DNA of 30,763 bases from a virus. The notes beneath the pieces were generated by a model. That model saw only the letters and a list, made by a program, of their open reading frames with translations, ran no database searches and was not told the DNA's origin. Below, piece by piece: positions 1-30,763 of the stretch. The stretch's first letter is position 1. The number at the start of each line of letters is the position of its first letter. The position numbers were made by a program, and so were the translations under genes. The stretch lies in the IMG/VR virus record IMGVR_UViG_3300037119_003463, positions 1-30,763 of that record. One strand, 5' to 3'.

Positions 1-1014
1 AGGGCCTGAAACACCGACACTGCCGGTAAGCGCTACAACGTCTTTAGTGTCTGTAGCGGATAGTGTTCCAGAAACAATTACACTTCCGACTAGCGCCGCA
101 ACGTCTGGTGTTTCGGTTGTTGCCAAAGAACCTGAAACACCGACACTTCCGACTAGCGCCGCAATGTCTGTAATATCGGTTGCTGCTAGTGTTCCTGAAA
201 CAAGACTACTCGGCACCCGCCGAGCCCACATTTCATCTTCTGGATAGATCAGAAAACAATATGGATCGCTATGTAGCAATCGCACTTCTGCCGCTGTGAG
301 CGCACGGCCTTTCCACAGAGCACCGTAATAAATAAATCCGCCTTCAACATGCTGCCCGGCGGTGTTTCTAAGTCCATGGAATGACGGCCTAGCCCCGCTT
401 GTAGCTGCTAGGGTAGTGGTAACAGCAGGCGATATGCTAAGAACACCATCAACATAACAAGCTGCGGTAGAACTAGTAAGCGCAACCGCAGTTAATGTTT
501 GGAATTGATTAATCTTTACCGCGCCTAAGGCAGTAGGCTGTGGAGCGGTGTTAGCGAACTCGAAATAATAATCAGTCGTACCGTTATAAGCCGCCCCCAT
601 CAAAATCGGGGTATTAAAAGTCGCGTCACAAGTAGCAAATATAGAAGAAAAGCCTTGGTTGACAGGTGTCGCTGTCAGCATTAAGCCGCAAGCAGCGGTA
701 TACGGTGCAGCAGCCGCAAGACTTTCAATAACCGGGCCGCCAGGAAGATTGTAAAGGCCCAAAGTAACAGAAGCGGTTGCTACCGATGATAGCCCAATTC
801 CATATTTAGACGATTTAACGCCACCAAACGGAGGGTTGGTGGCGTTACCGATAGTACGCCAACCACGAGTAACCAGATCGATCGGCCCATTGCCGGCATC
901 ATAACCGTAACTGATAAGCCCTCGTGCTAAAGGGTGTGACCAATCTATACGCGGAATACTGGTTGAACGTTTTAATTGGCCCCGATCAAGCCTGTATGGG
1001 ACAAGTAACCGCAC
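1..1014 (-). CDS. LamG-type tail fibre/adhesin protein, C-terminus cut by window edge
   Basis: The frame is open from a GTG codon at 1014 to the left edge (338 codons, no stop), so the C-terminus is missing. Residues about 20-250 read like a concanavalin/LamG beta-sandwich; the end of that domain (LTAAEVRLLHSDPYCFL, then a P-x(4)-W pattern) is the motif that closes LamG domains in many phage tail proteins. After it come three 21-residue repeats of the VSGTLAATD...VAALVGSVG type. LamG domains usually bind glycans, so host-surface contact is the likely role (inference). The GTG overlaps the stop of the upstream gene (TAATGTG). An ATG two bases earlier is in another frame and stops after 14 codons. 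No clear Shine-Dalgarno site precedes the GTG, so start by translational coupling is assumed. Confidence 0.75.
   Translation of the reverse strand, partial: MRLLVPYRLDRGQLKRSTSIPRIDWSHPLARGLISYGYDAGNGPIDLVTRGWRTIGNATNPPFGGVKSSKYGIGLSSVATASVTLGLYNLPGGPVIESLAAAAPYTAACGLMLTATPVNQGFSSIFATCDATFNTPILMGAAYNGTTDYYFEFANTAPQPTALGAVKINQFQTLTAVALTSSTAACYVDGVLSISPAVTTTLAATSGARPSFHGLRNTAGQHVEGGFIYYGALWKGRALTAAEVRLLHSDPYCFLIYPEDEMWARRVPSSLVSGTLAATDITDIAALVGSVGVSGSLATTETPDVAALVGSVIVSGTLSATDTKDVVALTGSVGVSGP
13..201 (-). repeat. Three tandem 63-bp coding repeats
   Basis: Three in-frame 63-bp units (139-201, 76-138, 13-75 in reading order) encode 21-residue repeats with consensus VSGxLxATDxxDVAALVGSV. A fourth unit begins at the window edge (1-12). 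Units differ mainly at residues 4-13. Repeats of this type form stalk-like or stacked beta regions at the ends of phage and bacterial adhesins. The array is prone to copy-number change. Confidence 0.8.
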
Positions 1015-1015
1015 A

Positions 1016-1462
1016 TTAGTACTGCGAAGGCGTGGGGTAGAGGTCGAGCGTATTCAAGGTAGCGCCCAAGGTTGGCGGTGTGCCTCCGGTCATCAAATAA
1101 GTCTTGAACTTCCCAAGCGGGATATAAGGAACGAATAGCGTTTCATTCTGTGCGGCAGTAGAGCCATTAATGGCAATATTACCAACAAAATAATTTGTCC
1201 CGCCCCATGCCGCCGCCGAAGTCACAGTCGGATAAATCGTTCCCGCTGTATCATTTGAAGGAACAAAATATACAGCAGCATAGTTTCCCGCGACAAATGC
1301 AGCAGAGGCCAAATGCAAATAGAGTTGCCCCTGCTGATAGCCAGTCGAATTGTTTATTTCAGGACCGGCCGCAGTCAATACCCCAGCCGCAAGCGCGTTC
1401 ATTTCCGTGGTTAACAGAGCTATTTTGGTCCCTACCGCGCCCCAAAGGAAATTCGTTGCCAT
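1016..1462 (-). CDS. Probable phage virion-associated protein, 148 aa, unknown function
   Basis: 148 aa starting MATNFLWGAVGTK. Small, Ala/Thr/Gly-rich, no Cys, no membrane segment after the N-terminus. The C-terminal half (FVPYIPLGKFKTYLMTGG) looks like a beta-rich structural fold. Its ATG overlaps the TGA of the 135-aa gene upstream, and its TAA overlaps the start region of the LamG fibre gene, so the three are one translationally coupled unit. Proteins of this general form occur beside fibre genes in other phages (from memory), and a tail or adaptor role is inferred from position only. Confidence 0.7.
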   Translation of the reverse strand: MATNFLWGAVGTKIALLTTEMNALAAGVLTAAGPEINNSTGYQQGQLYLHLASAAFVAGNYAAVYFVPSNDTAGTIYPTVTSAAAWGGTNYFVGNIAINGSTAAQNETLFVPYIPLGKFKTYLMTGGTPPTLGATLNTLDLYPTPSQY

Positions 1463-1869
1463 CAGGAAAGTCCCGCCGCGCTGATATCACCGAGATCAAA
1501 GGCCCTCGGGTAGCCATTCGCCTGCCACCATGGGATGGTCGTATTATCAAATGGCGCTACAAGAGCACCAAGATTGGCTAAGGTCGTGGCCTTGCCGGAG
1601 AACAAGGCTTGAATTCCAAGACGAATTGACGTTCCGACAGAAGCATCAACCGACGACCCTGCTAGCAGCAAGGTCAACTGACTGACTTGCAATTGAGTCA
1701 GTGCGGCCAAGTCTGCGAACACAATGGAATTCAAGATTTGAGACGGAGCAAGAATAGCCTTTTGAGACGGGCCGGCTACTGTCGTCGCATTAAGCTGCGT
1801 CAATTTTGCCGCCGTAGTGCCCGGCGATAACGTCGGCCACTTCGCTATCAAGGCGTCATAGTATGCCAT
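1462..1869 (-). CDS. Probable phage virion-associated protein, 135 aa, unknown function
   Basis: 135 aa starting MAYYDALIAKWPTLSPGTTAAKL. A helical N-terminal two-thirds, with repeated LTQLxVSQLTLLLA-type segments, is followed by a C-terminal WWQANGYPRAFDLGDISAAGL. A good ribosome site (GGAAGGG, 6 nt before ATG) supports this start. The overlap with the next gene (ATGA type) points to a matched pair with the 148-aa product. Function unknown; virion or tail accessory by position. Confidence 0.7.
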   Translation of the reverse strand: MAYYDALIAKWPTLSPGTTAAKLTQLNATTVAGPSQKAILAPSQILNSIVFADLAALTQLQVSQLTLLLAGSSVDASVGTSIRLGIQALFSGKATTLANLGALVAPFDNTTIPWWQANGYPRAFDLGDISAAGLS

Positions 1870-1902
1870 CTTAACCCTTCCATCACCTTTTTTAGGCGTT
1901 AT

Positions 1903-2730
1903 TTATCCCGTATACATGTGGACATTGCTGAAATCGACCTGGAGCGTTTCTGGCGCTGCATTTCGATAAATGCCCCACTTCCAGTAATAAGTTGAACTAG
2001 TAGAGGCACCAATCTTGCCAGTAAAATTCACAATCGTATTGCCATCCAACATAACTAAGGCACTACCATTGCCAGTTGCTCCCATCTTAACCTTACACTT
2101 AATGTTCATTGGCTGTCCGCGCACAATGCCATTTGCCGGTCCGTAATAAAGCTCAGTCCAAGTTTTAGATGGTTCCTGCGCAATGATTCGCAATTTTTTT
2201 GTCGGGCCCTCAATTTGGATCGAGAACGGACACGGCGTATTGCCCTCTGGCGTAGCATGTAGTTGGAGAATCATGGCGCCATTACTGGTAATGGGTGGCC
2301 CAACAGGTACCGTTACCGTAGCTTCCCAATTAAGAAGAACACCTGCCTTTAGTAATCCATCAGCCGCCGAAATCTCACATCGCTCAGAAGTACGAGGGTC
2401 GGTGTAGCTTCCTCCCGAAGAGGACCAGACATCACCCGGACGAACTTCAATTCGCGTCGTATAGTCATCGATCTTGGTCACACTCCAAGGGTGGGTTGAA
2501 TTGTTACCGACCTTGAAGCCATCGACCGTATAAGACCCCCCATTGGTGTTGACGAAATTGGTAATGACACCAAAGGTATTGACGGGCGGCGGCACGACTG
2601 GCGGTGGCACAACAACAGGATCGGCGTACGTGACACTGCCACTAAACTTCAAGCCGTCGATCTGACCGACGAATGTCGGTCCATTTACCGTACCCTGCAA
2701 GATCGCATCGGTAACATTGACAACTGTCAT
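1903..2730 (-). CDS. Polysaccharide-lyase-like virion protein (possible depolymerase), copy 2
   Basis: 275 aa. Residues 1-40 form a small N-terminal module (MTVVNVTDAILQGTVNGPTF), then a proline linker (PVVVPPPVVPPPV, about 39-51), then a beta-jelly-roll region of about 220 residues. Conserved marks of the heparin-lyase-like fold (Pfam Polysacc_lyase type, from memory) are SERCEIS, ILQLHATPEG with CPFSIQIEG, and near the end YYWKWGIYR. The C-terminal 220 residues closely match the next gene upstream (2752-3477). Likely role: a virion-borne enzyme or lectin that binds or cleaves host capsule or exopolysaccharide (inference). Catalytic residues cannot be assigned by eye, so a binding-only role is possible. 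Confidence 0.7.
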   Translation of the reverse strand: MTVVNVTDAILQGTVNGPTFVGQIDGLKFSGSVTYADPVVVPPPVVPPPVNTFGVITNFVNTNGGSYTVDGFKVGNNSTHPWSVTKIDDYTTRIEVRPGDVWSSSGGSYTDPRTSERCEISAADGLLKAGVLLNWEATVTVPVGPPITSNGAMILQLHATPEGNTPCPFSIQIEGPTKKLRIIAQEPSKTWTELYYGPANGIVRGQPMNIKCKVKMGATGNGSALVMLDGNTIVNFTGKIGASTSSTYYWKWGIYRNAAPETLQVDFSNVHMYTG

Positions 2731-2751
2731 GATATTTTATCCCATGTCGCC

Positions 2752-3477
2752 TTACCCAATGTACATATGAACATGACTGAAATCGATTTGATACGTTGGG
2801 CTCACTGCTTCGCGATAGATGCCCCACTTCCAATAATAGTTCGCAGAAGTAGCGCCAAGATTCAAAGCCGCATTGTTCACAACAGTAACGCCGTCTATTG
2901 TAACGAAAACGCTACCACCGTTACCGGTTGGCGCCATCCTGGTTTTCACCTTGATATCCATCGGCGTCCCGCGCGCAATGGCACCAGGGCTTACATAAAG
3001 TTCAAAATAAGTTTGAAGAGGCTGTTGCCCAATGATCATCAATTTTTCAGTGTTTGCCTGAATTTGGATCGAAACCGGGCATGGCGTAGAACCCTCCGGT
3101 GTGGCATGTAACTGAAGAATCAAGGTTTGACCTGTGATCGCTGGTCCCGCCAATACTGTTACAGTGGCCTCCCAATTAAGCAATTGACCTGGGCCTAGCA
3201 GCGAAACATCACCTGAAATCTCGCATCGCTCAGAACTAGAAGGATCAGTATATGTACCTCCCGAATTTGACCAAACGTCACCAGCGCGAACTTCAATTCT
3301 AATCGAATAAGAATCAAGCTGAGTCACGCTCCATGTATGAGTTGAATTGTTACCAACATTGATACCGTCAATAATGTAGGTTCCGCCATTGAAGTTGACG
3401 AAATTCTGAATCAACCCAAAAGTGCTAGACCCCCCTGAAGTGCCTGCTTTTCCCCATCCTTCGGATGCCCATACCAT
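2752..3477 (-). CDS. Polysaccharide-lyase-like virion protein (possible depolymerase), copy 1
   Basis: 241 aa, paralogue of the 275-aa neighbour. It has only a short Gly/Ser-rich N-terminus (MVWASEGWGKAGTSGGSS) where the neighbour has a proline-linked module. The same marks appear: SERCEISGDV, LILQLHATPEG, CPVSIQIQ, YYWKWGIYR and the closing VDFSHVHMY-like end. The lyase-like jelly-roll fold is inferred from these motifs. The pair looks like a tandem duplication that has since diverged, perhaps giving two glycan specificities. Whether the missing N-terminal module means a different attachment to the virion is open. Confidence 0.68.
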   Translation of the reverse strand: MVWASEGWGKAGTSGGSSTFGLIQNFVNFNGGTYIIDGINVGNNSTHTWSVTQLDSYSIRIEVRAGDVWSNSGGTYTDPSSSERCEISGDVSLLGPGQLLNWEATVTVLAGPAITGQTLILQLHATPEGSTPCPVSIQIQANTEKLMIIGQQPLQTYFELYVSPGAIARGTPMDIKVKTRMAPTGNGGSVFVTIDGVTVVNNAALNLGATSANYYWKWGIYREAVSPTYQIDFSHVHMYIG

Positions 3478-3481
3478 ACTG

Positions 3482-3880
3482 CTACCCGTGAGTGATGGTG
3501 CCAGAGGTAATGGTCACGGTCTGACCTACCGTAATCGCGGTAGATGTCAGATTGATATCCGAACCTGATGTCCCCACGGTAAGACCGGTGATAATCGCTG
3601 ACGCAGCGTTGTTACGGAATTCGGCCTTGGATGCCGTACCGGTTGCATCAGCGGCGGAATCCGATAACGGCACGCCGGCCAACGTCGCGACCGCACCAGA
3701 TATTGTCATCGGCGGATTTGGCAAGGCAATGGTGGCCAGAACCACACTACCGGCGTCCTGAATGACAAGCGAGCCAGCAGATCCGGCACCGGTCGACGCT
3801 GCCGCCGTCTTGGTAGCGATCAAATCAGCCACCAATTGCATCCGGTTGGTTTTCAAAGTCGCTGAATAGGTAACGGCCAT
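3482..3880 (-). CDS. Small beta-rich phage structural protein, 132 aa
   Basis: 132 aa starting MAVTYSATLKTNRMQLVADLI. The pattern (short helix, then GSLVIQDAGSVVLATIALPNPP, GTASKAEFRNNAASAIITGLTVG, and a closing GQTVTITSGTITHG) matches a widespread family of small phage proteins found near head-tail or fibre genes (from memory). All beta apart from the N-terminus, no Cys, no membrane segment. Ribosome site AGAGGAAG lies before the ATG. A capsid-decoration or tail-accessory role is possible but unproven. Confidence 0.75.
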   Translation of the reverse strand: MAVTYSATLKTNRMQLVADLIATKTAAASTGAGSAGSLVIQDAGSVVLATIALPNPPMTISGAVATLAGVPLSDSAADATGTASKAEFRNNAASAIITGLTVGTSGSDINLTSTAITVGQTVTITSGTITHG

Positions 3881-3883
3881 GGT

Positions 3884-4222
3884 CTACTTCCTCTTCTTGC
3901 TGTGCAACGGCTTGTGGCTACGGTGCATGGATTTGAAATCACCGTCATCCTTGGCCTGATCAATTTCATCTTCAAGGTCGTCAGGATCATCGCCATGTTC
4001 GAGGATCAATGCCCTCGCGGTGCCCGGTTCAACATCAGGACCGACATACCCCTGAGGGTAATCCTGCGCTAAAGTTTCCGGCGTCGTGAGAGTGTGATCC
4101 TCCGGTACCTTGAAGGGTTTGGGAGCGCCCGGCCCCGGCTCGTTGATGGAATGCGTTGTACTATCGCCCAACTTGCGGGTACTTTCCTTACTCTGGGCAT
4201 CTTGGTTAATATTGTCAGGCAT
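3884..4222 (-). CDS. Small acidic/basic-tailed phage protein, 112 aa (paralogue of the 66-aa neighbour)
   Basis: 112 aa starting MPDNINQDAQSKESTRKLGD. The first 66 residues share the SINEPG...PFK-PED...TLA-YP-GYV pattern with the 66-aa product of the next gene upstream, so the two are tandem paralogues. This copy has an added acidic stretch (HGDDPDDLEDEIDQAKDDGD, about 76-95) and a basic His/Lys tail (MHRSHKPLHSKKRK). The tail could bind DNA or nucleotides, but that is inference. Ribosome site AGGAAA precedes the ATG. Function unknown. Confidence 0.7.
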   Translation of the reverse strand: MPDNINQDAQSKESTRKLGDSTTHSINEPGPGAPKPFKVPEDHTLTTPETLAQDYPQGYVGPDVEPGTARALILEHGDDPDDLEDEIDQAKDDGDFKSMHRSHKPLHSKKRK

Positions 4223-4236
4223 GGCTAATTTCCTGT

Positions 4237-4437
4237 TTATGGAAGCGTGACCTCGGGGACATATCCATCTGGGTAAGCCAGCGCCAAAGTATCCACCGTC
4301 GTGACATTTTCATCCTCCGGTGTCTTAAAGGGCTGAGGATCAGTTACCCCCGGCTCGTTAATCGAATACGGCGTGATATCACCGAAAGGGATGGTGCTTT
4401 CCTCGCTCTGAGCGCTCGGATTGGTGTTATCAGACAT
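4237..4437 (-). CDS. Small phage protein, 66 aa (paralogue of the 112-aa neighbour)
   Basis: 66 aa starting MSDNTNPSAQSEESTIPFGD. The start at 4437 was chosen over an upstream in-frame codon at 4515 because the longer version would overlap most of the 198-aa gene's C-terminus and its extra residues are not shared with the paralogue. Shared core with the 112-aa protein: SINEPG, then PFKTPEDE, then a TLALAYPDGYV end. No acidic/basic tail here. Likely intrinsically disordered; function unknown. Confidence 0.65.
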   Translation of the reverse strand: MSDNTNPSAQSEESTIPFGDITPYSINEPGVTDPQPFKTPEDENVTTVDTLALAYPDGYVPEVTLP

Positions 4438-4448
4438 GGCGGCTGTCC

Positions 4449-5045
4449 CTATGTGAAGGTCCAAGTCTGTGCGGCAGTGGTAACCACGCCACCGGTAACA
4501 ACCGTCACCGGCCAAGTGCCAGCCGTTGTTTTCTTGGCAACAGTAGGCGCCACCAACGTTGTCGATGATGTGTATGTGGTAGTCTGTGCCACACCGTTGA
4601 CATAGATGATGGACTGCCGGGTAAACCCAACACCCGTCACTGTCTGCGACACCGTACCGACAGCCGCCACCGTCGAAGGTGTGCCAAGACTCGTCAGTGT
4701 GATAGCAGCAGCCGGGGACAGAGTAGAAGCGTGAGATCCGTTTGGCGTTGCAGTGAAAGCCGCAGTCGATCCGACCATCACCAGTGCGCCTGCCGGCAGA
4801 TAGATGCCGGCGGCATAGGACATGGTAGCCGAGGTCTCAGTGCCCCTGCCCTCACCGTCAACACTGGTACCCGAACCGGCCGCCGCCGTCTTGGCTGCAA
4901 ACACCGTGGTGTTGGCGCCAGGCGAAGTATAGCCGTCATCAGCATAGGCTTGCAGGATGTCGGTCGGCGGTGTGGTGCCAACGAATGAAAGGTTGGTTGG
5001 AGGGGTCGGATTTTCTGGGGTAACAGTTAAGGCGCTCTGGGCCAT
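4449..5045 (-). CDS. Ig-like (IPT/TIG-type) phage structural protein, 198 aa
   Basis: 198 aa, Ala/Thr/Ser-rich. Residues about 1-110 contain a YADDGYTSPGANTTVFAAKT segment and look like a small beta-rich domain. Residues about 115-198 resemble an IPT/TIG immunoglobulin-like domain (TVTGVGFTRQSIIYVNGVAQ, then TLVAPTVAKKTTAGTWPVTV). Such add-on domains decorate phage heads, necks and tails and are thought to bind cell-surface sugars weakly. It follows the G/P-rich 524-aa gene with a short gap; ribosome site AAGGAG precedes the ATG. A head-decoration or tail role is inferred. Confidence 0.7.
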   Translation of the reverse strand: MAQSALTVTPENPTPPTNLSFVGTTPPTDILQAYADDGYTSPGANTTVFAAKTAAAGSGTSVDGEGRGTETSATMSYAAGIYLPAGALVMVGSTAAFTATPNGSHASTLSPAAAITLTSLGTPSTVAAVGTVSQTVTGVGFTRQSIIYVNGVAQTTTYTSSTTLVAPTVAKKTTAGTWPVTVVTGGVVTTAAQTWTFT

Positions 5046-5067
5046 TATATTCTCCTTATCCGGGGCA

Positions 5068-6642
5068 TCAGCGCCCTCTGTACTGTCCAGGTGAAAACAT
5101 TGAACCTATCGGCCGTGACAGATTATCAAACATATCAGGACGGCTGACATTACCTATGTCGTAAATTGCCTGATTAATCCGGGCATAAGGCGCCGGCGGC
5201 GGCGGTACTTGCTGTGCAACACTGGAAACGCCAGGAGTGCCCGGTCCCGCACTGATCCGCCTCCAAGCGTCCGCCATCTGCGGCTGCGTTGGCGTTGGCG
5301 TCGGGCCGGGATGGTTAGGAGGTGGCACCATTGACGGCGGCGACTGCGGGCCGCCATTGACCTGCGGTTCATTCATGCCCCCGCTTCCAGACATCGCCGC
5401 CGCGACCTGATCGCGCATGGTACCACGGTACCCACCAATGCCTGGAACCGGAAAAGCCTGTCCACCCACCTGTCCGCTGGTGGACTGAAACGGTACCGGC
5501 GAAGCGCCACCTTCGAACGGACTCGACGGTGCAGCAAAGTTGCTCGTGGCGTCGCGACTACCAATCCCTCCACCCGGATATGCCGACACGCCAAACCCTA
5601 GCGACGGTGAAGCCGAACCGAAGAATGAAGGTGCACCGCTTTCGAATACATTGCGGTTGCCCTCGCGAGCCGGCGAAGTACCACCAAAAAAAGGCACCGG
5701 AGATGTACCAGTATCAAATGCGGTCGGCATCTGCTGGTGTGGGACAGGGTTCGCGCCAGTATCGAACGCGGTTGGCATACGGGCATGAGGCACGGCAGAG
5801 GTACCCAACTCGAATGCACCAAGCGACGATGGAAAATTTTGCGGCACGCTACCAGCGGTCGGATCGAAATTAGGCGCCAAGCGCGCGCCGGAAAGTCTAC
5901 CCAATCCGCTGCCACCCATCGGTGTGGGCTCAACGCCTCTTCCTGCAAACTGATTAACCGCATCGATGGCGCTTTGTGGATCAAATTTCGATGGTGGAGG
6001 CCCAGGCGGCAGCGTCGCACTGCTGCTTGGATCATAGCCCAAAGACGGCATTGCGCGCTGGCCGAACCCGATTGTCGGGTTTGCTGGAGAAAAATTACTG
6101 TTAAACGCCTGATCAAAATTTGGCGTGTACGAAGGCCTACCAAACCCCCCACCGCCGAACGGCATACCGCCGCCGGAAAGGTTGGGAACCCCCTGCGTGC
6201 CGGTGTCAAACGCAGTCGGCATCCGGCCAAAACCGCCACCGCCGAACGGTAAGCCGCCGCCGGAAAGGTAGGGAACCGCGCCGGTATTACCGGTATCGAA
6301 CGGGCTACTATCGACATTTACGCTCGCTGGCGAAGCACCCCTACCTTGGAAATCAGCCATGGTTTGGCCGTAGGCTGGCGCCACCTGCTGGCCGCCATTA
6401 AAACCACCAGTACCACGGCCATAAGCAGCGCCAAGGGCGGCGTATCGGGCTGTATCGCCGCCAAAACCACTAGGGCCGTAAGCATTATTCAGCGACGCCT
6501 GATTTTGCCCCCCTATATTTTGTATCCCGTTAAAGAAGTTTTGATTGTTGGCCATGGCGGCCTGGTTTTGCGCCAAATTAGCCTGAAACCCAGCGTTAGG
6601 GTTTCCACCAACCCACCATGACGGCATAGAGACATCACTCAT
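5068..6642 (-). CDS. Gly/Pro/Gln-rich repeat protein, 524 aa, unknown function
   Basis: 524 aa, very low in complexity. The N-terminus is Asn/Gln-rich (FQANLAQNQAAMANNQNFF). The middle carries repeats such as LSGGGMPFGGGGFGR and three copies of MPTAFDTG. The C-terminal third is Pro-rich, ending in a more ordered helix (YARINQAIYDIGNVSRPDMFDNLSRPIGSMF). The ATG overlaps the portal stop (ATGA), so it is coupled to the portal. Position after the portal would fit a scaffold, minor head or internal virion protein, but composition suggests a largely disordered chain. I do not recognise the family. Confidence 0.65.
   Translation of the reverse strand: MSDVSMPSWWVGGNPNAGFQANLAQNQAAMANNQNFFNGIQNIGGQNQASLNNAYGPSGFGGDTARYAALGAAYGRGTGGFNGGQQVAPAYGQTMADFQGRGASPASVNVDSSPFDTGNTGAVPYLSGGGLPFGGGGFGRMPTAFDTGTQGVPNLSGGGMPFGGGGFGRPSYTPNFDQAFNSNFSPANPTIGFGQRAMPSLGYDPSSSATLPPGPPPSKFDPQSAIDAVNQFAGRGVEPTPMGGSGLGRLSGARLAPNFDPTAGSVPQNFPSSLGAFELGTSAVPHARMPTAFDTGANPVPHQQMPTAFDTGTSPVPFFGGTSPAREGNRNVFESGAPSFFGSASPSLGFGVSAYPGGGIGSRDATSNFAAPSSPFEGGASPVPFQSTSGQVGGQAFPVPGIGGYRGTMRDQVAAAMSGSGGMNEPQVNGGPQSPPSMVPPPNHPGPTPTPTQPQMADAWRRISAGPGTPGVSSVAQQVPPPPAPYARINQAIYDIGNVSRPDMFDNLSRPIGSMFSPGQYRGR
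6143..6277 (-). repeat. Direct repeat of 48 bp, 87-bp period, in the G/P-rich gene
   Basis: Two near-identical copies (about 6143-6190 and 6230-6277) encode the LSGGG(M/L)PFGGGGFGR module of the 524-aa protein. Further shorter units (MPTAFDTG) recur outside this block. It is an in-gene expansion rather than a mobile element. Confidence 0.7.
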
Positions 6643-8915
6643 GGCACAATTCCCTTAACTGCCGCTGCCTGCTGCTGCTTGAATGCCGCCTGCTGCTGCC
6701 GCTCATTCTGCCGCGCCTGCATATCGTTGGCCTTCAACTGCTGCTGCTCTTTCGCCATCTCAAGCTTCTGCCGGCTTGCTTCCAGATTTTCTTGGCTCTC
6801 AATCATCTTGATCTGGTGCTTTTCGCCCTCGTGCATCGATTTCTGATTCTGCAAATTGGCCTTAGCCTCATCGTCCTGCTGGTTAGCCTGCAACTTGGCC
6901 ATCTCGATCCTACGCTGATTTTCCAAGGTAGCTGTGTGCTGGCGATCCTTCATCCGCATTTCTTCGTTCTGCAATTCCAACTTGGCCTTATCGGTCCTGG
7001 CCTGTTGCGAAACCTTCATGGTCTCGATCTGCAGCGTCATCTTGTTCTGCGCCGTTGCGGGATCATCGCCCTTCGGTGCGTCACCCTTGGCCTCCATCTG
7101 CTCGACCAGCCCATCAATCGCGCTTTCCAACGCGCGGCCGGCACGGTATGGCGCAGTAACGAATTTCAGAAGCTGACCACAAAACGGCGCCGTCTTTGGT
7201 TCGGCGGCAATCATCTGTGCCAGTTGCGGCAGCAATTGCGACAGCACACCGGTAAACTCATTGCGCTGCTGCTTCTCGGCAGCCTCGTCGGCTTGAATGG
7301 TGCTGTCAGTCTCGATATCGAAAGTAAACGCACGAGCCCGGTAATCCTTGACCAGCTTCATGACCTGGTCGAGCGTCGCTTGCTTTTTCAACTTCTCGAT
7401 TTGTGACTGCACTTGCGCCTGGATCTCTTTTACCTGATCCGGCTGCTGCTGCATCATTTGCTGGCCCTGTGGCGACATTGCCGCCTGCTGTGCCTGCGTC
7501 ATGATCTTCGTAATCTGCTGATCGATTTGCGCGTTGGTCGGTAACTCGGTCTGCGACATCTCGATCATGGTTTTCTGATCGAATTTTTCAGTGATGATCT
7601 CGATCGATATCTCGACCAGATCACGCGCCAGCCGCACCAACTCCTGTTGCTTGTCCTTGATCCGAGTAGAACCGTATTGCGACTTCAACTGCTGTGCGCC
7701 CAGCGTCTCCATAGGATTAGTAGAACCGCGCATGATGTCGCTCAGACCAATAATCTGATAAATGTCGTTGATAATCTCCTTGCGCAGCGTAACCAGTGCC
7801 GTAATGGTCTGCGCAATCATGTCGATCGGCAGCCAGATGATGATTTCCTTGGAGCCACCGAATGCGGCCCAATTGCTGATGGGAACGAGAACCTGACCGG
7901 GAGATTTTAGCTTGATCGCGGTGTTGACCGCATCAGCGATCTCTCCGCCACCGGCTGGGTAAAAACCTTTAGCTTCAATTGCATCGCTAAGAGCATGAAT
8001 GCGCCCGGTCAGAAGATTTATTTCCTCCAACTGATCCCGGTATTGGAGAACGTCGGGTACAGGCACGAGCGATCCACGCTGTGTGGTTCCGTAGGCTGGT
8101 TTGGGGCAGGGAAAGAAATTACGCAGATGGAGGTGTGGGCCGTCTTCGTCGAGAATATCCTCACATCCTTCTGAGACCCATAACACACGACGGTTTTTCT
8201 TGTCCCAGACTTCCCAGAATTTTGCGCGTTCTCGGGCATCAGCACCTCCCACTTCCTTGGCGTCACGGTCAACTTTGTAGTCGGCTTTCTGATAGGCATC
8301 ACCGGAATGTTGGTGGAATCGTTCACGGGCGTCGTATCGCGTCAGGTAGGAAGCGCCGGCTACCCATGTTACCTCACGCCAATTTCTGGAAATAGAGTGA
8401 AGAAAATCCCGGCGGTTCTTGAAGTCGATACAAACCTTTTCGTAAGGGTAGTATTCGTTAGGACTGTCGCCGCTCTCGTATCGACACCAAGCAATGCCAC
8501 GATCGATCAGCGCCAGATCATCACGCACTAGCTTCATCAGCTCGTTGATCTCGGTCAGATCAAACGCCACGATCGCACAGCGCTCGATCATTTCGCTCGC
8601 TGCCTGATAGACCGGCCGGCGGTCCAGGAATTTCGGCACCACGACAGGGACCGGCGACTTGGCGTAGATACTTGGTTTAACGACTTCCATGTTGGCCCAA
8701 AACATGGAGAATTCCTTGTCACGGGTATTGGAAGCCAGCCGCGCAAGATGGGCATATTGCCGGTCGATCAGGTCGCAATGATTGTTGTAATCCTCGAACG
8801 CATCTTCACTTTCCAGCAACAGATTAAGCCATGCCTTCGACTCGTTCGGCGCAATCGTCGGGTTGAACTCCTGGTCATCAAAGCGAATGTCTTTGTCGAC
8901 CGGTTTATCAGTCAT
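6639..8915 (-). CDS. Portal protein
   Basis: 758 aa, the usual size for large portals of podovirus-like phages. The portal forms the dodecameric ring at the head vertex through which DNA is packaged. Recognisable core marks: an N-terminal region with WANMEVVKPSIYAKSPVPVV, a central IIWLPIDMIAQTITALVTLR stretch, then IIGLSDIMRGSTNPMETLG followed by QQLKSQYGSTRIKDKQQELV, the typical ETA/QQLK-like portal helix. From about residue 445 on the chain is Gln/Lys/Glu-rich and strongly coiled-coil, ending AAFKQQQAAAVKGIVP; this long tail is typical of the group. It follows a 33-aa ORF and the terminase gene. Translation seems coupled, as no strong ribosome site is visible. Confidence 0.88.
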   Translation of the reverse strand: MTDKPVDKDIRFDDQEFNPTIAPNESKAWLNLLLESEDAFEDYNNHCDLIDRQYAHLARLASNTRDKEFSMFWANMEVVKPSIYAKSPVPVVVPKFLDRRPVYQAASEMIERCAIVAFDLTEINELMKLVRDDLALIDRGIAWCRYESGDSPNEYYPYEKVCIDFKNRRDFLHSISRNWREVTWVAGASYLTRYDARERFHQHSGDAYQKADYKVDRDAKEVGGADARERAKFWEVWDKKNRRVLWVSEGCEDILDEDGPHLHLRNFFPCPKPAYGTTQRGSLVPVPDVLQYRDQLEEINLLTGRIHALSDAIEAKGFYPAGGGEIADAVNTAIKLKSPGQVLVPISNWAAFGGSKEIIIWLPIDMIAQTITALVTLRKEIINDIYQIIGLSDIMRGSTNPMETLGAQQLKSQYGSTRIKDKQQELVRLARDLVEISIEIITEKFDQKTMIEMSQTELPTNAQIDQQITKIMTQAQQAAMSPQGQQMMQQQPDQVKEIQAQVQSQIEKLKKQATLDQVMKLVKDYRARAFTFDIETDSTIQADEAAEKQQRNEFTGVLSQLLPQLAQMIAAEPKTAPFCGQLLKFVTAPYRAGRALESAIDGLVEQMEAKGDAPKGDDPATAQNKMTLQIETMKVSQQARTDKAKLELQNEEMRMKDRQHTATLENQRRIEMAKLQANQQDDEAKANLQNQKSMHEGEKHQIKMIESQENLEASRQKLEMAKEQQQLKANDMQARQNERQQQAAFKQQQAAAVKGIVP

Positions 8916-9009
8916 AGCTCATCACCACGCGCACAAAGACACCATCAGCCATAAGCAATATCCGCCAAGCCCAATACGTCTTTACGTGATGGTCGTGCTG
9001 AACTTTCAT
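8908..9009 (-). CDS. 33-aa microprotein bridging terminase and portal genes
   Basis: 33 codons beginning MKVQHDHHVKTYWAWRILLM. The ATG overlaps the terminase TGA (ATGA), and the stop overlaps the portal start by 8 nt, so it fills the gap between the two genes exactly. It has a His-rich N-terminus and a hydrophobic, Trp-containing centre. No own ribosome site. It may be a true microprotein or mainly a translational-coupling bridge; both are inference. Confidence 0.45.
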   Translation of the reverse strand: MKVQHDHHVKTYWAWRILLMADGVFVRVVMSYD

Positions 9010-10391
9010 AACAGCATTCCCCTTCTCGGCACATCACGCGGCGGCGGGATGATCAAGCCGCGCGGCTCCGGAATACGAATTGGCAGCGGCGCATTTCTCT
9101 GACGCGCTAGGGCCAAGTAACGAAAGGCGTCGGCATAATGCGACGTCCAATCATGTAAAGCATTCGCGCGAAATGCCTTCTTTTCATCATCCCATTCCCT
9201 CCGGTACTGCTCCAACGCGCTCAGACCATCTTCACATCGCGAATGAAACACACACAGCGGCATGACTTTGCGCACCGCATTGATGCCGTCAGCGATGGTC
9301 GCCATCGGCACCAATTCGGGATGCAACCCCATCTCGACCATGGTCTCGACACGGGTCTTACCGGAGCCCCATTCCTTTATCTTGGCGTCGTGAGGAACGT
9401 AATCGGTGCCGTTCCTCCATCCATATTGTTTCTCTCGTTGCTCCACGACTTCGGCGTAGTGTTCGAGCCCAACACCAGAAGCGGAGTAACAGTCCAAAAT
9501 ATAAATCTGTCCACCGACGTTTTGCCACCACCAGATTGTGGTGTCGTCTCTAACTCCGAGGTCCCATGCTCGATGCACGGGGCGAACCAGGTCTTGTGAC
9601 AGTTCATCGACAATTCTCTCTTCTTTTCTAACATTAACCATCTCCAGCGAATAGAACGCGCCTAGAATGGCAGCATTCCACGAACACAGATACTCCTGCT
9701 CAAACTGCGCCCTACCGATGTCCTCGCCATGCAGAGCAATGTATTCGTTGCGAGCTTCCTCTAGCTCGTCACTAGACAACGCGCCCGTGTCGACTGCGGT
9801 CAACAGCTCTGAGAACCATTCCGAGCGTGTCATCGCGTAATCGAACATCGCCTTGGCGTGGTTGTGGCCGCGTGGCGTGGTTATGAAGCTTGCCCAGCCG
9901 TTGTTTTCCGCCAGCATCGGCCGGTGGTAAGCCCAAGCACTCGGATTGGAAAGCGCCCACTCCGAATAAGTAATCCCCGCCACACCGGCGCCCACGGTGG
10001 CATCGTATCGATCGGAGCCAATGACCTGCCATGTCGAGCCGTTCCTGAAACGAATAAACATCTCGTTATCATTTGTGGTCTCACGCATCGCGAGCGGAAA
10101 GGCCTCGTCAATCCTCCGCTTTCCAGTATGCGCATTAACCGCCGTCCAGATCGCTTTGCGTCCCTGCAAAAATTCCGGCAGACAGTGCCAGTAAGAGGCC
10201 GGTCGCTCCCAGAGTGCGACCGCTGAATGGTGCAGCATGATTTCGTCTTTACCGGCCCGGCGATGCCAGATCGCAATCGCCCGGTCACCGCCGCCTCGCT
10301 TGAAGATCCCGTCCTGCAGATAGCGCCATAGCTTCATCTGGTGGCGGCGCGGCATCCAGTTGTTATGCGGCAGCGAGACGTTCTTGGGCAT
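9006..10391 (-). CDS. terL: Terminase large subunit (DNA packaging ATPase/nuclease)
   Basis: 461 aa from the ATG at 10391. The ATPase domain has a Walker-A-like HRRAGKD (about 43-49) and a Walker B with catalytic Glu at about 144 (GITYSEWAL); a coupling-type motif ITTPRGHNH follows. The nuclease half has RNase-H-like acidic residues in WDLGVRDDTTIWWW, a KIKEWGSGKTRVETM region and a final DAFRYLALA aspartate. It pumps DNA into the prohead through the portal encoded next. An in-frame GTG at 10412 with GAGAG before it is a possible longer start (468 aa). The ATG is preferred because it overlaps the stop of the 32-aa gene (TAATG) and gives the usual start just before the LPHNNW motif. Confidence 0.9.
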   Translation of the reverse strand: MPKNVSLPHNNWMPRRHQMKLWRYLQDGIFKRGGGDRAIAIWHRRAGKDEIMLHHSAVALWERPASYWHCLPEFLQGRKAIWTAVNAHTGKRRIDEAFPLAMRETTNDNEMFIRFRNGSTWQVIGSDRYDATVGAGVAGITYSEWALSNPSAWAYHRPMLAENNGWASFITTPRGHNHAKAMFDYAMTRSEWFSELLTAVDTGALSSDELEEARNEYIALHGEDIGRAQFEQEYLCSWNAAILGAFYSLEMVNVRKEERIVDELSQDLVRPVHRAWDLGVRDDTTIWWWQNVGGQIYILDCYSASGVGLEHYAEVVEQREKQYGWRNGTDYVPHDAKIKEWGSGKTRVETMVEMGLHPELVPMATIADGINAVRKVMPLCVFHSRCEDGLSALEQYRREWDDEKKAFRANALHDWTSHYADAFRYLALARQRNAPLPIRIPEPRGLIIPPPRDVPRRGMLL

Positions 10392-10489
10392 TACATACAA
10401 ATACCACCGCACCGCATCGTGCTCTCAATAAAAATGTAGAGCCACAACGGCGTCATCAAAAGACAAAACCAGAAAAACATGTCTTTCAT
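10391..10489 (-). CDS. 32-aa membrane microprotein ahead of terminase
   Basis: 32 codons beginning MKDMFFWFCLLMTPLWLYIF: one strongly hydrophobic segment, then ESTMRCGG. The ATG overlaps the stop of the 63-aa gene (ATGA) and the TAA overlaps the terminase ATG (TAATG), so it tiles the gap exactly. Single-pass membrane peptide; function unknown. Its fit supports the terminase start at 10391. Confidence 0.55.
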   Translation of the reverse strand: MKDMFFWFCLLMTPLWLYIFIESTMRCGGICM

Positions 10490-10677
10490 GGTGGCGGTGT
10501 CACAAAGGTGACAGCGATACCGGGCAACGGCGCGGTAACCTTAGTCACTGCAATGCCATACTTGACGCCGGACACCGCCACCGCCTCTGTCACCGCTTTG
10601 CCAAGCAAAGGCGTGGTTGCGGTGACATCGACCACCGACAGGCCGCCAGAGGCTACTGTGATGACTGCAGTGGCCAT
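10486..10677 (-). CDS. Small phage protein, 63 aa
   Basis: 63 aa, very rich in Val, Ala and Thr (MATAVITVASGGLSVVDVTA...). It resembles a family of short beta-rich proteins, with xVTKVxxGGxPVVDV-type repeats, seen beside packaging genes in alphaproteobacterial phages (from memory). The reverse strand of this stretch is also open and Val/Thr-rich, a mirror effect of the codon pattern. The start overlaps the end of the 65-aa gene by 25 bp. Function unknown. Confidence 0.65.
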   Translation of the reverse strand: MATAVITVASGGLSVVDVTATTPLLGKAVTEAVAVSGVKYGIAVTKVTAPLPGIAVTFVTPPP

Positions 10678-10850
10678 GCCAGTAATCCGTAATTTCTATC
10701 TATCGGGTACGATAGATTAGCAAGATATTGAAGTTTTGCCTCTTTGTCATAGACATAGGCCCGAACGCGCTCCAATCGCCGGATCTCGTTGCGGCGCTGT
10801 TCTGCGGTCATCTTGTTAAGGCGATGTGCCCAACCCTTCAATCTACCCAT
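10653..10850 (-). CDS. Small basic phage protein, 65 aa
   Basis: 65 aa starting MGRLKGWAHRLNKMTAEQRR. The N-terminal half is a basic amphipathic helix (AEQRRNEIRRLERVRAYVYD), then an aromatic C-terminus. ATG overlaps the stop of the lipoprotein gene (TGATG). It has no recognised family; the helix could bind nucleic acid or another protein. Confidence 0.65.
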   Translation of the reverse strand: MGRLKGWAHRLNKMTAEQRRNEIRRLERVRAYVYDKEAKLQYLANLSYPIDRNYGLLAWPLQSSQ

Positions 10851-11209
10851 CAGGCTCGACTCCCCCTGATGGTGACACCGTTTACCTTACCTGATGTTAC
10901 ACGAAAACCGTTGATGGTTCTCGCGGCAGAGGGCTTCCCCGCCGCCATCACGACGACAGGATTAAGGGAAGCACAGATCGCCTGCGCCAGCGCAATAACC
11001 GATGTCACGCTGGTATTACCGCCGCCGATCAGTTGGGCAATCGTCGCCGCAGTCGGGACAAATCCGCAGTAGGTCTTTGCGTAGCCTTGGACCTGAGCAA
11101 TGATGGCGACAACATTAGCCGGCAACGGCGCCTGAACACCACCGGTCGAAGCGCAGCCGCCCAGAAGCGCGGTGGCCGATACGGCGCAAACCATCAGGAA
11201 TTTCGTCAT
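10850..11209 (-). CDS. Phage lipoprotein, 119 aa
   Basis: 119 aa from the ATG at 11209, which has AAAGG 8 nt upstream; an in-frame GTG three codons earlier is less likely. It has a classic lipoprotein signal: MTKFLMVCAVSATALLGGC, with lipobox LLGGC. The mature part contains three more Cys (about YCGF, AICAS), low-complexity IAQVQGYAKTYCGFVP and a final basic RVTSGKVNGVTIRGSRA. It would be acylated and held in the inner or outer membrane. Its position beside two membrane proteins suggests a role in lysis (Rz1-like), surface exclusion or envelope interaction; none can be chosen from sequence. Confidence 0.78.
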   Translation of the reverse strand: MTKFLMVCAVSATALLGGCASTGGVQAPLPANVVAIIAQVQGYAKTYCGFVPTAATIAQLIGGGNTSVTSVIALAQAICASLNPVVVMAAGKPSAARTINGFRVTSGKVNGVTIRGSRA

Positions 11210-11385
11210 TTGATGCACCTTTCTAGTATCTTATCGCGACGTTCTACCGCGTAGCCAATCTGATATAACGTGTACGTAAAGCCCAACAGCGCAACCAGAT
11301 TAATGATCAACAAAGCCAGTACTAACGGCGAGCCACGCAGGTTTTCAACTACCTTGCTCGCAATCTCGTCGGGTGAAGGCGACAT
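11206..11385 (-). CDS. Small single-pass membrane protein, 59 aa (holin-like size)
   Basis: 59 aa from the ATG at 11385, which overlaps the stop of the 125-aa gene (TGATG); an upstream GTG at 11412 is possible. One transmembrane helix (LVLALLIINLVALLGFTYTL, about 21-40) sits between an acidic N-terminal segment and a basic C-terminal ERRDKILERCIK. The layout resembles small membrane proteins often annotated as holin-like or spanin-associated in rhizobial phages (from memory). Location next to a lipoprotein supports an envelope function; the GH25 endolysin is elsewhere. Confidence 0.7.
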   Translation of the reverse strand: MSPSPDEIASKVVENLRGSPLVLALLIINLVALLGFTYTLYQIGYAVERRDKILERCIK

Positions 11386-11762
11386 CACATCATGACCCCC
11401 GGAATAAAGCACCTGATATCCACCTTGCCCGAACCTGAGAAATTAAACGCTAGCCAAACCATGGTCGGGCCGTACAGGTTCGGCACCTTCAACACGGCCT
11501 GATCAGGAACGTCGATCCACTGGTTATTAATGAGTACGCTGTACTTGCCGTCTTTGGTTTTCCAGTCGTTATCCTTCAAGACGTTGCCGTCCGCATCCGA
11601 ACAACACGGCCCCTTGCCAGATTTGAGACCGTTGAACCAATCTTTCTCTTGTTTGGTCACCGCGTAGTGCCGGTCATGACCTCTTGCTGGGACGTTGGCG
11701 ATGACCACCATCAGGATAATGATAGCAAAAACGATAGCCCACGCCGCTATAAACCATTTCAT
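11385..11762 (-). CDS. Exported/membrane-anchored Cys-rich phage protein, 125 aa
   Basis: 125 aa. The N-terminal hydrophobic helix (FIAAWAIVFAIIILMVVIANV, about 4-24) is a signal or anchor. The periplasmic part has KDWFNGLKSGKGPCCSDADG, W-rich strands and a closing VDIRCFIPG. The vicinal Cys pair and the final RCFIP are shared with a family seen in many alphaproteobacterial phages (from memory), whose function is unknown. Ribosome site AAGGA precedes the ATG. With the 59-aa and lipoprotein genes it forms a coupled envelope cluster. Confidence 0.72.
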   Translation of the reverse strand: MKWFIAAWAIVFAIIILMVVIANVPARGHDRHYAVTKQEKDWFNGLKSGKGPCCSDADGNVLKDNDWKTKDGKYSVLINNQWIDVPDQAVLKVPNLYGPTMVWLAFNFSGSGKVDIRCFIPGVMM

Positions 11763-11854
11763 CGGCGTATCCTTATTTTACCAGGTAACCGCCCCGTCGC
11801 TTGTGCCAGATCGGTTTGAGGTTAATGACCGGAGCGATTACCTGGGCCGACTCC

Positions 11855-12127
11855 TTACTTCACCATCTTGTCGCCAAGATCCTTGATGTTCACCGTACCC
11901 AAAATAGGCGGCAAACCCTTGCCATGCTCTCTGGTCGTTGCCGCCTTGACGGCCCACATCGCCGCCTCCTCGTAAGCGGTCTGCGCCAGCGCCGCGAGAC
12001 GCGGCTCGAGATGCTTGATCTCCTCGCACAGATCGATCAAGTCGGCAGTGTAGCGTTTGATCTTGTCGACCATGTTGTCTTGCGACGGGTTGAACGACTC
12101 ACGAACGCGATAGGCTCCGATACTCAT
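11855..12127 (-). CDS. Acb2/Tad1-hairpin-like protein, possible anti-CBASS/Thoeris sponge
   Basis: 90 aa from the ATG at 12127, with GGAGG 8 nt upstream. Core: FNPSQDNMVDKIKRYTADLI (about 12-31), then LCEEIKHL, then RLAALAQTAYEEAAMWAVKA (about 43-62). This helix-turn-helix hairpin, with the R-x-A-x-x-x-T-x-x-E-x-A-M-W-A-V-K-A pattern, matches my memory of the Acb2/Tad1 hairpin family, which sequesters cyclic nucleotide or cyclic ADP-ribose signals of bacterial immunity. Here a Gly/Pro-rich C-terminal tail (LPPILGTVNIKDLGDKMVK) is extra. In-frame starts at 12172, 12238 and 12256 (GTG) would give N-terminal extensions; those at 12172 and 12238 also have good ribosome sites. The family call is by eye and moderate. 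Confidence 0.6.
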   Translation of the reverse strand: MSIGAYRVRESFNPSQDNMVDKIKRYTADLIDLCEEIKHLEPRLAALAQTAYEEAAMWAVKAATTREHGKGLPPILGTVNIKDLGDKMVK

Positions 12128-12252
12128 GCTGTTATCCTCCCTAAAACTATCAATACTACGACGCATTTCCATTTTATCCTCCTTTATGTTCACAACGAAA
12201 AACGGTGGATAGTGCAGTTTCGCATACCATCCGTCCATTCCATCCTCCCTTT

Positions 12253-12450
12253 TCACCTTGGCCGAGTATTGTTCTGGTGAACTCTAAAACTATTTAGCTG
12301 CTCCAACGCCTCTACCCGCTCGCGCAGTTTGAGGATCTCGTCAAACGCCTCCATCCGCATCTCACAGCGCTCCGTATCCGTCAAACCAAAGTTGTGCAGA
12401 TCCGCGAGACGCTCAAGCAAATCGGGTTTGTCAATCCATTCCTTGATCAT
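12253..12450 (-). CDS. Small coiled-coil phage protein, 65 aa
   Basis: 65 aa starting MIKEWIDKPDLLERLADLHN, with a coiled-coil stretch (MRMEAFDEILKLRERVEALEQL, about 32-53) and a basic tail. Its stop overlaps a GTG at 12256 that opens the long form of the Acb2-like reading frame (GTGA). No strong ribosome site, only weak GGGC. Function unknown. Confidence 0.6.
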   Translation of the reverse strand: MIKEWIDKPDLLERLADLHNFGLTDTERCEMRMEAFDEILKLRERVEALEQLNSFRVHQNNTRPR

Positions 12451-12471
12451 GATGGCTGCCCATCACTAATT

Positions 12472-12534
12472 TCAACACGGTTTTGGTTTCGACGGCTTTG
12501 ATGGTTTAGGTTTGCGTCGCGTTGGCAGTTTCAT
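12472..12534 (-). CDS. 20-aa Lys/Pro-rich peptide
   Basis: 20 codons encoding MKLPTRRKPKPSKP... and ending SKPKPC; ATG has AAAGGA 6 nt upstream. A tandem KPKPSKP/KPSKPKP composition is unusual for random sequence. It lies directly behind the 27-aa ORF and ahead of the 65-aa gene, consistent with the minus-strand operon. Function unknown; it could be an RNA- or DNA-binding peptide. Confidence 0.4.
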   Translation of the reverse strand: MKLPTRRKPKPSKPSKPKPC

Positions 12535-12546
12535 CGGATTCCTTTT

Positions 12547-12630
12547 TCAGTTTACGGTTTCGTGGAAGTCACCATTACCGGTACTGGAGTCCCATGGCGA
12601 TTTTATTCCGCCTAACCGCCCCGGGGTCAT
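12547..12630 (-). CDS. 27-aa peptide
   Basis: 27 codons, MTPGRLGGIKSPWDSS... ending GNGDFHETVN. A strong purine-rich ribosome site (GGAGGGGTGGGGG) precedes the ATG. The stop lies 12 nt before the next peptide's start. Composition looks protein-like (single Trp, balanced charge). No family recognised. Confidence 0.4.
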   Translation of the reverse strand: MTPGRLGGIKSPWDSSTGNGDFHETVN

Positions 12631-12720
12631 CCCCCACCCCTCCAAAGCAATCCCTACCCTAGACCTCATGTTGGGTAGACATGGGGTACTAGCTGCTAAA
12701 CCATTGGTTGTATTGATGTG

Positions 12721-13050
12721 TTACGTTGCGTCACTGTCGTTGGGAAGCGGCTGGGTATCATCTTCGCTCGTTGTATCTGCATCGATACAACGCACTGTCT
12801 CGCCTTGAACGACAACAGGACGCTCATCGATGTGCTCGAGGATGTGGCGTATCGTTATCTTGATGTCGCCATCGACAACGTGCATCTGATCTGCCTTGCC
12901 CCAGCCGCGATCAAGCAGATGCACGCACGCTGCAACTACCGCTGAATCGTTCGGACTGTGTCGCGCAACGCCAGCAAGCCTGTTGATCGCCATAGTGGTA
13001 TGCGAACGCGCAACGGTTCTAAGATCGGTTATCACTTTAGCCCTAGGCAC
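12721..13050 (-). CDS. Possible terminase small subunit / DNA-binding phage protein, 109 aa
   Basis: 109 aa from a GTG at 13050, with GAGGA about 8 nt upstream. The N-terminal part (ITDLRTVARSHTTMAINRLA, then AACVHLLDRGWGKADQ) matches a pattern common in phage small-terminase-like or HTH proteins, L-ARSHT-AI--L followed by LLDRGWGKP-Q (from memory). The C-terminal part is acidic (about 75-109). If it is TerS it would recognise the packaging site for the terminase encoded 2.3 kb further along the same strand. It could instead be a general DNA-binding accessory protein. Confidence 0.55.
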   Translation of the reverse strand: MPRAKVITDLRTVARSHTTMAINRLAGVARHSPNDSAVVAACVHLLDRGWGKADQMHVVDGDIKITIRHILEHIDERPVVVQGETVRCIDADTTSEDDTQPLPNDSDAT

Positions 13051-13108
13051 TTATCCATCCTCAATGCTCTCGTTTTCGTGATGTGGTGACGGCCAGAGGG
13101 CTGACATC

Positions 13109-13171
13109 ATGAACATTTACAATCAAGTCTCACTGTTCGCCACTGAATGGCTAAAATCCAAAAAGCAATAG
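13109..13171 (+). CDS. Tentative 20-aa peptide on the opposite strand
   Basis: Plus-strand ATG with GAGGG 8 nt upstream; encodes MNIYNQVSLFATEWLKSKKQ. It lies in the 191-bp gap between the 109-aa and 115-aa minus-strand genes. All neighbours are on the other strand and no promoter is evident, so confidence is low. Confidence 0.2.
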   Translation: MNIYNQVSLFATEWLKSKKQ

Positions 13172-13245
13172 CGATGCAGCGTCTAGAACGCGGTCAATCA
13201 ATCCAAGAAATTATAGACGCGCTAGTGGCGCAGCGTGTCACCTAG
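13147..13245 (+). CDS. Tentative 32-aa peptide on the opposite strand
   Basis: Plus-strand ATG encoding MAKIQKAIAMQRLERGQSIQ, then EIIDALVAQRVT. It is amphipathic, with an HTH-like GQSIQEIIDALV segment, and overlaps the preceding 20-aa frame by 25 bp. No ribosome site of its own and convergent on the 115-aa gene. Protein-like composition, but support is thin. Confidence 0.22.
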   Translation: MAKIQKAIAMQRLERGQSIQEIIDALVAQRVT

Positions 13246-13589
13246 GGCACATCCCTGCTACCCCTGCCGATTGACTTCAACGCCTGTGGATCATTTCCGC
13301 AGGCGTTTCCGCGCTTGCTACCGTCATCGAAATGTTTCGTCAATCCATCATCGAGACGCAATATTTCAAAATTAGTCTGTCGCTGCGGCGATGGTGACAC
13401 ATGAGCCGTACAATTTAACAGCACCCTAGCCTGACCGGCAGCTTGTGCAGTCAAGACCTGATCAATCGTCACGCCATTAATAGCCAACGAACTAGATCCA
13501 AAATGAAACCGCACCGTTCCGGGCGGTTCCTCCAATAGACGCGTGACCATATCGAGGTTAACCGCGTGATTGCCAAAAATCATGATCAT
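13242..13589 (-). CDS. Phage protein, 115 aa, unknown function
   Basis: 115 aa starting MIMIFGNHAVNLDMVTRLLE. Residues 1-50 form beta strands with IRFHF-like spacing (GTVRFHFGSSSLAINGVTI), similar to short FlbD-like or phage-accessory folds. The C-terminus is charged and poorly structured. GAAGGAA lies about 12 nt before the ATG. Its last codons contain an 8-bp hairpin (AACGCCTG/CAGGCGTT, about 13278-13306). Confidence 0.55.
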   Translation of the reverse strand: MIMIFGNHAVNLDMVTRLLEEPPGTVRFHFGSSSLAINGVTIDQVLTAQAAGQARVLLNCTAHVSPSPQRQTNFEILRLDDGLTKHFDDGSKRGNACGNDPQALKSIGRGSRDVP

Positions 13590-13619
13590 ACCAGATTTGG
13601 TTCCTTCTCCGCCCTTTTG

Positions 13620-14198
13620 TCAAGTTTTGTCCATTGTCAGCCATGCTGACATAATTTCAGCGGCAGCACCACGCAAGCATTCCAACGCAGCTTGCCGCGC
13701 GCGGTAAGGTGAATGATACCCTAACGCGGTGCCAGCCTCAGCGAGACTACGCTCCTGAATAACCACCATGGTCACCACATCACGCTCAATCACTAACAAC
13801 CCGCCAAAAGCCACTCCAAACATCTCGCGGTGCCAGATCTCCTGCTCACTAGAAGCCATGCCATAATCCCGATTATGCGCCGTCACCCGACCCAGATAGA
13901 TCGCCTGTAGGCTGCCGCCATGATACCCAATAAACCAATGCATCCGCACCCGTACCAGCGTCTGATATTGGTTCTCCGTCAATTGTCCACGCGTCCGCAT
14001 TTGCTCTAGCGGGGCATCCAACATTCGGACAATCCGGCGCGAACCATCGCCACCTATCTCAAAAGCCCCTCTCGCCTTTTCCAGCCGCTCCCGTGTTGGC
14101 ATAGCGTCCTCAGATAGGGCCTGAGGCTGCGCCGCAGCCCCGTGGGTACGTTTTTCTTTCCTCCCGGTACTCCTCCAAGCCCTTGCCTTAGTCATCAC
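13620..14198 (-). CDS. Probable phage regulatory protein, 192 aa
   Basis: 192 aa. The N-terminal 35 residues are basic and disordered. The middle holds RIVRMLDAPLEQMRTRGQLTENQYQTLVRVRMHWFIGYHGGSLQ; the C-terminal third is helical with an HTH-like SLAEAGTALGYHSPYRARQA. The layout (basic head, hydrophobic aromatic middle, HTH-like end) resembles a family near replication or late-gene switches in rhizobial phages (from memory). A late-transcription activator is one possibility. ATG overlaps the stop of the 169-aa gene. Confidence 0.6.
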   Translation of the reverse strand: MMTKARAWRSTGRKEKRTHGAAAQPQALSEDAMPTRERLEKARGAFEIGGDGSRRIVRMLDAPLEQMRTRGQLTENQYQTLVRVRMHWFIGYHGGSLQAIYLGRVTAHNRDYGMASSEQEIWHREMFGVAFGGLLVIERDVVTMVVIQERSLAEAGTALGYHSPYRARQAALECLRGAAAEIMSAWLTMDKT

Positions 14199-14704
14199 CC
14201 TACGGCCTCCCCGTTGCCTTCCTCTGGATAACGATCGATTACCTCTGCGCCCGGGAACAGTTTCTTTACGGCGCCGATCGCCTTGAAACTTTCCAACCCG
14301 GCTAACATCCTCGCGACTTCATCAGGCGTCAGCCAAATGACGTTGTTGCCATGGATCTCCCTGACGCGCGGCACCGCAGCTTTTTGAGTTCCGATGGCAA
14401 CCTTGGTTCCCGTTATCAAGTCGGTTCCAAGCATGTAGGCATCATCTTCGATATGCGCATTCTGCATGGCTTCTACAGCCTTGGCATATCCCCTCACCGT
14501 CGCCTCGCCATGGGTGCGAATATCGTTTGCCAACCCCATGACGCATTCCTTCGTGAATAGATTGACCTGATCGTGCAGCGCCTCCGCAAGATCCGGGTCG
14601 AGGCGTCTAAGGCTAGCCTGCGTCCATCTCGCCTCGAATATCAGCGCCGCTTGGCTCACCTGATCACACCATTCCAAAACGACCTTCGTTGTTGACTGTG
14701 TCAT
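14195..14704 (-). CDS. Phage protein, 169 aa, unknown function
   Basis: 169 aa starting MTQSTTKVVLEWCDQVSQAA. Helical throughout: FEARWTQASLRRLDPDLAEALHDQVNLF, then a basic middle (GTKVAIGTQKAAVPRVREIH) and a Walker-free C-terminus (VIWLTPDEVARMLAGLESFK). The gene starts just after the GCTAGC repeat array and has GGAGG about 8 nt before the ATG. It is coupled to the 192-aa regulator-like gene. No family recognised. Confidence 0.65.
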   Translation of the reverse strand: MTQSTTKVVLEWCDQVSQAALIFEARWTQASLRRLDPDLAEALHDQVNLFTKECVMGLANDIRTHGEATVRGYAKAVEAMQNAHIEDDAYMLGTDLITGTKVAIGTQKAAVPRVREIHGNNVIWLTPDEVARMLAGLESFKAIGAVKKLFPGAEVIDRYPEEGNGEAVG

Positions 14705-14801
14705 ATCATGATACCTCCGACGGAACTCATTTTACAACCGACCTCAATCCTTGCCTGCGCTCGCACCAACGAGCAAGCCCGCTTCCCTTTAGGGGTGCTG
14801 C

Positions 14802-14891
14802 GCTAGCAGCCCCTATAGGGGCTTGCGAGGGGGCATGCGAGCGCAGCATGCTAGCGCATGCTAGCGCGGTGCTAGCGCGGTATGCTAGCGC
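14802..14891. repeat. GCTAGC repeat array with hairpins (possible origin or control region)
   Basis: This 242-bp non-coding gap (14705-14946) holds four copies of GCTAGCGC at 14850, 14860, 14871 and 14884, spaced 10, 11 and 13 bp, and a fifth GCTAGC at 14802. GCTAGC is palindromic, so the array has two-strand symmetry. Upstream are a bulged hairpin (GGGG-T-GCTG ... CAGC-CCC C) and a perfect CCCCTATAGGGG. It lies just downstream of the primase-helicase gene. An iteron-type origin, a regulator site or a terminator-like structure are all possible. Confidence 0.6.
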
Positions 14892-14946
14892 GCTCGGAAC
14901 CACAACCATTTTAGACCCCCATTCAACCATTGGATGCTATCCTTGT

Positions 14947-17166
14947 TTATTGCGGTGTACTCGCTACTAGGCGCTCATGCCGGTGCCTACCACTACCCTG
15001 ATACTCCACAACCATAATACTATTTGATGCAAATAATTCACTCATAGCGGTACTAAAATCATCCTTACGCATCTTCGCCTTGCGTGCCTCTGGCGTTTCG
15101 GCAAACAACCTTGGAGCATTCAAGTTTGATTTGGCCCTGTGGCTAACGTGAACGCCTTGCCTATCGAACCGTCCCAACAACTCCAGAAACAAGCTTTTCG
15201 CCCTCTCTTTATGCGCTAGCCGGTCTAATCCAGATTGCCCATGCACCGGCAAAAACAGCCCGTTGCGGTATTCGAGTATGATGGAAGCGCCCAAAGGACC
15301 GTATTGATTTTTCTTGAACTGCAATTCGCGCAAGGCTGACTGAGGATTGTCGGCTGTATCTTGGTCTTTTATTTCGTTATCCAGCTTTGGCGTTGTCAGA
15401 TATTGCCGGAACCGGAACGCGCCATGCCATGCTGTTGACCCTGAATAACCTTCCCCAGACGCCTTGCCGGCTTGGCTGGGATGCGAAAGGATCGTCACAG
15501 AACCGCTCGCCACCTTCGCCAACGCCTGCATGTGCATCGAAAACTCATAGACCTGCGAGCGATCGATTTCGTTGCCGGCGAAGGCCCTGCTCAACGTGTC
15601 GACCGAGATATTACGCGGCTTGAGGTCGCCGGCCTGTTCGTATAGCCAGGCGTAAAGCGCCGTTGTCTCTACCCTCCCCGTCCGTGGATTAGCCGCACAC
15701 AAAACCGCGTCTTGGCCGAGTAAGGGGAGGACGTGCAAACCGCCGGCGATCACCTCTGCGAACGTCAATTCGGCGTGCCCTAGGATTGCTGCTAGCCTGA
15801 TGTGGATTTCCTTCTTGTCGTCCTCACAGCCCAGATAGAACGCCCCTCCAGGCGCTGGCAGTGAGCCCATCCAGTCGCGCGCCGCGACGTGGGCGACATC
15901 CTTCATCAGCTCAATGATACTCTTGCCGGTGCCGCCTTCGCCTGAGAACAGTCCGGCTTGGTTTAGCGGCACCCTGTCCTCGATTGCCCATTCCCGTTCC
16001 GGTACCGGGATGTGGTCCCAGTCCGACATGTCCAGCCAGTCGGGGTGGACCCATAATGGGGCTTGGTTAGGGGTCCGTTTCTCAGTACGTTCCTTGTACG
16101 TTCTTTGTACATCTTGTACAAACTCTTGTACAAACGGCTCGCCCCAACCCTTCCGGTAAGGGCCTTCCAATAGCTTGCTGAGATCCCGGTCATTCTCCCC
16201 ACGGTCACAGTAAGGGCCGCAGAACGCCCGTATAGCGGCCTCTGGCCAGCCTTTGGAGACCAGGGAAGCAGTCACCACAGCCATAGGATTGTGCCAGTTG
16301 CCGGGCTCTCTGGTGGCCTCTAGCAACTCCCTAAGTTCATCGATCGATTTGCCGATTTGCTCGGTTTCGGCGGCGTAGGCCAGGTATGGTGCGGTGCGAT
16401 CGTGGCCGTTGCCGTTGCCGCCTATGATATGATCGGTGACGGCATTTCTGATGTACGAAGAATGGCCGGCGGCGCCGGCATATTCCAGCAATACTTTGGC
16501 CGAGTAGCGCGGCGCGCGCGGGTCCAGCTTTAGTACCGTTCGTTCGATCAGATAGCCGCGCCCAACCTTGTCTTGTGATGGATATGACAGTGTTCCTGCC
16601 AGGCGCATCACCCTGTCGGCATTGTGAACGTTGTCGCCACCAAGCCAGGTTTCCAATGCGGCGTTAACAGGTTCGATCGCGGTTGCGATGTAAGGGCTGT
16701 CTAGGTGGAAGTAGATTTGAAAGCGCGAAGATGGGATGGTGCCAGTCTGCACCAGGATGGCCGGAACAAGGTTGGTATCATATAGTAACTGTGCGACGCG
16801 CTTCTCATCGCCCTCCAAATCAAAGTCGCACCACGCAAACGATGTCAGCGAAACGTCAGCCTTGCTGGCGCGTTTGGTCGACTTTAGTTCGGCCTTACGT
16901 AAGGCCGGCCCGACATAGACGTTAGCGCCTGCCTTCGACCGATTGTAAGCAAGCCCAGCCGCCGCTTCTATTTCACCTACAGCATTGAACAGCCGCGCTG
17001 CTTCCGGGCCGCGATTAGCCAGCCCATAGGCAATCTCGATCTGGGCATCAGGATAGGCTTGAACGAATTCAGGTGGAAATAGTGCGTAGAGATGCTTGGA
17101 TATGTCGGCTAGATTTGGACCTAATGAGGCGTCCAGTGTGGCCGAGGTTGATTGTGGTGTAACCAT
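14947..17166 (-). CDS. Bifunctional primase-helicase (RepB-type primase + RepA/AAA_25 ATPase)
   Basis: 739 aa from the ATG at 17166, with GGGAG 5 nt upstream; an in-frame TTG at 17262 would add 32 residues but sits in a hairpin. The N-terminal part (to about 230) has a primase-type acidic motif (FAWCDFDLEGD), a QIYFHLDSP strand and RVMRLAGTLSYPS, as in RepB/archaeo-eukaryotic-type primases. A linker with repeated FVQ units follows. The helicase part has Walker A SGEGGTGKS, FYLGCEDDKKEIHIRLAAI, ISVDTLSRAFAGNE and VTILSHPSQAGK...GSTAWHGAFR, typical of RepA-like hexameric helicases. It likely initiates and drives phage DNA replication. Confidence 0.85.
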   Translation of the reverse strand: MVTPQSTSATLDASLGPNLADISKHLYALFPPEFVQAYPDAQIEIAYGLANRGPEAARLFNAVGEIEAAAGLAYNRSKAGANVYVGPALRKAELKSTKRASKADVSLTSFAWCDFDLEGDEKRVAQLLYDTNLVPAILVQTGTIPSSRFQIYFHLDSPYIATAIEPVNAALETWLGGDNVHNADRVMRLAGTLSYPSQDKVGRGYLIERTVLKLDPRAPRYSAKVLLEYAGAAGHSSYIRNAVTDHIIGGNGNGHDRTAPYLAYAAETEQIGKSIDELRELLEATREPGNWHNPMAVVTASLVSKGWPEAAIRAFCGPYCDRGENDRDLSKLLEGPYRKGWGEPFVQEFVQDVQRTYKERTEKRTPNQAPLWVHPDWLDMSDWDHIPVPEREWAIEDRVPLNQAGLFSGEGGTGKSIIELMKDVAHVAARDWMGSLPAPGGAFYLGCEDDKKEIHIRLAAILGHAELTFAEVIAGGLHVLPLLGQDAVLCAANPRTGRVETTALYAWLYEQAGDLKPRNISVDTLSRAFAGNEIDRSQVYEFSMHMQALAKVASGSVTILSHPSQAGKASGEGYSGSTAWHGAFRFRQYLTTPKLDNEIKDQDTADNPQSALRELQFKKNQYGPLGASIILEYRNGLFLPVHGQSGLDRLAHKERAKSLFLELLGRFDRQGVHVSHRAKSNLNAPRLFAETPEARKAKMRKDDFSTAMSELFASNSIMVVEYQGSGRHRHERLVASTPQ
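16085..16131. repeat. Helically phased GTAC/TTGTAC repeats inside the primase-helicase gene
   Basis: GTAC occurs at 16085, 16096, 16107, 16116 and 16128 (steps of 11, 11, 9 and 12 bp, mean 10.75); four of the five are TTGTAC, and two are the palindrome TTGTACAA. The block falls in the linker between the primase and helicase domains and encodes repeated FVQ(E/D) residues. Placement resembles iterons buried in replication genes such as lambda O. A protein-level heptad repeat is an alternative explanation. Confidence 0.5.
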
Positions 17167-17261
17167 AACGGCTCCCGGTTTTCGGGGTAGTGGCCGTTGC
17201 GCTGGTTGAACAGATGGGGTAGTATCCCTGTACAGAGCGGGATTGCTAGGGATGATACCCA

Positions 17262-17304
17262 ACCGCCACCCCCTTTTTCGGACACGGGGTGGCGGTCTTT
17301 TTTT
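17262..17304 (+). terminator. Rho-independent terminator pointing right
   Basis: Perfect 11-bp stem ACCGCCACCCC / GGGGTGGCGGT with a 13-nt loop, followed on the plus strand by C and seven T's (17298-17304). There is no T run after the hairpin on the minus strand. All flanking genes are minus-strand, so it would stop rightward (antisense) transcription or, on the minus-strand mRNA, fold over the weak TTG start at 17262. Confidence 0.6.
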
Positions 17305-17350
17305 GTCCTTTGTCAGCGTGACAGCCGAGTGACGCTACGCCCGTTAGTTT

Positions 17351-18211
17351 TCAAAATCTAGGCTTTCGCGCTGCACCTGACAATGATTGAGGCTGATGGC
17401 GTTCGGGCTGGCGTGGTTGTCCTTGCTGGCTATTTGGCAGTGCTTCGCGTTGCGGGGCTTCTTGTAGCTGGGGTTTTTCGGTTTGTGTAGATTTTGATAC
17501 TTGCTTCGGCGCTGGCTTCTCCTCGTAATAATCTAGTGCTTCCTGATCAGCCTCAGCCTGTGCTGTCGCTTCGCCTACGGCCGCTTGCAGTGCTTCGTCA
17601 ATCTTAATGCGGCTAGTCCAGCCGATTACCTCGAATATCGGAACTCGGATCTTGCCCAAAGTCTTATCACGATGATCGTATTCCCGCCAGTTCAAGCGAA
17701 TGACAGGAAACATATTCGGCGTCATCCTTGAGTGAGTGAAATATGCCTTTGCGATGACGCCGTTGGCGCTGTGGCCGCCCTTTGAGGCGGTGGCAAAGGT
17801 ATAGATTTGTTCATTCTGTGGATCATACATGATCGTGTGCGCAGAATTTTGCCACGGATCGCGTGGCTTGCCCTTGTCGTCAGTAGGCCACATTGATTCA
17901 TCCGTAGCGTCGAGATCGGCACGCTTTGGTGGTACGAAACCATCGCACATCCGGCCCATAGCGTGGTCAACAGGCCGGTTATCTTCCCACTTTTGCCAAC
18001 CAACCCACATTTCATCGCCGTGCACGATCAGCTCAGTGCCCATCGGGATTTCTTCGCCTTCCTCGCCGGCCAAAAATTCACCGAACTTCGTAAATTTCAG
18101 CAACTTGCCAATGATGCGGGATGATGTAACCGAGTTGGCGTAGGCCAAATAAGTGTTGCTGGTTTCGGTTGAGGGAAGGGTTTCGTTACGTTTGCTGATG
18201 TCGTTTGCCAT
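17351..18211 (-). CDS. Phage protein, 286 aa, recombination/replication partner of the nuclease (unknown)
   Basis: 286 aa. Residues about 30-205 form a globular domain: KFGEFLAGEEGEEIPMGTEL, then WEDNRPVDHAMGRMCDGFVP, RDPWQNSAHTIMYDP, and IYTFATASKGGHSANGVIAK. I recall similar proteins beside Cas4/RecB-like nucleases in alphaproteobacterial phages, without known function. The last 75 residues are Gln/Pro-rich and disordered. An OB-fold single-strand-binding or recombination-mediator role would fit the neighbours but is inference. AGGAAA precedes the ATG. Confidence 0.65.
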   Translation of the reverse strand: MANDISKRNETLPSTETSNTYLAYANSVTSSRIIGKLLKFTKFGEFLAGEEGEEIPMGTELIVHGDEMWVGWQKWEDNRPVDHAMGRMCDGFVPPKRADLDATDESMWPTDDKGKPRDPWQNSAHTIMYDPQNEQIYTFATASKGGHSANGVIAKAYFTHSRMTPNMFPVIRLNWREYDHRDKTLGKIRVPIFEVIGWTSRIKIDEALQAAVGEATAQAEADQEALDYYEEKPAPKQVSKSTQTEKPQLQEAPQREALPNSQQGQPRQPERHQPQSLSGAARKPRF

Positions 18212-18283
18212 TTTTGTTTTCCTGTTCTGTTTTCAGTTTCAGTTTATGGTGGCAGTTTAACGTCATGCCACAAGACGGCCTCG

Positions 18284-19348
18284 TTAGGCTACCTTGGCCT
18301 TGTCCGCCATGGTCGCCGGTTTCAGCGTGATGGTCAACTGGTCTCCTGGAATGCCTTCGTGCTTGAATTTATCGATATCTATTCCTTTCAGTCTTACCGC
18401 CTCCTTGAGAAGTATCATGTCATAAGTTTCACGTCCCTTGACTTGTGTCCAGCTAACAGTAATGCCGTCACCGGCAATTTTGTTCTGGCGCTTTTCGCGC
18501 AACCGCTCCTTGATGTTGTTTTGCAGGTTGCGCCGGTATTTCTTGGCTTCGGCTATCTCTGTTTCAAGTGCCTTATAGTGTTTAGCCAGGTCGCTGATCT
18601 CGGCAATGAACTGCTTGTCTGCCGGCTCAATCACTTCAGTTGGCACCTCTTTGCGCGCCCTCCCGCAGGCGTCCGTGAATGGGCAATACTCGCATTCCTT
18701 GCCGCCGGCAATCCAGCCTTCCGGTTTTAGTTCATGCAGCGATGTCGCGTTCATGATCCTGGTGGCGCGGATCTTGGCGCGTTCGTAGACGGCTGGATCA
18801 TAGTCAATTCGGAATTCGGTGATTTCATCCAAGAATGAAGCATTGAAGTAAACCAGGATGGTATAGTCTGGTTGCCATTTCGTTTTGGCGTGCAGAATGC
18901 CCATCTGTACTTGGACTTGATGAACATTTTCTGGTTTTGGCTCATCCAGATTGACGCGCGGGTCAAGTGATTTGCATTCGATTAGGAATTCTTGTGACCG
19001 TCGAGTAGTTGAAATTAGGCAATCCAGTGTTGCCGAGATACAGTTATCGATGAAGGTTTCTTGTTTTTTGCCAAGCAATTTGGCATCCTTGCCGAAATGA
19101 GCTTTGATCGCCGGCACGAACAAATGGTTTTCGACCAGATTGCCGCGCTCGCGAGCACCCCAAGAATCAATGTAGTCGTCATTGCGCTTGAACGTCGACG
19201 CCAGTTCAGTTTCCTCTGCCTTGGTAAACCACACCTTGCGCTCACACTGGCCGATTTCGGATGCGCCAACCGTCATGGTGCGATCGTATTTGAAATATTT
19301 TTGGTGGGTCTTGATGTAGCTGTTAACGGCGTCTTTGACGATGCTCAT
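18284..19348 (-). CDS. Cas4/RecB-like PD-(D/E)XK exonuclease with Fe-S Cys motif
   Basis: 354 aa. Motifs: first Cys at 35 (ASEIGQCERKVWF), catalytic Asp 109 (SATLDCLIS), Glu124-x-Lys126 (FLIECKS), a downstream Gln (HQVQVQMG, about 144), then Cys 219, 222 and 228 (CEYCPFTDAC). The four Cys fit a 4Fe-4S cluster as in Cas4/AddB-type nucleases. The C-terminal 100 residues are coiled-coil plus a beta tail (DGITVSWTQVKGRETYDM). It probably processes DNA ends for recombination or replication with the 286-aa neighbour. ATG overlaps the 141-aa gene's stop region (ATGA type). Confidence 0.85.
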   Translation of the reverse strand: MSIVKDAVNSYIKTHQKYFKYDRTMTVGASEIGQCERKVWFTKAEETELASTFKRNDDYIDSWGARERGNLVENHLFVPAIKAHFGKDAKLLGKKQETFIDNCISATLDCLISTTRRSQEFLIECKSLDPRVNLDEPKPENVHQVQVQMGILHAKTKWQPDYTILVYFNASFLDEITEFRIDYDPAVYERAKIRATRIMNATSLHELKPEGWIAGGKECEYCPFTDACGRARKEVPTEVIEPADKQFIAEISDLAKHYKALETEIAEAKKYRRNLQNNIKERLREKRQNKIAGDGITVSWTQVKGRETYDMILLKEAVRLKGIDIDKFKHEGIPGDQLTITLKPATMADKAKVA

Positions 19349-19770
19349 TTGACATTCTTCCAGTTTGGTTTGCCAGTTGTCAAATAGTTGCGAAGCGCGG
19401 TTGCCGCCTGTTCTGTTGTAATGTCTTCATATAATTCCGGCATGATGGTATTGGGATAGAAAAGATCAAGAAGGTTTTTAGGAAAGTCGCTAGAAACAGC
19501 GCTGAAATAGACGCCTGGGCCGCCAATGATTTCAGCCGTTCCACCAATACAGGAGACTGTACCACAGCTTTCGTAAGTTGAGGCCCATACGTCCATGTTG
19601 AAGAATTTGCCTAAGACAGGGTGATTGTCTTTGAATTCTAAACTGCTTATTGGTTTTTCCATGTGAGTTAGTTTTTTGGTTTCCAGTAGCACCAATGTTT
19701 TGATGAGTGCTTGCTTCTGCTTTTCAGTGATTTTCAGATCAGTCGCGGATTTGAAGTTTTGTGCTAGCAT
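19345..19770 (-). CDS. Phage protein with CGTVSCIGG motif, 141 aa
   Basis: 141 aa from the ATG at 19770, with a very good ribosome site (AAGGAGG); an upstream in-frame codon (19797) is rejected. Residues about 40-85 contain FFNMDVWASTYESCGTVSCI followed by GGTAEIIGG; a CGT-x-x-CI-x-G-x-A motif is common in phage and bacterial proteins of unknown function. The C-terminus carries an acidic and Thr-rich helix. The Cys pair could be a metal or redox site. Directly ahead of the nuclease gene. Confidence 0.7.
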   Translation of the reverse strand: MLAQNFKSATDLKITEKQKQALIKTLVLLETKKLTHMEKPISSLEFKDNHPVLGKFFNMDVWASTYESCGTVSCIGGTAEIIGGPGVYFSAVSSDFPKNLLDLFYPNTIMPELYEDITTEQAATALRNYLTTGKPNWKNVK

Positions 19771-19772
19771 TT

Positions 19773-19853
19773 TTAGTCCTCCTTCTTTGGCAGACAAGTT
19801 ACAATCAGCAAGAGCATTGCGATCACAAGATAATAGGCATCAAGTTCATACAT
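19773..19853 (-). CDS. 26-aa membrane microprotein
   Basis: 26 codons: MYELDAYYLVIAMLLLIVTC then LPKKED. One hydrophobic helix with an acidic start and Lys-rich end, so a single-pass peptide. Its stop sits next to the ribosome site of the 141-aa gene. No strong own Shine-Dalgarno sequence. It is one of several very small membrane proteins in this genome. Confidence 0.5.
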   Translation of the reverse strand: MYELDAYYLVIAMLLLIVTCLPKKED

Positions 19854-19866
19854 TATGCTATGGGTT

Positions 19867-20190
19867 TCATCTCTTGATGATCCGGTAAGTTGAATCGCGC
19901 TTGTAACCGGGAGCGCGAACTTCAATATCGGTTTCTGCTAGTTTGGCGTTAAGGTGCAATATATTGACGTGGATGCAATTGCGGCCGTCACGGTCGCTTT
20001 TACCGGAGTAGAACATCCTGGCCAACGTCTCACAGCTAATGCCGTGGCTACCGAAACGTTCAACCATATCGAACAAGTCAGCAAGTAGCGGTGACAGTTG
20101 CACACTATGTCGGACTAGCAGGCGCTGGCCGCAGCATTTGCAGATGGCTTGTTCGCGACGTTTCAGCATTGGTCTTCCGCCTTTGATCAT
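19867..20190 (-). CDS. Zinc-ribbon + winged-helix-like regulator, 107 aa
   Basis: 107 aa starting MIKGGRPMLKRREQAICKCC. A CKCCG metal motif (about 17-21) begins a small ribbon. Residues about 33-105 form a winged-helix pattern: LSPLLADLFDMVERFGSHGI, SCETLARMFY, CIHVNILHLNAKLAETDIEV, then a wing GYKRDSTYRIIKR, like the DNA-binding domain of OmpR-type regulators. This fits a phage transcription regulator; its target is unknown. The start at 20190 overlaps the stop of the upstream gene; an ATG at 20169 with a GGCGG site is an alternative. Confidence 0.65.
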   Translation of the reverse strand: MIKGGRPMLKRREQAICKCCGQRLLVRHSVQLSPLLADLFDMVERFGSHGISCETLARMFYSGKSDRDGRNCIHVNILHLNAKLAETDIEVRAPGYKRDSTYRIIKR

Positions 20191-20564
20191 TTTGGTGCTT
20201 TCAGTTTTACAATACGCTGTAACCGGCCGCGCGAGATTTGCCTTGCTGCCTTGATCTGGCGCGTCAGATCCTCGACCTGTTGTTTCAGTTTGTCATTTTC
20301 TTGGTCACTATAGCTGCCCCAGAGAAAATGACTGTAAGTCATCATCGCGTACTCAATTGGATTGAAGTGGCTGCACTCGTGGCTGGTCAGGACATCAATC
20401 GGAGTAGGGTTTAGGTGGCAGCGACCGATCTGTTCCATTTTTTTCTCTTTGACCAGTTTGCGAACATCGGCCCAATTATATTCTTCGCCCTTATAAGCTG
20501 GAACCCAATCCGCTGGCTTGACGCCTCGGAAATGCTGGCACATTAGGCAGGCGCGATCTCTCAT
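20187..20564 (-). CDS. Zinc-finger-like phage protein, 125 aa
   Basis: 125 aa from the ATG at 20564 (GAGGCG, 7-9 nt upstream); a longer TTG start at 20648 is less likely. Cys/His pattern: ACLMCQHFRG, GRCHLNPTPI, SHECSHFNP, suggesting one Zn-binding unit of the type C-x2-C...C-x-...-C. The C-terminal part is a coiled coil (NDKLKQQVEDLTRQIKAARQ) with a basic end. Possible DNA- or RNA-binding accessory. Function unknown. Confidence 0.65.
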   Translation of the reverse strand: MRDRACLMCQHFRGVKPADWVPAYKGEEYNWADVRKLVKEKKMEQIGRCHLNPTPIDVLTSHECSHFNPIEYAMMTYSHFLWGSYSDQENDKLKQQVEDLTRQIKAARQISRGRLQRIVKLKAPK

Positions 20565-20659
20565 ATCATTACGCCTCGACGCTGACTTTCCCAGCACAGA
20601 AAGCGGTGCCAGCCCCACCAGTACGGGTTGCAAACGAGTGTCGGACAATGAGGGCGCGG

Positions 20660-20851
20660 CTAGTCGTCATAAAATCGTTCATTTAAAAGTTCTTGGCATT
20701 GCCAGAATTCTTTTTCCGCAGCATCAATGCGTTTGGCTTCGGCTTCAGTGAATTCGGCGGTTCGGTCATTGTATGCGCCTCCGCGATTTGTAAGAGGAAC
20801 GAGGCCAAGCACAGGGTAAAGTTCGTCAACATCGTGATAGTAAAGGGCCAT
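20660..20851 (-). CDS. Small phage protein, 63 aa
   Basis: 63 aa starting MALYYHDVDELYPVLGLVPL. The second half is helical and acidic (EFTEAEAKRIDAAEKEFWQC). AGGAG lies 9 nt before the ATG. No family recognised; early-region accessory by position. Confidence 0.65.
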   Translation of the reverse strand: MALYYHDVDELYPVLGLVPLTNRGGAYNDRTAEFTEAEAKRIDAAEKEFWQCQELLNERFYDD

Positions 20852-20880
20852 GTTACAGAACTCCTATGGCTTTGCGCGAT

Positions 20881-21108
20881 TCATTGGTTTTTTGCCTTTT
20901 TGTTTTGTATTTCTTCCCATCTCTTTCCAAAAGCTAGATGCACTTCTGCATCTTGGCCGGTGTACTTGCAGTGCATTACCAAGGCAAGCGTGAGCACCAT
21001 TGGTGCCAAGGTGCCATGCTGTTCGTGTAGATCGGCAAGCAAGTGTATGGCGGCCTTGGCTTTCTCATTCATTTCAATGGCTTTTTTGGCGTCACTTTTA
21101 TTAATCAT
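20881..21108 (-). CDS. Small helical phage protein, 75 aa
   Basis: 75 aa from the ATG at 21108, overlapping the stop of the 157-aa gene (TGATG), with AGGAG 7 nt upstream; an in-frame GTG one codon earlier is possible. Mostly alpha-helical (SDAKKAIEMNEKAKAAIHLL, then VLTLALVMHCKYTGQDAEVH). No membrane segment. Unknown function. Confidence 0.65.
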   Translation of the reverse strand: MINKSDAKKAIEMNEKAKAAIHLLADLHEQHGTLAPMVLTLALVMHCKYTGQDAEVHLAFGKRWEEIQNKKAKNQ

Positions 21109-21581
21109 CACAACACTCCTAGCTTTACCCTGCAGATCTGAAACACGGTCGGATCTTCATCGAATAGTGCATCATCGAACGGCGCCAGCCCGTTCTGTTC
21201 ACGCAGGCGGACAATGGCATCGTCAATCATGCTTTGGGCGGTATAGCGTATTTCTGGCTTAAACGATTGCCAGTCAAATCCGTTTATTAGTGCAAGAAAT
21301 AAATCGGCCTGCTTGATGTCGAGTTGTTTTAGTGCATCGTGAAGCATTCTGATTATGACACCATCCGGCCCTTTCAGCGCAGTCTTATACGCTGCTTTCT
21401 TGGCGCGGTTGTAGCGGCGGAATTGCGCGTTGTCCTCGGCAATCTGCTTCTCGGCGCCACGCAAAACCATCGGCGCCTGCTTCTCGCTTTGGACAACGCG
21501 CGCCTCCCGCTTCTCTTTGCCGAAGCGTCGCGGGAGAGTGGATTCGTAATAGCGGGTCCAGGCAGCGCGGTTGTCAGTCAT
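21108..21581 (-). CDS. Phage protein, 157 aa, unknown function
   Basis: 157 aa starting MTDNRAAWTRYYESTLPRRF. The N-terminal 60 residues are basic and helical (EKQIAEDNAQFRRYNRAKKA). The C-terminal half (IIRMLHDALKQLDIKQADLF, then SMIDDAIVRLREQNGLAPFD) looks like a small helical domain. Its ATG overlaps the stop of the 78-aa gene (ATGA). No family recognised. Confidence 0.65.
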   Translation of the reverse strand: MTDNRAAWTRYYESTLPRRFGKEKREARVVQSEKQAPMVLRGAEKQIAEDNAQFRRYNRAKKAAYKTALKGPDGVIIRMLHDALKQLDIKQADLFLALINGFDWQSFKPEIRYTAQSMIDDAIVRLREQNGLAPFDDALFDEDPTVFQICRVKLGVL

Positions 21582-21814
21582 TGTTCTCTCTCATGCGGGA
21601 GCCCCAAAGCCTCACGGGCGATGTTGCGCATTTTGATGATGACCTCCCAATCAGGATCAGGTTCGTCTAGGGTGGCTGGCGGGTCTTCGGTTAGACTTTC
21701 CAGCGCCTCCCGTAGCCGCCGGATCTCATTGCGCATCGATGCCGGTGATTCCGGGTCAGGCGGGCCTGCCATCCGTTCGTTTATCTTCCGCTGCCATTCA
21801 TCCATACCGTTCAT
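21578..21814 (-). CDS. Small acidic helical phage protein, 78 aa
   Basis: 78 aa starting MNGMDEWQRKINERMAGPPD. One long helix (ASMRNEIRRLREALESLTED), then an acidic stretch and a short C-terminal helix (VIIKMRNIAREALGLP). ATG overlaps the stop of the VRR-NUC gene. Unknown function. Confidence 0.6.
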   Translation of the reverse strand: MNGMDEWQRKINERMAGPPDPESPASMRNEIRRLREALESLTEDPPATLDEPDPDWEVIIKMRNIAREALGLPHEREQ

Positions 21815-22200
21815 GTCACATCATCTTCCGGAAATGGTGCGGTCGGCTTGATTACGCCCCAAGGTATTAGGATCATTGCCGCAGTGTTGAGTGTTTTGGC
21901 GGAGCCCCACCAATGGCCTAGGTTACTGGCCTTGGCGGCAAACCCTAATTGTGGATCTGAAACCACGCCACGGTGCGCTTTTAATTCCAGCCAGCCCGTT
22001 CTGCCGCCCGGTAGTAGGAAACAGAGATCCGGGACTCCAGGCAATACGCCTTCTGCTTTCAACCGCAACGCAACACGGATATGTCGTAGCTCACCATTGC
22101 CAACGGCAAAATACACAATTTCAGGATTGGCGTATTCAGTCAGGTACTTCATTAGCTTGACCTGGAGAGTGTGCTCTGGTCGGCGGCGTTTCGATTTCAT
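21811..22200 (-). CDS. VRR-NUC nuclease
   Basis: 129 aa, the size of stand-alone phage VRR-NUC proteins. It keeps the conserved order: Glu near the N-terminus (RPEHTLQVKLMKYL), GVLPGVPDLCFLLPGG with catalytic Asp 58, Glu72-x-Lys74 (WLELKAHRG), and a C-terminal LGHWWGSAKTLNTAAMIL helix region. VRR-NUC enzymes are PD-(D/E)XK-fold nucleases, often acting on branched or flapped DNA, so resolution of replication or recombination intermediates is likely. ATG overlaps the 79-aa gene's stop (ATGA). Confidence 0.85.
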   Translation of the reverse strand: MKSKRRRPEHTLQVKLMKYLTEYANPEIVYFAVGNGELRHIRVALRLKAEGVLPGVPDLCFLLPGGRTGWLELKAHRGVVSDPQLGFAAKASNLGHWWGSAKTLNTAAMILIPWGVIKPTAPFPEDDVT

Positions 22201-22436
22201 TGTCGTTCAATTTTGCGGCACAGATCTGCGATTGATTCCATCATGGTATCGCCAAGACCGTGTAGCCCGTCACCTTCACCGTCAATCCAGGCACCATATT
22301 CACCATTTGGCAGTAATTCGGTAATGACAACTAGACGCTCACCACCATCCTCGCGGAAGTAATGTGTCTTGCGGCTATCTTCCATTTTGGCGCTGGGGAC
22401 TGAGAAGATACTGTTATATAACGTCGAACTGTTCAT
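22197..22436 (-). CDS. Small phage protein, 79 aa
   Basis: 79 aa starting MNSSTLYNSIFSVPSAKMED. The body has a beta/alpha pattern (GGERLVVITELLPNGEYGAW, then DTMMESIADLCRKIE). AGGAG lies 9 nt before the ATG. It is coupled to VRR-NUC downstream. An internal ATG at 22385 is possible. No family recognised. Confidence 0.65.
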   Translation of the reverse strand: MNSSTLYNSIFSVPSAKMEDSRKTHYFREDGGERLVVITELLPNGEYGAWIDGEGDGLHGLGDTMMESIADLCRKIERQ

Positions 22437-22660
22437 TGCTCATTGCTCCTTGGGTGGGTGGTGGATAGTGAGTGCGCCCTGAGTGCGCGGCGCTTATAGC
22501 AGCCTGCGCGAATTGTAAAGGGTGGAGCTATCCCCTGTGCGGGGGTTCATCCTTAACCGCTGCCCTTTCAGCGTAGACATATGGTAATTGTTTATCGCAC
22601 CGCAGTGCGTGACGGTTCACATGATCGCCTCCCGGTTGGGCTTAGGGTTGATGGGTTAGC
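22437..22660. other. 224-bp gap with a start-stop site, a peptide frame and a weak promoter
   Basis: The gap lies between the 79-aa and 54-aa minus-strand genes. It holds a GGGAGG-CGATC-ATGTGA start-stop just past the 54-aa gene, a 28-codon frame (22494-22580, minus) with SSTLYNS, and a possible minus-strand promoter (22493-22519). No larger gene is visible on either strand. Confidence 0.5.
22493..22519 (-). promoter_or_regulatory. Possible leftward promoter
   Basis: Minus strand TTTACA, 15 bp, TATAAG, about 55 bp ahead of the 79-aa gene. The -10 box is close to consensus, but the 15-bp spacing is short. It could give a second start for the leftward replication transcript, independent of the promoter at 23108. 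Sequence-only call. Confidence 0.35.
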
Positions 22661-22825
22661 TTACTGAGGCATCGACCAAGTGCCGTCCTCGTTCTTGACG
22701 AAGCCCATGGTCACGGCCTTCTCCAGCGTCTCTTCCTTGACGCGCAGCGCCACGATGTCGTTGATGCGGGCAGAGCTTCCTGTTTGGTGGCTTTGATTGT
22801 CTTGTGGCGGGTCATGATGAGACAC
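22661..22825 (-). CDS. Small phage protein, 54 aa, N-terminus uncertain
   Basis: About 54 aa from a GTG at 22825. The body IVALRVKEETLEKAVTMGFV, then KNEDGTWSMPQ, is clearly coding: third positions are almost all G or C, unlike its neighbours. No ribosome site precedes the GTG. An ATG at 22815 overlaps the 86-aa gene's stop (ATGA), but its frame gives MTRHKTIKATKQEALP and then stops after 34 codons. This suggests either a start codon misread or a frameshift between the two frames. A higher GC3 than the surroundings hints at foreign origin. Confidence 0.55.
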   Translation of the reverse strand: MSHHDPPQDNQSHQTGSSARINDIVALRVKEETLEKAVTMGFVKNEDGTWSMPQ

Positions 22826-23072
22826 CAATTCGTTTGTTGAAAGCCTTGATGTAGGATTGTGGGTTGTCTTGACCTTCGCGGTCGATCCAGCGTTCGTATT
22901 CTTCGCCAAGAGATGGCTTCCCGTTTCGGCCGTGAAACCGAACCAAATATCTTTCTTCGCCAGGACTATCTGTCGGCTTGAGAATTGTCGCTTGGCCTTC
23001 GAATAGTAATCCTTTGTTGGGTGACATTTGGAATACGTTGACAACATCGCCCTTCTTATGAAGGTGGTTCAT
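22812..23072 (-). CDS. Small phage protein, 86 aa
   Basis: 86 aa from the ATG at 23072, with GGAGG 6 nt upstream; a longer in-frame start at 23105 is unlikely because it lies at the probable transcription start. The sequence, with KKGDVVNVFQMSPNKGLLFE then RYLVRFHGRNGKPSLGEEYE and RWIDREG, looks like a small SH3-like or Tudor-like beta barrel. It is the first gene of the leftward operon driven by the consensus promoter at 23108. Function unknown; early regulator is possible. Confidence 0.7.
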   Translation of the reverse strand: MNHLHKKGDVVNVFQMSPNKGLLFEGQATILKPTDSPGEERYLVRFHGRNGKPSLGEEYERWIDREGQDNPQSYIKAFNKRIGVSS

Positions 23073-23107
23073 TTGTATCCTCCAATTTTTCTCTGTCTCT
23101 TGCACAC

Positions 23108-23136
23108 ATTATAGCTTGACAACTCGTCCTTGTCAA
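23108..23136 (-). promoter_or_regulatory. Consensus leftward sigma-70-type promoter
   Basis: Minus strand TTGACA (23136-23131), 17-bp spacer, TATAAT (23113-23108): a perfect -35/-10 match with ideal spacing. It would drive the leftward replication operon beginning with the 86-aa gene (start 23072). Its -35 box is one arm of the shared operator, so a bound repressor would block it. Confidence 0.85.
23116..23136. promoter_or_regulatory. Shared operator, 7-bp inverted repeat
   Basis: TTGACAA-N7-TTGTCAA, a perfect dyad of 21 bp between the two divergent genes. Each arm doubles as the -35 box of one promoter. The XRE-family protein encoded 30 bp away is the most likely binder. One protein dimer here could repress both directions or choose one. 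Confidence 0.7.
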
Positions 23137-23145
23137 CAGTAAATT
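23116..23145 (+). promoter_or_regulatory. Rightward promoter for the repressor operon
   Basis: Plus strand TTGACA (23116-23121), then 17-18 bp, GTAAAT/TAAATT (23139-23145), a weaker -10 than the leftward promoter. AGGAGG (23152-23157) follows, 8 nt before the XRE gene. The operator overlaps this -35 box, so the XRE protein may autoregulate. Confidence 0.6.
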
Positions 23146-23165
23146 AGTGTCAGGAGGTCAGTGAA

Positions 23166-23393
23166 ATGAAAAATAATTTTGGTCTCTTGATCAAGAGAAC
23201 ACGCGAAGAGGGAGGGTTAAGCCTTTTCGCTGCCGCTCGTATCGTAGGTTGCTCTAAGACTCAATTATGGGATTTAGAACAGGGGAGATCGGCTAACCCG
23301 ACAATCCAAACACTAGCGAGGCTGTCGGCAGCATTTGGAATAGAAATCGGCAAATTGGCGCGTATCGCGGCGTATGGAGAGAGAAAACAATGA
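23166..23393 (+). CDS. XRE-family HTH repressor (CI/Cro-like)
   Basis: 75 aa, only a DNA-binding domain. HTH_3 pattern: FGLLIKRTREEGGLSLFAAA, RIVGCSKTQLWDLEQGRSAN, PTIQTLARLSAAFGIEIGKL. No C-terminal dimerisation or RecA-cleavage part, so induction would need another factor. Very strong ribosome site (AGGAGG). It faces the leftward operon across the shared operator, so it is the natural candidate for controlling both promoters. Coupled by ATGA to the YdaS-like gene. Confidence 0.85.
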   Translation: MKNNFGLLIKRTREEGGLSLFAAARIVGCSKTQLWDLEQGRSANPTIQTLARLSAAFGIEIGKLARIAAYGERKQ

Positions 23394-23608
23394 GACAACC
23401 AACCAAGGAACGCCAGATCATTGCCGTAGCTTGTGAGCGGGCCGGTGGCTTGCGAGCGCTGGCGCGCGCCATCGGCATCAATTACCAGAACATTCAGATC
23501 TGGAAACGAATTCCGGCCGAGCGCATGATCGCGATTGAAACCGTCACCGGAATACCTCGTGAGCAATTGCGGCCGGACCTGTTCGTGCCGCGTAGGAAGG
23601 TTGTGTGA
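23390..23608 (+). CDS. YdaS/Cro-like HTH protein
   Basis: 72 aa. The pattern GGLRALARAIGINYQNIQIW-x-RIPAER followed by MIAIETVTGIPREQLRPDLF is typical of the YdaS/Cro-type family of prophage regulators and antitoxin-like proteins. It overlaps the XRE gene stop (ATGA). It may act as the anti-repressor partner in the switch. No YdaT-type toxin is recognised next to it. Confidence 0.85.
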   Translation: MRQPTKERQIIAVACERAGGLRALARAIGINYQNIQIWKRIPAERMIAIETVTGIPREQLRPDLFVPRRKVV

Positions 23609-23808
23609 TGGCTACTGACTGGAGGTCACGCGCCCTCGCCGCCGAGGCTGATCTAACCGCGTTTCGCCGATCGTTTGACGGGCATGTTTACGTTAAGGAC
23701 GAAGAATATGCGGCATTTCATGCGCGGCTCCGATCGGCCGAATCCGATAGAGACAAATACCGCAAGTTATGGATGGATGCTGTTGCGCCACCGGTAGAAC
23801 CGTCATGA
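23608..23808 (+). CDS. Small coiled-coil phage protein, 66 aa
   Basis: 66 aa from the ATG at 23608 (AGGAAGG, 8 nt upstream), overlapping the YdaS-like stop (TGATG). It has Arg/Glu-rich helical repeats: SRALAAEADLTAFRRSFDGH and AAFHARLRSAESDRDKYRKL. Coiled-coil throughout, no motif. Function unknown. Confidence 0.65.
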   Translation: MATDWRSRALAAEADLTAFRRSFDGHVYVKDEEYAAFHARLRSAESDRDKYRKLWMDAVAPPVEPS

Positions 23809-23840
23809 TTATCCACCAGACCAACCACAAAGGGAATAAA

Positions 23841-24068
23841 ATGCCGGAGGAATACACTTTCCCATACTTGCGTGCGTGGGAACGAATGATGCACAGCAGC
23901 GAACGCTATACTAATAGTCGGCTTGCGCTGGCGCACAAGGAAAATGCGCCACATGACGCCATGTGGCGCAGCATTAACGGCAAGTGGCACTGTTTCAGTG
24001 AAATGGCTGATCACAATCACAACAAGGCGCTGATAGCGTCATATGTGAAGGGGATTGAAGATGAATGA
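23841..24068 (+). CDS. Small phage protein, 75 aa
   Basis: 75 aa from the ATG at 23841 (AAAGGG 6 nt upstream); a start at 23805, overlapping the previous stop (ATGA), would add 12 residues. His- and Met-rich: YLRAWERMMHSSERYTNSRL, and KWHCFSEMADHNHNKALIAS. His/Cys grouping might bind a metal. The last bases start the GAAGATGA junction chain. No family recognised. Confidence 0.55.
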   Translation: MPEEYTFPYLRAWERMMHSSERYTNSRLALAHKENAPHDAMWRSINGKWHCFSEMADHNHNKALIASYVKGIEDE

Positions 24069-24231
24069 CAGCTCTAGAAATGTTAAAATAGAAGCACTCA
24101 TTAGGTTGCTGGCGGGTTGGGTTGCCCGTAACCCGGATGCCGTAGCAGGAGATGCAGCGGGCGAGGATCTTCTTGATTTAGTGCGGCGCATTGCGATTCT
24201 AAAAAAGGATTTTGAAGATGAAACGGTCTGA
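24061..24231 (+). CDS. Small phage protein, 56 aa
   Basis: 56 aa: MNDSSRNVKIEALIRLLAGW, then VARNPDAVAGDAAGEDLLDL, a helical acidic domain, ending ILKKDFEDETV. GAAGGGG lies 7 nt before the ATG, which sits in a GAAGATGA start element. It overlaps the previous gene by 8 nt and the next by 14 nt. Its last residues EDETV are encoded by the 16-bp block shared with the next junction. Function unknown. Confidence 0.6.
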   Translation: MNDSSRNVKIEALIRLLAGWVARNPDAVAGDAAGEDLLDLVRRIAILKKDFEDETV

Positions 24232-24374
24232 ATTAGAGCGGTGGATTGCGGAAAGACAGGCAGAACTTGATAAGTTGTTAGAGGAAAATTCACCGGAATA
24301 CATTCACATACGCATGAAGTTTCAAAAGGAACATGATGAATTGGTTAGCAAAGGAATCGAAGATGAAACGGTCT
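24214..24374 (+). repeat. Repeated start-junction block GAAGATGAAACGGTCT (two copies)
   Basis: The 16-bp block occurs at 24214-24229 and 24359-24374. Each copy encodes the EDETV end of one gene and the MKRS start of the next in another frame. A shorter form (GAAGATGA) occurs at two other junctions in the chain. Each is preceded by an A/G-rich ribosome site. Confidence 0.8.
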
Positions 24375-24376
24375 AG
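24218..24376 (+). CDS. Small coiled-coil phage protein, 52 aa
   Basis: 52 aa: MKRSELERWIAERQAELDKL, then LEENSPEYIHIRMKFQKEHD and KGIEDETV. All-helical and coiled-coil. It shares its first four residues (MKRS) with the next gene and its last five (EDETV) with the previous gene through the 16-bp junction repeat. Function unknown. Confidence 0.6.
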   Translation: MKRSELERWIAERQAELDKLLEENSPEYIHIRMKFQKEHDELVSKGIEDETV

Positions 24377-24500
24377 GTCGAAACCAGCTATTTGTTGCAA
24401 ATGCGGTAAAAATCTTGGTGGTCATGTTCCCAAAGATGCCGAGGACGTCACCTGTTTTGCCTGTTGTGAAGTTGAATACCAGAAAAAGGGTCGAAGATGA
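24363..24500 (+). CDS. Small zinc-ribbon protein, 45 aa
   Basis: 45 aa starting MKRSRSKPAICCKCGKNLGG. Cys pattern: C-C-x-C (CCKCG) ... C-x2-CC (CFACC), a small rubredoxin-like or zinc-ribbon fold. Short basic ends. The ATG sits in the repeated junction block. Could bind nucleic acid or act as an adaptor; unknown. Confidence 0.6.
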   Translation: MKRSRSKPAICCKCGKNLGGHVPKDAEDVTCFACCEVEYQKKGRR

Positions 24501-24754
24501 TACGGTTTAGCTTGGTAGTATTGTTCCTCGCGGTGACCGCCTTGTTGATTATAGGATGGGCACCGTCGACACCGCGATATGTATTTGACCAACAAAGCCG
24601 GCCGCGTTCGTCAATCGACATGGATGCCCTGACGGCAGCATTGCGGGAATACGGCATTTGGCGGGAGCAGCACGATCGCAACACGTTCCCGTCAGACATG
24701 CCAAAGGTCGGGGAGACCTATGATCCGGTGACCGGCAATGCGGTTCGAGAATGA
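24497..24754 (+). CDS. Membrane-anchored small protein, 85 aa
   Basis: 85 aa. N-terminal hydrophobic helix (MIRFSLVVLFLAVTALLIIG), then a soluble tail (PRYVFDQQSRPRSSIDMDAL, and FPSDMPKVGETYDPVTGNAV). Single-pass anchor with a probably periplasmic tail. Starts at a GAAGATGA junction; overlaps the zinc-ribbon gene and the next gene (ATGA). Confidence 0.6.
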   Translation: MIRFSLVVLFLAVTALLIIGWAPSTPRYVFDQQSRPRSSIDMDALTAALREYGIWREQHDRNTFPSDMPKVGETYDPVTGNAVRE

Positions 24755-24879
24755 TAACCGTCACAGCTATAGCGCTGATCTTGGCATCTCTTCTGGTGTT
24801 GTTGTGGCCAACGCCGGAGCCAGCGCTGGTTTGCCTGCTAATCGCCTTAGTGTCTCTTGTAATGAGGTTTGCGCCATGA
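24751..24879 (+). CDS. 42-aa membrane microprotein
   Basis: 42 codons: MITVTAIALILASLLVLLWP, then TPEPALVCLLIALVSLVMRF, giving two hydrophobic helices with a PTPEP turn. ATG overlaps the 85-aa gene (ATGA). Two-helix layout fits a small holin, channel or exclusion peptide, but none is shown. Too small for typical gene finders. Confidence 0.5.
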   Translation: MITVTAIALILASLLVLLWPTPEPALVCLLIALVSLVMRFAP

Positions 24880-24956
24880 GCTGGACTCACTTGGACACAT
24901 TTGCGCTGGCGGTATTCTTGTGGATGCTGCTGTTATTGCCAGTGATTTATTGGTGA
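24876..24956 (+). CDS. 26-aa membrane microprotein
   Basis: 26 codons: MSWTHLDTFALAVFLWMLLL, then LPVIYW. One hydrophobic helix, aromatic-rich ends. ATG overlaps the 42-aa gene's TGA (ATGA). It is the first 26 codons of a longer plus-strand frame read from an upstream start, but coupling points to this ATG. Confidence 0.5.
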   Translation: MSWTHLDTFALAVFLWMLLLLPVIYW

Positions 24957-24961
24957 ATGCC

Positions 24962-25060
24962 ATGATGCCTTACGATAAATTTTGTTCTGGCGTGCTCGCT
25001 TTCGTGATCGCTTGGATTTTGACAGTCATCATCATGTCTATCGTGGGACCGTTCCAATGA
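24962..25060 (+). CDS. 32-aa membrane microprotein
   Basis: 32 codons: MMPYDKFCSGVLAFVIAWIL, then TVIIMSIVGPFQ. One hydrophobic helix. It starts 5 nt after the previous stop (start codons at 24962 and 24965). Its last codons overlap the 44-aa gene (ATGA). Confidence 0.45.
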   Translation: MMPYDKFCSGVLAFVIAWILTVIIMSIVGPFQ

Positions 25061-25191
25061 CAGAACAGCAAATCAGATCTGAATATCTATGCGGCGAATG
25101 TGATCTTATCCACGCAATAGAAATGCTTCAGGAGTATTGCGGGATGTCTTCTCGTGAAGCAGAGGAGATAGTTTATAAATGGGAAGATTAA
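25057..25191 (+). CDS. 44-aa soluble acidic microprotein
   Basis: 44 codons: MTEQQIRSEYLCGECDLIHA, then IEMLQEYCGMSSREAEEIVY. CGEC plus a later Cys. Acidic, helical. Overlaps the previous gene (ATGA) and the next. Its only non-membrane neighbour set suggests a cytoplasmic partner for the membrane peptides (inference). Confidence 0.5.
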   Translation: MTEQQIRSEYLCGECDLIHAIEMLQEYCGMSSREAEEIVYKWED

Positions 25192-25292
25192 GCACACGCA
25201 TCTTTTGGACGATCATCCTCACTATCGACAGTGGTTGGGTGCTACTCGCTTTGTCAATCTACTCAGCAAGATCAGGGAGGTATCCGCAATGA
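25179..25292 (+). CDS. 37-aa membrane microprotein
   Basis: 37 codons: MGRLSTRIFWTIILTIDSGW, then VLLALSIYSARSGRYPQ. Basic ends and one weakly split hydrophobic helix (interrupted by DSG). It overlaps the 44-aa gene and its stop overlaps the 178-aa start (ATGA). AGGAGATAG lies 11 nt upstream. Confidence 0.45.
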   Translation: MGRLSTRIFWTIILTIDSGWVLLALSIYSARSGRYPQ

Positions 25293-25825
25293 CCCGTGAA
25301 CAACTTACCGCCGCAGCCGAAGCCGACGAGATTGAAGCCGCGCTTAAGGCTTACTCTAGGAAGCCATTTAGGTGGCTGGTGATATGGGGAAATGGCGATG
25401 AAACGCTCTATGACCATGAGCCACCGGCAACGCCATACGACAAAGAAGTTATCCCGCTTTATTGTAAGCCGTCTGTAACGAATATGGAAACCATTGCCGA
25501 GCTTCGCTATGAGGCAGAGAAGTACAAGAGCCTATATGAGGCCGCTATAGAGCGCGATCCATGGGGGCAGATAAGAAATCAGCCAAGGAAATTAGTTGAT
25601 AATGGTGATCTCTGGATGGCCGAGCAAGGAATGAAGGTGCGCTTGGAAGCACAGGACCCGAGCGGAAAATGGATTGTAATCTTCCCGGCGCAGCTAGAAC
25701 AGATGATCCAGCAAGGTGCAGCAGTCCGAGCCACTGAGGTCGAGTATGATTTGGAGGCGACACCATCACGCCCACGACCCGCGAGGATCCGCCGTCTTGT
25801 GTCCGGAGCGAAAGACCCGTCATGA
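25289..25825 (+). CDS. Phage protein, 178 aa, unknown function
   Basis: 178 aa from the ATG at 25289 (GGGAGG, 8 nt upstream), overlapping the 37-aa gene (ATGA). N-terminal domain MTREQLTAAAEADEIEAALK, then KPFRWLVIWGNGDETLYDHE, and a coiled-coil C-terminus (IAELRYEAEKYKSLYEAAIE) with basic end. N-terminal half resembles small phage proteins of unknown function (from memory). Its last codons overlap the PP-loop gene (ATGA). Confidence 0.6.
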   Translation: MTREQLTAAAEADEIEAALKAYSRKPFRWLVIWGNGDETLYDHEPPATPYDKEVIPLYCKPSVTNMETIAELRYEAEKYKSLYEAAIERDPWGQIRNQPRKLVDNGDLWMAEQGMKVRLEAQDPSGKWIVIFPAQLEQMIQQGAAVRATEVEYDLEATPSRPRPARIRRLVSGAKDPS

Positions 25826-26568
25826 GGCGCACAGTTTCTTGGTTCTCCTGCGGCGCGGCCTCGGCTGTTGCCACTAAGCTGATGCCGACCGCCGTCCCCG
25901 CCTATTGCGAGACTGGCGCAGAGCATCCCGACAACATGCGATTCATGGCCGATTGCGAGGCGTGGTTTGGGCGGCCCGTAGAGCGGCTGAAATCCGGCAC
26001 CTATGCCGACACATGGGACGTGTGGGAACGCACCCGCTGGCTTGCCGGCATCAATGGGGCACGCTGCACAGTCGAGCTAAAGGTTGCCCCTCGCCTTGCT
26101 TGGCAGCGCCCTGACGACATCCATGTGTTCGGCTATACGGCAGACGGCCCAGACAGCGACCGCGCCGCCCGGCTGCGCGCCAACTATCCCGAGCTTACAA
26201 TCGTCACGCCGCTGATCGACCGGGGCATAACCAAGGCGGCCTGTCTGGATATGGTGCAGCGGGCCGGACTCAAGCTGCCGCCGCTCTATGCTCTAGGCTT
26301 CCAGAACAACAATTGCCTGCCGTGCGTCAAGGCGACATCCCCGGCCTATTGGGCGTTGGTCCGCCAGCACTTCCCCGACAAGTTCGACCGGATGGCGAAG
26401 CTATCTCGCGAACTCGACGTGAGGCTATGCCGGCTGAATGACGTTCGGTCATTCATTGACGAGATTCCGGCGGATCAGGAGACGACAAATCCTCTGGCCC
26501 CGTCGTGCGACTTCCTTTGCCACATCGCAGAACAAGACATGGAGTCGGCCAAGGCTCCAGCGCTATGA
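25822..26568 (+). CDS. PAPS-reductase-like PP-loop protein
   Basis: 248 aa. A PP-loop motif SCGAAS (9-14), YCETGAEHPDN (28-38), then C82, NNNCLPCVKA (C165, C168) and SCDFLCH (C229, C233). This is the phage-borne PAPS-reductase/DndC-like superfamily. Such proteins adenylate a substrate and transfer sulfur or are of unknown role. The paired Cys could hold a metal or Fe-S cluster. Higher GC than the neighbours suggests recent acquisition. ATGA overlaps on both sides place it in the accessory operon. Confidence 0.75.
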   Translation: MRRTVSWFSCGAASAVATKLMPTAVPAYCETGAEHPDNMRFMADCEAWFGRPVERLKSGTYADTWDVWERTRWLAGINGARCTVELKVAPRLAWQRPDDIHVFGYTADGPDSDRAARLRANYPELTIVTPLIDRGITKAACLDMVQRAGLKLPPLYALGFQNNNCLPCVKATSPAYWALVRQHFPDKFDRMAKLSRELDVRLCRLNDVRSFIDEIPADQETTNPLAPSCDFLCHIAEQDMESAKAPAL

Positions 26569-26738
26569 CTAACGAAATCGCGACTATCTTTGCAGAGGCC
26601 GAACGTCAGCGTGAAGCGTGGCACAAGCGGATCTCGATTGACTATAAACGCCGGTCAAATCCTGCAATAGAAGGTCATCAAAACGACAGATGGGCGGCTT
26701 CCCTGAAAGGGAAAGCCGCCATAAGACCAGATGATTAA
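26565..26738 (+). CDS. Small phage protein, 57 aa
   Basis: 57 aa from the ATG at 26565, which overlaps the PP-loop stop (ATGA). A helical N-terminus (MTNEIATIFAEAERQREAWH), then RNPAIEGHQNDRWAASLKGK-like residues ending in a hairpin-coding stretch. A longer upstream frame is out of the PP-loop gene and rejected. Function unknown. Confidence 0.6.
   Translation: MTNEIATIFAEAERQREAWHKRISIDYKRRSNPAIEGHQNDRWAASLKGKAAIRPDD
26693..26720. terminator. Strong stem-loop at the convergent operon ends
   Basis: GGCGGCTT-CCCT-GAA-AGGG-A-AAGCCGCC, a 12-bp stem with one bulged A and a GAA loop, inside the final codons of the 57-aa gene and 26 bp from the end of the opposed 90-aa gene. No T run follows on either strand. 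A two-way terminator or mRNA 3' end protector is plausible. Confidence 0.5.
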
Positions 26739-26745
26739 GTAAGGT

Positions 26746-27018
26746 TTAGCGTCGGGCGCGAGTCGCCTGCGGAGCATTGGGGTCCACTGGCGGTTCGACA
26801 GGCGGCGGTACGTTTACATTGAGCGCCGCGTCCATGGCGGTAGCGTCGGAAGTTTCGACGGTGAACACTTCATCGATGGCCGCCTGAATTTCCGGCGTCA
26901 TCGCGTTGGCAAGGGCCGCCTCAAGTTCGGCCTTTTTCGCTTGGAACAGCGCAATAAGTGAACCGGTTCGGGAACTGTTCGCCTTAACGACTTCAAGTGC
27001 TTCTTGAATGGTAGACAT
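26746..27018 (-). CDS. Phage accessory structural-type protein, 90 aa
   Basis: 90 aa from 27018 with AAGGAG 8 nt upstream. A helical N-terminus (EALEVVKANSSRTGSLIALF, then KKAELEAALANAMTPEIQAA), then a Pro-rich tail (VPPPVEPPVDPN). The helix plus Pro-rich tail layout is common in phage small virion accessory proteins (from memory). Last gene of the right-hand minus-strand operon, ending at the convergent stem-loop. Confidence 0.6.
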   Translation of the reverse strand: MSTIQEALEVVKANSSRTGSLIALFQAKKAELEAALANAMTPEIQAAIDEVFTVETSDATAMDAALNVNVPPPVEPPVDPNAPQATRARR

Positions 27019-27063
27019 AGATGGTACTCCTTCATATTCCCTGGGGCCGCCAAGGGTCGGTTT

Positions 27064-27273
27064 TCACTTATCCTGTTTGGCGGCATCGATCTTGGTATTG
27101 GTGCCTTTCAGGATGCTCGTGAGATCGTTAAGCGCCTTTTGGTCCTTGTCTGACAACCGCGTGCCTCTAGCATGCAGCTTTGCCAGTATCTCTTCGTTTT
27201 GTATCATTAGATAGTATTGCAGCTCCAACAGGTCGATTACCCAATCCGGAGCACCTTTCCATCCATTGCCCAT
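27064..27273 (-). CDS. Small helical phage protein, 69 aa
   Basis: 69 aa starting MGNGWKGAPDWVIDLLELQY. All-helical (QNEEILAKLHARGTRLSDKD). GGAG lies in the leader (GGAGAC). Unknown function; position in the lysis/late group suggests a virion or lysis accessory. Confidence 0.55.
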   Translation of the reverse strand: MGNGWKGAPDWVIDLLELQYYLMIQNEEILAKLHARGTRLSDKDQKALNDLTSILKGTNTKIDAAKQDK

Positions 27274-27459
27274 TTTGTGGTCTCCATGATTAAGCCGGTT
27301 ACTAAGCTACGAATGTAAGAAGTAATCTGAGCAATATTGTTCTAAATTTTTATTTTTTAACACCGGTAAATATGGTTCCGTGTTTAGCAGCCGCGACAGA
27401 TGTTAGGGCTGAACGGTTCTGCTGGTGGCAGTATCTCAGGACCGCCCGTGTCCCCCGCG

Positions 27460-27633
27460 TCAACGAATGGGTGATCCAAAGGCGTGAAGGCCAAGAATAC
27501 CTATTAGCACGAACAGGATAAACCAGCCGCCCCATGTAGACCATGACGGAGCTGGTTGCCACGGATTGGCGCCCCAGATTCCGAAAATGCCCACTAGTAC
27601 ATAGATCAACCAGAACCAGATATTTGCACCCAT
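27460..27633 (-). CDS. 57-aa double-pass membrane protein (holin-like)
   Basis: 57 codons: MGANIWFWLIYVLVGIFGIW, then a Trp/Pro turn (NPWQPAPSWSTWGG) and a second helix (WFILFVLIGILGLHAFG). AGGAG lies 5 nt before the ATG. Two helices with a short loop and no charge in the helices match a small holin. It lies just after the endolysin and the 87-aa membrane protein, so it is a good holin or antiholin candidate (inference). A longer frame in the same stretch is a shadow. Confidence 0.65.
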   Translation of the reverse strand: MGANIWFWLIYVLVGIFGIWGANPWQPAPSWSTWGGWFILFVLIGILGLHAFGSPIR

Positions 27634-27645
27634 TCAGTCTCCTAG

Positions 27646-27909
27646 CTACAACGGGGTATTGAGATTTGAGGCGATATTTTCAGCCCGGCCTTGTTCGAGT
27701 CCAACCGCCGTGCCTTCGGCAAGCGAAGCTTTAGCCGTTGATTCGACTAACTGGTCTTTCATCGAATTCGCTGCCTTTTCGATTTGCTGTACATTATTGG
27801 CGACGTGATTGAGGCGAATATGGCTAAGTACGCTCGCGACTAGTGAGCCCATTGCGGTCACTAGAGTGGCGAGCGCAACGATCACTTGTGCTACACCGTC
27901 AAGTTGCAT
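27646..27909 (-). CDS. Membrane-anchored coiled-coil protein, possible holin/spanin-like
   Basis: 87 aa. N-terminal hydrophobic helix (VAQVIVALATLVTAMGSLVA) then a coiled-coil (NNVQQIEKAANSMKDQLVES). The layout resembles spanin-like or holin-associated proteins with the coil in the periplasm or cytoplasm. The ATG overlaps the end of the endolysin gene by 11 bp. A lysis-cassette member is the best guess. Confidence 0.6.
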   Translation of the reverse strand: MQLDGVAQVIVALATLVTAMGSLVASVLSHIRLNHVANNVQQIEKAANSMKDQLVESTAKASLAEGTAVGLEQGRAENIASNLNTPL

Positions 27910-28642
27910 GGTCGTTGACCTTTGTTATAACGCGAACACCAGGCGGCGCTATAACATCGATCGTAACGACTTGTTGATCTGGTGTTGACGTTGGGGTTGA
28001 TGGTTTCTGTACACCGCCGGCCGGCGAGATCCATTTCAGGAATTCATCGTTGGTGCCGTTGAACCGATCGAAGTCGACCAGAGAGCCTTCAATTCCCGGC
28101 AGCGAGCCGGTCTCGCTGTACTGATGCAGAGTCCACTTTGGATAGGTGCCGGTCGGCCATGTGATATCATCGAGGGTGCCGGGGCTTTGATACTCGGCCA
28201 GCCACAAATCGGTTGACGATTTAAGCAACGGGTCGACCTTGCCACCGGCAAGCTGCTCCTTGAGCAGATGGCCGCTATAGACCGTGATTTGCAAATCCAG
28301 ATTTGTATTCTTTAGCGCTAGCACGGCCTCTTGCAGTTCATGCAATTTGCAGCCGTTTTGCTCATAATCGATCACAACGCGCTCACCGCGCACTGGCTTA
28401 ACAGTATCGAGGTAGAACTCCATTTGCGCGCTAGGGCTCGATCCAGGCGATAACCAGTGATAGGTCGAAACCTTGAGTCCAGCCGCAATTGCTTTGGTGC
28501 AGTTGGTGGCGCGATTCTGGTCAACGAAGCCCTGCCCCTCGGTCGCCTTATGGATCATGCCAAGTACGCCGGATGCCGCGACTTGTTTGAAGTCGGGGAA
28601 TCCTTGATGGTGACTGATGTCAATGCAGACTGGAGCACTCAT
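27899..28642 (-). CDS. GH25-family endolysin (lysozyme)
   Basis: 247 aa. GH25 marks: CIDISHHQG (Asp 8), Lys-rich KATEGQGFVD, the catalytic pair Asp92-x-Glu94 (VVIDYEQNG), a TDLWLAEYQ strand and LHQYSETGSLPGIEGSLVDF closing the barrel. No signal peptide is visible, so export would need a holin. The last 40 residues are Thr/Pro-rich with a hydrophobic strand. It cleaves the peptidoglycan sugar backbone (family knowledge). ATG overlaps the tail fibre stop (ATGA). Confidence 0.88.
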   Translation of the reverse strand: MSAPVCIDISHHQGFPDFKQVAASGVLGMIHKATEGQGFVDQNRATNCTKAIAAGLKVSTYHWLSPGSSPSAQMEFYLDTVKPVRGERVVIDYEQNGCKLHELQEAVLALKNTNLDLQITVYSGHLLKEQLAGGKVDPLLKSSTDLWLAEYQSPGTLDDITWPTGTYPKWTLHQYSETGSLPGIEGSLVDFDRFNGTNDEFLKWISPAGGVQKPSTPTSTPDQQVVTIDVIAPPGVRVITKVNDHAT

Positions 28643-29820
28643 GCGCCTGCCCTCGTTCTGAAAGCTATCAACCCAAACGTGGCGGTTGATCCACTATTGT
28701 TGAAGAATGAATAGCCGGCGGCCCCTGCGTTGAACGATACTGTAGTGTGTGTGCCACCAGTTGAGCCGCCAATACGCGCAGCAGTATTACCACCACACAG
28801 AATTAACTCAGTTATACCTGATCCGTAACACGTTGAAAGAACCATGCCTGAAAAGTTAGATAGTGTGGCGATAGTCCCACCATTGGCTACGGTGACGGTG
28901 TTGTTTGTTGCGTCGATGGCGAAATTAGTGCCCAGAGCGCCACGTGTCTTTATGGAACCAAAAACATCAAATGTGCTATTTACCGTCAATGGGCCAGTTG
29001 ATTGCAATGCACCATTTATTATTAGAGCGCCGCCTTCCATGGTAAAATTGGTGCCGTCATAGGTAAGATATTTGGTCCCGCTATTGCCAAAATAATACGT
29101 CCCAGTGGTCGATGATATTTGTGACCAAATTGCTCCAGAAAGGAGATTACCGCTATCGCTCAACGACATGATTACGGCAGTGTTAGCGCTGTTGACAATT
29201 TCCAGATCGTTGATGGCTCCCATACGAATGCGTTTTACGCCAATGCCATTATTGAGTGTAATCGATGAAATAAATGGTGGCAGTGTAAGAAACATTCCGC
29301 CAGAAGTAATATTCAGAGGTCCAGTCATGGTGTCGCCGGCACGGTTCACTTTTTTGGCGTCCATGGCCGCGTCGGCGTCGCTCCATGCGCTCCATATGCC
29401 TGCCGATTTTTGTCGGACAAATAATGGGCCAATACCGCTATTAGTGAGTCTACGCGCTTCGATAGTAGCGTATTGTGTATTACTGTGCTCGTAATAAATA
29501 CCAAAGTAAGCAGCAGTAGCAGCCCCGCTACCCTCCGGTGATCCGATCGCACCAAGGTCAGAATAAAACGAACCATTAACCCACGAAAACGCATTATAGT
29601 TTGTTACCGGTCCCTGTTTGGATTTTTCACCTCCGAAGTTAGCGAGTGCGGCGTCAGCATTAGTGGCCCCGCTACCGCCGGCCAGAATCGGTCGCGGTAA
29701 ATTGGCATCCTGTTCGACATCGGCCAGGAATGAGTTATAGGGCACACTTTGAACGGGCGTATCAGGGACGCCCTCGATACCGGTCGGGTAGTGATAGACG
29801 TTCGAACCGTCGCGTGGCAT
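28639..29820 (-). CDS. Tail fibre protein
   Basis: 393 aa. The N-terminus (MPRDGSNVYHYPTGIEGVPD, then YNSFLADVEQDANLPRPI) is like T7-type fibre attachment segments. The middle holds the fibre hallmark KVNRAGDTMTGPLNITSG; the rest is a long Ser/Thr/Gly/Asn-rich beta region. The C-terminal part (AARIGGSTGGTHTTVSFNAG) is the likely receptor end. It lies between the right-edge structural gene and the endolysin, so late genes run leftward here. Confidence 0.82.
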   Translation of the reverse strand: MPRDGSNVYHYPTGIEGVPDTPVQSVPYNSFLADVEQDANLPRPILAGGSGATNADAALANFGGEKSKQGPVTNYNAFSWVNGSFYSDLGAIGSPEGSGAATAAYFGIYYEHSNTQYATIEARRLTNSGIGPLFVRQKSAGIWSAWSDADAAMDAKKVNRAGDTMTGPLNITSGGMFLTLPPFISSITLNNGIGVKRIRMGAINDLEIVNSANTAVIMSLSDSGNLLSGAIWSQISSTTGTYYFGNSGTKYLTYDGTNFTMEGGALIINGALQSTGPLTVNSTFDVFGSIKTRGALGTNFAIDATNNTVTVANGGTIATLSNFSGMVLSTCYGSGITELILCGGNTAARIGGSTGGTHTTVSFNAGAAGYSFFNNSGSTATFGLIAFRTRAGA

Positions 29821-29829
29821 AGCTATCTC

Positions 29830-30763
29830 CTATCTGTAACCGGGCGTATCTATCATGACGCGCCGCAACGCTCGCTTTTTCTTGTAATCCATGAGCGCTT
29901 CCTCGCTACGCGCATAACCTTCTGGCTGCGAGATGCCTTGCTGTGCCAATGTGTGTGCGATGATGTTGCGGGCATCCTGCGGCAGTACACGGTTGCCGAG
30001 ATAGGCTTGACCTAACCGCGACGTTGCCAGTCTAGCCATCATGGCAGGTGATGCAGCACCAGCGAAACCACCGATTGTCGCGCCAAGAGGCCCGCCGACC
30101 ACCCCACCGATCGTGGCGCCAACACCACCGCTGCCTGACGGGATGCCAATGTTTTGCATGAATGTACGCGCTGCCGTACCGCTGTTAGGCAGCGGTTTCA
30201 TCACCCTTGACGCTGCCTGCGCCAAAGCGTCAAGATTGCCGCCTTGTGCGGAATATTGCGCGTTGCGACGTGACTTAACCGCCTGCGCCAATCCCGCTGG
30301 CGAGAGATTACCGGTGTCTGCGGCCTTGGCGACCGCTGGTTCGATTGCTTTCTGTAGCGCGTAGCGCCGGTCATTAAGCGCCCATGCGCGCGCCTCTCCC
30401 GGTGGAAGCCCGGCCTCCATAGCTCCCTGCATCGACCGCTGCAATTCTTTGAGTGCCTGCTGTTCTTCTGGGTTATTAGAGTTTCTAATGTCGGCCTTCA
30501 TCTGTCGTCGTATCGATTGATATTCCCTACCGGACATTTGGCCTTGCTGGATTACCAGCCGGTCGATAATGTCATTCCGTGTATTGGCTACGTTTTGTGT
30601 ACGATTGTGTGGTAGTACCAAGTTTTCATAATCGGCAACGGCCTGTGACATACGGTTTTGCATCTGCGGGTTGGAACGCATGCCATACTGAGTTAGCCGA
30701 TTGTATTCGTTGCTGAGTGCTTCTTGCCCCGCCGCCGACGCCTGCGGCAATCGCGCATCGGCT
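29830..30763 (-). CDS. Structural protein, C-terminal part only (cut by right edge)
   Basis: 311 codons are visible and the frame stays open through the right edge, with no start needed; a TTG at 30750 is not the likely start. Gln/Asn/Arg-rich helices (QNRMSQAVADYENLVLPHNR, then REYQSIRRQMKADIRNSNNP) give way to a Gly-rich glycine-zipper-like stretch (GGVGATIGGVVGGPLGATIG), then basic KKKRALRRVMIDTPGYR. The Gly stretch suggests membrane or pore contact, as in internal virion or ejection proteins. The rest of the protein lies outside the window. Confidence 0.7.
   Translation of the reverse strand, partial: ADARLPQASAAGQEALSNEYNRLTQYGMRSNPQMQNRMSQAVADYENLVLPHNRTQNVANTRNDIIDRLVIQQGQMSGREYQSIRRQMKADIRNSNNPEEQQALKELQRSMQGAMEAGLPPGEARAWALNDRRYALQKAIEPAVAKAADTGNLSPAGLAQAVKSRRNAQYSAQGGNLDALAQAASRVMKPLPNSGTAARTFMQNIGIPSGSGGVGATIGGVVGGPLGATIGGFAGAASPAMMARLATSRLGQAYLGNRVLPQDARNIIAHTLAQQGISQPEGYARSEEALMDYKKKRALRRVMIDTPGYR

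Follow-up and report, generated by a model that had tools for sequence, protein, structure and literature searches.

The + strand operon and its nine microgenes

The window analysed here is the whole of a virus record of 30,763 bases, which belongs to a tailed phage according to two markers of this group, the genes for the terminase (9006-10412, - strand) and the portal protein (6639-8915, - strand). In a terminase comparison, Rhizobium phage RHph_I3_18 (63%) and Bradyrhizobium phage ppBjS10J-1 (61%) come nearest among named phages, and because of this closeness to rhizobial phages the host of this soil phage is likely to be of rhizobial type. Among the proteins tested in a synteny check, only the terminase and the portal are common to the window and these two phages, and no DNA similarity to known phages was detected across positions 22000-27500. 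The structural and replication genes are located on the - strand, and the chain of microgenes that is the subject of this work is part of an operon on the + strand.

This operon starts with two helix-turn-helix genes. HTH1, a putative regulator (23166-23393; PHROG 8/4, E about 1e-7), is the first gene of the chain and is followed by HTH2, a Cro/YdaS-like regulator (23390-23608; PHROG 35, E 2.9e-8) with a homologue of 62% identity in another phage (G012). Two ORFs with no assigned function come next, of 66 residues (23608-23808) and 87 residues (23805-24068), the C-terminal tail of the latter (KGIEDE) lying within the half copy of the repeat described below. The nine microgenes are then followed by an ORF of 178 residues with no assigned function (25289-25825), recognised by the chain and by codon usage, by a gene for a PAPS-reductase-like protein of 248 residues (25822-26568; PHROG 424, E 4.4e-41) and, at the end of the chain, by an ORF of 57 residues (26565-26738), all of them on the + strand. 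A further match of the PAPS-reductase-like protein is to the SspD profile of PADLOC (E 2e-14), possibly at superfamily level only.

Upstream of the operon there is an operator-like palindrome, TTGACAACTCGTCCTTGTCAA (23116-23136), which is overlapped by two divergent predicted promoters, a perfect consensus one on the - strand and a good one on the + strand. This layout is phage-switch-like, and the palindrome is likely to be a conserved operator. Its form, TTGACA-N9-TGTCAA, is also found in two other contigs (L106:14018-14038 and L185:2165-2185), and its spacing is kept 5' of the HTH2 homologue in another phage (G012/L185). Besides, a perfect GC-rich hairpin of 11 bp (23945-23970) is located inside the 87-residue ORF and is followed by a run of T on the - strand, so that it looks like a terminator for antisense transcription. 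Positions 27899-28642 encode what we take, from its sequence alone, to be a GH25-like protein, with small hydrophobic ORFs nearby; the lysis function is probably located outside the microgene chain.

The earlier note on this DNA had described nine ORFs of 26-85 codons placed head to tail and almost all overlapping, and all of them are present. In order along the + strand, m1 (24061-24231) encodes a soluble product of 56 residues; m2 (24218-24376), an acidic, helical-looking one of 52 residues, proposed from layout and codon usage; m3 (24363-24500), a product of 45 residues with two CxxC pairs; m4 (24497-24754), a protein of 85 residues with an N-terminal hydrophobic segment or signal peptide and a conserved domain; m5 (24751-24879), a hydrophobic product of 42 residues with one or two predicted membrane segments; m6 (24876-24956) and m7 (24962-25060), hydrophobic products of 26 and 32 residues; m8 (25057-25191), an acidic, soluble one of 44 residues; and m9 (25179-25292), a hydrophobic one of 37 residues. 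Neighbouring microgenes overlap at seven of the eight internal junctions, and m6 and m7 are separated by a 5-nt gap.

The five hydrophobic segments proposed in the earlier note are also borne out. The maximum Kyte-Doolittle mean over 18 residues is 2.68 in m4, 2.77 in m5, 2.35 in m6, 2.93 in m7 and 1.89 in m9, and it does not exceed 0.80 in the other four products. As regards the zinc ribbon attributed to m3, the two CxxC pairs are there and could bind zinc, but neither Pfam nor PHROG supports membership of such a family; the comparison with the PDB gave only a local match of 15 residues to a C2H2 protein, which was not taken as meaningful.

A junction repeated at successive starts

Three of the microgene starts are embedded in a repeated DNA element. 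The motif GAAGATGA occurs on the + strand at 24057, 24214, 24359 and 24493 and nowhere else on that strand of the window; five further copies are all on the - strand. A search for repeats delimited a family of 30 nt beginning at 24202, 24347 and 24481, whose members keep the same position relative to the starts of m2, m3 and m4. The first copy of this cassette (24202-24231, + strand) consists of the m1 tail EDETV-stop, a ribosome site and the m2 start; the second (24347-24376, + strand), of the m2 tail EDETV-stop, a ribosome site and the m3 start; and the third (24481-24510, + strand), of the reading EDDTV-stop, a ribosome site and the m4 start. The earlier note had counted four reused starts with A/G-rich ribosome sites. 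A Shine-Dalgarno site at normal spacing is indeed present in all copies, and full copies stand at three starts (24218, 24363 and 24497), but the m1 start at 24061 carries only a half cassette, AAGGGGATTGAAG ATGAA (24048-24065, + strand), that has just the upstream half in common with the others and reaches 12/27 identity to the full copies. Therefore, the four starts become three and a half.

Identity was counted over 27 positions around the start, with the start codon itself excluded. The pairs reach 21/27 (m3-m4), 18/27 (m2-m3) and 16/27 (m2-m4), whereas random pairs of ATG codons from the window reach at least 18/27 with a frequency of about 5e-5 and 16 with one of 3e-4, these values rising to about 2e-4 and 9e-4 for ATG pairs with a Shine-Dalgarno-like site. 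The GAAGATGA junction is thus a true repeat. It is read in two frames, one of which gives the tail EDETV-stop of m1 and m2 and the other MKRS, the first residues of m2 and m3. At the m3/m4 junction the same DNA reads EDDTV-stop in the frame of neither gene; such a ghost tail is expected if it was the DNA, and not the protein, that was copied. The gene bodies between the copies have no homology to each other in DNA or protein. Duplication of whole units in tandem was ruled out, the bodies of m1, m2, m3 and m4 being no more similar than shuffled sequences. When viral contigs were searched for the cassette, the pattern appeared in 31 of them as single matches at chance level, more than one copy being found only in a nearly identical contig (L167).

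The Shine-Dalgarno site carried at normal spacing by every copy would also be expected if the repeat were a strong ribosome-binding start that selection for translation had fixed several times, with neither recombination nor gene exchange. This reading accounts poorly for the identity that reaches 8-12 nt beyond the start codon (AAACGGTCT / ATACGGTTT) together with the common upstream tail, for the tail that one copy keeps in an unused frame, and for the quite different sites found at other junctions of the same operon, and we consider it unlikely. Less probable still is that the repeat serves as a regulatory target of a phage protein (an operator, an RNA-binding site or an antitermination site) whose placement at starts controls translation or transcription. 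A role of this kind has a precedent in the Start-Associated Sequences (SAS) of cluster K mycobacteriophages, which have been put forward as candidate binding sites (PMC3203893); however, the cassette is not palindromic, it has only three clustered copies, it is missing from the promoter of the operon, where the separate palindrome sits, and among relatives it occurs in the identical contig only.

Coding capacity and relatives of the chain

The nine ORFs stand in the middle of a more extended series of 16 ATG ORFs (23166-26738), a chain being defined by each ATG ORF starting between -20 and +10 nt from the preceding stop. The longest run was 7 in 300 dinucleotide-shuffled versions of the region and is 2 on the opposite strand; the nine-ORF part alone is longer than any run in 2,000 shuffles (maximum 7). 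The chain has 15 junctions, of which 14 overlap: nine are of the ATGA type, one is TGATG, one overlaps by 8 nt (ATGAATGA), one by 13 nt and two by 14 nt; the remaining one is the 5-nt gap. Small early genes that overlap are commonplace in phages, and long chains of small overlapping ORFs are also found in relatives, with 15 members in G004 and 12 in G008 as counted mechanically and without curation.

Diverged relatives, among m1, m2 and m4 searched across the collection, were found for m1 and m4 only, and their bias to changes at the third codon position confirms from sequence comparison that both are real, protein-coding genes. m1 has a single diverged relative, at the edge of contig L192, with 78% identity over 37 residues and mismatches distributed 5/4/23 by codon position (32 codons). 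The homology runs to ...RRIAxL and ends just 5' of the cassette; after this break, L192 has another tail (APEQEK-stop), another next gene at an ATGA junction and then an integrase-like ORF. Relatives of m4 occur in three further lineages (G001/G002/L183, L184 and G012/L185), with homologues at L090:7261-7545, L106:16848-17255 and L184:4890-5150, and the mismatches between the window and G001 are distributed 6/1/14 by codon position. All members of this family have a signal-peptide-like N-terminus and a common domain, YGxWRxxxDxxxFPxxxPxxGExYDPxTGN. The AlphaFold model of m4, with an N-terminal helix and a helix at 42-63 (pTM 0.27), is too weak for a fold search. The L184 contig gave no match to the window terminase, and for this reason m4 may cross phage groups.

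Frame-breaking changes in related phages, which the earlier note had named as evidence against these genes, were looked for in m1 and m4, and the frame is intact in both. For m2, the collection contains no relative except that in the nearly identical L167, and the relatives of the 178-residue and 87-residue ORFs are likewise confined to L167. Neither m1 nor m4 matched bacterial genomes, and m1, m2, m3, m4 and m8 gave nothing significant against annotated phages. The other seven microgenes are proposed from their layout, to which favourable codon usage is added for m2, m7 and m8; codon usage also favours m1 and m4. The weakest case among the nine is m6, which an in-frame alternative ATG at 24738 would extend to 72 residues. 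That most of the nine are chance ORFs, with m1, m4 and perhaps m2 and m8 as the only genes, is improbable: seven lack diverged relatives and the codon usage of m3, m5 and m9 is not favourable, but the chain length was never reached in the 2,000 shuffles and the hydrophobic peak of each of the five membrane-type ORFs is higher in the proposed frame than in every other one.

A case of gene gain or loss is provided by L167, which is the same phage (100% identity over 20195-27537 and three mismatches in the 4,251 nt of 15604-19854). It is devoid of a gene of 107 residues (window 19867-20190) that belongs to a - strand operon and lies at a stop-start junction. The gene upstream of the missing one ends KLKAPK-stop in the window versus KLKAQADRFAKMHNKNV-stop in L167, and all three mismatches fall within codons 1-10 of the gene that follows, a hydrophobic ORF of 26 codons (19773-19853), at third positions and without changing the protein. 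A gene has changed here jointly with the end of the gene upstream of it and the beginning of the one downstream.

Proposed gene exchange at junctions and comparison with known systems

Taken together, these data make it moderately probable that the locus is the accessory part of an early operon, in which small genes are swapped at stop-start junctions bearing their own ribosome site. At the ATGA overlaps of 4 nt, ribosomes would probably pass from one gene to the next by termination-reinitiation. The GAAGATGA cassette is of another kind: it comprises the final codons of one gene, a Shine-Dalgarno site of its own, and the start codon and initial codons of the following gene, with overlaps of up to 14 nt, and because it has this site it could start translation by itself. 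It may have originated from one stop-start junction by a short, local duplication, new small genes being placed between the copies by recombination. Since the cassette supplies an end and a start, an incoming gene body would gain both at once, and copying of the cassette would allow a new gene to be inserted while the translation of its neighbours is kept. Co-transcription, coupling and the order of these events are what we infer.

The long chain, the identity of the cassettes, the non-homologous bodies, the ghost tail, the codon-position bias of m1 and m4, the break of homology between m1 and its L192 relative, the presence of the m4 family in other lineages, the change in L167 and, in related phages, the enrichment of junction repeats and the apparent decayed duplicate of L094 (see below) are counted in favour of gene exchange at junctions. 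Counted against it are the few diverged relatives, the codon usage of m3, m5 and m9, the eight pairs on which the enrichment is based, and the site of gain or loss in L167, which is in a - strand operon away from any GAAGATGA copy. The idea of a modular start-stop cassette through which genes can come and go, as advanced in the earlier note, is supported by the non-homologous bodies, the break of m1 homology at the cassette and the gain or loss in L167 at a comparable junction; the cassette itself may be the driver.

The exclusion or host-takeover function that had also been suggested found no direct support, as no meaningful match to known exclusion, takeover or anti-defence proteins was obtained with Pfam, PHROGs or PADLOC in a scan that covered m1-m5 and m7-m9. 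In tailed phages, small orphan genes are numerous in the early accessory (host-takeover) regions. The present chain resembles them in its position after a Cro-like gene and in its tiny orphan genes, many with membrane segments, and differs in that its products have no homologue of known function among those found. A host-directed role is no more than plausible, given the position in the early operon and the signals for membrane insertion or export; the products, five of them with a membrane or export segment, would act on the envelope of the host at an early stage of infection, and may do so at the inner membrane or beyond.

Among the systems described so far, SAS are 13-bp elements located 5' of the start, present in 11-19 copies genome-wide and conserved between phages (PMC3203893), and an analogue has been reported in cluster EF Microbacterium phages (PMC7302621). 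The likeness to SAS/ESAS is that short, asymmetric DNA is repeated within one phage at translation starts of unrelated genes, at the ribosome-binding site and sometimes holding the stop of the upstream gene. In contrast to SAS, the repeat of the window crosses the start codon into both genes, its three full copies are side by side, and it is private to this phage, relatives having their own. A search of the window for the SAS consensus GGGATAGGAGCCC, allowing 2 mismatches at most, gave no match. A repeat just upstream of the starts of unrelated genes is seen at three starts, where it also continues past the start; the 11-19 dispersed copies have no counterpart, three full and clustered copies being present in this genome fragment, and conservation among related phages is missing too, as only one of the 31 contigs with the pattern has more than one copy. 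Because three of the four SAS features tested are absent, the cassette is not considered a member of SAS, although it may work like them.

Related to translational coupling, it has been reviewed that ATGA overlaps favour coupled translation and that the efficiency of coupling drops as the overlap grows from -4 to -25 nt (PMC12548453). Overlapping or touching stop and start codons, typical of coupled operons, are present in the chain as the ATGA, TGATG and 8-nt junctions. The two 14-nt junctions of the cassette differ from them in having a spacing with weaker reported coupling and in carrying their own Shine-Dalgarno site; weaker coupling at long overlaps is consistent with such junctions needing their own ribosome site.

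The unusual part of the system is the copied junction that spans both genes. It bears on the question of how phages gain functional tiny genes without disrupting tightly overlapping operons, which would be solved by a junction that provides the preceding gene with its end and the following one with a ribosome site and a start. The exchange would be readable in the sequence as private junction repeats, ghost tails and homology breaks at starts, and this offers a route to overlooked microgenes, m1 and m4 being two conserved protein families without a name.

Among related phages, junction pairs identical at 16 or more of 23 positions are about six times commoner than control pairs of starts (8/8,476 versus 8/48,621), a figure based on eight pairs, two of which are the window's own, and the repeats differ in sequence from phage to phage. 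It is conceivable, as a distinctly more tentative proposal, that in these phages stop-start junctions themselves serve as units for the accretion of microgenes, in which a junction (tail, ribosome site and start) is copied, a foreign gene body is captured between the copies and the copies then decay, the private repeat of each phage being the scar of a recent capture. In one relative (G019, contig L113) two successive genes end LEQKSP-stop over the next start, and these genes look paralogous too. In another (G003, L094:4016-4478) there is an apparent decayed duplicate of the end of the preceding gene, with a second copy of the next start junction. The strongest start-junction repeat among the relatives, with 21/23 identical positions, is found on the - strand of contig L115 at 4303 and 4503, where it precedes one short ORF and one large ORF of 787 codons.
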